64,000 nucleotides of DNA, from positions 26,160,808 to 26,224,807 of the forward strand of contig CM054062.1 of NCBI GenBank assembly GCA_028641055.1, read 5' to 3'. A program made the translations under genes and the position numbers. This document shows, one piece after another, positions 1 through 64,000 of the stretch; the stretch's first letter is position 1; each line of letters opens with the position of its first letter. The stretch comes from Alopecurus myosuroides (lineage: Eukaryota > Streptophyta > Magnoliopsida > Poales > Poaceae). Under the pieces are notes generated by a model, which was given only the letters and a program-made list of their open reading frames with translations, was not told where the DNA came from and searched no databases.

Positions 1-3000
1 CTCCACTCTTCAGATATTGATGTCATTCTTGGGATGGATTGGCTGGTAGCCAACAAAGCAGTCATTGATTGTCCGGCTAAGTCTGTCAAAATCACACACC
101 CTTCTGGCCAGATAGTCTACTTCCATGCTGAAAATCCAGTTGTTCAACTCTACACTCTCAATGCAAATCCTCTACCATCTATTGAAACTGTTCCGGTGGT
201 TTGTGACTTCCCCGATGTCTTTCCAGAAGAATTGCCAGGAATGCCTCCTGACAGAGATGTTGAGTTTGTCATCGAACTTGAACCAGGCACTGCTCTAATC
301 TCCAAGTATCCATACAAGATAGCTCCACCTGAACTGAAATTGTTAAAGGAGCAAATCGATATGTACATGGAAAAAGGTTACATTCAACCTAGTTCCTCGG
401 CTTGGGGATGCCCAACTCTCTTTGTGGCAAAGAAGGATCAAACAAAGAGACTCATTGTTGACTATCGTCCTCTTAACGAGAAAACCATCAAGAACAAATA
501 TCCAATTCCTCGCATCGATGATCTCTTTGATCAACTTGCTGGAGCCTCTATATTCTCCAAGTTGGACTTGAGAATGGGTTACCATCAAATAAAGATCAGA
601 AAAGAGGATGTTCCAAAGACAGCCTTTGTCACTCGCTTCGGTCGCTATGAATACACCGTCATGTCCTTTGGCCTCACCAATGCACCGGCGACTTTCTCTC
701 GACTCATGAACTCCGTCTTCCATGAATACCTCGACAAGTTCGTTGTGGTATATCTTGATGACATTCTTGTCTACTCCAAATCCGAGAAAGAGCATGAAGA
801 ACATCTTCGTCTCACTCTCATGAAGCTTCGCGAGCATCGCCTCTATGCCAAGTTTTCCAAATGTGAGTTCTGGATTACTGAAGTCACTTACCTTGGTCAT
901 GTCATATCTGCCAAGGGCATAGCTATTGACCCAGAAAAGGTTAAGGCCATTGTAGATTGGAAACCTCCAAAGACGGTGAAGCAAGTCAGAAGTTTTCTTG
1001 GTTTGGCTAGCTATTGTCGTCGCTTCGTCCAAAACTTCTCCAAGATTGCCAAACCTCTCACTGACCTCACAAAGAAGGAGAAGAAGTTCGTCTGGTCTTC
1101 ACAATGTGATGAAAGCTTCAATCTCATGAAGACTAAACTCACTTCTACACCAGTTCTAGTTGGCCCAGATCCTTCCAAACCTTTCCAAATATTCTGTGAT
1201 GCTTCTCTCCAAGGTCTAGGTGCAGTTCTCATGCAAGAACGTCAAGTTGTGGATTATGCTTCTCGCCAGTTGAACACACATGAGCTCAACTATCCTATTC
1301 ATGACCTTGAGCTTGCATCAGTTGTCTTTGCCCTCAAGAAATAGAGACAATACTTGTTGGGTAATCGAACTGAGATCTTTTCTGACCACAACAATCTAAA
1401 GTACATCTTCGGTCAGCCAGATCTGAAACTCAGACAAAGGAGATGGATTGAGAAGATCAAAGACTTCGATCTCACCATCTCTGACACTTCAGGAAAGGCT
1501 AATGTAATGGCCGACGCTCTCAGTCGCAAGTCCTATTGCAACAATCTCATGATCATGGAAAGCCAACCTCCTCTTCATGAAGAATTCCAAAAGCTGAATC
1601 TTGGACTTGTTCCTCAAGGCTATCTTGCAAACTTGACAGCCAGTCCAACGCTTGAGGACAAGATTCGTTCTGAACAACTTCGTGATGCTGAGATCAAGAA
1701 GATCGCCAAGAACATCAAAGCAGGCAATGTGAAGTATGAGTGCTTCTCAATTGATGACAACGGAACAGTGTTTTTCCAAGGACGCATTGCAGTTCCCGAA
1801 ATCCAAAGCCTGAAAGATGTGATTCTCAAGGAGGCTAATGATACTCCTCTTTCCATACACCCTGGAAGTACAAAGATGTACCAGGATCTCAAAACAATGT
1901 ATTGGTGGTCTGGCATGAAGCGTGAAATTGCTAAATATGTCTCTGAATGCGATGTTTGTCAACGTGTCAAAGCAGTTCATCAGAAATCAGCGGGTCTTCT
2001 CCAACCTCTGAAAATTCCTGAATGGAAGTGGGACATGATTGAAATGGACTTCGTTACTGGTTTTCCAAAGTCCAAGAGGGGCAACGATGCAATCTTCGTT
2101 GTCATTGATCGACTCACTAATGTCGCTCACTTCTTTCCTTTCAAAGAGACAATCTCAGCTGGTCAATTGGCAGAGCTCTACACCACAAGAATTGTTCCTC
2201 TTCATGGTGTTCTGTTGGAAATCAGCTCAGACCGTGGAAGCATCTTCACTTCTCATTTCTGGAAAAGCTTTCAAGAAGCTTTGGGCACTAAGCTTCTGTT
2301 CAGCACAGCCTATCACCCTCAGTCTCAAGGGCAAGTCGAAAGAGTCAATCAGATTCTCGAGGATATGCTCAGAGCATGTGGTCTCTCTTTTGGCATGAAA
2401 TGGGAGGAATGTCTTCCATATGCTGAATTCTCCTACAACAACAGCTTCCAGGCAAGTCTAGGCATGGCACCTTTCGAGGCTCTCTATGGTCGCAGATGCA
2501 GGAGTCCTATTAATTGGTCTCGAGCTGGTGAACGTTCACTCTTAGGCCCTGACATTGTTAAGGAGGCCGAAGAGAAAGTTCGCGTCATTCGTGACAATCT
2601 GAAGATTGCTCAGTCTCGTCAGAAAAGCTACTATGACAGCAAACACAGAGATATGATCTATGCAGCTGGAGACAAAGCATATCTCCGTGTAACTCCCCTC
2701 AGAGGCACTCATCGTTTTGGTGTCAAAGGAAATCTTGCACCAAGATATATTGGTCCCTTCAACATTCTCTCAAGGCGTGTAGAAAATGCCTATCGTCTTG
2801 AACTTCCAGAAAAGTTATCCAACGTGCACGATATCTTTCACGTGTCACAGCTCAAGAAGTGCTTCAAAGACCCAGGTCGTGCAGTTGATCATGATTCCAT
2901 TGAACTGCAAGAATACCTCTCTTATGAGGAGCACCCTATTCGCATTCTCGATGAGGCCGAGCGCAAAACTCGCAACAAGAGCACCAAGTTCTTAAAAGTG

Positions 3001-3090
3001 CAGTGGTCTCATCATTCCGATAAAGAGGCAACGTGGGAGACCGAAGAGGATCTTTGCAAGAAGTATCCGGACCTTTTCTCTTCTCAGTAG
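1..3090 (+). pseudogene. Chromodomain Ty3-gypsy pol polyprotein, 5'-truncated by window edge, one nonsense codon
   Basis: The frame is open from base 1, where it reads the end of the aspartic protease (DVILGMDWL). It continues through reverse transcriptase (YLDD near base 750), RNase H, integrase (HHCC zinc finger near 1850-1970; catalytic Asp in EMDF and SDRG, Glu in QGQVERVN), a GPF motif, and a C-terminal chromodomain (about 2930-3070, with FLKVQWSHHSDKEATWE). This order and the chromodomain place it in the chromoviruses, most like the Tekay/Del lineage. A single TAG at 1342-1344 interrupts RNase H; the same frame continues to the stop at 3088-3090. Two shorter open pieces (34-1344 and 1354-3090) are therefore one broken gene. 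A polypurine tract and LTR start follow directly. The minus-strand pol end at 63577-64000 is a close relative. Lineage is confident; the family name is not assigned. Confidence 0.93.
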
Positions 3091-3113
3091 GAATCTCGGG
3101 GCGCGATTCCTTC

Positions 3114-3127
3114 AAGGGGGGGCGTTT
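3114..3127 (+). other. Polypurine tract of the chromodomain gypsy element
   Basis: AAGGGGGGGCGTTT sits 23 bp after the pol stop and immediately before an LTR starting TGTAACATCCC. The copy at the other end of the window has the same layout in reverse, with 11 G instead of 7. Confidence 0.85.
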
Positions 3128-3288
3128 TGTAACATCCCAAGTACGAAAAACTCCCAACTTAGAATGTTTGTTTCTTGTTTTTGTTTCAAATGCATCATGT
3201 CATCATATCCACACATGTGTTGATTTTGAATTTCAAATCAAATGACAAATCAATATGTTTCACACTTGGTCTGTTACAACTTTTTTCC
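3128..3288 (+). mobile_element. Type A LTR, 5' end only (3' LTR of the element at 1-3090)
   Basis: Starts TGTAACATCCCAAGTACG, homologous to the starts of the three full-length type A LTRs read on the minus strand. Similarity breaks up after about 120 bp. By about 3290 the sequence has switched to a type B LTR in the opposite orientation, so the rest of this LTR is missing. The exact breakpoint between 3245 and 3290 is not resolved. Confidence 0.7.
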
Positions 3289-3289
3289 A

Positions 3290-6107
3290 GGCCAAGCCGG
3301 AGGGATTCCCAAGCTAACGTCGTCAGACTTCAAACCTGTTGACTGCAATGTGGAATATGCAGCCACGAAAGGGATTCGTGGGTCAGTACGATTAAGTACT
3401 GGCAAGTGGATAAACCATACTCACAAGTTACCAGCGTAACCAATCATCACAAGATACAAATACTTTGGGTACAACGGAAGGAAGGGGTTATTGCAAAGAA
3501 GCGACAGCGGGCTGCACTAACTAACTACAGAGACGCGCTACAACATCCGGCTAAAAGAAAGGGATAAGATAGCGTATCAGAACCAACTACAACTACTCAC
3601 CAATCAATACACATCCAATGTTACCCCCTACTAAGGAAGCAACCCAAGGAAACTCACACGTTTGATTAAGGTGACATTCATTCTTATGGTGGAGGTAATC
3701 TATATTACTAGTCAAGTTATCATCGTTAGGTGTAAGTTGTCTGAGTACTTGTTAGCCAGCACTTTCACCAAGTCATCCATAACCGCGGACAACACGGCTT
3801 CTCGAGAAGATTTAACCCTGCAGGGATGCACCAATTTGGCCGTACACGTAAGAATAACCCGCCAGACGGGGGATCAACCCACCAAGCGAGGTACTCAACA
3901 CAACCCAACTCTTCTTCGCATCAAGCCCAACGAACCCCGTGCAGTTGAGTGCACGGCTAATCAAGCCCCACGAAGAAAAGGGGACCCTCATAGCACTCTA
4001 AGAACGTGTCTCCCTAAATGCCGACTACAAAAATTCCACCCTGGCGCCAAGGGTTCGCACCTGCATATGCATGCGGCAAATGGAAAACCCGAACTAAATG
4101 AGGCGATTTGGACGAGATGCGAATCGAATCCAAGTTGCGGGGGGCGCCCATACTCGCTTCCCACATGCGGTTAGTGCGCTCATCATGGATCAACGGACAA
4201 GACCCTTTTCCTAATTAGGGTCGACACTAGCAGGCCTCAAAACCACGCCGGGCCTCCTGCCGGTGCCATATCATCAAATTATTATTACCCAAAACATTAA
4301 CATGTTGTTGATTAAGTTGAAACCCAACTATCAAACTAAACAGGTGATAAGACGGACAACAAGACTCGAGCACAAACAAATCTAAGCATGCAACTACGAC
4401 ACGAGGGCCAACAAGGTAAACAAACAACAGTTAATAGGAAGTGGAAGGAAGACTATATCATGGCTGCAATGTAAACATATGATAGGATCGAGACACAAGC
4501 ATCGAATCATAAGGCTAACATAAGAACAACGGAAGAATCGGTACCAAGTGATGAAAGGCAGCCATAGGCAGCAAGTGAGTATACTTGCCTGGAATCCAGC
4601 AAGTAGAGGTACATCCGAAGAACTTGTCGTTGCTCACATCATCTCAACGTCCTATCCGCGAAGAAGCAACGAACCTCGAACAAACACCGGATGCAACAAT
4701 TACTTCTACGGCAAAAGATCCAACATGATCAAGATATGGATGCATGACAAGTTTAAGGATGCATCAAAGATAAACTAGTTGACATGGTAAACATATTTAA
4801 ATGGGCCCATATGCAATTTGGATTGCATATGGAAAAGCCCATGAATTAATGTTGAATTAAGTGATCTACAAATAACCATCATGTGAAAGTTGATTAGAAT
4901 GATGCATGGATGATGAAAACAATAAGAAAACAACAATAGATTCAATTTGATATGTTGTTTACCAAGTTTGGAAAATTTATTTATTAAGTTAGGAAATTTG
5001 GCTTCTTAAAGAAGTTACACAAGCATTTGTTGTTTTCACCAATTTTAATTGTTCAAAATAAATAACAAAATTCATATTTGGAAAGGACACAAAATTTTAG
5101 ATGGAATACATATTTCATTTGTTGACAATGGATTTAAAATGAATTAATTGTGAAGTAAACAAGTTTAAACAAGATTTAAATGAATTCCATTCAAGTATAA
5201 ATTATTTGAATTTTTATTTGTTCAAAACATTAAATAAAATTCATATTTGAAAATTTTATGCTTTTCTGGTTTGAAAACATATTTTATATGTTCAAAAAGA
5301 ATTTAGTTTGACCAAGTTATTAATTTAGCAATTTTAAATGATTTAAACAAGACTTAAATTATTTAACCAATTTTAATTATTCAAAACAGAAAATAAAGTT
5401 TATATTTGGAAAGCTTGTTCAATTTTGCATGGAAAACATATTTTATATGGGCCATTTGAATTAGTTATGAATTTAATCAAATTCAAAAGAGTTGTTTGAA
5501 TTTGAATTTTTGAAACCATTTGAAATGTTCAAAACAGTGCACAAACTGCATATTTGGAAAGTTCATTTTATTTAGAGTGGTTTACATGTCTTACATTTTG
5601 AATTTGGATGTGTGTTGCAATTTTTATAGGGTTTGGAAATCCAGGGACTTATCTGTGATTTCCAGGGGCTTATAATGAAAAAGAAACCACAGGGAGGCCC
5701 CCTGGGAGGTTTCTCACACAGCGCCCTTGGCCCTGTGTCACTGCCGTGCGGGGCCAGCGCCACAGTGGCGTCCACGTGTGCGTGGGTGTGGATGAGGTGG
5801 CTCCCAGGGTCACCGACTGGTGGGCCCTGGCCCCTGCGCGCGTAAAACATCAAAAGGGGTGGCCTTTTATGCGGCAGAGGGGGATCGAACCTGGGTCTCC
5901 CCAGTGCGCGCAACGAACAGAGCCACTAGGCTACTGAATGTTTGGTGACAGAACAGGGGGCACAGGGAAGATCTAGTGTACACCGCGAGAGTTACTGACG
6001 AAACTGAAGGTTTACATCGCTGCATAACAGTGACTGCAGATGGAACTCGACAGGCGACGATCAACCGAGCAGAACACGGCGACGCCGGGGCTGATGTATG
6101 TGGAGGG
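3290..6107 (-). mobile_element. Type B LTR fragment, inverted, split by a later solo LTR
   Basis: Collinear with 15535-17296 and inverted relative to 11090-15225. Shared landmarks include the AGCAGGCCTCAAAACC block near 4230, the AT-rich stretch 4780-5600 and a tRNA-like segment at 5881-5933. Both natural ends are missing: the 3' end at the junction with the type A fragment near 3290, and the 5' end beyond the solo LTR that inserted at 6107. A short stretch at 10432-10460 probably continues it. ORFs here are chance openings in LTR sequence. Nothing else is seen in this interval. Confidence 0.75.
5881..5933 (-). other. tRNA-like segment (A box and B box) inside type B LTR
   Basis: On the minus strand TAGCCTAGTGG (5933-5923) fits the pol III A-box consensus and GGTTCGATCCC (5891-5881) fits the B box. 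From A-box start to B-box end is 53 nt, close to the 55 nt in a real tRNA. Acceptor and T stems do not pair properly, so it is not a functional tRNA gene. Confidence 0.55.
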
Positions 6108-9100
6108 TGTCGCACCCGGACTTCTAGAGGATACTCACAGTCCGCTAAACAGTAGATAAATGGCTTACGGGGCATACCGGCACCCGCATCTCAATATGAG
6201 TAGGCCAACACGTAAACGTGTGACAACCATTCCCTACTATTCATCGTCTGCGCAAACCATCCCATAGAAATCCGACTACTTCCATTGACGTACTTCATAA
6301 CATACACACATGGTACGTCAACGGCATTTGAACAAGTGATATCACAACAGATCTCTAAGACACAAATAAATAGAAATAAGTTGCAATTAGCTCTCACTAG
6401 AGCAGAAATAGCAAATACAATCATCCAGAGGACACATGTCCCAACAAGTCATCATTACATCACAGCGGAAGCATCCAAAGTGTCTGAGTACAGACAAGAT
6501 CCAAATAGGCCTAAGAGGCCGGAAACGAAAAGACGGAGCCCATCCACGAAGTCTCGGATCCTGCCCGGGTCCGCTATCTACTCGTCAGCAGCCTCGTCAT
6601 ACTCCACGTAGTAGCCACCAAGGGGATCCTCGGAAACGTAGTCTGCGGAAACCACAGCCCCAAAGGGGTCAGTACAGACAAGTACTGGCAAGCAAGACTC
6701 ACAAGTTACCAAAGTGTACCCGGCAACACCAAGTACAGATGCTTTGAGTTCAACGGAAGAATAGGTGATATAAAAGATGCGGCAGCGGGCTGCCTAACCA
6801 ACTACAGAAACATGCTACAACATCCGGCTACAAGAAAGGGATAAGATAACGTATCAGAACCAACTACCAACCACCTCAAACAAACCCATCCTGGATCCCG
6901 CCCCTTATCCAAAGAAGCAACCCGAGGATAACTCACACAGTTGGATTAGTGATGGTTCAGGTTATTGTGTCAATAAACCTATTACTAGTCAACTTCTTAT
7001 TGATTAGGTGTAAGTTGTCTAATCCATGTTAGCCAGCCCTATCACCAAGTCATCCATAACCGCGGACAACACGGCTTCTCGAGAAGATTTAACCCTGCAG
7101 GGGTGCACCAATTTGGCCGTACACGTAAGAATACCCCGCCAGATTGGAAATGCACTTCCACCAAGCGAGGCACTCAACACAACCCAACTCTTCTTCGCAT
7201 CAAGCCCAAAGAACCACGTGTTGTGCGTGCGCGGCTAATCGAGCCCCCACGAAGAAAAGGGGGACCCTCATAGCACTCTAAGACCACGCCGCCCTAAATG
7301 CCGACTACAGAAGTTTCCACCCTGGCCTCGGGTTTGTACCTGCATATGAGTGCATCAAATGGAAAGCTCGAACTAAGTGTGGCGATTTGGACGAGATGCG
7401 AATCGAATCAGAGTTGCGGGGCGCGCCCATACACGCTTCCCACATGCGGTTAGCGCGCTCAACATGGATCCAGAGGAGAAGAACTTTTCCTGAGTTCGAC
7501 ACTAGCAGGCCTCAAAACCATACCCGGCCTCCTGTCGGTGCCTTATCATCAAATTAGCCTTACCTCAAACATTAACAGGTTGTTGTTTAACATCGAGCCC
7601 CCAGAACATAATAAATATGATAAAGAAATAACGGACAACAGACTCGAGCAGTAACAACCCTAAGCATGCTAGTAAGACACAGGCAACAAGCAATGGGGTT
7701 ATAGGTGTGGAGGATAGGCTATTTCAGGGTTACGGGATAACATGTGATAGGATCGGAACACAAGCAACGAATCTTAAGGCTAGCAGAATAGACAACGGAA
7801 AGTATCGGTATCCAATGTGGAAAGGAACACAATGGTTCATGTGAGTGAATACTTGCCTGCAAACTCAGTAGCCTGGTACTGGGCTAACTCCTCTGAAGTA
7901 GTGTCGTAAACCTCGTCTGTCTCAACGTCGTCGTCTATTCGAGAAGAAGCAAACAAACAACGCAGAGAGACAAACAATCAATAACATGGCATAATCCACA
8001 AACATGGGATGATGCATGGCAATTTAATTGATGCATCAAAGATAAACTAGTTGACATGGTAACATAATTAAATGGACCTATATGCAAATTGGATTGCATA
8101 TGGAAAAGTCCATGAGTTAAGGTTGGATTAAATGATCTACAACTAACCAACATGTGAAAGTTAATTAGAATGATGCATGGATGAGGAAAACAAAAGGAAA
8201 ACAACAATAGGTTCAATTTGAAGTGAAGTTTACCAAGTTTGGAATTTTATTTATTAAGTTATGAAATTTTGGTTTCTTAAAGGTGTTACACAAGCATTTA
8301 TTGTTTTCACCAATTTTAAGTTTTCAAAATAGATAACAAAGTTCATAATTGAAAAGAACACAAACTTTTTGGTGGAATACATGTTTCATTTGTTGAAAAA
8401 GGAATTAGAATGAATTAATTATGAATTAAACAAGTTTGAACAAGATTTAAATGAATTTAATTCAAGTATGAATTTATTTGAATTTTTATTTGTTCAAAAC
8501 ATTAAATCAAATTCATATTTGAAAAGTTTATACTTTTCTGGTTTGAAAACATATTTTATATGTTCAAAAATAATTTAATTTGACCAAGTTATGAATTTAG
8601 CAATTTTAAATGATTTAAACAAGGTTTAAAATTAGTTAACCAAATTTAATTATTCAAAACATGAACAAAGTTTATAACTGGAAAGGTGGTTCAATTTAGC
8701 ATGGAAAACATATTTCATATGTGCCATTTAAAATAAATTTGAATTAGTTATGAATTTAACCAAATTTGTAATGAGTTGTTTGAATTTGAATTTTGAAAAC
8801 ATTTGAAATGTTCAAAACAGTAAACAGATGTTTTAAACATGTAGAGAATTGAAATTGGTATAGAATACATATTTTATTTATTTTATTTGGACCTGTAATA
8901 CAAAAGTTATTCAAATTTGAAATTTGTGGGCTATTCCGCAATTTTTAAAATCATACAGATTGGTCCAGGGGCCTAGATGCGAAAATAAACTTCAGATTAG
9001 GTCCCTGGGGACCTTTACTACCCAGCAGAACGACCCCTGGGTCACTGGCCTGTGGGCCAGCGCCCAGCTGTGCGCCTGCGTGGCAACCACGGCCACTGGC

Positions 9101-10426
9101 AGGTGGGGCTGGCAGCCAGCGTGGCAAGGAGCAAAATGGTGGGATTAATCCGCGCGGGCGGGGGCTCGAACCCGCGCCACGGGCGTGCGCGCCGTGCGAT
9201 CTAACCGGTACGGTGCGGATGCGTTTGGTGATAGGGAGGAGGTGCGCGGGGGGTTGAGTTTCAGTTTCGTTAACTGACGAAACTGAATTTCTTCAGTTAA
9301 CTGAACCCGACAGGTGACGGTGCTCGCCGGCGGCGATCTTCTCGCTGTGCTGCTGCTGCTCGCCGTGGATGGGTGCAGGGATGCGTGCGTGCGCGTGCAG
9401 GCGACGTGGAGATGCAGAGAGGGAAGGAAACGAGGGAGAGGTGGTGCTCACCGCCTCTGTAGCCGTGGCAGCGGCTCGACGGGGTGCAGACGACGGCGGC
9501 GACAGCGAGGTGGACGGCGGCGACGATCCCGGCCCTCTCAGCCATAGCGTCGGTGTCGAGGAGGAAGAGGGGAGTACGGGGAATCGATTCTCGTACCTAA
9601 CCCGCGCGGTGGTGGTCCATGTCGACGGCGATCGCCGGAGGTTCAGTTGCGCTGGTGCGGTGGATGTTGCAGAGAGACAGAGAGAGAGGAGCGGAGGTGG
9701 AAGGAGGGGAAATGGCAGCGCGGTGGGAGAGAGAGGTGGAGGAGGAACTAGGGCAGAGGGGGAGCCCGGGGTGAGCTTAAAAGGAGGGGGAGAGCGGTTC
9801 CCGGCCGTCCCATCCGCCGTACTGCCGACGTGGGCAGCGGCGATGGACGCCGTACAGGGGGACGAAGGGGTAGCAGGCCGTGGGCTGGGCCTGGGGTAGG
9901 TGGCCTGGGCCTGCTGCCTCTCCCTTCTGCGTTTTAATTTTTTTTTCTTTTTGTTTTTCTGTTCTGTTTTTTTTTTGCTGAAAAGAAAAAGGGAAGAAAA
10001 GGAAGGGTTTTTGTGGTTAGAAAAATTTAGGTATAATTTTTATAGGTTAGTTATTATAAAAGCACAAATGTGCAACTATTTGTTTTACAAAATTTTAAAT
10101 TATGTTGCTGTTTGTATTTTATTTGAATTTGAGTGAAAAATTGAATTAATTAAATTATTGAAAATTAAGCAATTCAATAGTTTGAACTTTATAGTTTAAA
10201 GGAAACAATTTGATGTTTTGATTTGAAATTTTCATTTGAAAATTGTAACAAGACAAGTATGAAACAAAGATTTGAAATTTGATTTGAAAATTCAAATGGA
10301 AAAACAAGGGAAAAAAATGAAAACAACTGAAAACAAATGCAAACAAAAGCAATGATTATAATGACATGATGCAAAACATAACAAAAGCAAACATTGTAAA
10401 GGTGTTTTCATACTTGGGATGTTACA
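6108..10426 (-). mobile_element. Solo LTR, type A, with 5-bp target site duplication
   Basis: On the minus strand this 4319-bp sequence begins TGTAACATCCCAAG and ends GGTGCGACA, matching both termini of the LTRs at 20359-24700 and 59114-63535. It is flanked by GAGGG on both sides (6103-6107 and 10427-10431) with no internal domain, the signature of recombination between the two LTRs of one element. It contains an AT-rich half, a GC-rich segment (about 9000-9900) with a possible TATA-like CTTTTAAG near 9780, and a tRNA-like block at 9162-9212. ORFs of up to 176 aa in the GC-rich part are not conserved in frame in the other copies. Confidence 0.93.
9162..9212 (-). other. tRNA-like segment inside solo LTR
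   Basis: The minus strand has GGTTCGAGCCC (9172-9162), a B-box match, preceded by a D-arm-like ACCGGTTAGATCG. It sits at the equivalent place to the tRNA-like block in the other LTRs. The A box is weaker than in type B LTRs. Confidence 0.45.
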
Positions 10427-10459
10427 GAGGGGGTGTGGTGCTGTGGTGCACGGTGGTGT

Positions 10460-10549
10460 GATTCACAAGAGGCAACCTGGAATCGGTTATTATGTGGATT
10501 TTGGCGGAAATGCTGAAATCTGCATAGTGCCCGATCTCGGGGCGTCACA
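10460..10549 (+). mobile_element. 3' terminus of a type B LTR (truncated)
   Basis: This 90-bp stretch matches 15136-15225, ending CTCGGGGCGTCACA, and is followed at once by a primer binding site. The remainder of the LTR is absent; upstream sequence belongs to the inverted LTR fragment and the solo LTR. Confidence 0.75.
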
Positions 10550-10551
10550 AA

Positions 10552-10562
10552 TGGTATCAGAG
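10552..10562 (+). other. Primer binding site (initiator tRNA-Met type)
   Basis: TGGTATCAGAG lies 2 nt after an LTR end, as in plant LTR retrotransposons primed by initiator tRNA-Met. Confidence 0.8.
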
Positions 10563-11089
10563 TATGGTTTCCGATTCCCGAGTTGTTTCGATACGAATGG
10601 TTATCGAAGCAACGGGTCCGCAAAGCCTGTAGGATAACCTCGCTAACGGTCGTGTTTCTAGAGTGTCAAAAACTAGTTCTGCTAAACTATTTTGGGAACA
10701 TCTCAATAGGATTCTTGTTTTCTCCTTATCTCTATTCTATTTCTCCTCCTACCTTATTTGTTTTGGAGTCTCTTCCCTTATCTATCTTTCAAAGTTTTAG
10801 GATCCTACGTGGGTGGACGTTTTCTGAGCCGTTAACCTAATAGGTTCGATCTTCGGAAGGCTTTCAATGGAAGAACATCGTCGTCACTCTGAGCAAGAAT
10901 CTCTTGTTAGTGGTGTCGAGAACCCCTTGTTAGTGGTGTCGAGAAACTTTTGTTAGTGGTGTCGAGAAGAAGAGATCCACCCACTGACCCGGGAAATCAA
11001 CCGCAGCACGAAGACTCCGTAGTTGAAACCTCTCTTCCCCTTGCCTTGGGTGGATTGCGGGGACGCAATCCGTTGTTAGTGGTGTCGTC
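10563..11089 (+). mobile_element. Retrotransposon leader remnant with 23-bp tandem repeat
   Basis: About 530 bp of internal sequence follows the primer binding site and is cut by the type B LTR at 11090. It has no convincing ORF. It holds three 23-bp repeats with the core TTGTTAGTGGTGTCGAG at 10904, 10927 and 10950, and a fourth diverged core at 11073. Confidence 0.6.
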
Positions 11090-14000
11090 TGTAACACCCG
11101 GGGGATTTCTCCCATATAGTCTGGTTGGTTGCCTCTCTCTGCATTGCATGGCATCATATGCATTGTTCATTTTCTCAAACCCATTTAAAAAAAAATTCAA
11201 CTCCATTCAAAATTTCAAACATCAACAAGTATTTAAAATTAACTGGTACAGTGCAATAAAACTATTTTGCAAAATTTCCAAAACCTTAAAGCCCCTCCAA
11301 TTCAAGTTTTAAACTCACCTTCTACAAAAAAAAAGCAGTCAGGGGGGAGGCAGGCCGCAGAGAGCCCATCTACAACCCCCTGCGGTGGGCTGGCCAAGCC
11401 CACCACCCCTCTCTGGCCCGATCCCCTCTCTCCTCCCTCCTCGGTCGTCCTTCTCTCCACGCTGGAAAGCGCAGCGGCAACGCCACCACCACCCACGTGA
11501 GGTCCCCTCCCACCTGCTCCGTTGCCCCTCCTACAAGAAGAAGGCACGGCGCCTCCCAAAACCCTAAGCCCCACGAGATCTGGATCTCGTTTCCCCTCCT
11601 CTCCTTTCTTCCTCTTCTCTGTCAGGCGCTGCGGTGGAGCTTCAGAAGGACGCCGCCGTCGCTGTGACGCCATGGCCAGCGTTGAGCTCGGCGGAGCACA
11701 TGGACGGCACCGCCACTCCTTCCTCTATGTCATCAACCCCACGCGCGGGCCAGAGAAGCAACAGGAGCCCTACGCTTTCTCCTTCTTTAGTATCGACCGC
11801 GCTGAACTCCGGCGAATCCCCGTCGACGCCGTCATCGCCGAGCACGCCACGGGTGTCCAATCCCCTCACGGTGACAACTCCTTTCCGTTCCCGGCAAAAG
11901 CCAATCTGTTCGCACTCTCTTTCTTGGCTCCAAATTCTGAATTTTTGCTGCCTGTTGTCCGCCATGGCCGGAACCACGAGCTCGCCGCGTCGCCGTTCTG
12001 CTCGCTGCTGGGGCGCTCCGCGAGCAGGAATGGAGCCTTGATGGCTCCCTCCCTTCCCTCGCTCCCTCGACCGACACTGGGAGACTCCAGGAGGCCCCGC
12101 GGCGAGAGCACTTCCCTCGGGCACCTCCTCCCTTCCTTCCCCCTGCTCTGTGAAGCTCGCCATCGAGCGCTGCTCGTCTGTCACCGTGCGTGTGCAGTTT
12201 TAGTTCGTCGGTTAAACCACCGCACAGAAACACCTCATATTCGCATGGATCTAAACCCTATCACCAACAGCACAACAGCCCAGTGGCGCTGTTCCTTTGC
12301 ACGCTGCCGCGAGGCGCGGGTTCGAGTCCCCCTGGAAGCAAAAGCCACCCCTTTTTCCTCATTTTCCTTTTTATTTTCCGAATCCAGAAAAACAGATCTG
12401 AGCCTTTATTTGTAAAATCCATAACAAATTGAAAAATGATCCAATTTCAATGATTCAGGTTTCTATGGATTCAGAATCTTGTGCTCTTTCTATTAGTCAC
12501 AAAGTTGCAACATGTTTCTGTAATAAATTTTGCACTAAATAATTAAATATAGAAAATGCAATAAAAATTGGAAACTTTGGGAATTCATAACTTGAGTTCT
12601 GTTCATCCAAATTGAGCAAACTTGGGCTCTAAATTTTTTTCTTAACAAACTCTACACATTGGTATTTTATTTGGTCACAATTGAATTAAATTTGAACATG
12701 TTTCCCTCTGTTTACTAAAAAGGGCAGAATAAAATACTTATGAAGAATTGCATAATAAATTCAATAATGATCCAAAAATTATGTTTAATAGCTCAAATTG
12801 TTCATTGAAACATTTTATACATGTTTTCAACCTTTTCAATACAATTTGTTTACTGTTTTTCCTAATTAAAAGTGGTGCAATAATTCAATGCTTTAATTAA
12901 ACCTTTTAAATTGCAAAATTCATAACTTGGGCAATTCAAATCCAATTCCAACATGTAAAATATGTTTTCCATCCCATTTTTCATGAACTTTGCAAATATA
13001 AACTTTTTTTCTATTTTGAATAAATTAAATTGCTGGAAACAACTATTTCTTAATTAATGCATTTAAAATTGTCAATTTAATAACTTGCTCATCTAAAATC
13101 CAAATTCAACAAATGAAACATGTATTCCATCTAAAATTTTGTGTTCTTTCCAAATATAAATTTGGTTATCTGTTTTGAGCATTTAAAATTGGTGAAAACA
13201 ACAAATGTTTGCTTAAATCGTTTAAAATGCCAAAGTTCATAACTTAATAAATAAAATTCCAAACTTGGTAAACAACATATCAAACTGAAGCTATTGTTGT
13301 TTTCTTATTGTTTTCATCATCCATGCATCATTCTAATCAACTTTCACATGATGGTTATTTTTAGATCATTTAATTCAACATTAATTCATGGGCTTTTCCA
13401 TATGCAATCCAAATTGCATATGGGCCCATTTAAATATGTTTACCATGTCAACTAGTTTATGTTTGATGCATCCTTAAACTTGTCATGCATCCATATCTTG
13501 ATCATGCTGGATCTTCTACCGTAGTAGTAATTGTTGCATCCGGTGTTTGTTCTAGTTCGTTGCTTCTTCGCGGATAGGACGTCGAGATGATGTGAGCAAC
13601 GACAAGTTCTGCGGATGTACTTCTACTTGCTGGATTCCAGGCAAGTATACCCACTTGCTACCTATGGCTGCCTTTCATCACTTGTTACCGATTCTTTTCG
13701 TCGTCCTTATGCTAGCCTTATGATTCGATGCTTGTGTTCCGATCCCATCACATGTTTACCCTGCTGCCACGATATTGCCTTACCTCCACACCTATAACCC
13801 TGTTGTATGTTGGCCTGTGTCGTACTAGCATGCTTAGGTTTGTTTGCGCTCTAGTCCTGTTGTCCTTTGTTCTATCACCTGTTTAGTTTGATAGTTGGGT
13901 TTCAACTTGATCAACAACCTGTTAATGTTTTGGGTAATAATAATTTGATGATAAGGCACCGGCAGGAGGCCCGGCGTGGTTTTGAGGCCTGCTAGTGTCG

Positions 14001-15225
14001 AACTTAATTAGGAAAAGGGTCTTGTCCTCCGATCCATGATGAGCGCACTAACCGCATGTGGGAAGCGAGTATGGGCGCCCCCCGCAACTTTGATTCGATT
14101 CGCATCTCGTCCAAATCGCCTCATTTAGTTCGGGTTTTCCATTTGCCGCATGCATATGCAGGTGCGAACCCTTGGCGCCAGGGTGGAACTTTTGTAGTCG
14201 GCATTTAGGGAGACACGTTCTTAGAGTGCTATGAGGGTCCCTTTTTCTTCGTGGGGTTTGATTAGCCGTGCGCTCAATTGCACGGGGTTCTTTGGGCTTG
14301 ATGCGAAGAAGAGTTGGGTTGTGTTGAGTGCCTCGCTTGGTGGAACTGCATTTCCATCTGGCGGGTCATTCTTACGTGTACGGCCAAATTGGTGCATCCC
14401 TGCAGGGTTAAATCTTCTCGAGAAGCCGTGTTGTCCGCGGTTATGGATGACTTGGTGAAAGTGCTGGCTAACAAGTACTCAGACAACTTACACTTAACGA
14501 TAATAACTTGACTAGTAATATAGATTACCTCCACGATAACATTGAATGTCACCTTAATCAACAGTGTGAGTTTTCCTTGGGTTGCTTCCTTAGTAGGGGG
14601 TAACATTGGATGGGTATTGTTTGGTGAGTAGTTGTAGTTGGTTCTGATACGCTATCTTATCCCTTTCTTTTAGCCGGATGTTGTAGCGCGTCTCTGTAGT
14701 TAGTTAGTGCAGCCCGCTGACGCTTCTTTGCAATAATCCCTTCCTTTCCGTTGTACCCAAAGTATTTGTATCTTGTGATGCTTGGTTACGCTGGTATCTT
14801 GTGAGTATGGGTTATCCACTTGCCAGTACTTAATAGTATTGACCCACGAATCCTTTTTCGTGGCTGCATATTCCACATTGCAGTCAACAGGTTTGAAGTC
14901 TGACGATGTTAGCTTGGGAATCCCTCCAGCTTGGCCTGGGCAGGGATTGGACGCCATCGGTTATCTTCAGGACTCTTAGTCCAATTTGTATCTTGTCCGT
15001 AGTCGGACACTATGTTGTTTCTTCCGCTGTCATTTGGATCTTTGTATTGTATCAGTTGTATCCTTGGCTCGTTTGAGTTGTCTTGTATATATCTTTTCTG
15101 TTGTTGTTGCGGAATATTCATAAACTGTTGTAATGTTATCACAAGTGGCAACCTGGAATCGGTTATTATGTGGATTTTGGCGGAAATGCCGAAATCTGCG
15201 TAGTGCCCGATCCCGGGGCGTCACA
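11090..15225 (+). mobile_element. Full-length type B LTR (5' LTR of a truncated element)
   Basis: 4136 bp, starting TGTAACACCCGGGGG and ending CCCGGGGCGTCACA, then AA and a tRNA-Met primer binding site. Layout: GC-rich promoter-like segment 11380-12250, tRNA-like motif 12276-12329, AT-rich segment 12430-13330, then the block shared with type A LTRs (13960-14700). The 297-aa opening at 11522-12415 and its neighbours fall in the GC-rich segment and are judged non-genic. Its inner 1.9 kb forms an inverted repeat with 15285-17296. Confidence 0.85.
12276..12329 (+). other. tRNA-like segment (A and B boxes) in type B LTR
   Basis: CAGCCCAGTGG (12276-12286) resembles an A box. GGTTCGAGTCC (12319-12329) is an excellent B box. 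The span is 54 nt, as in tRNAs. It is homologous in position and orientation within the LTR to 5881-5933. Confidence 0.55.
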
Positions 15226-15227
15226 AA

Positions 15228-15240
15228 TGGTATCAGAGCC
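15228..15240 (+). other. Primer binding site (initiator tRNA-Met type)
   Basis: TGGTATCAGAGCC, 2 nt after the LTR end at 15225. Only about 45 bp of internal domain follow before the inverted LTR begins. Confidence 0.85.
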
Positions 15241-15284
15241 AGGTTTCGATCCTGGGACATGTGGGTTATGGGAGATTTCAGCAT

Positions 15285-17296
15285 TTCCGCCAAAATCCAC
15301 ATAATAACCGATTCCAGGTTGCCACTTGTGATAACATTACAACAATTCACGAATAATCCACAACAACAACAGAGGAGGTATATACAAGACGACTCAAACG
15401 AGTCAAGGATACAACTGATACAATACAAAGATCCAAATAACAGCGGAAGAAACAACATAGCGTCCGACTACGGACAAGATACAAATTGGACTAAGAGTCC
15501 TAAAGATAACCGATGGCGTCCAATCCCTGCCCAGGCCAAGCCGGAGGGATTCCCAAGGTAACGTCGTTAGACTTCAAACCTGTTGACTGCAATGTGGAAT
15601 ATGCAGCCACGAAAAGGGATTCGTGGGTCAGTACGATTAAGTACTGGCAAGTGGATAAACCATACTCACAAGATACCAGCGTAACCAATCATCACAAGAT
15701 ACAAATACTTTGGGTACAACGGAAAGGAAGGGATTATTGCAAAGAAGCGGCGTCGGGCTGCACTAACTAACTACAGAGACGCGCTACAACATCCGGCTAA
15801 AAGAAAGGGATAAGATAGCGTATCAGAACCAACTATAACTACTCACCAAACAATACCCATCCAATGTTACCCCCTTCTAAGGAAGCAACCCAAGGAAACT
15901 CACACGGTTGATTAAGGTGACATTCGTTTTTATCGTGGAGATAATCTACATTACTAGTCAAGTTATCATTGTTAAGTGTAAGTTGTCTGAGTACTTGCTA
16001 GCCAGCACTTTCACCAAGTCATCCATAACCGCGGACAACAAGGCTTCTCGAGAAGATTTAACCCTGCAGGGATGCACCAATTTGGCCGTACACGTAAGAA
16101 TGACCCGCCAGATGGAAATGCACTTCCACCAAGCGAGGAACTCAACACAACCCAACTCTTCTTCGCATCAAGCCCAAAGAACCCCGTGCAATTGAGCGCA
16201 CGGCTAATCAAGCCCCACGAAGAAAAGGGGACCCTCATAGCACTCTAAGAACGTGTCTCCCTAAATGCCGACTACAAAAGTTCCACCCTGGCGCCAAGGG
16301 TTCGCACCTGCATATGCATGCGGCAAATGGAAAACCCGAACTAAATAAGGCGATTTGGACGAGATGCGAATCAAATCAAAGTTGCGGGGGGCGCCCATAC
16401 TCGCTTCCCACATGCGATTAGCGCGCTCATCATGGATCGGAGGACAAGACCCTTTTCCTAATTAAGTTCGACACTAGCAGGCCTCAAAACCACGTCGGGC
16501 CTCCTGCCGGTGCCTTATCATCAAATTATTATTACCCAAAACATTAACATGTTGTTGATTGAATTGAAACCCAACTATCAAACTAAACAGGTGATAAGAC
16601 GGACAACAAGACTTGAGCGCAAACAACACTAAGCATGCAACTACGACACGAGGGCCAACGGGGTAAACAAACAACAGGTAATAGGAAGTGGAAGGAAGGC
16701 TATATCATGGTTGGAAGGTAAACATATGATAGGATCGAGACACAAGCATCGAATCGTAAGGCTAGCATAAGCACAACGGAAAGAATCGGTAACAAGTGAT
16801 GAAAGGCAGCCATAGGTAGCAAGTGAGTATACTTGCCTGGAATCCAGCAAGTAGGGGTACATCCGAAGGACTTGTCGTTGCTCACATCATCTCAACGTCC
16901 TATCCGCGAAGAAGCAACGAACTAGGACAAACACCGGATGCAACAATTACTTCTACGGCAAAAGATCCAGCATGATCAAGATATGGATGCATGACAAGTT
17001 TAAAGATGCATCAAAGATAAACTAGTTGACATGGTAAACATATTTAAATGGGACCATATGCAATTTGGATTGCATATGGAAAAGACCATGAATTAATGTT
17101 GAATTAAATGATCTACAAATAACCATCATGTGAAAGTTGATTAGAATGATGCATGGATGATGAAAACAATAAGAAAACAACAATAGCTTCAGGTTTGATA
17201 TGTTGTTTACCAAGTTTGGAATTTTATTTATTAAGTTATGAAATTTGGCTTCTTAAATGAGTTACACAAACAGTTATTGTTTTCACCCATTTTAAG
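15285..17296 (-). mobile_element. Type B LTR fragment in inverted orientation
   Basis: Reverse complement of about 13270-15197, estimated by eye at 90-95% identity, lacking the last ~28 bp of the LTR 3' end. It breaks at 17296, where it joins a gag-protease ORF; the junction supplies that ORF's stop codon. With 11090-15225 it makes a large palindrome around a ~60-90 bp centre. Confidence 0.8.
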
Positions 17297-18791
17297 GAAC
17301 ACTTTCAAGTGAAGGTAGAGGTTTTGCATCGAGGGTGCATAGCTGAATGGAACTTGATTCATTTGGAGAATAGACTATCTGGCCAGAAGGGTGGGACAGA
17401 GTTATCGACTTCTGAGCACAGTCAATTCTAGCTTTATTGGCCTTCAGCCAATCCATACCAAGAATGACATCAATGTCAGAATTTCCCAGCAACATGAGAG
17501 AAGCAAGGAATATGTGGCCTCCAATTAGGATTTGATTGTCCTTACTTATCTTGGAAGTCAACATTTGAGATCCCGGGGAGTGAACAGTGATTTGATTGCT
17601 TAGTGGAACCACAATTAGGTTGTTTGTTGCGGCAAAAGTCTTTGACACAAAAGAATGTGATGCTCCGGTATCAAACAACACTTTAGCTGGAATAAAGTTT
17701 ACGGGGAATATACCGAGAACGACGTCAGGAGCTTCCTCAGCTTTGTCGATCTTGACATGATTCACCCTTGCGGTCCTCCCGACAGGCTTGTTGTTGGAGT
17801 TGAAGGCCTTAGGCGGGGGAGCGCGCACCATTGCCTGGTTTGTGTTAGGGCGAGGTGGTGGTGGAGGTAGCTGCCTCTGCGTGCACTTGTCAGCGTAGTG
17901 CCCCGTCTGCTTGCACTTGTAGCAAGTGACGACACGAGGAGGCCCTGGCCTTGGCTGCCCCATCGAAGCCCTCTGATCATGCATCTGAGCAGGGTTGGGT
18001 GGACGGGGAGCGAAGCCTGGAGAAGCTTGGGCGTATGGAGCCCGAGTGACAGCACCATTTGGCACCCAGATGCGGCGCTTCTGCGGAGGGGTGGTCATGT
18101 TGGAGGAGGAACCACCCTCACGCGAGTGCTTGCGAGACTCCTCGAACGCCTTGCGCCCATTTTCTTCATTAAGCGCGGTGTTAACGAGATCCTCGAAGCT
18201 GTTGGCCTTGACATTGGTGAGGGCATACTTGAGCTCCGGGTTAAACCCTCTGCGGAACCTTGCCATCTTCTTAGCTTCAGTGGACACCTCATCTCCAGCG
18301 TAACGAGCGAGGCGATTGAACTCACTCTGATACCCGATGACGTCCAACTTGCCCTGCTTGAGTGAGCAAAACTCTTCACGCATCCTTTCCATGAGACCAT
18401 ATGGAATGTGGTGCTTCAGGAAGGCTTCCTTGAAACAATTCCACGTGACTGGCATCCCAGTTCTCATGGCCTGGAAGTTTTCCCACCAAGTAGTTGCCTG
18501 ACCCTTCAGCAGATAGGAGGCATACTTGACCTTGTCTTCCTCAGCTACATGAGCAATCTCCAGAGCCTTGGCTATCTCACGGATCCAGTCATCAGCGTCC
18601 AGAGGCTCGCGTGTTGCGACGAAAGCTCTCGGGCCCAGACTGAGAAACTCCTTGATGCTGACTCGTGCAGCTGTCTGGTTGATGTGCTGATTAGCCTGAA
18701 ACTGGGCCATCTGCGTCATGACTTGGGTCATCTGAGTCAACAGCTCCGTGATTGGCGGTGGCTCAGGCGGGTTGTTCCTTGTTGGCGGCAT
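17292..18791 (-). CDS. Gypsy gag-protease, 3'-truncated
   Basis: 499 residues. A Pro-rich N-terminus is followed by a retrotransposon gag domain (about residues 65-200, with the WIREIAKALE and ATTWWENFQA landmarks). A CCHC zinc knuckle CYKCKQTGHYADKC lies near residue 290, and a retroviral-type aspartic protease with VLFDTGASHSFVS lies near residue 372. The last residues match the protease/pol linker of the pol at 1-3090 (about base 180), where the frame should continue into reverse transcriptase. Here it runs into LTR sequence and stops. RT, RNase H and integrase are therefore deleted. It belongs to the minus-strand element whose 5' LTR is 20359-24700 and would form the capsid in the cytoplasm. 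Start chosen at the MPPTRNNPPEPP methionine. Confidence 0.9.
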   Translation of the reverse strand: MPPTRNNPPEPPPITELLTQMTQVMTQMAQFQANQHINQTAARVSIKEFLSLGPRAFVATREPLDADDWIREIAKALEIAHVAEEDKVKYASYLLKGQATTWWENFQAMRTGMPVTWNCFKEAFLKHHIPYGLMERMREEFCSLKQGKLDVIGYQSEFNRLARYAGDEVSTEAKKMARFRRGFNPELKYALTNVKANSFEDLVNTALNEENGRKAFEESRKHSREGGSSSNMTTPPQKRRIWVPNGAVTRAPYAQASPGFAPRPPNPAQMHDQRASMGQPRPGPPRVVTCYKCKQTGHYADKCTQRQLPPPPPRPNTNQAMVRAPPPKAFNSNNKPVGRTARVNHVKIDKAEEAPDVVLGIFPVNFIPAKVLFDTGASHSFVSKTFAATNNLIVVPLSNQITVHSPGSQMLTSKISKDNQILIGGHIFLASLMLLGNSDIDVILGMDWLKANKARIDCAQKSITLSHPSGQIVYSPNESSSIQLCTLDAKPLPSLESVP

Positions 18792-19000
18792 CCTGAATGG
18801 AAATGCATTTTAGCACAACAATAGAAAAGGATAGACTTGGCAACCGAAAGAGAGATTATTCCGACGCATGAATAGATAACCAACAGGTACATCATCACAT
18901 GTTCAAATACATCAGAATATCCAACACACCATAAATGGTTCGAATGCCAAAGGATAACTAAACATAGCTAAGAATGGATACATCGGTACTCCCATGCTCA

Positions 19001-19816
19001 TCACGCAGGACGGCGGCTAGGAGTACGGCGAGAGGTACGGTGAGGAGGACGCCCACGAAAGTAGGTGGAACGATGATCCACATAGATCTGACGTGGTCTG
19101 AGACCGACTCTAGGTGTGGTGAAGTACATAACGTCAGCTCCCTGTGCTCCAAAGCGTGTAATCCCAGTGTAACCAGCACCAAGATTGAGGAGTGAACCTC
19201 TGATCGGCTCGTAACCTCCAGCATCTGGCAGACGACGACCAACTGGCTGCTCGAAACGTGCAAAGAGCTCATCTCCAACAAAGTCTGTGGTGTAAGTCGT
19301 CAGACGAGTCAAAGAAAGGTAGAGCTGCTCTCTGACTGAAGCCAACTCCTGAGATAGTGTGCGGGCAACTGCGTCACTGTGCCTCAAAAACTGAGCGGTG
19401 GTGTGCAGCCTGGAGTTATCATGCTCGTAAACATCCAAGTTGTCGTAGAGAGTGAAGTGAGCTCCCTCCGAAGAGATGTAACCACGGAGGATGTGGCGAT
19501 AGATAGAATCGTCAAATCCCCAGTAGTAAGCATGAAGGACGGTGAGGCTCACATAAGCTGCCTGCTGCACAGCCATATCCACTTTGGAACCTACTGCCTC
19601 GTAGCGGTGGACTACGCTCATACCATCATCTGACAGAATGTAGACGATAGCCTGGTAGTAGGTCTGGTCAAACTCTCGCTGCTGCTCGTAGACCTGGTAC
19701 TCTGGTGCCCAACGGAACCCCAGATAAGTGACCATGTCTCTCAGCATCTCCGGATAATCGGCGGTGCTCTCGCAACGAGTCATACGAACCACCTGCGGGT
19801 AGAACCTGAGATCCAT
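19001..19816 (-). CDS. Uncharacterised pre-gag ORF of the gypsy element
   Basis: About 271 residues from the methionine of MDLRFYPQVVRMT. The frame is open a further 47 codons upstream to a methionine at 19957, but that part is Leu/Ser-rich leader-like sequence. It lies between the primer binding site and gag on the same strand, 209 bp before the gag start. I recognise no catalytic motif. The protein has an aromatic-rich middle (AYYWGFDDSIYRHILRGY) and an Arg-rich basic tail (RGRPPHRTSRRTPSRR) that could bind nucleic acid. A long uninterrupted frame with ordinary composition suggests a real retrotransposon gene, possibly a lineage-specific accessory protein. Function unknown. Confidence 0.6.
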   Translation of the reverse strand: MDLRFYPQVVRMTRCESTADYPEMLRDMVTYLGFRWAPEYQVYEQQREFDQTYYQAIVYILSDDGMSVVHRYEAVGSKVDMAVQQAAYVSLTVLHAYYWGFDDSIYRHILRGYISSEGAHFTLYDNLDVYEHDNSRLHTTAQFLRHSDAVARTLSQELASVREQLYLSLTRLTTYTTDFVGDELFARFEQPVGRRLPDAGGYEPIRGSLLNLGAGYTGITRFGAQGADVMYFTTPRVGLRPRQIYVDHRSTYFRGRPPHRTSRRTPSRRPA

Positions 19817-20341
19817 CTGCAGATGATCGGGGAAGTTTTGATTAGACGCCGGTAGGAGAACTGAAGTGGAAAGCAACAACAAGGTTTCAACGGACGAAAA
19901 GGATGTTGAGAAGAACAGGATATCGAAGCAACATTGGGGAAACACGAGACCAAACACTCCTGAGGTACTACGGAAAACCCATCCGGACTTCTAAAGGATC
20001 AATATCTACTGCTTAAGGAATAGAGGATCTGCTTCCGGGGCTTACACGCCTCCGTTCTCAATCGTGAGTAGGCAACATGATAAATCATGTCACAACCACC
20101 TCCATTCCTATGGTCTAGTAGATATAACTATCCTAGAGAAACCAGGATACGTGAAATCCTAACTTGAAAGTTTAGGTGAGAAGAGAAAACAACGTTGCAC
20201 TTCCTTACCAGAAAAGAGAGGGTGGGTGGGGAAAGAAATAAAAGAACAGAATTCCTACTCTCACGTTTCATTTTTCCCTATATAGCTACAAAATAGTTTC
20301 TAGACTCAACTGCGACCAGTAAAAGGGATCCTACAGGCAGA

Positions 20342-20356
20342 CAGACTCTGATACCA
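20342..20356 (-). other. Primer binding site (initiator tRNA-Met type)
   Basis: The minus strand reads TGGTATCAGAGTCTG, 2 nt after the LTR terminus CGACA. It fixes the LTR boundary at 20359 and the element's orientation. The stretch 19817-20341 is the leader before the first ORF. Confidence 0.85.
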
Positions 20357-20358
20357 TT

Positions 20359-23300
20359 TGTCGCACCCGGACTTCTAGAGGATACTCACAGTCCGCTAAA
20401 CAGAAGATAGATGGCTTACGGGGCATACCGGCACCCGCATCTCAATATGAGTAGGCCAACACGTAAACGTGTGACAACCATCCTCTACTATTCATCGTCT
20501 GAGCAAACCATCCCATAGAAATCCGACTACTTCCATTGACGTACTTCATAACATACACACATGGTACGTCAACGGCATTTGAACAAGTGATATCACAACA
20601 AATCTCTAAGACACAAATAAATAGAAATAAGTGGCAAATAGCTCTCACTAGAGCAGAGATAGCAAATACAATCATCCAGAGGACACATGTCCCAACAAGT
20701 CATCATTACATCACAGCGGAAGCATCCAAAGTGTCTGAGTACAGACAAGATCCAAATAGGCCTAAGAGGCCGGAAACGAAAAGACGGAGCCCATCCACGA
20801 AGTCTCGGATCCTACCCGGGTCCGCTATCTACTCGTCAGCAGCCTCGTCATACTCCACGTAGTAGCCACCATGGGGATCCTCGGAAACGTAGTCTGCAGA
20901 ACACGCAGCCCCAAAGGGGTCAGTACAGACGAGTACTGGCAAGCAAGACGCACAAGATACCAAAGTGTGCCCGGCAACACCAAGTACAGATGCTTTGGGG
21001 TTCAACTGAAGAATAGGTGATACAAAAGTGCGGCAGCGGGCTGCAGTAACCAACTACAGAGACACGCTACAACTTCCGGCTAAAAGAAAGGGATAAGATA
21101 GCGTATCGGAACCAACTACCAACAACTTCAAACAAACCCATCCTGGATCTCGCCCCTTATCCAAAGAAGCAATCCGAGGATAACTCACACAGTTGGATTA
21201 ATGATGGTTCAAGTTATTGTGTCAATAAGCCTATTACTAGTCAAATTAGTATTAGTTAGGTGTAAGTTGTCTAATCCTTGTTAGCCAGCCCTATCACCAA
21301 GTCATCCATAACCACGGACAACACGGCTTCTCGAGAAGATTTAACCCTGCAGGGATGCACCAATTTGGCCGTACACGTAAGAATATCCCGCCAGACGGGG
21401 ATCAAACCCACCAAGCGAGACACTCAACACAACCCAACTCTTCTTCGCATCAAGCCCAAAGAACCCCGTGCAATTGAGCGCACGGCTAACCAAGCCCCAC
21501 GAAGAAAAGGGGACCCTCATAGCACTCTAAGAACGTGTCTCCCTAAATGCCGACTACAAAAGTTTCCACCCTGGCCTCGGGTTCGTACCTGCATATGCAT
21601 GCGGCAAATGGAAAACCCGAACTAAATGAGACGATTTGGACGAGATGCGAAGCGAATCAAATTGAGGGGGGCGCCCATACACGCTTCCCACATGCGGTTA
21701 GCGCGCTCAACATGGATCCAGAGGACAAGAACTTTTCCTGAGTTTGACACTAGCAGGCCTCAAAACCATACCCGGCCTCCTGCCGGTGCCTTATCATAAA
21801 ATTAGCATTACCGCATACATTAACAGGTTGGTATTTAAACATCGAGCCCCAGAACATAATAAATATGGTAACAGAAATAACGGACAACAGACTCGAGCAT
21901 AAACAACCCTAAGCATGCTAGTAAGACACGGGCAACAAGCAACGGGGTTATAGGTGTGGAGGTTAGGCTATATCAGGGTTACAGGATAACATGTGATAGG
22001 ATCGGAACTCAAGCAACGAATCTTAAGGCTAGCAGAATAGACAACGGAAAGTATCGATATCCAGTGTGGAAAGGACACAATGGTTCATGTGAGTGAATAC
22101 TTGCCTGCAAACTCAGTAGCCTGGTACTGGGCTAACTCCTCAGAAGTAGTGTCGTAAACCTCGTCTGTCTCAACATCGTCGTCTATTCGAGAAGAAGCAA
22201 ACAAACAATGCAGAGAGACAAACAATCAATATCATGTCATAATGCACAATCATGGGATGATGCATGGCAATTTAATTGATGCATCAAGGATAAGCTAGCT
22301 GACATGGTAACATAATTAAATGGGCCCATATGCAATTTGGATTGCATATGGAAAGCCCATGAATTAAGGTTAGATTAAATGATCTACAACTAACCATCAT
22401 GTGAAAATTGATTAGCATGATGCATGGATGATGAAAACAATAAGAAAACAACAATAGGTTCAATTTGATATGTTGTTTACCAAGTTTGGAATTTTATTTA
22501 TTAAGTTATGAAATTTTTGGGTTTCTTAAATGAGTTACACAAGAATTTGTTTTTTTCACCAATTTTAATTGTTCAAAATAAATAACAAAATGCATATTTG
22601 GAAAGAACACAAAATTTTAGGTGGAATACATGTTTCATTTATTGAAAATGGATTTAAAATGAATTAATTATGAATTAAACAAGCTTAAACAAGATTTAAA
22701 TGAATTTAATTCAAGTATGAAATTATTTGAATTTTTATTTGTTCAAAAAATTTGATAAAATTCATATTTGGAAAGTTTATACTTTTCTGGTTTGAAAACA
22801 TATTTTATATGTTCAAAAGAATTTAATTTGACCAAGTTATGATTTTAGCAATTTTAAATGATTTAAACAAGGTTTAAATTATTTAACCAATTTTAATTAT
22901 TCAAAACAGGAAACAAAGTTTATATTTGGAAAGGTGGTTCAATGTAGCATGGAAAACATATTTTATATGTGCCATTTGAATTAAATTTGAATTAGTTATG
23001 AATTTGACCAAATTTGTAATGAGTTGTTTGAATTGAATTTTGAAAACATTTGAAATGTTCAAAACAGTATACAAATGGTTTAAACATGTAGAGAATTAAA
23101 TTTGGTACAGAAAACATATTTTATTTATTTAATTTGGATTTCAAATGCAAAAGTTATTTGTATTTGAAATTTGGGGGCTATTCTGCAATTTTAAAAACAT
23201 TCAGATTTGGTCCAGGGGCTTGGATGCGAAAAAGGAATCACAGATAGGCCCCTGGGAACCTTTTCCACGCAGCAGAGCAACCCCTGGGTCAATGGCAGTG

Positions 23301-24700
23301 GGCCAGTGCCCAGCTGGCGCTGCGTGGCGCGCGTGTGGGTGCTTGTGTGGCCACCACTGCCACTGGCAGGTGGGCCTGCGCAGCCAGCGTGGCAAAGAGC
23401 AAAAACTTGGGTTTTATTCCGCGCTGCGGGGATCGAACCCGCGACGCTGCGCTGCGCGCCGTGCGATCTAACCAGTACGGTGCGGATTCGTTTGGTGACA
23501 GAGAGGAGGTGCGCGCGGTTTTGACGTTCAGCTGCTGCTGTTAACTGAAACTGTCGAAAGGTTCAGGCTTTCTGAACCTGACGGTGATGCGGTGGTCGCC
23601 GGTGGCGCCGTTGTGCTGCTGCTGCTTGCGGGCCAGCACAGGGAGGTGCAAGGGGTGCGTGCTGGTGTCGAGGATGCAGAGAGGAAGATCGAGGGGGACG
23701 TGCTCACCGGGAGGGGGTAGAAGGAGGTGGAGGTGATCGTGCTCGGGAGGCGACAGTCGACGACGGCGACAGGGACAGGGACGACGGTGACGATCGTGTG
23801 CTTCCCAGCCCCCGGCGATGAAGCGAGGAGGGAGAGGGAGGTTTGGCGGCCCCGTTCCCGCGCAGCAACACCCTCGACGACGACCACAACAACCCCGGTG
23901 ATCACTGCTAACTCACGGCCATGGCGGCTCCCCTCGGGTTCAGAAAGTTCAGAAGGGAAAACAGAGGGGTGGAGGAGAGGAAAACGGCGGCGGTGCGAGG
24001 AGAAAGGAGGAGGAGGTCTAGGGCTAGGTGGAGGAGCTCGGGGGCTAGGTTATAAGGAGGAGGAGGTGCTCTGATGGCCGTTCCCTCCTCGGTCTGTCGA
24101 CGTGGGCAGCGTCGATGAGCTGCCGTACAGAGGTGGACGAAAGGGTAAGCAGGCCGTGGGGGATGGGCCTGGGGATGGCTGTTGGGCTGGCCTGCCCCCT
24201 TCTCTCTCTGTTTTTTTTTTTGTTTTTCTGTTTTTCTGATTCTGTTTTTTTTTTGCAGAAAAGAAAAAGGAAAGAAAGGAGAGAAATTTGAGGGGTTTTG
24301 GGGTTTTAAATTTTGGTGATAATTTTTATAGTTTGTTATTTACAAAAACCCCACTGTGCCATTGTTTGTTTCTCAAAATTTTAAACTTGGTTGCTGTTTG
24401 AAAATTCAAATGAATTTGAGCAATTTTTGGTATTAATTGATTAAATGAAAGGAGCAATTTAAAAGTTTTTAATTTCAAGTTTAATGGTAACAAATGATTG
24501 GTTTGTTTTGTAATTTTTATTTGAAACATTGTAACAGATCAAGTATGAACAAGGATTTTGAAATTTGGTTTGAAATTCAGATTGAAAAAACAAGAGAAAA
24601 CAAATGAAAACAAATGCAATGCTTATGATGACATGATGCAAAACATAAATTAACAAAAGGCAAACATACTAAAGGTGTTTTTCATACTTGGGATGTTATA
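20359..24700 (-). mobile_element. Type A 5' LTR of the gag-pro element
   Basis: 4342 bp, collinear end to end with the solo LTR and the LTR at 59114-63535. On the minus strand the terminus reads TATAACATCCC instead of TGTAACATCCC, so the invariant TG has been lost. The 3' end GGTGCGACA is intact and followed by a primer binding site. It contains the GC-rich segment 23230-24180 with TTATAACC near 24050 as a TATA candidate, and the tRNA-like block 23429-23479. ORFs inside (for example 23528-23905) are not considered genes. Confidence 0.88.
23429..23479 (-). other. tRNA-like segment in type A LTR
   Basis: The B-box match GGTTCGATCCC (23439-23429) is preceded by CGTACTGGTTAGATCG, like the end of a D arm. 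Same position as in the solo LTR. Confidence 0.45.
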
Positions 24701-26021
24701 CTCTAGTGCAAGTGGGAGACTGTTGGAGATATGCCCGAGAGGCAATCATAGAGATGATGATATATCTATGTATCCATGACTTGTAATAATGCGCCTTGAA
24801 TAATACCTTTGTATTGATTGGCAAGTATGTGACTTGTTTGTGAAACTCTTTACTTACATGGTTATTCTAAATATGTCCCTAGTCGGAGTTCATGTGAGGA
24901 CACACCTGAACATTAGACTAGCACATGTATTGGTTGATGGCTATGTTTCTCAAGCCATAGACATGGTGATGTCAGACTAATAATGTGAACTCATGTTACG
25001 AACATGGTGTTGGACTGACCCAATTTGAGACATTACAACAATGCTAATAGTTTTCTCTCTACACGTTGTGCTTGCTTTGTCCTTAGACCTGAGATTGTCG
25101 CATGTTCTTGAGATGTGAATCGACCTACTTTGGGGCTATCAAACGCTACACCGTGACATGGTAGTTATAAAGGTAGCTTTCGGGTTTGTCATGAAGCATG
25201 CTCCAAGGCATGGTCAGTCAAGATGGGATTTGCCCCTCTCTTCACTAGAGAGAGATATTTATCTCGGCCCCTCGAGTGATCGGATCTAGAAATGCATGAC
25301 CATGCTGAATAAGGTTAATAGTTAACCTGGAAAGGGATTCCAATTCACAAGATCGAGAAAGAGTGATCAGCTAAGAGCATTATCAAATATCGTGAGGCAA
25401 AAGGAATAGTATAAACATGTGATGGTTTGTCCGATGTGATCTTTATGCACGTTTGGGAGTTGGCACGTTTTGCTAGAAGCCGCTACCAACTATTGGCCGA
25501 GTAGGTGTACTCGTGTCATGTCTAAACATGCGTGAACCTATAGGGTCGCACACTTAAGGCAAAAGAAGTAGAATTCGGATGGGATCCGAAATGGGCTGGA
25601 AATGGACTCTAGAGTGAGCTGTTTTAGTGGCAGCCCATTATGGGGACGTCTATATAAAGGAGATGAGGTTGTGTGTTTTAGGGCTACTAATTCCGCACCA
25701 CCTTACACCGCAGCCACCGTCTCTCCACGCCCCTGCCGCCCGCGCGGACATAGCAGTCCGGCGAGCGGTGCTTCCACGCCGCACGTGTGGATACCGATAG
25801 AGGTGATGCATCTGTAGAACTCGGACGAGCCGCCAAGAGGAGCTGTTCGTGGGAGCGACGGGATCCGGAGGATTCATACGACTACCATGCCCCGACCCGC
25901 TTCACCGAGATCGGCACAGCGCGTCTAGTGGTAATCTCGTGATCTATATCTTGCAGCAGATCTTGGTTGACGCGGTAGAAATTTTGATTTGCGCTAGTGT
26001 AGCCTGCCCCATTTTCCTACA
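24701..26021 (+). mobile_element. Copia-type LTR (24721-26021) with preceding polypurine tract
   Basis: GTGCAAGTGGGAGAC (24706-24720) is a copia-style polypurine tract. It is followed by TGTTGGAGATATGCCC, a start typical of Ty1-copia LTRs in grasses, and the LTR appears to end TTTTCCTACA at 26021. This is therefore a 3' LTR with only about 20 bp of internal domain left. The left side abuts the mutated end of the gypsy LTR and the right side abuts a coiled-coil ORF remnant. A TATATAAAGG box occurs at 25651-25660. The 71-aa opening at 25602 is LTR sequence. Confidence 0.75.
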
Positions 26022-26029
26022 GCTTCTCC

Positions 26030-26926
26030 TTCGCAGCCTTCAGGTCGTGGTCTAGCGTCTCAAGGCGATCGCGCTCTTGGATAACCTTATCCACCAGTCG
26101 GGTGACCTCCGCCTGATCTCCTTCTCGAGGGTCATGGCATTGCCCTCTCTGGTGATGAGAGTCTCCTCTCGAGACTTAAGCCCCTCCGCGCGAGAATCGA
26201 ACTCCTTCTCGCGGAGGACGAGGGCCTCTTCCTGCTCTTTGCGGGCGAGGGCCCATTCCTCGGCCTCCCGTTGGTGCTCCTCTCTCTCTCCAGGCAAAGC
26301 CTCTCCTCGTGGACCTCTGTGGCAGCGAGCTTGCTCTTGGCCCCCTCGAGGGATGCGGCCGCTTGACGAGCAGAGTTCTCGCACTCCTGTTTGGTCCGCT
26401 TGAGCATCAGTGGCAGATTGCGGCCACGTCATTCTCCTTGTTGCGACATGACTCCACCATCTCGCGGAGCTGGGTGCCCAGGGCCTCGAGGCGCTCATAC
26501 TCCTTGGTGACCGACGCGCTGAATGCTTCCGTGCTAGACTGGACCATGCCTATGACTTTCTTCCCAATCTTAGACATGGAACCGTCGAGGCGAAGGTCAG
26601 GCGGACCCGTGGGGACCAGCTATCTTTCTGCATCACTTCTTCAAAGAAAGCTTCACGGATAAAGAGGCGGGGACGTCCTCGGGCTCCTTTTTCACAGCCG
26701 CGATGATGCTTTGCGCCACCTGCGAGGAAGAAGGGCCCGCGGCAGGTTCGCCAGCGTCACTCGCAGACTGGACAGAAGGAGGGGGAGCGACGCGCGCTTT
26801 TGCTCCAGGCGTCAAGATCTCCGCATCCTCATCCTCGAGCTCGATGGGGTGCGTGCCGGTGTCGCCCTCGAGAGGCGTCGCGGCGGGTGGCGGTGGTGGT
26901 GGCGGTGTCGCAGGATTCGTGTCCAT
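26030..26926 (-). pseudogene. Coiled-coil protein remnant, probably retroelement-derived
   Basis: Minus strand. The methionine at 26926 begins an acidic, Pro-rich N-terminus (MDTNPATPPPPPPP, then IELEDEDAEI). Further on, in a different frame (26498-26052), is a long Glu/Arg/Lys-rich coiled coil (REKEFDSRAEGLKSREE), continuing as RLVDKVIQERDRLETLDHDLKAAKEKL-like sequence down to the copia LTR boundary. At least one frame change separates the two parts. The composition recalls the coiled-coil genes carried by some plant gypsy elements, such as the antisense gene at 42882-45739, but I cannot name the family. No intact product is likely. Confidence 0.4.
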
Positions 26927-27355
26927 TACGGCCGATGGAGGAGGGGAGGCAACAACAAGAAAAATGACTAAGGGAAATTACAGAAACAAGGACATGGGGC
27001 CATCAAGGCCAAAACTTGCAAGGACATCAATTTCATCATGGATCATAAAGATTTCAGGGCTTAGATTGAAGCCTAGGTCCAACACAGAAACATCCCAGCG
27101 TAGCAGGGGATATTTCTATCTCGAGGTGCATAGCACCTACACATACATCCATTTCTTACATGGAGACAGTCAAGAATAGCATCAACCGGTTATAGAGGTT
27201 GACACTAGGGCTAGAGGACCCCTATGACAGCAGCACTATCACAACATGCAGTTATCTAGGTGTCATGCCCTAGGTCACAGTAAAACCATATAAATAGGGC
27301 CTATCAGTCGACCAAAACATCATCACATCAGAACTAGGTCACACACACACACACG

Positions 27356-27386
<31 letters not shown>

Positions 27387-30268
27387 ACACACACCATCAA
27401 ATTCCTTTGTAGAACTAGGCACTAGGTCAAGCAGCTAGAAGGAGAAGGCTAGCCACAAGAATCAGGCTGATCAGAATCCAGAAGACCAAGCTACACTGCA
27501 TACAACAGGGTAATTCTGGTAGTTTAGTGAGGGGAGAGCATGCATATGCGAGGTTACTGTCATCATTGGTTGACAGCCATCCTTGGCATTGTCATAGAGA
27601 GAATAGAGGATTTTAGGTGAATGGTTTGGCATCATAAATATTAATGGTCCATGCTATCCAACCAAGCCCAAGGGAATCATCATATGCCATTGGATTTTAG
27701 GGCCAGTAACATATGTTCTTATCTTATAGGATACTAAGCTAGCTACCAGGAGAGTCTATGGTCATAGCTAGTCTTAGAGAGTAAACATGAGCACAGAAAA
27801 ACATAGAAGGAGGGAAACATGCATGTGTATGCTCCACAAGAGGTTTCATCATGCATGTCTCCTAAATTAATTGTTCCTATACTCACTAGTAATTCACACA
27901 AGGTTTGTGACACAAGAGAGTGAGAGTTATATTGCCAAAAGCTTCACAAGGAAGCATCATACATAGATACGGTGTCCAAGGAGCAGAGAAAGGGCAAGCA
28001 CTAGAAACAAGTTATGATTACTAATCAAAGCACCTTCACTAAAAAGCAAAGGAAATCATCCAAGATTTTCTAAACTAACACACTAGGACACTTGCAGGCA
28101 TTCCATAGTAATGTCGAACAACCAAACCTACACAACATGATGTAGATCACAAGATCTACACCATTCACCTGCATTGTTGACTAAATAGGTGCACAAAACA
28201 CCTTAATAGCAACAGGGTTCAAAGGAAAATGTCATCATTTTTTTATCAGTTCATTGAAGCAACCTATAGAGAGTAATAATAGAATTACACCAGTTACGGT
28301 GCAAGAAAAGAGTTAAATAATTGACATAAAAATTCAGTAAAGGATTAATGGAGCTACAGAGACTCTTTGCATAGGAATATATCCTTGATTGTTCACAGAG
28401 GCTAGGAGACACCAAGCACAACTCAAGAACTACAAGGAATAGAGCCATCATGCAATTCTTCAGAAAGTTTAGAAGTCGGGACTTAGAAAATTTCTCCACA
28501 TCAGCAATCGAAGGGAATTGTTCTTCTACACCTAAACCTAGATTTCTAGAGGACATTTCTCTAAGCTAGAGTAGATCGAGTCCTACGCTAGTGAGAACCA
28601 GGGGAAACCCTAGGTCAGAGAGAGGGTGCTAGAGAGCAGAGCTGGAGAGAGGGCAGAGAGGAGGACGTACACCTGAGCTCATTAAATACGAAGACAACAC
28701 AGTGGCGAGACAATGCAATGAAGCACCATGGCTATCCATAGCCATGGCGGAACCCATCACGGCAGCGAGGGATACCAGTCATAGCCGGTACCACCGCAGA
28801 AATTGTCACAAACACCTCTTCTGTTTCTACGGTGTCTTGTACACGATCTCGAGAACTAGATCTTGAAATTGTTATTCGCTTATATCTTCATAAATATATC
28901 TTGACGGCTGCGTAGTATGCATGGCAAAAATTTTAAATTCCGGTTGCGCAACCCAGCAACTTAAACTTTCGTGAGATCTCGTCTCATTTTCCACACATGT
29001 ATGGATCCACGTGTGTATACGTTTTTCTTTGAGTTTTTTTTAAAAAAAAAATTGAGTTTTGTGTGTATACGTTTTAATGTATCTATTTATGTCTATGCTA
29101 GTTACATGTTTTGATTTTTGATTTTACTAACTGTAATTCGAGCGTCGCAATCACTCAGAAACGTGCAACTCCTCTCGCTACAACTACTGGAGCATTAAGC
29201 TACTACCGCGTGTGAGCGTACCGTTGGGCGTGATACCTAGTAGGAAGTATAGAGGGCGAGTGACGAGAGACCTATATTTATGCGCGGACCCAAGACACCT
29301 CCAGCCCGGGCGACCGTCCAAACTCGACGACGATGGCACAACTTAGTTACATGACCTTATACAACAATTTTGTCTGAAAGAACGAAAATTTGAAAAGGTT
29401 TGCTTGGAATTTTCTAGGTCCACCACTGCATATATTCAATCATTTCTTGCTCCTTTATCCAACAAGAAATTATCCTTTCTCTTTTATGTGTCAATTGGTG
29501 CTGAAAATTGGTGGTGCATCTTACAATTTCAGTCCCTATTTAGGACGCACAAATTCTAAGAGAATTGTGAAGGTTTCCTTTCCTACAGAATAATTTCCCG
29601 AAGAACAGACAGACGAGTACAGATTCCTTAGAAAAGGGAAACATTCCTAGGTTTTTCACAAGAAACAAAACTTTGGCCAAGACCAAAGAAAAAGCCACGT
29701 GAAAACTTTCCTACCTTTTGGAATCCTATAGGTTTGCACTTTGCACTCCAGCTTATTTCTACGCTTCTTCCCATTCCTTTGTTTTGTAACCCTTTGTTCA
29801 GAATAGGGCCTCAATGTACCACGTTCGAGTAAGATAGCCATTCATACATGTCTCGCACCTGAAAATGGTTGTTAATGTTGATTCAAAGTCTTGTAAAGTG
29901 AAAACAGAGTAACTCTTTCGAGAAAAGTCTTAAAAATTACAAGTTGCACTTTTCACTATATTACTGAACCAACCGAGATTTAAGAAAACCACAGTCTCTT
30001 TAGACATGGACACTTTAAAATAGTAAGTCCATGTGAAAATACCAAAAGGGAAAAAAACCTCATGCTAATGTTTTTTGAAGAAAAAACCCTCATAATATTA
30101 GTTTTTGATTTGTTTTATTATACACTTATCTATTTTCAAAACAAGGTGCATAGGGTTGGAAGGAGTCTTATCTTTCAATACCAGTGAAGAAAACTATATA
30201 GTCTAAGGTGATTTGTGCAAAGAGAACAATACTCATCAATGGAGAAACATAGGAAAACCTTTTTGCTA
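26927..30268. other. Gene-poor intergenic DNA
   Basis: No supported gene. The best openings are a minus-strand 101-aa frame at 28251-28556 and a + strand 67-aa frame at 29390-29593. Neither has recognisable motifs or splice partners. An AC/GC microsatellite lies at 27340-27394. Confidence 0.6.
27340..27394. repeat. Compound microsatellite (AC)n(GC)n(AC)n
   Basis: Pure alternating purine-pyrimidine tract with a GC core flanked by AC runs, about 55 bp. It has the composition that can adopt Z-DNA. Confidence 0.95.
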
Positions 30269-30395
30269 CTCCCTCCGTTCCTAAATATAAGATGTTCTAG
30301 CTATTGTTCATGTTGACTAGGCACACACTAATATCTAGACAACTTTTAGTGAACATATGCACTAAAAGTTGTCTAGATACATATAAATATAGAGA
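30269..30395. mobile_element. Stowaway-like MITE, degraded
   Basis: TA followed by CTCCCTCCGTTCCTAAATAT is a Stowaway terminal sequence. An internal hairpin pairs CTAGACAACTTTTAGTG with its complement about 28 bp on. The matching GGAGGGAG end is missing, so the right border is approximate. Confidence 0.65.
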
Positions 30396-31544
30396 GAATT
30401 CCGTATTTGACCCTTTTTTAAAATCGTGTTCCCTATTTGGCCCTTAAAAAAAATTCTTACCTATTTGACACCTTAACTTTATTTTCTTCCTAACATGGCT
30501 CTATAGTGCATTCTAAACACAAATGGGGATGTAAAAAGACTTTTTTGCCCCTGATGATTTTTTATACCAAAATTCATAATAGAAGTTGAAAATAAGCATA
30601 GTACCAAAATAAGCATAGGAACCAAGCATAGCCATATCTACTGGGCCTCACCCCGATTGCGCTCCTCATCTTTGTGCTTAATAAATTTTTTTTGTCGCGT
30701 ACTAGTTCATGTTGCCCAACAATTAGTCTGGCTAATCTAAAAAAAACAATTAGTCTAGCAACCATAAAAAAAACCAGTCTAGCAACACTACAGAAAAGTC
30801 TAGCAACCCTAGAAAAAATACAATTAGTATAGCAACGGTAAAAAAGTCTGGCTGCACTTAAACTACAGATAAAAAACAAGGTCGTTATTGCCCCAATGGA
30901 GCCCGTCGGCGATGATTCTGCCGAGGCAATAAGAAATATGGTTTTGAGCCAGCCAGGAATGATTATGAGGAAGCACCTATTCCTTAAAGAAAGTACTCGT
31001 CACTATGACTAATGCTAGTCGTTGCATTTGTCTTATACTGCTTGACGGGGCTTCTTTGGCATAGTCGACTTTTGGTTGAGAACTCAAGCATTCATCGATC
31101 ATGTCGTTTGCAAAGCTCTGTCGAAAATAAGCATAGTACCAAAATTTATAATACAGGTTGAAAATAAACATAGTACCAAAATAAATATACAAGTTTTAGG
31201 ATGGTTGGCAAATTTAGGAACCGTTCAACAAAACTAATCCAATGGTGAAAAAATAAGAGGTACCAGAAAGTACTAAATAAAAGTACTGAATTATTTTATT
31301 TATTAAAATAAATTAATAATCACATGTGGCACTGATATTTTTTGAAAACCCTCTGCATGTGTTTCTCTGGTCGCCCTGAGCTTTCTTCATTTTCCCCAAA
31401 GTCCTTCAAATGTTCAAAGCCGCCGTCCGCCGGGCACCCTAGAGAAATATTTACCTGAGAATCGCTGAGGTGATGAACCAGTGCGAATCGGTCGCGCATG
31501 TGTGCAACTGAGAAGGTGAGCAGTGTGCGCGCGATGCGTGCACC
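30396..31544. repeat. Low-complexity region with short diverged repeats
   Basis: Contains about five diverged copies of GTCTAGCAAC between 30720 and 30860, and recurring copies of AAATAAGCATAGTACCAAAAT at about 30590, 31125 and 31160. Minus-strand openings of 101 and 71 aa arise from these repeats and are not called as genes. Confidence 0.5.
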
Positions 31545-31860
31545 GCCTATGCGGCCAGGGCTCTTTGTCGCGCACAGAGGTTGCCTTTTTTTTGCGACGG
31601 CTGCGACCAGTGTACCGCCGAGGAGGCTATGCTCTTCGCCGCACCGACGTTGCCCTTTCTTTGCGGCGGCTACGGCCCGTAAACCGCCGAGGCGGCCAGG
31701 CACTTTGCCGCACCGACGTTGCCCTCCTTTACGGCGGCTACGACCCATGGCTAGGCTGCGGCACTGACGCTGTCTTCCTTTGTGGCAGCTGCGACCAGTG
31801 CACCGCCGAGAGAGCCAGGCTCTTCTGCCGCGCCATCACAGCCTTTCTTTGCGCGGGCAC
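31545..31860. repeat. GC-rich minisatellite, 66-69 bp period
   Basis: About four and a half diverged units sharing GCACCGACGTTGCCCT, a TTTGCGGCGGCTACG block and CCGCCGAG. Because the period is near a multiple of three, overlapping frames stay open on both strands (minus 31320-31748; plus 31498-31987). The repetitive Ala/Arg/Gly translations argue against genes. Confidence 0.75.
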
Positions 31861-32249
31861 ACAGAGTCGTGCCACGCCCAGGTCTGGTTATTCGAGTTCT
31901 GCGATGGCGCCAGGTTCTGAACGTCGTGCGACGTGGCCAACCCACTCCTCGCCGGCACGAGTTACTTCCCATCGCGTCCTTGTTTAGCGTGCTCGCCAAC
32001 GCGTGCAAGCTCTTTATAGCGTTGGAAGAAGTCGTTGAAGTTGAAGTTCGTGTGCAGGCAATGGCTAATAAAGCTTATTCTCCAATTTCAACTAAACACC
32101 AGTACGTGCGGTGGTTTTTCACTCGGCCATGTCGTGAATGTTTGGTTAAGCAGACATAAGATCTCTGGCTGTACCAATTAAGAAGAAGAGAGGGAAAGCT
32201 GATCGAAAACCGACGCAACACGACGCGCCCCATCCTGCAACAAGCAGAG

Positions 32250-32546
32250 GGAAAGCTTGTTATAAGAGCTGCCACGATATGTTAAAAAATGTTCATCATT
32301 GTACCTAGGTTTTTCTCCACCAAAAATGTTCATCATTGTACAAAGCTTTTGCCTTGTTTCAAAAAAAAAAATATTTGGATAGTACTCCGTACATACGACA
32401 ATGACGCGGCAATTAGATCTGACTCGACCGTCATCACCCACGCCGTTACACGTGCGCGCTTCCCATCCGAATCCAGTTTACTTCCCTCACGTCTCCCCTC
32501 TCCTCTGCTCACCCTCCTGCATCCTCTGAGAGAAAAGAGAGAGAGG
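32250..32546 (+). promoter_or_regulatory. Probable promoter and 5' UTR of the glutaredoxin gene
   Basis: Upstream of the ATG at 32547 lie an ACACGTGC element (about 32449-32456, G-box core), a pyrimidine patch rich in CTCC (32485-32520) and GAGA repeats just before the start. No clear TATA box. Function is inferred from position and composition only. Confidence 0.4.
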
Positions 32547-35500
32547 ATGATGGCGGCGGCGTTGATGGCCGGAGCACTTCGGCGGGGGCGAGCAGGCGGC
32601 GCGCGATACGTGTTCGAGAAGACGCTGCGGAGGCTGGTGACTTCTAGATTGTATTGCTTGAAGCATTCATCTTGAATCATCATACCTTTGCAAATCTGAG
32701 TGTATTCTGCTGTTCCACTGGGAATAAGGAGAAACAGGACCACTTGTAGTCGGTGGCTACGTGTGCAAGAGTGTGGAGTCTCGAATATCCGAAGGGGTTA
32801 AGTGCTGTTGCAATTGGTAACAGGGTTTAGCCAAAGGAGAGAGCGAGGTATCACATTGGTTATCAATTTATCAAGAGAGTTCACTGAGAAGATCGGGCTA
32901 CCCCCCCAATTTCCTGTCAGGTTCATTGGGACCTCATAGGCCCTAGAATCCTCTTCTACAGTTATGTGAATTTGATGTTATGTTCATCTATCTTGTCATT
33001 CGAAGTAATGCCATGGCGATATTGTTTGACAAGAGCTATTGCAATTATCCTAGTTGCTACCTTTTTTCCATGAATGTCATGCTTGTAGTTGAGAATTCTG
33101 TGGCATTTTGAGCGCCATTGAGTTATTAGAAAATCCTCAAGTGTAAAGTAGCTCATTTTGGCATTTCCCTAGACCATTTGCTAGCACCTTTGAGTTTCAT
33201 AGTATGAATCTTCAGAGCTTTTCCCCAATATTACCCACTGGTTAGAGCTCAAATTGAACCCTAAAATCCCCAATTTCCTGTCAGGGTGTCAGGGTCGTCG
33301 GGGCCTGGTAGTCTCTAAAATCCTCTTCTACAGTCCTGGGAATTTATTGTTGTATTCATCTGTCTAGTCTTTGTAAGTGATAGGATTGTTTGATACAAGA
33401 GATCTGTATTATGCTAGCTAGCTGCCATTTTATCAAAAATGTCATTATTCTGTGATGTCTCAGTGCTGCCATTCAGTCTAATCTGAGAACTCTAATGTTT
33501 AGAGTTGGTCTCGTTTTGGTATTTGCCTTGCCATGACCATTTGTGCTACCTGTGTCGATTATCAGGCCATTATTGTATCTAAATGAATGTTATATGTGAT
33601 ATAGAGTTCCCTACCTAATGCTCTCCGTACAAAAATGCATTTTTATTTGAATAGGATTGTTTAGGCAACATTAAGAGGTTTTCCATGTTTTTTTTTTCGC
33701 TCAATGGTCTGATATCAGATTGAACCCTAGAATCCCCGAGTTGTTGTGAGGTTCATTGGGAGCTGGTAGGCTGTTATATTCATCTTTCTCATCTTTCTAA
33801 GATGAGATTGCTTGCTGTAGTTATCATGATTATCCTGGTTTGTACGCTCCAAGAATATCATGTCTGGAGTTGAGAATTTAGTTACGTTCCGTGCACCATT
33901 GATTTTTTTTTTCCGTAAATCCTTCTGTGTAGAGAGCTCATTTCGCCGTTTATATTATCTTAATGAATAGTCACTATAGTTTTCTCCCTAATTGTCTCCA
34001 ACAAATTTTATCTTAATGAATAGTTGCTATAGTTTTCTCTCTAATGGTCTCCAACAAATGTTTTGTATTTAAATAGGATGTTCAGGCAACCTGTTTAATG
34101 CTGTATGCTGTAAAAGAATGTGTTTAATGAGGTGCACCTGCACCAACAGGAGTGGTTTAGTGAGGCTGGAATCATCTCCTAACTCTGAACTGTATAATGT
34201 TTTAAACTGGTGGCTTGGTTTCATTTAAATGAAAAGGGGCTATGAGCCATTGGAATCCCTAGATGGTTGCAGGTTTAGTTACATCTTGGACCTGTGATGC
34301 TTTTATCACAGTTGAGGTTTTCTTGTCGATTTTCCCTGTTCACCCCTTCAGTTTTTCTGGGCATCTTGTCTTTTTACCCACGTTTTTGTGTTGTATAGAA
34401 GTGGCCAGCTTTATTTTGCTTCCAATTTATTGAAGAACCAACCAATGTTGAACTATCGGCTTTTGGGAAACAATCCAGATAATTTATGTTGTGATGTTGT
34501 CTCATGTTCGTATAATGACCTTATTTTGCATGTTAACTGAAAAGCAGGCTGTGTCACGACCAACTTTCCAACAGTTCATGACCTACTCATCAGCACCCAG
34601 TAACGTGGATGAGGGCACAAGTACAGCACGGGTAGCTGCTGATTCTGATACACATCAAGATTTCCAGCCTACAAGCAAAGGTTTTGACATGTCTTTGCAT
34701 GACATTGTTGCTCAGGTATTTACATGTAAAATTGGCATGTCACTAAAATTGTAAAGCTTTAAGTTGTTGTCATGTTCTTCTGCCATTTATTAACTGCCTC
34801 ATTGAAATTGTCGGATATATACCGAATAGGGGTATAGAAGATGGTAGACAAAAGAGCTGGATTACCAGGGTGGCCTGCAAGGTAATGGACTTAGGTCCAT
34901 TGGGCGGCCCAGTAGTCCGATGCGTAGAAGCCGGATTCTAGAAGAACCCGGATCACGGCCCGCGTGATCTGGCTTGGAGGAGAAGACGGATTCCTTACTT
35001 TCCAAGTTACAAGTTAAACGTAGTCTTCTAGGTTTCTGGTTCTGTAAGCCCTAATCCGGCTATTATATAAAGCCGGACGGGAGATAGATTTCATAAGTTT
35101 AATAAGTTCCTTTAGTCCAAGGTTCTAGGTTCTAGCTTAAGCCTTGCGCAACTCGCCGGGAAGTTCATCCTCGTCGAGTAGCTAGATCTATTCCCTTACA
35201 TTGTAACCTTATTATACGGGCTTTAGTCCCTCATAGTGAGAAGTGCAGGAGTAGGTACGCCGTACTGTCGCGACGTACCGAACCTGGGTAAATCCCGTGT
35301 TCTGTGTTTACTACGCTATCCCGTTACCCCACGTCTCTACCGTAGTCTCATGGCACCCCAGTCTATGAAAACTACTACGATGTCTCGACAGTTGGCGCCC
35401 ACCGTGGGGCAAACGACGTCAGGCGTGAAGTTCCGATCTGGGATTTTAGGCGGAATTGGAAGATCGATCACTGTCGGAAGCTTGGAATTCGACGACGACG

Positions 35501-38500
35501 TCGGGCGCTTCCTCGACAACGGATCCTACATACCGGCGCAAAACCACCTGGTAAGTGCCTGCGTTTTACCGATTGGATCTGCAAATATCTTTATCGGATT
35601 AACCGCGGAAGCAATGGGGTTTTGCGGTGAAAGCAATTATCTCCCACCCGCCCTATACCCAGTCGAAGACGACTATGATGCCGGATTTTGCTCAGATCGC
35701 CGACAAAACAGTGATACCCACTTTATCGGCATGGTGCAATCCGAGATCGCCGAAAACACGGATGACGGAAATCCCGTGCAAGAGGCAGACAACAATACAC
35801 CCGTCCCAGAGACGGAAGAACCAATACCCGTCACAGAGACGGAAGATCCGACATCTGTCAACCAGACGATGAACTCGGAAACAGAGTCCGTGCTTGCCGC
35901 CATTGAGGCGAGACTGGAGTCGGAAACAGGATCGGATAACTTTTCCGAAGACGAAGATGACGATGCCTTCGTACGAAAAGTTAAATCCTTTCAAGAGGGA
36001 TTCCATGAAGTGCTAATGGCAAAACCAGCCGATACAACGGGTGCCGATAGCCAGGAAAGCCCTAAAACCCCTCCGCCAGCAGAGGAGAGGGAAGACGGAG
36101 AAACTTCTCCGATATTTCCTAATGTCAAGGAGATGACAGAGGATGAACCTGTCAAAAAACCTCCCTCTTCCAAGAAAAAGCACCGTGCTTCTAAAAAACT
36201 CCAGTACAAACTCCGGAAGAAAAAGTCAGCTGATCTCGCTGATGAAAACCTGGAAGTTGGAGATGTTAGTGGCACAAAGCCTACGGAAAAGAAATCTAAG
36301 GAAATCACTGCTCCGCCAATGACAGAACTGGAAGAGCAGGAACTATTACAAACTCCAGTGGGACCCAATGAACCCCCTGAGATGCTGGAAGCCAGGAGAC
36401 AAGCTTTCCAACGGCAACAGCAACAACTGCTTAGATCTCGGCAACACCTCCAACAAACCCATAATGACATCAAAATTATGAAGGAGGAAATTGAGGAGTA
36501 CGAGAGAAAGCACAGATCTGTCTTAAAACCTACAAGGTTACCCGGAATTACAAAACCGGAAGAACTGCCGCCGAAAGAAAGGTTCTATAACCCATCTTGG
36601 CAAAAGCAGTTAAACGGCAAAGATGCTAAGGGCGAACCAATATACAAAACCGCAGCTGAAAATGCGGAAGCAGCGTTCGCCATCTTGAACAATGATCTGT
36701 ACTCCAACGGGGAAAAACTCCAAGGGGTGTATACCTTCCTAGGAAAAGCATTACAGCAGCAACAGCGAGGACAAGAGCGATCTGGGAGGCTGCATGATAA
36801 TTCCGCCCTCTGCAAAACTGTTACTTGCGCTGCTGGAGCACCTGGGCCGGAAGAACCCGGAGATTCGGATAAAAAAGAGGATCCGAGAAAAGACAAGAAA
36901 AACCCCGACAACCGGGACGCAGCGTCTAGAACCGGACCTCATCTCCCGAAAGATGGATATAAACCACACGATCGGGAAGACAAACACCGGAACGACGGCA
37001 AAATAATGCCACCTCCGAGAAACCCAGCTGAAAAAGCTGGAAGATACGATACACCTCACAGGCGTGAAAGATCTCGGACACCGCCCAAAGATAAGGAAAG
37101 ATACAGGAGCAGGACTCCACCTAATCCCAGAGGGCGTGACAACGGAAGAGACAGAGATAACCTCGGAAAAACGCGTCCGCGTAACAATGGGAAAGAAAGG
37201 AGTAGATCCCCTTCTGTCCATTCAGCCGGGAGATATTCTGCGCATATTGACAGAGCAGAAAAGGATGATCTATACTTTGGTCCTAAGTGTTTCACTGACA
37301 GGATCCGAAGGATAACCCTGCATTCTGGCTTTGCCAAAGTTGGTCCAACCTACCAAAAATATACCGGCAGTACAAACCCGGATACCTGGCTTTCAGATTA
37401 TTACACAGCCGTCCAGATCAACAACGGGACAGACCTGGAAGCTGTCAAGTTTCTTCCCCTAATGTTGCTAGACGGAGCCAGAGATTGGATTAATGGTTTA
37501 CCATCAAGAACTGTCGACAGTTGGGATGATATGGCGAGAGTATTTACTCAGCATTTTCGAGGAACGTACAAACGCCCAAATAGCATCAATCAGCTAAACC
37601 GTTGCACCCAATTTGAAGACGAACCATACGTGGATTTCATCTCCAGATGGACTGCAATGAAGAATAGTTGCTCTGGGGTAACTGACGTACAAGCAATGCA
37701 TGCTTTCGTCAATGGCCTAAAACCCGGACTTGTACCGTTCATGGTTGGCTCCAAAAAGCACAAAGATCTCGGATCTATGCTTACAACCGCTAATGAGCAT
37801 GCTGCAGCCGAAGACGATATCAGAGCAAGAGGAGGCAATATTGAGTCACTGATACTGGCCAAGAAAACACCTCGTTCTGATAAAAAAGGAACCCCGGAGT
37901 CAACAACAAAGCCCAAGGAGGTTAACTTAGCCTTTGGAGGAGAAAAAGGGAACAAGTGGAAAGGCCGCAGTCCGGATCCCATCAATTACACTCCTGAGGA
38001 ATGGGAGAGAATTAAGTCGGAACCCTGCGTCCACCACTCTCAATTTGGGAAGCCAACCCACACGAACGCGCAATGCCGGCTAAACAAGCATATGAAAGGC
38101 AATGCAGGATCCGGAAATAAAGGGAAGGGCTCCAAGAGGAAACCTGCCAAACAAAAGCCAGAAGCTGAAAAAGAAGACAGTGAATCGGACACTGATGATA
38201 AAATCCAGGAACAACAGCGAAAAGGCGAACCCAAATTTCCGAGAGTTGACGGAGAAGCAATGCTAACTTTCCTAGCAACCCCGTCAGCAAAGGTGGCCAA
38301 AAGGACACTTCGAGAAATAAACGCGGTTGTTCCTGCAACCCCAAAATTCTTGAAGTATTCCAACACACCGATAATCTGGGATCAGTCTGATCATCCCGGA
38401 AATATCCCTGAACCCGGCACACAAGCTCTTGTTGTAAGCCCTATTGTTCAAAACACTAGGCTAAGAAGAGTGCTGATGGACGGAGGATCCAGCATCAATA

Positions 38501-41500
38501 TAATGTACCTGGATACACTGAAGCACTTGAAGATATCCGAGTCCCAGCTCAATTACAGCAATATACGCTTCCATGGCATTGTCCCTGGCAGGCAAGCACG
38601 GTCCCTAGGAGAAATTTCCCTAGATGTCACCTTCGGAGATAAAGATCACTTCCGGCAGGAAAAAGTATCCTTCGAAGTTGTGCCGTTCGAGAGCGTGTAT
38701 CACGCAATACTCGGACGTCCGGCTTTCGCCAAGTTTATGGCAAGATCTTGCTATATCTACAACAAGCTGAAGATGCCAGGACCCAAAGGAGGAGTAATCA
38801 CCATTGCCGGTGATTTCAAGCTGGCAAACGAGTTGGAGAAGCAAAACGCCCTTTGCGCTCAAAGAGTTATAGCTCAGGAAGAATTAAAGGAGTTAGCCAA
38901 GGAGGTATCGCCGAAAGAAATGCCGGCAGGAAAAGAAACTCGGAAGCCAACAGATAGCTTCAAGGCATCCGAGAATACAAGACAGGTAATCTTAGACCCC
39001 AAAGATCCGACAAAATTCGTCGTTGTAGGGACTGGGATGACCGACAAATAGGAAGGCGAGCTCATCAAGTTCCTCCGTGAGAACTGGGACATTTTTGCTT
39101 GGTGTCCAGCTGACATGCCAGGCGTACCCAGGGAACTTGCTGAGCACCAACTCAAGGTTATTCCCGGATCAAAACCCGTCAAACAAGGTCTCCGTCGATT
39201 TGACGGAAGAAGACGGAAGGCTATTGGCAAGGAAATTATCCGGCTTTTAGCAGCGGATTTCATCAAGGAGGTAATCCATACTGACTGGTCCGCAAATCCG
39301 GTATTAGTACCGAAGAAAGACACAACTGCACTCAGAATGTGTATAGATTACACAGGATTGAACAAGTTATGTCCGAAAGATAGGTTTGCGCTGCCGCGAA
39401 TCGATCAAATAATAGATGCCACTGCAGGCTCTGAGCTTTTATGCTTTTTGGATGCATACTCCGGGTACCACCAAATACGCATGAAAAAGGAAGATCAAAT
39501 CAAGACTTCTTTTATAACCCCGTACGGGACGTATTACTACGTAACCATGCCTTTTGGCCTGAAGAACGCAGGTGCAACATACCAGCGTTGCATGCAACGT
39601 TGTTTGCATAGTCAGATTGGAAAAAACGTCCATGTTTACGTGGACGATATTGCTGTCGTAACCAAGGAAAAAGATACACTCCTTGAGGATTTGCGAGAAA
39701 CTTTCGAAAACTTGCGCACTTACAAGATGAAGTTGAATCCATCTAAGTGCGTATTCGGGGTTCCCTCAGGAAAACTTCTAGGTTTCATCGTTTCTCACAG
39801 AGGAATAGAAGTGAACCCGGAAAAGATCAAGGCAATCTTGAATATCTCAAAGCCTACATGTGTAAAAGATGTCCAAAGATTGACGGGTTCCGCTGCAGCC
39901 GTCAGCAGATTCATTAGTCGGCTGGGGGATAAAGCCTTGCCACTATACAAACTGTTAAAGAAATCCGACAAGTTTGAGTGGACAGAAGAGGCCGACGCAG
40001 CGTTAACCCAGTTAAAAGAAACCTTGATGAACGCCCCCATCTTGGCATCTCCCAAAGATGAAGAACCCATGTTGTTATACCTCACGGCTACTAGTCGGGT
40101 TATCAGTGCGGTAATCGTTGTGGAACGGGCAAAAGAAGAGCAAAGCATACCAGATCAACATCCGGTATACTACATAAGCGAAGTTTTTTCTGAATCCAAA
40201 CAAAGATACCCGCACTATCAGAAACTGGCATATGGCGTATTTTTCGCATCCAGAAAGCTGCGCCATTACTTCCAAGGACATTCCATAACAGTGGTATGTA
40301 AAGCACCACTAGGAGATATTATAAACAATGCGGAGGCAACCGGCCGAGTAGCTAAATGGGGCATCGAGCTGGCAGCCTTCGACATTAAGTATCAGCCAAG
40401 AACGGCAATAAAATCCCAGGTTTTGGCAGATTTCGTCGCCGACTGGACAGAAGCAATGGAAAATACACCGATGCCAGAGTCCGAGTACTGGATCATGCAC
40501 TTTGACGGATCTAAGATGAAAGAAGGAGCTGGAGCCGGCGTAGTCCTAAAATCTCCCAAGGGAGACACAATGGAGTACGTATTGCAAATACACTTCAACG
40601 CCAGTAATAATGTGGCAGAATACGAAGCTTTGCTTCATGGCTTGCATATTGCAAAAGAAATAGGGGTAAAGCGCATCTTGTGTTACGGAGACTCGGATTT
40701 GGTACAGCATCAGCTCAACCAAACCTGGGACGCGAAAAGCCCCATAATGGCCGAATATCGGAGAACGGTGGATGAGTTTGCCATCTGTTTCTTCGGGTTC
40801 GAAGTCCTTCACATAAAAAGGGAGGAAAACTGGAACGCGGATGCGTTAGCCCGCATGGGATCAGAGAGAGTAACAACTTTACCACCAGGGGTATTCGTCC
40901 AGCATTTGCACGAACCATCCATCAAAGGTGGAGACGTCGATTACCCTTTAGCATCTGAAACAATTGAAGTCATGTTCGTTAAACCGGATTGGACAATCCC
41001 GTACCTAAACTTCTTAGTCAATCAGAAGTACCCGGAAGGAGCAGATGAAGTCCTGCAAAGGCAAATACAACGTCGATGCAAAGGATATGTAGTAATCAAC
41101 GACCACTTATACAAACGCAGTGCTTCTGGAGTTTTTCTGCGGTGTATTTCACCAGAGGAAGGAAGAGAAATATTGCAAGAAATCCATGCCGGCGATTGCG
41201 GACATCATGCTCAATCAAAAAGCATAGTCAAAAAAGCATTCCGCGCAGGGTTTTTCTGGCTAACAGCCAAGACAGACGCCGAACGCATAGTAAATACATG
41301 CGAAGGATGTCAATATTATGCTAAGCAGACCAATTTGCCGGCCCAAGCATTAAAAACTATCCCTATCACTTGGCCGTTCGCGGTCTGGGGGCTAGACATG
41401 ATGGGACCGTTCAAAACTGCAAGAGGTGGACTTACACATCTACTTGTAGCAGTAGATAAGTACACAAAATGGGTGGAGGCTAAACCCATCAAAAAGCTGG

Positions 41501-44500
41501 ATGGCGTAACTGCCAGAAATTTCATTATTGATTTAGTAATGAGGTATGGCGTCCCACACAGCATAATAACTGATAACGGGACAAATTTCTCCATTGGGGA
41601 GTTGGCAAAATACTGCCAACAAACGGGAATTCGCTTGGATCTTGCATCTGTGGCGCACCCGCAATCTAATGGACAGGTTGAAAGAATGAACAGCTCAATC
41701 CTGCAAGGAATACGCCCAAGACTCGAAACTCCTCTTCATAGAGCAGCCGGAGCATGGGTAGAAGAACTACCTTCCGTGTTATGGAGTATTCGAACGACGC
41801 CAAACAGGTCAACCGAGCAAACCCCGTTCTTCCTAGTTTATGGTGCGGAAGCCATGCTCCCAACGGACATGATCCATGATAGTCCAAGAGTGCAAAATTT
41901 TGATGACTCAGATGCCGAAGAAGCACGACAGGATGCTGTCGATCTCCTAGAAGAGGAAAGAGAACTTGTGCTTCAAAGATCCGCCATCTACCAGCAAGGT
42001 TTACGACGTTATCATAGTCGGAAAATCAGGCATCGCTCTTTTAAAGAAGGCGACTTGGTGCTGAGATTGGTGCAGCAAAGAAAGCACAAATTGGCCCCAG
42101 TATGGGAAGGACCATTCGTCATCAGTAAAGCCATGAAGAATGGATCATATTATCTTGTCGACATTCGAGATACGGAGGATGATCCCAAAAAGCCGAATCG
42201 CAAAAGAAAGAGAAAAATAGATGCTGAACTAGGAGAGACAAATAGGCCTTGGAGTATCCAGCAATTACGTCCCTTCTACACTTAGTTCAATTTCTATGTA
42301 AACATCTTTGAGATCATGAAATAAAGTTATCGGAATTCATATTCATTATAAGTACAAAATATTTCCGCTTTTTCTATTTCCCAGTGATCTTACAAATACT
42401 CAATGTTGACCCGAATTGTGCCTGCGTGCTCGGTGTTTAAAAGCTGAATGATTCGACCTGTTAAAGGTTAAAGGAAACTCGGATTGTGCCTGCGTGCCCA
42501 AGTTTCAGAACAGTTCCTTATTTTCTCTAAGTCTTATCTGATCGTGCGTATGCTGGGTTACTGGAACTAGTTAGTAAAAATGCCTTTAGCATGATTCATG
42601 TTTTCGAGTTTCAAAACTGCTTGGTTCGTCCCCAGTTACTCGGCATAACGATTCATAGTGCTATTTGAGTCATTTCAAACACTAAGAACAGTTAAAGCAT
42701 GTATACCAGATTACTTAGAAGATAAAGGAGCAGCCAAACCCGGAAAAACTTTGCAAGAAGTTTGAAATCGCAAAAGGCGGAGTTCTTGTTTCGACAAATG
42801 ACATAGAAGTATTACAATATGAGTTACATTGTAAAAAAGCTACTATACGCATCCATCATCCAGGTTAAAGTGCGCCCCCTTTTAAATTTCTGAGTCTTCA
42901 TCACTGCCATCATTCTCGGGGGCTGCGGGCACCTCTTCTTCCGGATAAGTAATGGAGATATTTACCATGGAAGCAATCTGTGTGGCATGGCCTTCAACTT
43001 CTTTAAAGATTGCATTCATTTGTGCTTCTGAACATTCTTGAGGAATACCGGATGCTACTCGCCAGGATTTTGCATCAGGGTAGTGTAAGCGCATGAGGCC
43101 AAGTGCCATTCGCGCACCACCCCGTGCGGCAGAGCGAAGGAAAGATTCCTTCGAATTTGCTACTTCCATAATGCCATCCGGAAGTCGGTAAACTTCTGAG
43201 AATTGTATACTGCTGGTAGGCAGGAATTTATTAAGTAAATGCATCCCTGCATTTCTGATTGAATTCCATATCTTCCCAAAGGCCCGGATCTTTTCCGTCC
43301 GAGAAATCCCTGGAAAATTTCCTGCTTTTTGACAAAAGGCAAAGATTAGATAATATAAGAATATGACATGAAAGTATTGGTAAAAGAAGTCAACTTACCA
43401 AGAACCGCGTCAATTTCATCGCTTTCTTTCATACGAGGAAATAGCATACTTTCTAAATCATTGATAATGGATTTATCCTCTGCTGCCTGCAAAGAAGCCT
43501 TGGATTGCGCAATCCCAAGGGCTAGATTACTGGCTTCCAGTTCTTCTCGAACTTTTGAAAGTTCTCTTTGAAGGTTGGAGTTTTCTTCACGAAGTTGAGA
43601 AAAATAAGCAGCGTTCGCTGTAAGTTTCTTGGCTTTGGTTAAAGCAGCTGGAAAGCAGGGACAAAATAATCCGACATTACGGTAAGGTTTAGAAAAAACT
43701 TTCCAGCAAAAGTCAACAAACACGAAGAAAAATACCGGTGGCTTTGGATAATTGCTTTTGAGTCGACGCCAGTTCGTTGCTCTTTGACTCAATAGCAGAT
43801 TGAAGTGTTTTTACTTCTTTGCTTTTGAGGCTAAGTTTTTTCAAAACTTCCACGTTTATGGCATCTGCGGAATGCTGAAACATGGAAATGAAAGCCAGAT
43901 GCTTAAGTTTGAACAAGCATACAAAGAATCATTAAGAGGAATTTAGATTTTCAACTTAATGCTTGGGGGCTAGAGGTATTACCTGGCTCATTTCTCGCAA
44001 ATCAGTTAAGGTCTCCTTGAATTCTCGGGCATATTCCATGAAAAGAATTCCTACGTGGTGAAGGCCATCGTGTATGACCTGCCGGGGCGAGAATGCGATA
44101 TTGTTGCGGATAACTAATCCATTTTGCGGCCAAGGGCGAACCAGAGGCGCAGGAGCAAAAAACTTCTTAGCTTCCGGACGAATATATCCGAGTTCGTCGA
44201 AAAGTTCTTCTTTCACTCGGATATCATCTGGAGCAGGAATGGATTCGTTTCTGACGGGTGATTGAAGATTTCCGCCCATCGGCATATTCGTTTTCCCCTT
44301 TTTTCATGCAGCTGCAGAAGGGAGTTCTTCTTTGATGGTAGTTTGCCTCTTGCGCTTTTGGGTGTTGTAAAACTCGGCGTACAATTGGCTGATTTCAGCA
44401 TCAGAAGCAAGATCATCTTCTCCAAGTTCGTCAAACTAGGAAAGAATCAGCAGTATGTTAAAGATAAAGAGAGAAGATAATCTGAGGAAACTCAGAAACA

Positions 44501-47500
44501 AGGGAAGAGAAGTACCTTAGGAACCAGATTTTCCGCATGATATATGGCTAGACTCTCTTCAACCTGGCTATTAGCGGCAACTATCTGATGAAGGCGTTCG
44601 ACAAAATCCTTCTTGCTAAAGGATCTATCAGTGCCTCTCATGCTATCTTCCGGTCCCGTGTACTCACAAAGAAGTCGGGAACGAAGGGATAAAGGTTGTA
44701 CGCGACGCCCAAACCAGCATAACACGATATCCTTCCAAACCAAAGGTGGTTGAGAAGAAGAAAGTTTGGCAATGCGACGCTTTATTTTCATCAGGCTTTC
44801 AGGCAAATCCTCTGTTATTTCAAGTGTCCAATTTTCATGAGGAATGGCAGCAGAATTAACGAAGGGAGGAAGTCCGGTTTCTTTGTTGGGGAACGGAATG
44901 TCTTGATGATAAAAGAAAGAACCTAGCCAAGATTGGTCAGGTTTCGGCATTCTTATCCTGGGGTACCATTCTTCCCTAAAGTTTCTAAGGATAAAAGATA
45001 TGGTACCGCAGATGGGTGAGACACCGTTTGTGATATTGTGTTTTACCTCGAAACAATAATGCCAGAAGTCTAAATTGGGAGTTATTCCAAGATACCCTTC
45101 GAAAAGAGCTTGGAAACTAGCTAATTGGAGGATGGAATTTGGAGAGATATTGTGGGGTTGGACACCATAGAAATTGAGGACGTCTAGGAAAAAGGCGGAA
45201 GGAGGGAAACCCATACCTCTCGTGATATGAGAAGTGAGGAGGACGCGTTCACCTTCCTTTAGCTTGGGCTCTGGCTCATTCTTCGAGATCCGCCATTTGC
45301 CTTTAACTATTAAACCGTCCCTTGACATCCGACGAAGGAGGACGAGTGAAGTATCACTCTGATTCCAAATTCCGACAAATTCTGCTTCTTCGTCAGATCC
45401 GGCGGAGAAGCGCTCAGTGCCACGAGAGTGAGTCTTGACCTCCGCCGTTTCCCGTGTGAACGGCGGGGATGTTGTCGTGCTTGGACCCGCTACGTCCGCG
45501 GCGGCGAAAGCGTTTCCCCCGCCCGCCGCGGATGCCGTGGTTCTTTCCGGCCCGCCGCCGGCATGCTTGGGCGACCCCAGCTGTGGATCCAGGTCGCCCA
45601 AAGGCTCGTTGATGGAGGCACGGGCCGGTGAGGACGACGGAGAGGCCATCGTTTTCGGCGGTGACGGAGCGCTCCGGCGTGCAAAGGGCTCGTCGGGGTA
45701 AGGATTCGTTCTAAGCTCTCGTGCTCGCGTTTGCGTCAATGGCGTGGGCAGAAGGAGTGAGGAAAGATTTTCGGAGAGGAAGGAGACGGCTATTTATAGC
45801 CTGAAAACCCTCTAGATACGCGCCAACGGCTCTTTTGACCGTTGGATGTTTGACGCGTGTCGCTCGCCGGAAAATCCGGGAAACGGAACGACAGAGGAAT
45901 GATGGCTATCTCCTCGTTTCTCGTGAGAATCTGTCAGAGATACGTTGCAGGGTTTCCCGCGTGAAACCAAGCGGCGATTGCGTCAGCATGATTAAAGCGC
46001 TGATGTCACGTGTTTCTTTTCCGCGAAGGATCGCGAGAAGAAAAGCCGGATTTTCATAGTTCCGAGTTTTATGTTACCATCTCCTTTGAAAGGAAAGAAG
46101 AAAGAATCAAGACTGCTGAATCAAGTTTCCCGGGCAAAATGTATTTGACGAAAGGCGGAGTTTCAGAGTTTTGATCCTTCCTGGGGGCTACTGTCGGATA
46201 TATACCGAATAGGGGTATAGAAGATGGTAGACAAAAGAGCTGGATTACCAGGGTGGCCTGCAAGGTAATGGACTTAGGTCCATTGGGCGGTCCAGTAGTC
46301 CGACGCGTAGAAGCCGGATTCTAGAAGAACCCGGATCACGGCCCGCGTGATCTGGCTTGGAGGAGAAGACGGATTCCTTACTTTCCAAGTTACAAGTTAA
46401 ACGTAGTCTTCTAGGTTTCTGGTTCTGTAAGCCCTAATCCGGCTATTATATAAAGCCGGACGGGAGATAGATTTCATAAGTTTAATAAGTTCCTTTAGTC
46501 CAAGGTTCTAGGTTCTAGCTTAAGCCTTGCGCAACTCGCCGGGAAGTTCATCCTCGTCGAGTAGCTAGATCTATTCCCTTACATTGTAACCTTATTATAC
46601 GGGCTTTAGTCCCTCATAGTGAGAAGTGCAGGAGTAGGTACGCCGTACTGTCGCGACGTACCGAACCTGGGTAAATCCCGTGTTCTGTGTTTACTACGCT
46701 ATCCCGTTACCCCACGTCTCTACCGTAGTCTCATGGCACCCCAGTCTATGAAAACTACTACGATGTCTCGACAGAAATCTTTGACAGGATATCAAGAATA
46801 ATCCAGTCTTGATCTACATGAAGGGTTATCCTGATGCTCCCAGGTGTGGATTCAGTGCACTGGCAGTTAAGGTCCTCCAGCAATATGGTAAACCATATGT
46901 CAGTACCATCTGTCAGTTCATTGTATCTCTGGAAATCCCTAAATCATATACTGTCCATTGCAGGTGTCTCTATCAGTGCTAGAGATATTCTCAGTAATAT
47001 GAAGCTCAAGGAAAGTGTCAAAGCTCACACGTAAGTTGGTCGTCAGAACATCTCGGATGAAAGATATACTTTTAGTTGGAAGAAAACTGCCTCAAAAAGG
47101 GAAAAGGAACTATGTATGTGTGTGGTATATACTTGATTCTTATATGCTAAATAAAATGCTATGTTCTAATAAGGGGTAAATTTATCTTCCACAAATGACA
47201 AACCGACAGGAAATGAGTTTGATTAGGTTTGAGGCTTTACTTAAAAGGCATTCATAAAAAATGTCTGTGCCCTGTATCATCCAACGCACTGTATAGCTAG
47301 CTATGATGCCAGCCCTTACGAATTATTTATCAATTTTCAGTATTATTACTTAAATCTACTGTTTGTCTGTGCAGTAATTGGCCTACATTTCCCCAAATAT
47401 TTATCAAAGGAGAGTTCGTCGGGGGATCTGATATCATATTAAACATGCACCAGGCAAGTGAACTGATCATCGCATTCAGCTGAAAGACTGTTATCTTTCA

Positions 47501-47601
47501 CTATGTGGCTGACTTCTCTCGAATTTCTTCAGAAAGGTGAACTCAAGGATCTTCTCGGTGATATTAATGCACAAAAGGGGGAGCAGGACAGCGTCCCATG
47601 A
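32547..47601 (+). CDS. GRXS15: Mitochondrial CGFS monothiol glutaredoxin (GRXS15-like), six exons, intron 2 carries a retrotransposon
   Basis: Exons: 32547-32636, 34548-34715, 46788-46887, 46964-47030, 47375-47453 and 47533-47601. Phases agree throughout and give 190 residues. The Arg/Ala-rich first 30 residues resemble a mitochondrial transit peptide. The glutaredoxin fold follows from about residue 78, with the monothiol active site CGFS (Cys106) preceded by conserved Lys98, then WPTFPQIF with the cis-Pro and a glutathione-binding GGSD. Plant homologues bind a [2Fe-2S] cluster and glutathione in mitochondria and serve iron-sulfur protein maturation. Introns are GT-AG except the last (GC donor at 47454). 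Intron 2 would be 102 bp but holds an 11,965-bp Tat element ending 14 bp before exon 3. The coding frame is otherwise intact. Whether normal mRNA is made is unknown. An exon-1 start two codons later is equally possible. Confidence 0.93.
32890..33955 (+). repeat. Diverged triplication within glutaredoxin intron 1
   Basis: Three related blocks begin with CCCAATTTCCTGTCAGG or a diverged form at about 32901, 33267 and 33733. Each continues with ...CCTCTTCTACAGT...TTCATCT... and a later GTTGAGAAT/GAGCTCATTT-type stretch. Copies differ by many substitutions and indels, so the duplication is old. Confidence 0.6.
33955..34062 (+). repeat. 53-bp tandem duplication in intron 1
   Basis: Two adjacent copies of a unit starting ATCTTAATGAATAGT and ending GTCTCCAACAAAT, differing at about four positions. 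Confidence 0.85.
34809..35390 (+). repeat. 5' LTR of the Tat element
   Basis: 582 bp, TG...CA. It contains a TATATAA promoter box at 35064-35070 and three in-frame ATGs near its 3' end (35350, 35365, 35380) that lead into gag. Confidence 0.97.
35064..35070 (+). promoter_or_regulatory. TATA box of the Tat LTR
   Basis: TATATAA in a GGCTAT...AGCCGG context. The identical site occurs in the 3' LTR at 46447-46453, from which transcription could read into glutaredoxin exon 3. Confidence 0.65.
35350..39051 (+). CDS. Tat-element gag-protease
   Basis: The frame runs from ATGs inside the 5' LTR (35350, 35365 or 35380) straight through the primer binding site to TAG at 39049-39051, up to 1233 residues. 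The N-terminal third is acidic, then Lys-rich with a Gln/Arg coiled coil (about 36370-36500). Next comes an Arg/Asp/Pro-rich stretch (36870-37230). The gag domain spans about 37300-37830 ([24 protein letters not shown]), and a protease with DGGSS in place of DTGAS lies near 38477. The stop separates it from pol, which continues in the same frame. The product would assemble capsids. The true start is uncertain, since a shorter gag could begin downstream of the LTR. Confidence 0.88.
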   Translation: MAPQSMKTTTMSRQLAPTVGQTTSGVKFRSGILGGIGRSITVGSLEFDDDVGRFLDNGSYIPAQNHLVSACVLPIGSANIFIGLTAEAMGFCGESNYLPPALYPVEDDYDAGFCSDRRQNSDTHFIGMVQSEIAENTDDGNPVQEADNNTPVPETEEPIPVTETEDPTSVNQTMNSETESVLAAIEARLESETGSDNFSEDEDDDAFVRKVKSFQEGFHEVLMAKPADTTGADSQESPKTPPPAEEREDGETSPIFPNVKEMTEDEPVKKPPSSKKKHRASKKLQYKLRKKKSADLADENLEVGDVSGTKPTEKKSKEITAPPMTELEEQELLQTPVGPNEPPEMLEARRQAFQRQQQQLLRSRQHLQQTHNDIKIMKEEIEEYERKHRSVLKPTRLPGITKPEELPPKERFYNPSWQKQLNGKDAKGEPIYKTAAENAEAAFAILNNDLYSNGEKLQGVYTFLGKALQQQQRGQERSGRLHDNSALCKTVTCAAGAPGPEEPGDSDKKEDPRKDKKNPDNRDAASRTGPHLPKDGYKPHDREDKHRNDGKIMPPPRNPAEKAGRYDTPHRRERSRTPPKDKERYRSRTPPNPRGRDNGRDRDNLGKTRPRNNGKERSRSPSVHSAGRYSAHIDRAEKDDLYFGPKCFTDRIRRITLHSGFAKVGPTYQKYTGSTNPDTWLSDYYTAVQINNGTDLEAVKFLPLMLLDGARDWINGLPSRTVDSWDDMARVFTQHFRGTYKRPNSINQLNRCTQFEDEPYVDFISRWTAMKNSCSGVTDVQAMHAFVNGLKPGLVPFMVGSKKHKDLGSMLTTANEHAAAEDDIRARGGNIESLILAKKTPRSDKKGTPESTTKPKEVNLAFGGEKGNKWKGRSPDPINYTPEEWERIKSEPCVHHSQFGKPTHTNAQCRLNKHMKGNAGSGNKGKGSKRKPAKQKPEAEKEDSESDTDDKIQEQQRKGEPKFPRVDGEAMLTFLATPSAKVAKRTLREINAVVPATPKFLKYSNTPIIWDQSDHPGNIPEPGTQALVVSPIVQNTRLRRVLMDGGSSINIMYLDTLKHLKISESQLNYSNIRFHGIVPGRQARSLGEISLDVTFGDKDHFRQEKVSFEVVPFESVYHAILGRPAFAKFMARSCYIYNKLKMPGPKGGVITIAGDFKLANELEKQNALCAQRVIAQEELKELAKEVSPKEMPAGKETRKPTDSFKASENTRQVILDPKDPTKFVVVGTGMTDK
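35393..35410 (+). other. Primer binding site of the Tat element
   Basis: TGGCGCCCACCGTGGGGC, 2 nt after the LTR, typical of Tat-type elements and unlike the tRNA-Met sites of the chromodomain elements here. The tRNA is not identified. Confidence 0.8.
39052..42285 (+). CDS. Tat-element pol: reverse transcriptase, two RNases H, integrase
   Basis: In frame with gag-pro after a single TAG; the first ATG is at 39115. Domains in order: reverse transcriptase (YVDD near 39640), its RNase H (about 40000-40440), and a second, archaeal-type RNase H (about 40490-40860, [24 protein letters not shown] and [10 protein letters not shown]). Integrase follows with an HHCC finger (about 41190-41330), catalytic Asp in GLDMMGPF and TDNGTNF and Glu in NGQVERMN. 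It ends with a WEGPF motif and the [14 protein letters not shown] tail. No chromodomain. The frame is unbroken, so an active enzyme set is plausible. Translation needs readthrough of the TAG, initiation within pol, or a spliced message. Confidence 0.93.
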   Translation, partial: EGELIKFLRENWDIFAWCPADMPGVPRELAEHQLKVIPGSKPVKQGLRRFDGRRRKAIGKEIIRLLAADFIKEVIHTDWSANPVLVPKKDTTALRMCIDYTGLNKLCPKDRFALPRIDQIIDATAGSELLCFLDAYSGYHQIRMKKEDQIKTSFITPYGTYYYVTMPFGLKNAGATYQRCMQRCLHSQIGKNVHVYVDDIAVVTKEKDTLLEDLRETFENLRTYKMKLNPSKCVFGVPSGKLLGFIVSHRGIEVNPEKIKAILNISKPTCVKDVQRLTGSAAAVSRFISRLGDKALPLYKLLKKSDKFEWTEEADAALTQLKETLMNAPILASPKDEEPMLLYLTATSRVISAVIVVERAKEEQSIPDQHPVYYISEVFSESKQRYPHYQKLAYGVFFASRKLRHYFQGHSITVVCKAPLGDIINNAEATGRVAKWGIELAAFDIKYQPRTAIKSQVLADFVADWTEAMENTPMPESEYWIMHFDGSKMKEGAGAGVVLKSPKGDTMEYVLQIHFNASNNVAEYEALLHGLHIAKEIGVKRILCYGDSDLVQHQLNQTWDAKSPIMAEYRRTVDEFAICFFGFEVLHIKREENWNADALARMGSERVTTLPPGVFVQHLHEPSIKGGDVDYPLASETIEVMFVKPDWTIPYLNFLVNQKYPEGADEVLQRQIQRRCKGYVVINDHLYKRSASGVFLRCISPEEGREILQEIHAGDCGHHAQSKSIVKKAFRAGFFWLTAKTDAERIVNTCEGCQYYAKQTNLPAQALKTIPITWPFAVWGLDMMGPFKTARGGLTHLLVAVDKYTKWVEAKPIKKLDGVTARNFIIDLVMRYGVPHSIITDNGTNFSIGELAKYCQQTGIRLDLASVAHPQSNGQVERMNSSILQGIRPRLETPLHRAAGAWVEELPSVLWSIRTTPNRSTEQTPFFLVYGAEAMLPTDMIHDSPRVQNFDDSDAEEARQDAVDLLEEERELVLQRSAIYQQGLRRYHSRKIRHRSFKEGDLVLRLVQQRKHKLAPVWEGPFVISKAMKNGSYYLVDIRDTEDDPKKPNRKRKRKIDAELGETNRPWSIQQLRPFYT
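42286..42881. other. Spacer between pol and the antisense gene
   Basis: Non-coding. It contains two copies of ATTGTGCCTGCGTGC (about 42416 and 42485). It includes the end region of both the sense pol and the convergent antisense gene. Confidence 0.5.
42882..45739 (-). CDS. Spliced antisense gene of the Tat element (aORF), one in-frame stop
   Basis: Minus-strand exons: 45739-44516, 44435-43983, 43874-43736, 43647-43399 and 43321-42882. All four introns (77-108 bp) are GT-AG and phases agree, giving about 834 codons. Exon 1 encodes a Pro/Ser/Ala-rich N-terminus, then a globular part ([39 protein letters not shown]) like the plant transposon proteins grouped as Transposase_28. Exons 3-4 encode a coiled coil ([19 protein letters not shown]). 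Exon 5 has an acidic C-terminus. An in-frame TGA at 44306-44304 in exon 2 truncates this copy unless it is avoided by another splice. Antisense genes between pol and 3' LTR are known from Tat elements; their function is unknown. Confidence 0.78.
46176..46191 (+). other. Polypurine tract of the Tat element
   Basis: GATCCTTCCTGGGGGCTAC leads into the 3' LTR at 46192. TGGGGGCTAC before the LTR is usual for this lineage. Confidence 0.75.
46192..46773 (+). repeat. 3' LTR of the Tat element
   Basis: 582 bp, two differences from the 5' LTR. Its last bases ...CGACA followed by the G of the target duplication create an AG 13 nt upstream of the true intron acceptor. Confidence 0.97.
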
Positions 47602-49088
47602 AACAAGCCCACAGAATGTTAGCGTTAGCATGGACATGGATGCTTTCTTTCCGAGTATTCATAATCGGATGATCTTCGTGTGACGCTCTGTTGTTTCTAT
47701 GCAGCTTTTGATGTGGATTTCATTCTCCTGTTGCCAGCCATGATGGAAATCCCCCGGTTTCAAGAGCATCCAAGCTTTGTCTCATGATAAATAAATGCCA
47801 CTTCTCGGAGATGTCTGTTTTATTTATTTATTTTTGTACGTTGTCACGTCTAGTCAGGTGTTTTTGGTTGGATTCTACTCTGGGCTTGCTTAAGTTGCAA
47901 TAATAAATTGTTCGGTTGTTTGCATACTTTACATATATGCTACTGTTCTATCCGCCTGTTAATTTTATTTTTGGGCCCATCCTAAAGTTAAAAGTTTGTG
48001 GAGATGACCTGTCTGAATTCATAACTTAACTGTGTGTCCGCGTTGCACATCCTGGAAAGATGTTTGTATGAACTTGTGTTATAGACCTACCCAAGTTGGG
48101 GACAAATAGTGACATCTCCATGAGAGCAAATTTTGCGCACCTGCTTTGAAATTATTGTTATAACAGACCTGTTTAAATTTTTAAAAATCCTAGAAATTTG
48201 TGGCTGCATATTTTTTTTTTATGTTATATCAAAGTTTGATCTGAATATATATATATAGTGTGTGTTCTTCCAGGAAAAAAATGGACTGCCAATGTACTTC
48301 ATTTTGTTGTTGTGGAGCTTGGATGAAATTTTATGTTCGGAATTCATCACATAATGAGAAAACCCAACCGGCAGCATATGTGCTTATCTGTCCTGGTACA
48401 TCCTACCACTTGGTTATTTCTTCCGTTCAACAAATGAACTAGAGTTCCATCAGCCGTGCAAAGAGAAAACTAGAGTTCCCCTAGAAATCTTGTTACCAGA
48501 TGCACACGCAGTGGCATGTTAAGATAATAACAGAATAAAAAGTCCCTTTGCTTGCTTAATATATTGATCTTTCCTTTCAAAAAAAAAAACTTGTTACCTG
48601 CAGTACATGAGGATCTGCGAGTATTCTTCTATCCAAAATGATGGCAACATCTGTCAGTATTATATATGTACTCCCCTATGTCCGATAATATAAGATATTA
48701 TTACAACCAATATAGGACTATTCATCAAACATGGTGTTCTAATTTACCACCCAAGGCCTCAGTGCTGTTTTGGTTGGTGCCTAAGGCAAAACATCGCAAG
48801 TGAAATAATCAGCTCCGAAGAAAAAAGACAAACGAAATTGAAAGAAAAATATCATTAATAAAACCAAACTGATCACAATACCTCTCCGACTTTAGATGGA
48901 AACACAGACCAAATTATGGAAATCTCAACAGTACAAGATTCAGCGAGGCATGTCTGCGTATGAAACGCCAAAGCTAAGACATGACCGTATACCCAAACCC
49001 CTAGTTGGCTACCCAACCATTTATCACTCCAAAACCACAGGTACTTATTATTTAGACGCCGCTACACCGAACCTTTCTCGTGGCATAA
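47602..49088. other. Intergenic region between convergent genes
   Basis: Holds the glutaredoxin 3' UTR (AATAAA-like sites near 47788 and 47902) and the thioesterase 3' UTR (AATAATAAG on the minus strand near 49046-49054). A Stowaway-like fragment begins at 48671 (TA then CTCCCCTATGTCCG) with no matching end. No other gene seen. Confidence 0.6.
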
Positions 49089-52000
49089 TCAAGACGACGA
49101 AGTGCCGATTTCCAAGTTTGCAGTCAGCCATTTGCCAACTTCGTCCATCTCCTCTGGCATGGTATAGTGTCCGAGTCTGCAAGGAGGAGAAGAGTTCGAT
49201 CAGCATAAGGAAATCGCAGCATCATAGGGGGGTGGAGAAGGCATCGAACCTGTTGTACGACTTGAATACCACATTAGAAAACCCGGTTGACTTCAGTGCA
49301 TCAGCGGATCTCTCTCCGTGCTTGTAGAGAACTACATCATCAGCTGCATAAAACCAAAACTGTCACAATTAACTAATGGTGGTGCATGCTTGTGCATAAC
49401 TGAACAGAAATATAATACTGTACTTCCTCTGTCCCTTTTTGTAAGACCTTTTGGCAAGCTTAATTGGCTTGCCAAAACGTCTTGTAAAAAGGGATGGAGG
49501 GAGTATATAACAAGTAGTGCAGTCCTGATGCATCATTAAAGCAGATGACCGTCATCAGGACACCTGATCCAAATATCTATGGTTCTGCTAACTCGTGTTC
49601 GGCTGATGCCCATGAAAACTGGAGACATTCAATTGAATTCCCCTAAGAAAATTATTAATCACGTTTTTTCCATTAAAATTTTAAACTATGCATTGCTAAT
49701 CAGTAAAGAAATAAAGAAATCTAACTAACCTTTAGATCCATCTAAGATTTCGATTCCCAGTAAAAAAATATAGATATAGAAAAATATGGGACAAAAAATA
49801 AATCCACTCGGTTTCAGACTTGGTACAACCCAAAAACACCATTCCTTTTGGTTCGCACAACCAAAAAATTACTCTGAAGGTCTACAGGAAGATAAAAAAA
49901 CCTTAACTAACCCTGTGAGGCCTCTGCCTCATGGAAATCATATCACCTCAATTACTAAGAGGCAGACAATATGAAGCTCACGCAATGCAAAAATAGAGCA
50001 ACACAACTTTCTGATGACACTACTATTTGGATCCAGGTTAAAAGGGTGAAAGGAACTGTCCAGATAGTTGATAGGTAGCTCAGTTCTGTCATATTTACTT
50101 CGAACAAGCAACGTCAGAAGATACAAGACATCTATTTCTGGTTTTTGGTACACAGGTAACTAGATCCAGGAGAAGGATGGATTGTTAAATGCATGCTGGG
50201 GGAATACAGTGTGCTGAATGCCAGCATTACCAACAAGGTGTTTATATCAGTATATGCAACAACAACAAAAAATAGAAATCATGGAACAGATATGCACCTT
50301 TTCCATGACAAAGCAGAAAAGGCAATGATGAAACCTTCTGTGCAGCCTCCTGTGAGCTCTCAATTTTGTTCTTCAATGACCTGAGGTGACCACACAGCAC
50401 AAAATGAATCAGCCACAAGGCAGCAGTTCCAGTGGAACTTATACACATAAACATACTATCACAAACCTAGCGCATGGGAGCCAGCCACTGAGACCAACAG
50501 CCACACTTAGGTTCACAGGATATGGATTGCCATTTCCATATTTTCCATGAGCAAAGCAAGTCCCAGAGTAAAGCGCAGTAGCAGCACCCATACTAAAGCC
50601 ACCAACGCCAAGCTTGACTGCGATGATTAATGTAACAGGATAAAAAAATTAGTGATAAATAAGACCCAGCAGAGTCCATTCTATTGGACCATCAATACAT
50701 GAGAACAAATTAGCATGTTTCTTGGCATATGCATGAGCTTTACAAGCATCTAGAAATGTAAGAAGAATGCCCACAACACACAGATAAATAAATTACTACC
50801 TCCGATCCGAAATAATGGACGCAAGATTATGAATGGTTTAGGCAAAACTTTACCTGACCATCCGACTATTAAATCGGATCGGAGGGAGTAATAACAACAC
50901 ACAGATAAATAAATTAATAACAAGGAATGTCTTTCCATATCTGATGTTTGCTTGATAAGAACGGGTTTGAAGAAAGTAAATAAACAGAAATCCATACTGT
51001 CGGCAGGCTCGGTAGACAATAGATTTGCAACATGTGCAGCGGAGGAATCCAGCCCCTCAATATCATCAGGAGAATCTTCTGAAAGATCAGCAACGTCAAA
51101 CCCTGTGATCCCAGAATAAGATAAAACCATGTCAGCACACACCTACCAAAACAAATAGCTATTGCAAAAGGAGTTTGTAAAAATATATCCAAGAGATAAA
51201 TAGGAACTTCACATATTATAGAACATACATGCAGTAGACGGGAATCCGCCAAAAATTGCCACAGGCCTTGTAGGCGCAGTTGGGCAAATCCATTTTATCT
51301 GCAGCGGTAGCAAATCAGAGAATCAGGACTTCCAACAACATGATACATAGTTGATAGTTCAAATGTAGATCCTAACTTACATTGGGAAGGGGAAGAGTCT
51401 CCAACAGTTGAGACCAGCTGCAAATATAACATAAAATCCATTATGCCTGTTGGTTCTAAATACATTTTAGCATAGCAGTTTAGCACACGGTTTCTTTAAA
51501 AGCATGATAGAACACTTATTTCTTGCCAATAATAATGCAGCGATTATGCGGCAACGAGTAGATGTAATGAGTAATTTACAACGGCGGCTATGCCGTCTGG
51601 ACGGTAAAAACATTATACTAGCAGATTTTAATTCATGGATCATTGAAAATATCGCACAGATATCTATTCGGCAAATCAGACGATTCGGGAGGTGAGCAGC
51701 ATCAGCACACATGTTTATTGGGCAGAGAATTGATTTCGACAAGCTGATACCATCACAAACAGCAGGACAGTGAGATACTGAGATGTCCACATTCTAGAGC
51801 ACGGTTGGTTGAGAGACGTGGAAAATATGCACGAGATCCTATGGCTATGATTCGGCGAATGCATCAATCTCAACAAGAGGTGGTTGCGAGCGAGATGGGA
51901 AGAAGGCGTACCATGCGCCATTGTCGCCGAGGCCGTGGAGCCAGACGATGGTGGCCTTGTGCGCGCCCTTGGGCCTCACCACATGCGTCCGCCCGTACTC

Positions 52001-52140
52001 GAACGGCCGCTTCGCACCTGCATCCATCCACCATCGCATCTCATTTCACCATCCCAAAGCCGACAAATTCAAGCGAATGACAAGGCAAAGCCAAAGGCAT
52101 ACGTACCTGCCGCGACGGAGCTGGCGCCGCCGAAGCTCAT
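49089..52140 (-). CDS. Acyl-protein thioesterase / carboxylesterase (alpha-beta hydrolase), nine exons
   Basis: Minus-strand exons: 52140-52107, 52017-51912, 51417-51381, 51298-51229, 51102-50998, 50617-50467, 50380-50298, 49343-49250 and 49176-49089. All introns are GT-AG with matching phases, giving 255 residues. Typical family features are VVRPKG near the N-terminus, WLHGLGDNG (oxyanion region), [18 protein letters not shown], the nucleophile elbow GFSMG (Ser126), HGKADDVV (Asp197) and [11 protein letters not shown] (His230). The length is normal for plant members, which hydrolyse acyl chains from S-acylated proteins or lysophospholipids. The frame stays open upstream of the chosen ATG (a hydrophobic AIGFVAFASVV stretch) but has no in-frame ATG before sequence near the Harbinger end. 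The gene is complete. Intron 7 holds plastid DNA and intron 5 a MITE. Confidence 0.93.
49423..49503. mobile_element. Short Stowaway-type MITE
   Basis: 81-bp near-perfect hairpin from CTTCCTCTGTCCC to GGGATGGAGGGAG, flanked by TA on both sides (49421-49422 and 49504-49505). It lies in intron 7 of the thioesterase gene. Confidence 0.9.
49786..49899 (+). pseudogene. rps3: Nuclear copy of plastid rps3 (5' end)
   Basis: ATG plus 37 codons matching the start of grass plastid ribosomal protein S3 ([16 protein letters not shown], then [19 protein letters not shown]). The match stops abruptly. It is on the strand opposite the thioesterase gene, within its intron 7. This is a fragment of organelle DNA in the nucleus, not a working gene. 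Whether the upstream AT-rich bases are also plastid is not certain. Confidence 0.9.
50796..50888. mobile_element. Stowaway-type MITE flanked by a longer direct repeat
   Basis: Terminal repeats CTACCTCCGATCCG and CGGATCGGAGGGAG, with TA duplications (50794-50795 and 50889-50890). ACAACACACAGATAAATAAA occurs on both sides (from about 50773 and 50896). In intron 5 of the thioesterase gene. Confidence 0.85.
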
Positions 52141-53613
52141 CCCGCGAACAGTCGCCGCCGCCGCTGCCCCTCCTCTCCTGGCGACCACGCTCGCGAACGC
52201 CACGAATCCAATGGCCTGGACAACAAGCAGGTTAAAAGGCGCAGCGCGCGTGGGTACGAGGGAGCAGAGGCGATTGGAGGGGAAGAGAAAGGCAGATTTG
52301 GGCGGCGGAAAGGGGAGCGCCTTTTTCCTTAGGGCTCATTTGGTTGCACGGGTAAGATATCCCAGGGAGGGGAATTTTCAAATGCACGTGGAATCCCCTT
52401 CCATCTCAGGGAATGATTGTCCGTTCCCCTGTGCCATTTGGTAGCAAGGGGGAGGCCAGGAGGGGAACGCCAGAAATTATAGGACAAGAGCATCGTAGTG
52501 CTTTGCAACATTCTAGCGCCAGGAATTCTAGGAATAAAATTAGGAAAAAATAATAACAAACAGTTTACATATTCTGTACACACACCACAAATACATATAT
52601 GCAAGCAAGATGATCAATCGTTCTCTCCTGAAATCAACATAAATAACTGTTGATGCATACAAATACTTATGACATAAATACATATATGCAAGCATCTGAT
52701 GACCAATCGATCTCTTATGAGAAAATCAACATAAATAACCGCTGATGCATACGAATATTTTCTTCGGATAGGATAAAAGTCTCAAATGCTGATGCATACG
52801 GATCAGAATTCACAACTTGGTCTGTTACAATCATTTGCCGAGATGATATTTGCCATTTCACTCTTGTCGTGTTGTTACTGAAAAAATCAGTCTACCACAA
52901 CCGTACCATTTCCCTTCTTGGAAACATCTGCATGATCTTGGCAACATGCACAACCTCTGAATATTTTGACATTGACAAAAAAATATTTTAGTATATGCTT
53001 CTGTTAAGAGACTCAGCAAGGTAGACATGAAGATAGAAAATTATAGGTGCATCTGTAGCTAACTATTCCAATCAAGTGCAGGTGCAGGTAACTTCATGTA
53101 TTGAACCAAACAGCAACAACACAAAAAGATGCCTCGCTTTTTCACCTTACAATTTTTCTAATGGTGTATTTGCTTCTTGCATCACATACTAATTGATGTC
53201 AAAATCTAACTGGTGCAATTACGAAGAACAGAAGATAACTAGTATCAGATGGCCAGTTTGATGGTACTATTTTCTTTCCCTGGTTAAACTTTGATATTGG
53301 AGTATTTACATGGTTTACATGGAGTACTGAGATAACTAAGCAACTAGTCAGTATAAAAATGCATAGTCATTTAATAGGGTGGATGATTTGGAGATTGGAC
53401 AGTGGCAAGCTTGCATCTCTCACTGTCCTAACTCCTAAACCATGACTGGTGCATGACATACCATGGAAGTGCATTACAGAAACTCGAAACAGTTCTGATA
53501 ATTCTAGGGGTGGCTGAGATAATTTAATTAGCAATGCAAACAGGAACAATAGCACAAGCAAGATGCATTCAAGGTACAACCAAGAACTTTCTTCAACGAA
53601 AAGATTACACACC

Positions 53614-54704
53614 TTAGCTTTTTTGCATGTCAGCGATCTCTTCCTTCAACCAAAAGATTCGAAGATCCGGGTCCTTGATGTTGAGGAGCGTTTCTCGATT
53701 CTTCTCACGTCTGAAAAGCCGCAACGCCTTTGATTTTTCTGCGAGTGATAGCTCTTCCAAAGTTTCCACTGAAGCAATACAGTTTGCAATTGAGTACTTG
53801 TCAGCATCCTTTGGCTCCTTTAACTCCTCGACCAATACCTGGGTTTGTTTCTTCCTAAAGTCCATGTATTCCTCTAGTACCAGAGCAACATGACTCTGTT
53901 TTCTTTTCCTCGCAGGTGGTTCATCTTCTTTCTGCCCAGAGCCAACACTTGTTGCTGTTGCAGGAACTTCATCCCCTCTTGAGGACTGACCGCCATCGAG
54001 ATTGTTAGACATTGGGTTCAAGTTACCAAGATGACTGGTAGAGGAGTTTCTTGGCGAATCATCATTGCTTGTGAGATCCACATTTGGAATTGACAGAAAG
54101 TGTAGGTCTCCCGTAGCTATACTTCCTGCACCAAAAAACAAGCAACAATGAAATTGTTCAGGCATAAATCGAAAAGGCAATACAGGGAAGGTGAAGGTGA
54201 AGGTGCTGCTACAAATATACATACCTTCGTAAAGTGAAGCCAGTATAGGGAAGAGCATAAATGGCTTTCCTTCAAATTTCCTCACCCTGGGATAGTCCTA
54301 TTGAATGCAACTATGGTTAGCATCAATATGTTGCAAAAGAAATACATCAAAAGTAAGGAAGTTATTCACCAAGAAGATTTTACCTTTTTCAGTTTCTCCC
54401 ATATTACTGGTTCGGCGATGATCATGTGAAGGGAATCATTCCAACCAGTTCCACTTTGCTTGCTCGCATCTCTAACTGCCTTATAATTTGCTTTCATATC
54501 TTTTTCCTTCTCCTGGATTTGTTGCTTTGTGTACTGGGCACTTGGAAACTTTTGATCGAACTTACTTGTGATGCTTCTCCATCCTTCAGCAACCCACCCA
54601 TTCTGACCTCTATATATTGGAACATTGTGCTCGACAAGTATATCTAGTAAGCCTTTCTCAAGCATATGGTTCCAATTCGCCCTTGTTGAATTTTCTTTCA
54701 CCAT
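53614..54704 (-). CDS. Harbinger ORF1, Myb/SANT-like DNA-binding protein
   Basis: Exons 54704-54384, 54297-54225 and 54125-53614, GT-AG introns, consistent phases, 301 residues. The N-terminal half has a trihelix/Myb-like domain of the kind found in Harbinger accessory proteins (residues about 8-100: NWNHMLEKGLLDILVEHN, GWVAEGWRSITSKF, WEKLKK). The middle is Ser/Asn-rich. A basic PPARKRKQS stretch could be a nuclear signal, and the C-terminus is helical and charged. In this superfamily the partner protein helps bring transposase to the nucleus and element ends. It follows the transposase gene by 136 bp in the same direction. No disabling mutation seen. Confidence 0.85.
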
Positions 54705-54840
54705 AGCTACAACATTGAACCAACAGATAGTACCAACACAATCAAATAAATATATTGTTTGAATTCCAAAAATGGATACATAGTTCCAATCCATCAAAAA
54801 GTACAACAAAAAGTATAAATTACAAAAAATAACACCATAA

Positions 54841-56132
54841 CTAGTTGTTATGATCAGCCCACATCTGAAGTGCGATCTGATCTCTAAAATCATTTCCATT
54901 GTTTGTGTTAACTTGTTGTTGGTGCTGACCATCGTCTCCATCCGGAACATCAACGAAGGTTGTTGGTGGAATCAATGGTGGCTGGTGATCCAACCACGCC
55001 TCATCACCGTTTTGGCCACGAATGATGTTGTGGAAAGCAACACATGCAGCATGAATTTTCATTTGGGATTCTATGGGATAATGATTGGCCACTTTTAGAA
55101 TTTGGAATCTCTTCTTCAAAACACCAATTGCTCTTTCAATGTGGTTACGAGCCAGAGCGTGCCGGTGGTTGAAAAGCTCTTGATGGTTAGCATAGCCGGT
55201 ATGAGAATTCCGACGCCTCCTGAATTCACCTAGATGGTACCGGACTCCCGGGTATGGGGCAAGAAAAGATGGTGTATTTCCATATCCACCATCCACGAGA
55301 TAGAATTTTCCCGCGGGCACTTCAAACCCTCTACTAATGGCAGACCGAAGAACCCCTGCATCTGAAGCAGATCCTTCCCATCCACATGAAATAAATGTGA
55401 AGTTTAGGTCAAAGTCGCAAGCTACCATCATATTTTGAGAAAGGGTTCCTTTCCTATTCCTGTACGGAGCAGCTATATCTTCAGCTATTGTAATGGGAAT
55501 ATGTGTCCCATCAATTGCCCCAATGCAATTCTGCATATTAAAAAACAACAAATATGGAGGGTTTAGAAATGAATATGGATAAGCTTGGAGAAGTTTTTTG
55601 ACAAGTTGGTAGATGTATAGTGGTTCACCTGAAAATAAGGCCAAAAGCGAGGGTTCGAAGCAATTCTTGGATGGGGCTGAAGAGAAATTGGGACCTTCAC
55701 AAATCTCTGAACGAGAATTGGAATTATGTTGAAAATCTCATTCATCTTCCTACTAACTGTTTCGGCACTGTGTTGGAAGTATTTTTGAAGATCTTGATTG
55801 GTAGCATTATGTGAGATCATATACATGAACATGCCCAATTGCTCATCGACGCCTACAATTGATGTGCCTTCCAACAGACGCTCTCTTCTAAGATAGTTTG
55901 AGATGGATCTAAAAATCTCAGGCTCCATCCGAAATTCAACCTTAGACCAACTCTCATGCCCTTCTAGTATTTCCTTAACCTTCATAGCACCGGTTAGAGA
56001 AGACGTATGGACTGGTCTTTTTTCTTCATATAGAGCATAGTATAAAGCGGGAACCAATACAAAGAAAAGTTCGTCATCTTCGTCTTGTTCTTGCAGCAGA
56101 AATTTTCTAATCTTATACCTTCTAGAACCCAT
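54841..56132 (-). CDS. Harbinger transposase (DDE_4 superfamily)
   Basis: Exons 56132-55629 and 55530-54841 with a 98-bp GT-AG intron, phase 0, 397 residues. The start MGSRRYKIRK is preferred over an upstream in-frame methionine at 56198 that would add a hydrophobic leader. An N-terminal helix-rich part includes RSISNYLRRERLLEG and DEQLGMFMYMISHNAT. The catalytic triad is Asp175 in GAIDGTHIP, Asp248 in YLVDGGYGN and Glu300 in NHIERAIGVLKKRF. Length and motifs are those of a full plant PIF/Harbinger transposase. The frame has no stop or shift, so activity is plausible. Confidence 0.93.
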
Positions 56133-57300
56133 AACTAGTATTTTAAGCAAGAAAAAAATTAATAGAAGGCACGACCAGGAAAAAAACACTGTAAGCATTT
56201 CAGTTTGCAGCAGAAAAGAAGAGCATAAAAACTCTTAAAAAGCAGAGCACAAGCTCTAAAATAACACAGCGCAATCTCTGTTAAGGAAAAAACAGAGCAC
56301 AAACATAATAGATCGGGTACCAGCAAAAATTAACTTGATGCATATTTTCACTGAACATGTATTCAGTTACTATCATACATACACAAAATTCAGTTAAAGA
56401 GATTATATATGCACTAACAAGCTTTTAACTGAAATGTTTGAAGTCGGTTTATTTTCTACTCTGCAGACACACTGGCACAAAAGTCATGATGAAACTCGAA
56501 CGAATGTTATACAAGCTCCTATGACATCTCAGAAGACTAACAGAACAACAGTACAACTGATAACAATCACAACAGTCCTTAAGCACTAATATATAGTGAT
56601 TATCCAATTTTACACATGACATCTACAAATCAGAATTGATACAGTACATCTACAAATTATCATGTGACAAATGAAATGTAACTGTAAACTCCAACTAGTC
56701 CTCGAACGCTTTCAGGTTGCGGTTGACGGATGTAAAGCCACCGTCGATGAGGAGGAAAACAAATAAGAGGGCCTCTTAATTCACAGCAGCAACAAGTTTA
56801 GGGTACTGGATGACTTACCGATGGAGGCGGCTTTTCGCTGAATCTTGAGACGGCGAGAGGAAGGTTCAGGTAAGTGCTCACTGAATGTGAATAAATAACC
56901 ACAGATGTGAGATGCTCCTTGGAATATACCTGTTATAAAACAGTGGTTAAGCATCAAATTAATCAAAGTGAAACCAGGAATATCACAAATTCATACTGAT
57001 TGCAGTGACCAGGAAAACTCAATAGAAGGCACAACTAGGAAAAATTAATAGTGGTCCACATTGCAGTACTAGCAACATTCCGAAAATGCCATGAGTTTAC
57101 AGAGGGTAACACTCTATTGTTATGCATAATATAGTAATTATATACCGGATCAGAGAGAGAATTCTATCAGACAAGGGTAACACTCTATTTTTATATACCA
57201 AGCATGGAAAAACAGCAGATAAGTACACAAAATCAGAAATATTGCAACTCATTCAATTCAGTTCAGGTCAGATAAGAAGAACTCCCACATAGAAGCTCTA

Positions 57301-57404
57301 GTTTGGAAGCTACCCCCACAGAAGAATAAAGTTCAGTTTGGAAGCTACCCCCACAGAAGAATAAAGTTCAGTTTGGAAGCTACCTCCACAGAAGAATAAA
57401 GTTC
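57301..57404. repeat. Three tandem 35-bp repeats
   Basis: Units start GTTTGGAAGCTACC at 57301, 57336 and 57371; the third differs by one base. Located in the non-coding part of the Harbinger element. Confidence 0.95.
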
Positions 57405-59113
57405 TGCCAACCAAATCTCTAACCAATAGTACTAATTGACAGCCTAACAGACTGCCTGAAATGTGAACTAATAAAACCAAGTATAACAGCTTATATGCTT
57501 TAAAACTTTCTGTCAGATATAGGCTGTGGGTCAGTTTTCTCGTTGGCTCTACCATTCCCATCTACAAAAGCACATATATGGAAATACCTGAAGATAAGGT
57601 AACTCAACACATCAAGAGGAACATACATGGACTTGCAATGCTGGTCGCAAATCACAAAAATAACAACATACTGAAGAACAAATGCTCTATGTTCCTCTCT
57701 TAAATTTTGCAAACCAGACAAATAACATCAAGCGGGAACATACATGGACTTGCAATGCTGAACATACTAGAGTCACAGTACTAGATACTACTGAAGCAAA
57801 AAATTAAATACTCTTTACACCTCTCTCTCAAATTTCAGAAAATTAAATACTCTTTACAACTACTACACTGCATCGAAGCATTGCTCCGAGCCTGCGCCAA
57901 ACTTTCACCAGTCCAACACTGTCACTCTTCAACACAGACACAAAAAAACTCTAAATTTTGGTAGAAAACTGTTGTGAATAAACTAAAGGCATAGTAATAT
58001 ACTGCCTAAAGTGTTCAGTGTCTTGCTAGGGTCTACTTGCCTGCTACTAGAAAATTTGTTAGCATCATCATTTACTAATTATAAATGTTTCCTAGTGGTA
58101 GTTCTTGAAAGTAAGATATTCCTTGTATTTTGCAACAGCTTTGCCCGAGCTAAGAGCTAGCTTCCAGTAAGCTCCAAAGCGTTTGCTGTCATTATTTGGC
58201 AGGGATTGTATTGTACACTGCCTAATGTACATCTATACATGTACTCGTGAATAATTAATGGTGATTATCTGCTAGGGAGCAAGGATATTCGAGAGGAGGG
58301 GAGCAGAGGGGAGTGCAGCAACAAACCTGCAAGAACCGGCTGCCGGAGCTCGAGATCCTGGTGGCGGTGAGCGGCCAGAGATCTTCTTGTTCCTCCACGG
58401 GAAGAGATCGGCAGCTGCGAGATCGAAGGAAGACGAGATCGAACCATGAGAACACAAGAACCGCGCCCTGCACGGCGAGATCGAAGAAAGGCACGCCTCC
58501 GCTGGAGCAGTTGCCGCTGCACCTTCGCTGAAGCACAAGACAGAGGGAGACGCACCTGTACGCTAGAGCAGTCGCCGCCTCACTCCTGGTCGCGAGGGAA
58601 GGCGCCTCGCCTCGCCGCCGCCGCCTCGCCTCGCGGAGGAAGGTTCGTCGCTGCGCGAGCGAGAGCAAGCGAGATGGGGAATTCGTCCCCGATGTCTCAA
58701 CTAGGGGAGCCCAAACCCGGGGAAAAGTCGCGGAAGGGCCGAATATCCCTGGCCTCGCGGAGTGCCAAATGGACCAGTGAGTCTACCCGGGCCAGATTCG
58801 GCCTGGGGCATTTCGCCCGGGGAAAAGGCCGGGATCCCGGGCTTTTCCCCTCCTACCAAATGAGCCCTAAGGTGGTTCTTGATGATTGGAAGAGGCTATA
58901 CTCAAACACAAAGAGCAACTTCCACGAGGTTGCCGTTAAAGTTATCATTTCTGTTTTATGGAATTCTTCTATTCCATATGTTAGTGATCCCTTGCGCTTC
59001 TATCCATGGATTTTGTAATCTAGCAATAAAATCAAGCAATCAACCACTTCTAGCTACAAATTTGGTCTGTTGATACTAATAGGCGTAAAGGCCAAGAAGA
59101 ACTCATTGTCTTT

Positions 59114-62100
59114 TGTCGCACCCGGACTTCTAGAGGATACTCACAGTCCGCTAAACAGTAGAACAAATGGCTTACAGGGCATACCGGCACCCGCATCTCA
59201 ATATGAGCAGGCCAACACGTAAACGTGTGACAACCATTCTCTACTATCCATCGTCTGCGTAAACCATCTCATAGAAATCCGACTACTTCCGTTGACGTAC
59301 TTCATAACATACACACATGGTACGTCAACGGCATTTGAACAAGTGATATCACAACATATCTCTAAGACACAAAAGATTGAAATAAGTTGCAAATAGCTCT
59401 CACTAGAGCAGAGATAGCAAATACAATCATCCAGAGGACACATGTCCCAACAATTCATCATTACAACACAGCGGAAGCATCCAAAGTGTCTGAGTACAGA
59501 CAAGATCCAAATAGGCCTAAGAGGCCGGAAACGAAAAGACGGAGCCCATCCACGATGTCTCGGATCCTGCCCGGGTCCGCTAACTACTCGTCAGCAGCCT
59601 TGTCATACTCCACGTAGTAGCCTCCATGGGGATCCTCGGAAACGTAGTCTGCGGAAACCACAGCCCCAAAGGGGTCAGTACATAAACGTACTGGCAAGCA
59701 AGACTCACAAGATACCATAGTGTACCCGGCAACACCAAGTACAGATGCTTTGGGTTCAACGGAAGAATAGGTGATACAAAAGTGCGGCAGCAGTCTGCTC
59801 TAACCAACTACAGAAACACGCTACAACATCCGGCTAAAAGAGAGGGATAAGATAGCGTATCGTAACCAACTACCACTATCCTCAAACAAACCCATCCTGG
59901 ATCTCGCCCCTTATCCAAAGAAGCAATCCGAGGATAACTCGCACAGTTGGATTAATGATGGTTCAAGTTATTGTGTCAATAAGACTATTACTAGTCAAGT
60001 TATCATTAGTTAGGTGTAAGTTGTTCTGAGTACTTGTTAGCCAGTACTTTCACCAAGTCAACCATAACCGCGGAAAACACGGCTTCTCGAGAAGATTTAA
60101 CCCTGCAGGGATGCACCAATTTGGCCGTACACGTAAGAATAACCCGCCAGATGGAATGGCCCTTCCACCAAGCGGGGCACTCAACACAACTCAACTCTTC
60201 TTCGCATCAAGCCCAAAGAACCCCGTGCAATTGAGCACACGGCTAATCAAGCCCCACGAAGAAAAGGGGACCCTCATAGCACTCTAAGAACGTGTCTCCC
60301 TAAATGCCGACTGCAAAAGTTTCCACCCTGGCCTCGGGTTTATACCTGCATATGCGTGCGGCAAATGGAAAACCCGAACTAAATGAGGCGATTTGGACGA
60401 GATGCGAATCGAATCAAATTGAGGGGGGCGCCCATACACGCTTCCCACATGCGGATAGTGCGCTCATCATGGATCAGTAGACAAGACCCTTTTCCTAATT
60501 AGGGTCGACACTAGCAGGCCTCAAAACCACGTCGGGCCTCCTGCCGGTGCCTTATCATCAAATTAGCATTACCTCAAACATTAACAGGTTGTTGTTGAAC
60601 ATCGAGCCCCAGAACATAACAATTATGGTAACAGAAATAACGGACAGCAGACTCGAGCATAAACAACCCTAAGCATGCTAGTAAGACACAGGCAACAAGC
60701 AACGGGATTTTAGGTGTGGAGGTGAGGCTATATCAGGGTTAAAGGATAACATGTGATAGGATCGAACACAAGCAACGATTCATAAGGCTAGCAGGATAGA
60801 CAACGGAAAGTATCGGTATCCAATGTGGAAAGGAACACAATGGTTCATGTGAGTGAATACTTGCCTGCAAACTCAGCAGCCTGGTACTGGGCTAACTCCT
60901 CAGAAGTAGTGTCGTAAACCTCGTCTGTCTCAACGTCGTCGTCTATTCGGGAAGAAGCAAACAAACAACGCAGAGAGACAAACAATCAATAACATGGCAT
61001 AATGCACAATCAGGGGATGATGCATGGCAATTTATTTGATGCATCAAAGGTAAGCTAGTTGACATGGTAACAATATTAAATGGACTCATATGCAATTTGG
61101 ATTGCATATGGAAAGCCCATGAATTAAGGTTGGATTAAATGATCTACAACTAATCATCATGTGTAAGTGAATTAGCATGATGCATGGATGAGGAAAATAA
61201 AAAGAAAACAACAATAGATACAATTTGAAAAGGTGTTTGCCAAGTTTGAAATTTTATTTATTAAGTTATGAAAATTTGCTTCCTAAAGGAGTTACACAAG
61301 AATTTGTTGTTTTCACCAATTTTAATTGTTCAAAATAAATAACAAAATTCATATTTGGTAAGAACACAAAATTTTAGGTGGGATACATGTTTCATTTGTT
61401 GGAAAAGGAATTAAAATGAATTAATTATGAATTAAACAAGTTTAAACAAGATTTAAATGAATTTAATTCAAGTATGAATTTATTTGAATTTTTATTTGTT
61501 CAAAACATTTAATAAAATTCATATTTGAGAAGATTATATTTTTCTGGTTTGAAAACATATTTTATATGTTCAAAAAGGAATTTAATTTGACCAAGTTATG
61601 AATTTAGCAATTTTTAAATGATTTAAACAAGGTTTAAATTATTTAACCAATTTTAATTATTCAAAACATGAAACAAAGTTTATATTTGGAAAGGTGGTTC
61701 AATTTAGCATGGAAAACATATTTTATTTGTTGAAAATGGATTTAAAATGAGCAAGTTATTAATTTGACAATTTTAAATGCATTAATTAAGAAACAGTTGT
61801 TTTCAGCAATTTAATTTATTTAAAACAGAACACAAAGTTGATATTTGCAAAGTACGTGAAAAATGGGATGGAAAACATATTTAGTTTGTTGAATTTGGAA
61901 TTTTTATGCCCAAGTTATGAATTTTGCAAAATTAAATGAATTAAACAAGGATTCAAATATTTCACCAATTTAAAATATTCAAAACAGTAAACAAAATTTA
62001 TATTTGGGTAGAGAATTCAATTTGATATGAAAAACATATTTAAAATGTTGAATTTGAAGTTGTAATGAATTAGTTATGCATTTTTAAAGTTGAGGGTGTG

Positions 62101-63535
62101 TTCTGCCATTTTAAATAGTAGCCAGGGACTTAGAAAAAAATTTAACAGGGACCTAGAAGTAACTACAGGGACTTGTGTGCGATAAGAAGTGGATCTGGAT
62201 CTGGGGAAAAAAAGATGAAAAAAAGATGGGTTAAACCCGCGGGGGTGGGATTCGATCCCAAGCCCTCCTGCTCGCGCGCACAGGGAAGCTACCAGTGCGT
62301 TACTGCTTGTCTCGTGACAGGTACTACTCGCGCGGGCTTTTGTGGTAACTCTTCGGGCCTGCACCTAAACTGACGAACTGAACGTTTGTTCAGTTACCTG
62401 AACCTGGGCGAGGACAGATCGACGATGGTCGATCGCTGCCGGCGAGGAGCGCCACGGGCTGCTGCTGTGCGCACCCGTGTGCGTGGCTGCTAGCGGGTGC
62501 GGAGGGGAGGAGGAGAGGGAGTAGCGAGGGGGGTGATCACCTCGGGCTCGTCGAGCGGAAGCAGCGACGAGGAGGAGAGAACAGTGGCGACTGACGACGG
62601 AGATGAGGACGGCGGCGGCGACTCCGTTGCTCCCGGTCCCTGTTGTGATGTCGAGGAGGTAGCCGTCGTCGAGGGGAACCGATTCCCGGCCCTAACCTGC
62701 GCGGAGGTCGCCCATGTCGTCGGCGATCGCCGGAGAGGGAAGAGGTGGGGCTCGGTGGTGATGGTGCAGAGACAGACAGCGGGAGAGAGAGAGGGGAAGA
62801 AAGGAGGAAATGGCGGCGGGAGAGAGAGAGAGGAGGGAGAAGAACTAGGGCAGAGGGAGAGGAGCTCGATGCTCTGGTTTTAAGGAGGAGGGGGAGGATC
62901 TCACGGCCGTTCCTCCTCTGTATCTGTCGACGTGTACAGGCGCGATGTGCAGCCGTACAGAGGTAGAAGGAGATGGGGGGGTACCAGGCCGTGGGGATGG
63001 TGGGCTGGCCCAAATGGGCTGGCCTGCCCTCTCCCCCTCTGGTTTTGTTTTATTTTTTTCTTTCTGTTTCTTTTTTTTTGCTGAAAAGAAAAAGGAAGAA
63101 AAAGCATAGTTTTAGGGTTAGAAAAATTAGGAAATTTTTTTGTGTAGGTTAGTTAATGTAACAGCAACATTTTGCAAAATTTTGTTTTCAAATATTTCAA
63201 ATTAGTTGCTGTTTTGGTAATTTGATTGAATTTAAGTGAATTTGATATTAAATGAAATATTGAAAGAAACAATTTAATTGGTTTGAGCTTCCAAGTTATT
63301 GGGAACCATTTGATGGTTTGATTTGAATATTTTTATTTGAAAATTGTAGCATAACAAGTATGAATCAAAGGTTTGAATTCTTGGTTTGAAATTCAAATGG
63401 AAAACAAGGAAAAACAACTGAAAACAATTGGAAAACAAATGCCAAAACAAATGCAATGATGATGTCATGATGCAAAACATAAATTAACAAGAAATAAAAC
63501 ATTCTAGGGGTTGTTTTCATACTTGGGATGTTACA
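59114..63535 (-). mobile_element. Type A 3' LTR of a minus-strand chromodomain element
   Basis: 4422 bp, minus strand TGTAACATCCCAAG...GGTGCGACA, collinear with 6108-10426 and 20359-24700, preceded on that strand by a polypurine tract and pol. The left flank (TCTTT, 59109-59113) would be the target duplication; its partner lies beyond the window. GC-rich promoter-like segment 62440-63010; tRNA-like block 62248-62302. The 128-aa and 158-aa openings in the GC-rich part are not called as genes. Confidence 0.92.
62248..62302 (-). other. tRNA-like segment in type A LTR
   Basis: The minus strand has TAACGCACTGG (62302-62292, weak A box) and GGATCGAATCC (62258-62248, near B box), spanning 55 nt. 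Confidence 0.45.
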
Positions 63536-63555
63536 AAACGCCCCCCCCCCCTTGA
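63536..63555 (-). other. Polypurine tract
   Basis: On the minus strand TTCAA, then a run of 11 G, then CGTTT, directly before the LTR. Equivalent to 3114-3127 but with a longer G run. Confidence 0.85.
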
Positions 63556-63576
63556 AGGAATCGCGCCCCGAGATTC

Positions 63577-64000
63577 CTACTGAGAAGAGAAAAGGTCCGG
63601 ATACTTCTTGCGAAGATCCTTTTCGGTCTCCCACGTTGCCTCTTTATCGGAATGATGAGACCACTGCACTTTTAAGAACTTGGTGCTCTTGTTGCGAGTC
63701 TTACGCTCGGTCTCATCGAGAATTCGAACAGGGTGCTCCTCATAAGATAGATCTTCTTGCAGTATAATGGAATCATGATCAACTGCACGATATGGATTTT
63801 TGAAACACCTCTTGAGCTGTGACACGTGAAACACATCGTGCACTTTGGATAGCTTTTCTGGAAGTTCAAGGCGATAGGCATTTTCTGCACGCCTTGAGAG
63901 AATGTTGAAAGGACCAATGTATCTTGGTGCAAGCTTTCCTTTGACACCAAAACGATGAGTGCCTCTGAGGGGAGTTACACGGAGATATGCTTTGTCACCA
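63577..64000 (-). CDS. Chromodomain gypsy pol, C-terminal end (continues beyond window)
   Basis: Open from the window edge to TGA/TAG-type stop at 63579-63577, about 140 residues. It has GPF (PRYIGPFNILSRR), VHDVFHVSQLKRCF and the chromodomain (TKFLKVQWSHHSDKEATWE), nearly identical to the end of the + strand pol at 2690-3090. Chromodomains bind modified histones and steer integration. The integrase catalytic core and upstream domains lie outside the window. Confidence 0.9.
   Translation of the reverse strand, partial: GDKAYLRVTPLRGTHRFGVKGKLAPRYIGPFNILSRRAENAYRLELPEKLSKVHDVFHVSQLKRCFKNPYRAVDHDSIILQEDLSYEEHPVRILDETERKTRNKSTKFLKVQWSHHSDKEATWETEKDLRKKYPDLFSSQ

What the first reader, a model, noticed from the sequence alone, without database searches (positions are those of the whole stretch)
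34715..46788. Very recent 12-kb Tat retrotransposon inserted 9 bp from the acceptor of glutaredoxin intron 2
The target duplication GAAAT (46774-46778) is followed by only CTTTGACAG before exon 3. The original intron would be about 102 bp. The insertion separates donor, and probably the branch point and pyrimidine tract, from the acceptor by 12 kb. LTRs differ at 2 of 582 sites; with the commonly used grass rate of 1.3e-8 per site per year this gives roughly 0.13 million years. The host coding frame is intact, so this may be a natural hypomorph or a gene tolerating a huge intron. Plant GRXS15 is reported to be essential in Arabidopsis, so the effect would be meaningful.
Basis: partly seen in the sequence, partly recalled or inferred. 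Interest (0 to 1): 0.87.

Follow-up and report, generated by a model that had tools for sequence, protein, structure and literature searches.

The report
Young retrotransposon inside a hybrid gene
In a grass, a 12-kb jumping element landed very recently just before an exon of a mitochondrial glutaredoxin gene, and that gene already looks like a hybrid whose first exon comes from an unrelated mitochondrial gene, so it may be a spare copy rather than the plant's essential one.

Summary
A complete Tat-type LTR retrotransposon (34809-46773, 11,965 bp; LTRs differing at 2 of 582 sites; target duplication GAAAT) sits in the sense direction in a glutaredoxin intron, 9 bp before the exon 3 acceptor. 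The insertion displaced the likely branch-point region. It also made a new AG, from the LTR's final A and the G of the duplication, 13 nt before the real acceptor; using it would shift the frame. Exons 2-6 are intact and 96% identical in protein to Alopecurus aequalis. New here: the conserved first exon of grass GRXS4/GRXS15 was not detected in the window. The only first exon found (32547-32636), with its 5' leader, matches electron-transfer-flavoprotein alpha (ETFA), in frame. The locus is therefore probably an exon-shuffled chimera (in A. aequalis the parents lie on different large contigs), and an intact GRXS15 may exist elsewhere. The 'hypomorph of an essential gene' reading is only partly supported. 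I favour a young, mostly mis-spliced allele of a secondary chimeric copy; RNA and the plant's own genome could not be examined. This is a new member of known kinds; the chimera is the more interesting part.

The parts
32389..32546 (+). 5' leader homologous to the ETF-alpha gene (overlaps the upstream reading of P0121)
   Evidence: Frame-tolerant DNA-protein alignment of P0121 residues 19-108 to 32389-32645, score 182 against at most 39.3 in 20 shuffles; tblastn
32547..32636 (+). Putative exon 1, 30 codons, homologous to ETF-alpha exon 1; ends phase 0 before donor GTGACT
   Evidence: score 101.4 against at most 27.5 in 60 shuffles
32637..34547 (+). Intron 1 (1,911 nt); conserved GRX exon 1 not detected here or upstream; ends in NAGNAG acceptor AAGCAG
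32763..32865 (+). Doubtful: possible decayed ETF-alpha second exon
   Evidence: P0122 residues 38-69, score 33.2; reached by 0 of 60 base shuffles and 6 of 400 dinucleotide shuffles, but not robust to the length of the query
34548..34715 (+). Glutaredoxin exon 2
   Evidence: tblastn with P0001/P0002
34716..34808 (+). 5' remnant of intron 2, with likely old branch point TTAAC, ending in TSD GAAAT (34804-34808)
34809..35390 (+). 5' LTR
35391..39051 (+). Leader with PBS-like TGGCGCCCACCG, then gag-protease ORF (as listed it opens at 35236, inside the LTR); in-frame TAG at 39049-39051
   Evidence: PF03732; stop; protease by motif only (recalled)
39115..42285 (+). pol ORF: RT, RNase H, second (archaeal-type) RNase H, integrase
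   Evidence: PF00078, PF17919, PF17917, PF13456, PF17921, PF00665
44492..45739 (-). Antisense extra ORF with Transposase_28
   Evidence: PF04195, E 8.9e-18
46192..46773 (+). 3' LTR; its last A plus the TSD G make a new AG acceptor candidate (46773-46774)
46774..46787 (+). TSD copy GAAAT and the surviving 3' end of intron 2, CTTTGACAG
46788..46887 (+). Glutaredoxin exon 3, with the CGFS active site
46964..47030 (+). Glutaredoxin exon 4
47375..47453 (+). Glutaredoxin exon 5 (followed by a GC donor)
47533..47601 (+). Glutaredoxin exon 6 with stop TGA

Best explanation
In a Poeae-type grass, the 5' leader and presequence-coding first exon of the ETF-alpha gene have come to lie in front of exons 2-6 of the mitochondrial CGFS glutaredoxin gene (GRXS4/GRXS15 type), giving a phase-compatible chimeric gene that is probably a secondary copy (DNA arrangement shown; chimeric transcript and copy status inferred). 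Within about the last half million years a Tat/Retand-like retrotransposon inserted in sense 9 bp before the intron 2 acceptor (shown; date by LTR divergence). The insertion moved the likely native branch-point region 12 kb upstream, left a U-poor LTR tail with few branch-point-like sites, and created a competing AG 13 nt upstream (sequence shown; effect inferred). Most transcripts should therefore end early at the 5' LTR or use an LTR-side AG and shift frame. The three aberrant reading frames modelled all lack the CGFS site, with at best a minority of correct splicing. I expect a weak or null allele of a dispensable chimeric copy.
For: Element, TSD and LTRs. Acceptor geometry: YTNAY sites at 28, 24, 16 and 3 nt upstream within 60 nt in the empty intron against 54 and 3 nt now; U in the last 40 nt falls from 40% to 25%; AG created at 46773-46774; the +13 product ends after 8 altered residues; intron read-through and exon 3 skipping also end without the CGFS site. 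ETFA exon: 2 proteins at E<=1 among 24 candidates when residues 1-40 are searched; the one with domains is ETF-alpha by Pfam, from Alopecurus aequalis; scores far above shuffles. The 23-residue canonical exon 1 scores at shuffle level upstream. In A. aequalis the two proteins come from different contigs (432,403,959 and 521,103,429 bases). None of the 120 glutaredoxins held (the 120 listed of 536 hits) carries the ETFA-like exon; best such match E 0.50 over 13 residues.
Against: No RNA data, so splicing may work: soybean FT2a with an intronic SORE-1 is spliced though transcribed less (PMC4719747, abstract and one section), and IBM2/EDM2 are reported to enhance splicing of heterochromatic introns (PMC4417168, abstract and passages). 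YTNAY matching is crude; about one match per 60 nt is expected by chance (my arithmetic). Exons 2-6 change no faster than the Alopecurus gene (2 against 2 assignable changes in 160 residues, 2 ambiguous), so the copy may be functional or the chimera very young. A decayed ETFA second exon at 32763-32865 is not excluded; then the ETFA piece would be a longer dead fragment. The canonical exon 1 could lie beyond the window's left edge. The plant's own genome was never reachable.
Confidence: 0.57

Rival explanations
1. The chimera is the plant's working GRXS15: ETFA supplies promoter and presequence, and the 12-kb intron is spliced adequately with a branch point in the LTR tail, aided by heterochromatin-intron factors. 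The insertion is a mild or neutral polymorphism.
For: Phase 0 on both sides of the exon 1-2 junction and an intact 190-codon frame; no acceleration of exons 2-6; intronic TEs in other plants can be spliced out (PMC4719747, PMC4417168).
Against: Weak acceptor surroundings and competing upstream AGs; donor GTGACT lacks the +5 G; the window presequence has a low helical moment, 0.34, reached by 1671 of 2000 shuffles, against 0.52 (294 of 2000) and 0.56 (343 of 2000) for the two parents, none of them significant; an age under 0.5 My gives little time for selection to test the insertion.
Confidence: 0.17
2. The locus is the ordinary GRXS15 gene; its conserved first exon lies more than 34 kb upstream beyond the window, because retrotransposons expanded intron 1, and the ETFA fragment is an unrelated piece inside that intron. 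The first reader's essential-gene reading would then stand.
For: The region 1-25 kb holds gypsy pol and gag-protease ORFs and large repeats; exons 2-6 and intron 3 are orthologous to relatives; a possible decayed ETFA exon 2 next to exon 1 would fit a dead fragment.
Against: It needs an intron over 34 kb and a chance sense, phase-0 ETFA first exon with its leader 1.9 kb upstream of exon 2; the 23-residue exon was not found in the 34.5 kb upstream.
Confidence: 0.17
3. The host gene is a dead pseudogene, in decay before the insertion.
For: Canonical exon 1 not detected; donor GTGACT; F76 replaces a Ser kept in 18 of 19 aligned relatives.
Against: No stop or frameshift in 573 nt, CGFS and the domain intact, and no excess of window-specific protein changes.
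Confidence: 0.08

Closest known systems
Retand clade of Tat (OTA, non-chromovirus) Ty3/gypsy elements, including RIRE2 and Cinful (PMC6317226, passages)
   Same: Second RNase H between RH and INT, 5-bp TSD, antisense extra ORF with Transposase_28 (reported there in 23% of Retand elements), no chromodomain found
   Different: Nothing diagnostic; one in-frame TAG separates gag-pro from pol. No phylogeny was built.
Soybean e9 allele of FT2a with SORE-1 in intron 1 (PMC4719747, abstract and one section)
   Same: LTR element inside an intron, coding sequence unchanged, expected weak allele
   Different: There splicing was not markedly disturbed and the effect is transcriptional; here the insertion is 9 bp from the acceptor and changes its surroundings.
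Maize waxy alleles with intronic retrotransposons (recalled, not looked up)
   Same: Plant intronic LTR elements that alter splicing
   Different: Position relative to the acceptor and host gene
Heterochromatic-intron genes handled by IBM2/ASI1/EDM2 (PMC4417168 abstract and passages; PMC11265718 passages)
   Same: Gene with a TE in an intron that must be transcribed through and spliced
   Different: Methylation state, and presence and action of these factors in this plant, unknown
Exon-shuffled mitochondrial presequences in plants, such as rice rps11, rps14-sdhB, maize cytochrome c1 (recalled, not looked up)
   Same: A presequence exon borrowed from another nuclear gene for a mitochondrial protein
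   Different: Here it stands in for an existing presequence exon of an already nuclear gene

Membership tests
Tat/Retand LTR retrotransposon | LTR pair with TG...CA ends and 5-bp TSD | tested here: met
Tat/Retand LTR retrotransposon | Second RNase H between RH and INT (PMC6317226) | tested here: met
   RT_RNaseH 316-422, RVT_3 463-581, Integrase_H2C2 680-735, rve 754-849 of the pol ORF
Tat/Retand LTR retrotransposon | No chromodomain | tested here: met
   None at E<=0.01 in the six ORFs of the element that were scanned
Tat/Retand LTR retrotransposon | Antisense extra ORF with Transposase_28 (in part of Retand) | tested here: met
Tat/Retand LTR retrotransposon | Placement in the RT-RH-INT tree | not tested
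   No reference set was aligned
GRXS15-type mitochondrial monothiol glutaredoxin | CGFS active site in a Grx4-type domain | tested here: met
   TIGR00365 122.8 bits over cut-off 117.1; PF00462; alignment
GRXS15-type mitochondrial monothiol glutaredoxin | Conserved first exon/presequence of grass orthologues (MARLVST...) | tested here: not met
   Not detected in 64 kb nor by the frame-tolerant search of 1-34547; present in 18 of 19 aligned relatives. It could lie outside the window.
GRXS15-type mitochondrial monothiol glutaredoxin | Import into mitochondria | not testable with these tools
   Only charge and helical moment computed; the moment is low
Exon-shuffled presequence chimera | First exon homologous to another mitochondrial gene, compatible phase | tested here: met
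   (that ETF-alpha is mitochondrial is recalled)
Exon-shuffled presequence chimera | Spliced chimeric mRNA | not testable with these tools
   No RNA data
IBM2-type heterochromatic intron gene | Methylated TE intron and full-length transcript | not testable with these tools
   No methylation or RNA data

The most novel reading that the evidence does not exclude
The ETFA-GRXS15 chimera is a functional, selected gene that places Fe-S/lipoyl supply under the promoter of a respiratory catabolic gene, and the Tat LTR tail now acts as a ready-made branch-point and acceptor region. Choice between the LTR-made AG and the native AG 13 nt apart would then set GRXS15 dose, as a natural epiallelic switch that depends on silencing of the element.
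Probability: 0.08. Interest if true: 0.75.

Novelty: new member of a known kind. Interest (0 to 1): 0.42.

Why it matters
If spliced, it is a clean natural test of whether plants can use an acceptor whose branch-point region was replaced at one stroke by an LTR tail, and the chimera would be a recent example of one mitochondrial presequence exon replacing another. If not spliced, it is an ordinary case of a young retrotransposon ending a spare gene copy, and a warning that an intact-looking frame can hide a foreign first exon.

Tried and rejected
Pseudogene by stops in exons 5-6: my first splice model had a wrong exon 5 end and gave stops; the GC donor at 47454 gives the boundary and the frame, matching relatives.

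ETFA exon 2 directly after exon 1 (processed, intron-less copy): it aligned with four frameshifts. In the anchored test 14 of 1000 shuffles of the downstream sequence reached the score, 51 of 1000 when the first GTG was kept, and 37 of 774 GTG sites of the window did too. I take this as no support.

Neither shown nor excluded; for it I lowered the best explanation from 0.60 to 0.57 and raised the second rival from 0.15 to 0.17.

Transposon capture of the chimera: no match, in either orientation, between the flanks 28000-34547 and 46775-54000 at E<=0.1. Helitron ends were not tested.

The P0002 N-terminal 110 residues scored 52.8 at 11296-11461 (highest of 6 shuffles 39.8), above chance but over residues 15-70, not the MARL part, and far from the gene; not followed up.

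A protein search with the gag-protease ORF returned nothing at E<=1e-50 among 7994 scored candidates; uninformative.

Promoter/terminator scan of 34800-35400: nothing, and the models are bacterial. Rfam (gathering threshold) and tRNA scans of the window: nothing.

Literature: three searches aimed at the chimera or shuffled presequences and one at LTR insertions near an acceptor listed no report of this locus; only listings were seen.
Full report
Check of the observation. A self-comparison of 34001-47500 (plus strand) gives one repeat pair, 583 bp at 99.7%. The element is 11,965 bp in the same direction as the gene. The intron is 12,072 nt, 102 nt without it.

The element. The gag ORF carries Retrotrans_gag; the pol ORF carries RT, RNase H, a second RNase H (RVT_3), the integrase zinc finger and core; an antisense ORF near the 3' LTR carries Transposase_28. 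Two RNase H domains are described as unique to Tat, the position between RH and INT as that of Ogre and Retand, and Transposase_28 as present in 23% of Retand elements (PMC6317226, passages only). So it is filed as Tat, Retand-like, without a tree. One in-frame TAG at 39049-39051 separates gag-pro from pol; whether this is natural recoding or a mutation was not tested.

The host gene. Exons 2-6 encode a CGFS glutaredoxin: TIGR00365 (Grx4 family monothiol glutaredoxin) above its cut-off, PF00462. Of 536 hits (120 listed) the best five are from Alopecurus aequalis (two), Lolium rigidum, Avena sativa and Puccinellia chinampoensis, so the plant is very probably a Poeae grass (tribal placement recalled). 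Several hits are named monothiol glutaredoxin-S4, mitochondrial; Arabidopsis GRXS15 is essential, null mutants being embryo-lethal (PMC8260144, passages). Over the 160 residues of exons 2-6, identity to Alopecurus is 154/160; 2 changes are private to the window, 2 to Alopecurus, 2 ambiguous; identical residues shared with five other grasses are nearly the same from either side (147 and 147, 145 and 147, 150 and 150, 136 and 136, 135 and 135). So there is no sign of relaxed constraint up to recently. Intron 3 can be compared with a Puccinellia protein whose sequence appears to run through it: at least 6 mismatches and 2 indel bases over 75 nt, cost 12 against at least 32 in 200 shuffles, which supports orthology at the DNA level.

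The first exon. In 18 of 19 relatives in the alignment (chosen from the 120 listed) the protein holds M(A/K)R(L/S) followed by a presequence, at or near its start in most (the exception is the oil palm protein P0059). That exon was not detected in the window. Ungapped six-frame scanning of 64 kb with three forms of it gave, for the Alopecurus form, 32 at 44544 (inside the retrotransposon, with two stops) and then 29 at 32538, which is the ETFA-like exon itself; one shuffled window gave 29. The other two forms reached 29 and 26 and had no shuffle of their own. tblastn finds nothing credible. A frame-tolerant search of 1-34547, plus strand, gives 27.0 and 25.6 for the 23-residue exon of Alopecurus and Lolium, below the shuffle means of 27.8 and 28.2 (6 shuffles each), while the exon 2 control is found exactly. 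One longer query (110 residues with leader) scored 52.8 at 11296-11461, above six shuffles, but outside the presequence part.

The ATG that gives an open frame to exon 2 is at 32547. Searching residues 1-40 of the predicted protein returned two proteins at E<=1 among 24 candidates: P0122, an unnamed product of Alopecurus aequalis with ETF and ETF_alpha domains, and P0121, an unnamed short reading that seems to run through the same exon, its leader and the start of its intron. P0121 aligns to 32389-32645 at score 182 against at most 39.3 in 20 shuffles; P0122 residues 1-30 align without gaps to 32547-32636. tblastn finds no other ETFA exon (next best E 1.5). ETFA exon 2 is not convincingly fused to exon 1; a decayed exon 2 at 32763-32865 is borderline and depends on the query length. 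The ETFA-like exon and GRX exon 2 meet in phase 0. In A. aequalis the two proteins come from contigs of different length. None of the 120 glutaredoxins held has the ETFA-like exon. The simplest account is an exon-shuffled chimera. How it arose is unknown.

What the insertion does. In the empty intron, YTNAY sites within 60 nt lie 28, 24, 16 and 3 nt before the acceptor, TTAAC at 24 being the best by the recalled plant consensus. After insertion the only ones within 60 nt are at 54 and 3 nt; U in the last 40 nt falls from 40% to 25%. The LTR ends in CA, and the first base of the duplication is G, so a CAG arises 13 nt upstream of the native acceptor; other AGs lie 43 and 59 nt upstream. By first-AG choice (recalled principle) upstream AGs should compete strongly. 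Use of the +13 site, read-through into the intron, and exon 3 skipping all end the frame without the CGFS site. The sense 5' LTR could also end transcripts; in Arabidopsis silencing mutants, shorter transcripts polyadenylated near the 5' part of intronic TEs increase (PMC4417168, passages). Against this, soybean FT2a tolerates an intronic LTR element with little disturbance of splicing (PMC4719747, one section).

Judgement. The element and its position are certain. The chimera is well supported as a DNA arrangement, untested as an mRNA. I hold it more likely than not that this is a secondary copy and the allele weak or null. The low helical moment of the chimeric presequence (the parents' values are not significant either) and the donor GTGACT speak mildly against full function; the unaccelerated coding sequence speaks for function until recently or for a young chimera. 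The own genome, sister species' DNA and RNA were all out of reach: the genome search did not complete.

Noticed in passing
39049-39051: Single in-frame TAG between the gag-protease ORF and the pol ORF of the Tat element; recoding or mutation not decided.
   Followed up: partly
47454-47532: Intron 5 of the glutaredoxin gene begins with GC (CAG|GCAAGT), a GC-AG intron.
   Followed up: yes
34542-34547: NAGNAG acceptor (AAGCAG) before exon 2; Alopecurus proteins P0001 and P0002 differ at this junction by one Gln, as alternative use would give.
   Followed up: partly
32904-33445: Intron 1 holds old, diverged repeat units (70% identity between 32904-33080 and 33268-33445).
   Followed up: no
13183-17295: A 4.1-kb stretch that matches its own reverse complement at 93%, related to repeats at 3287-5417, 6108-10424, 20359-24698 and 59112-61918.
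   Followed up: no
11296-11461: Frame-tolerant match to residues 15-70 of the long Alopecurus glutaredoxin model P0002 (score 52.8, highest of 6 shuffles 39.8).
   Followed up: no
54366-55737: Minus-strand Myb/SANT-like and DDE_Tnp_4 ORFs side by side, as in PIF/Harbinger transposons (recalled).
   Followed up: no
30270-30400: MITE-like stretch with a 48-bp self-inverted match at 30332-30379, with CTCCCTCCGTTCC near its start (Stowaway-like by recall).
   Followed up: no
57300-57404: Three copies of a 35-bp unit, 98% matches.
   Followed up: no
1345-3090: Chromodomain-bearing Ty3/gypsy pol fragment (integrase plus Chromo).
   Followed up: no
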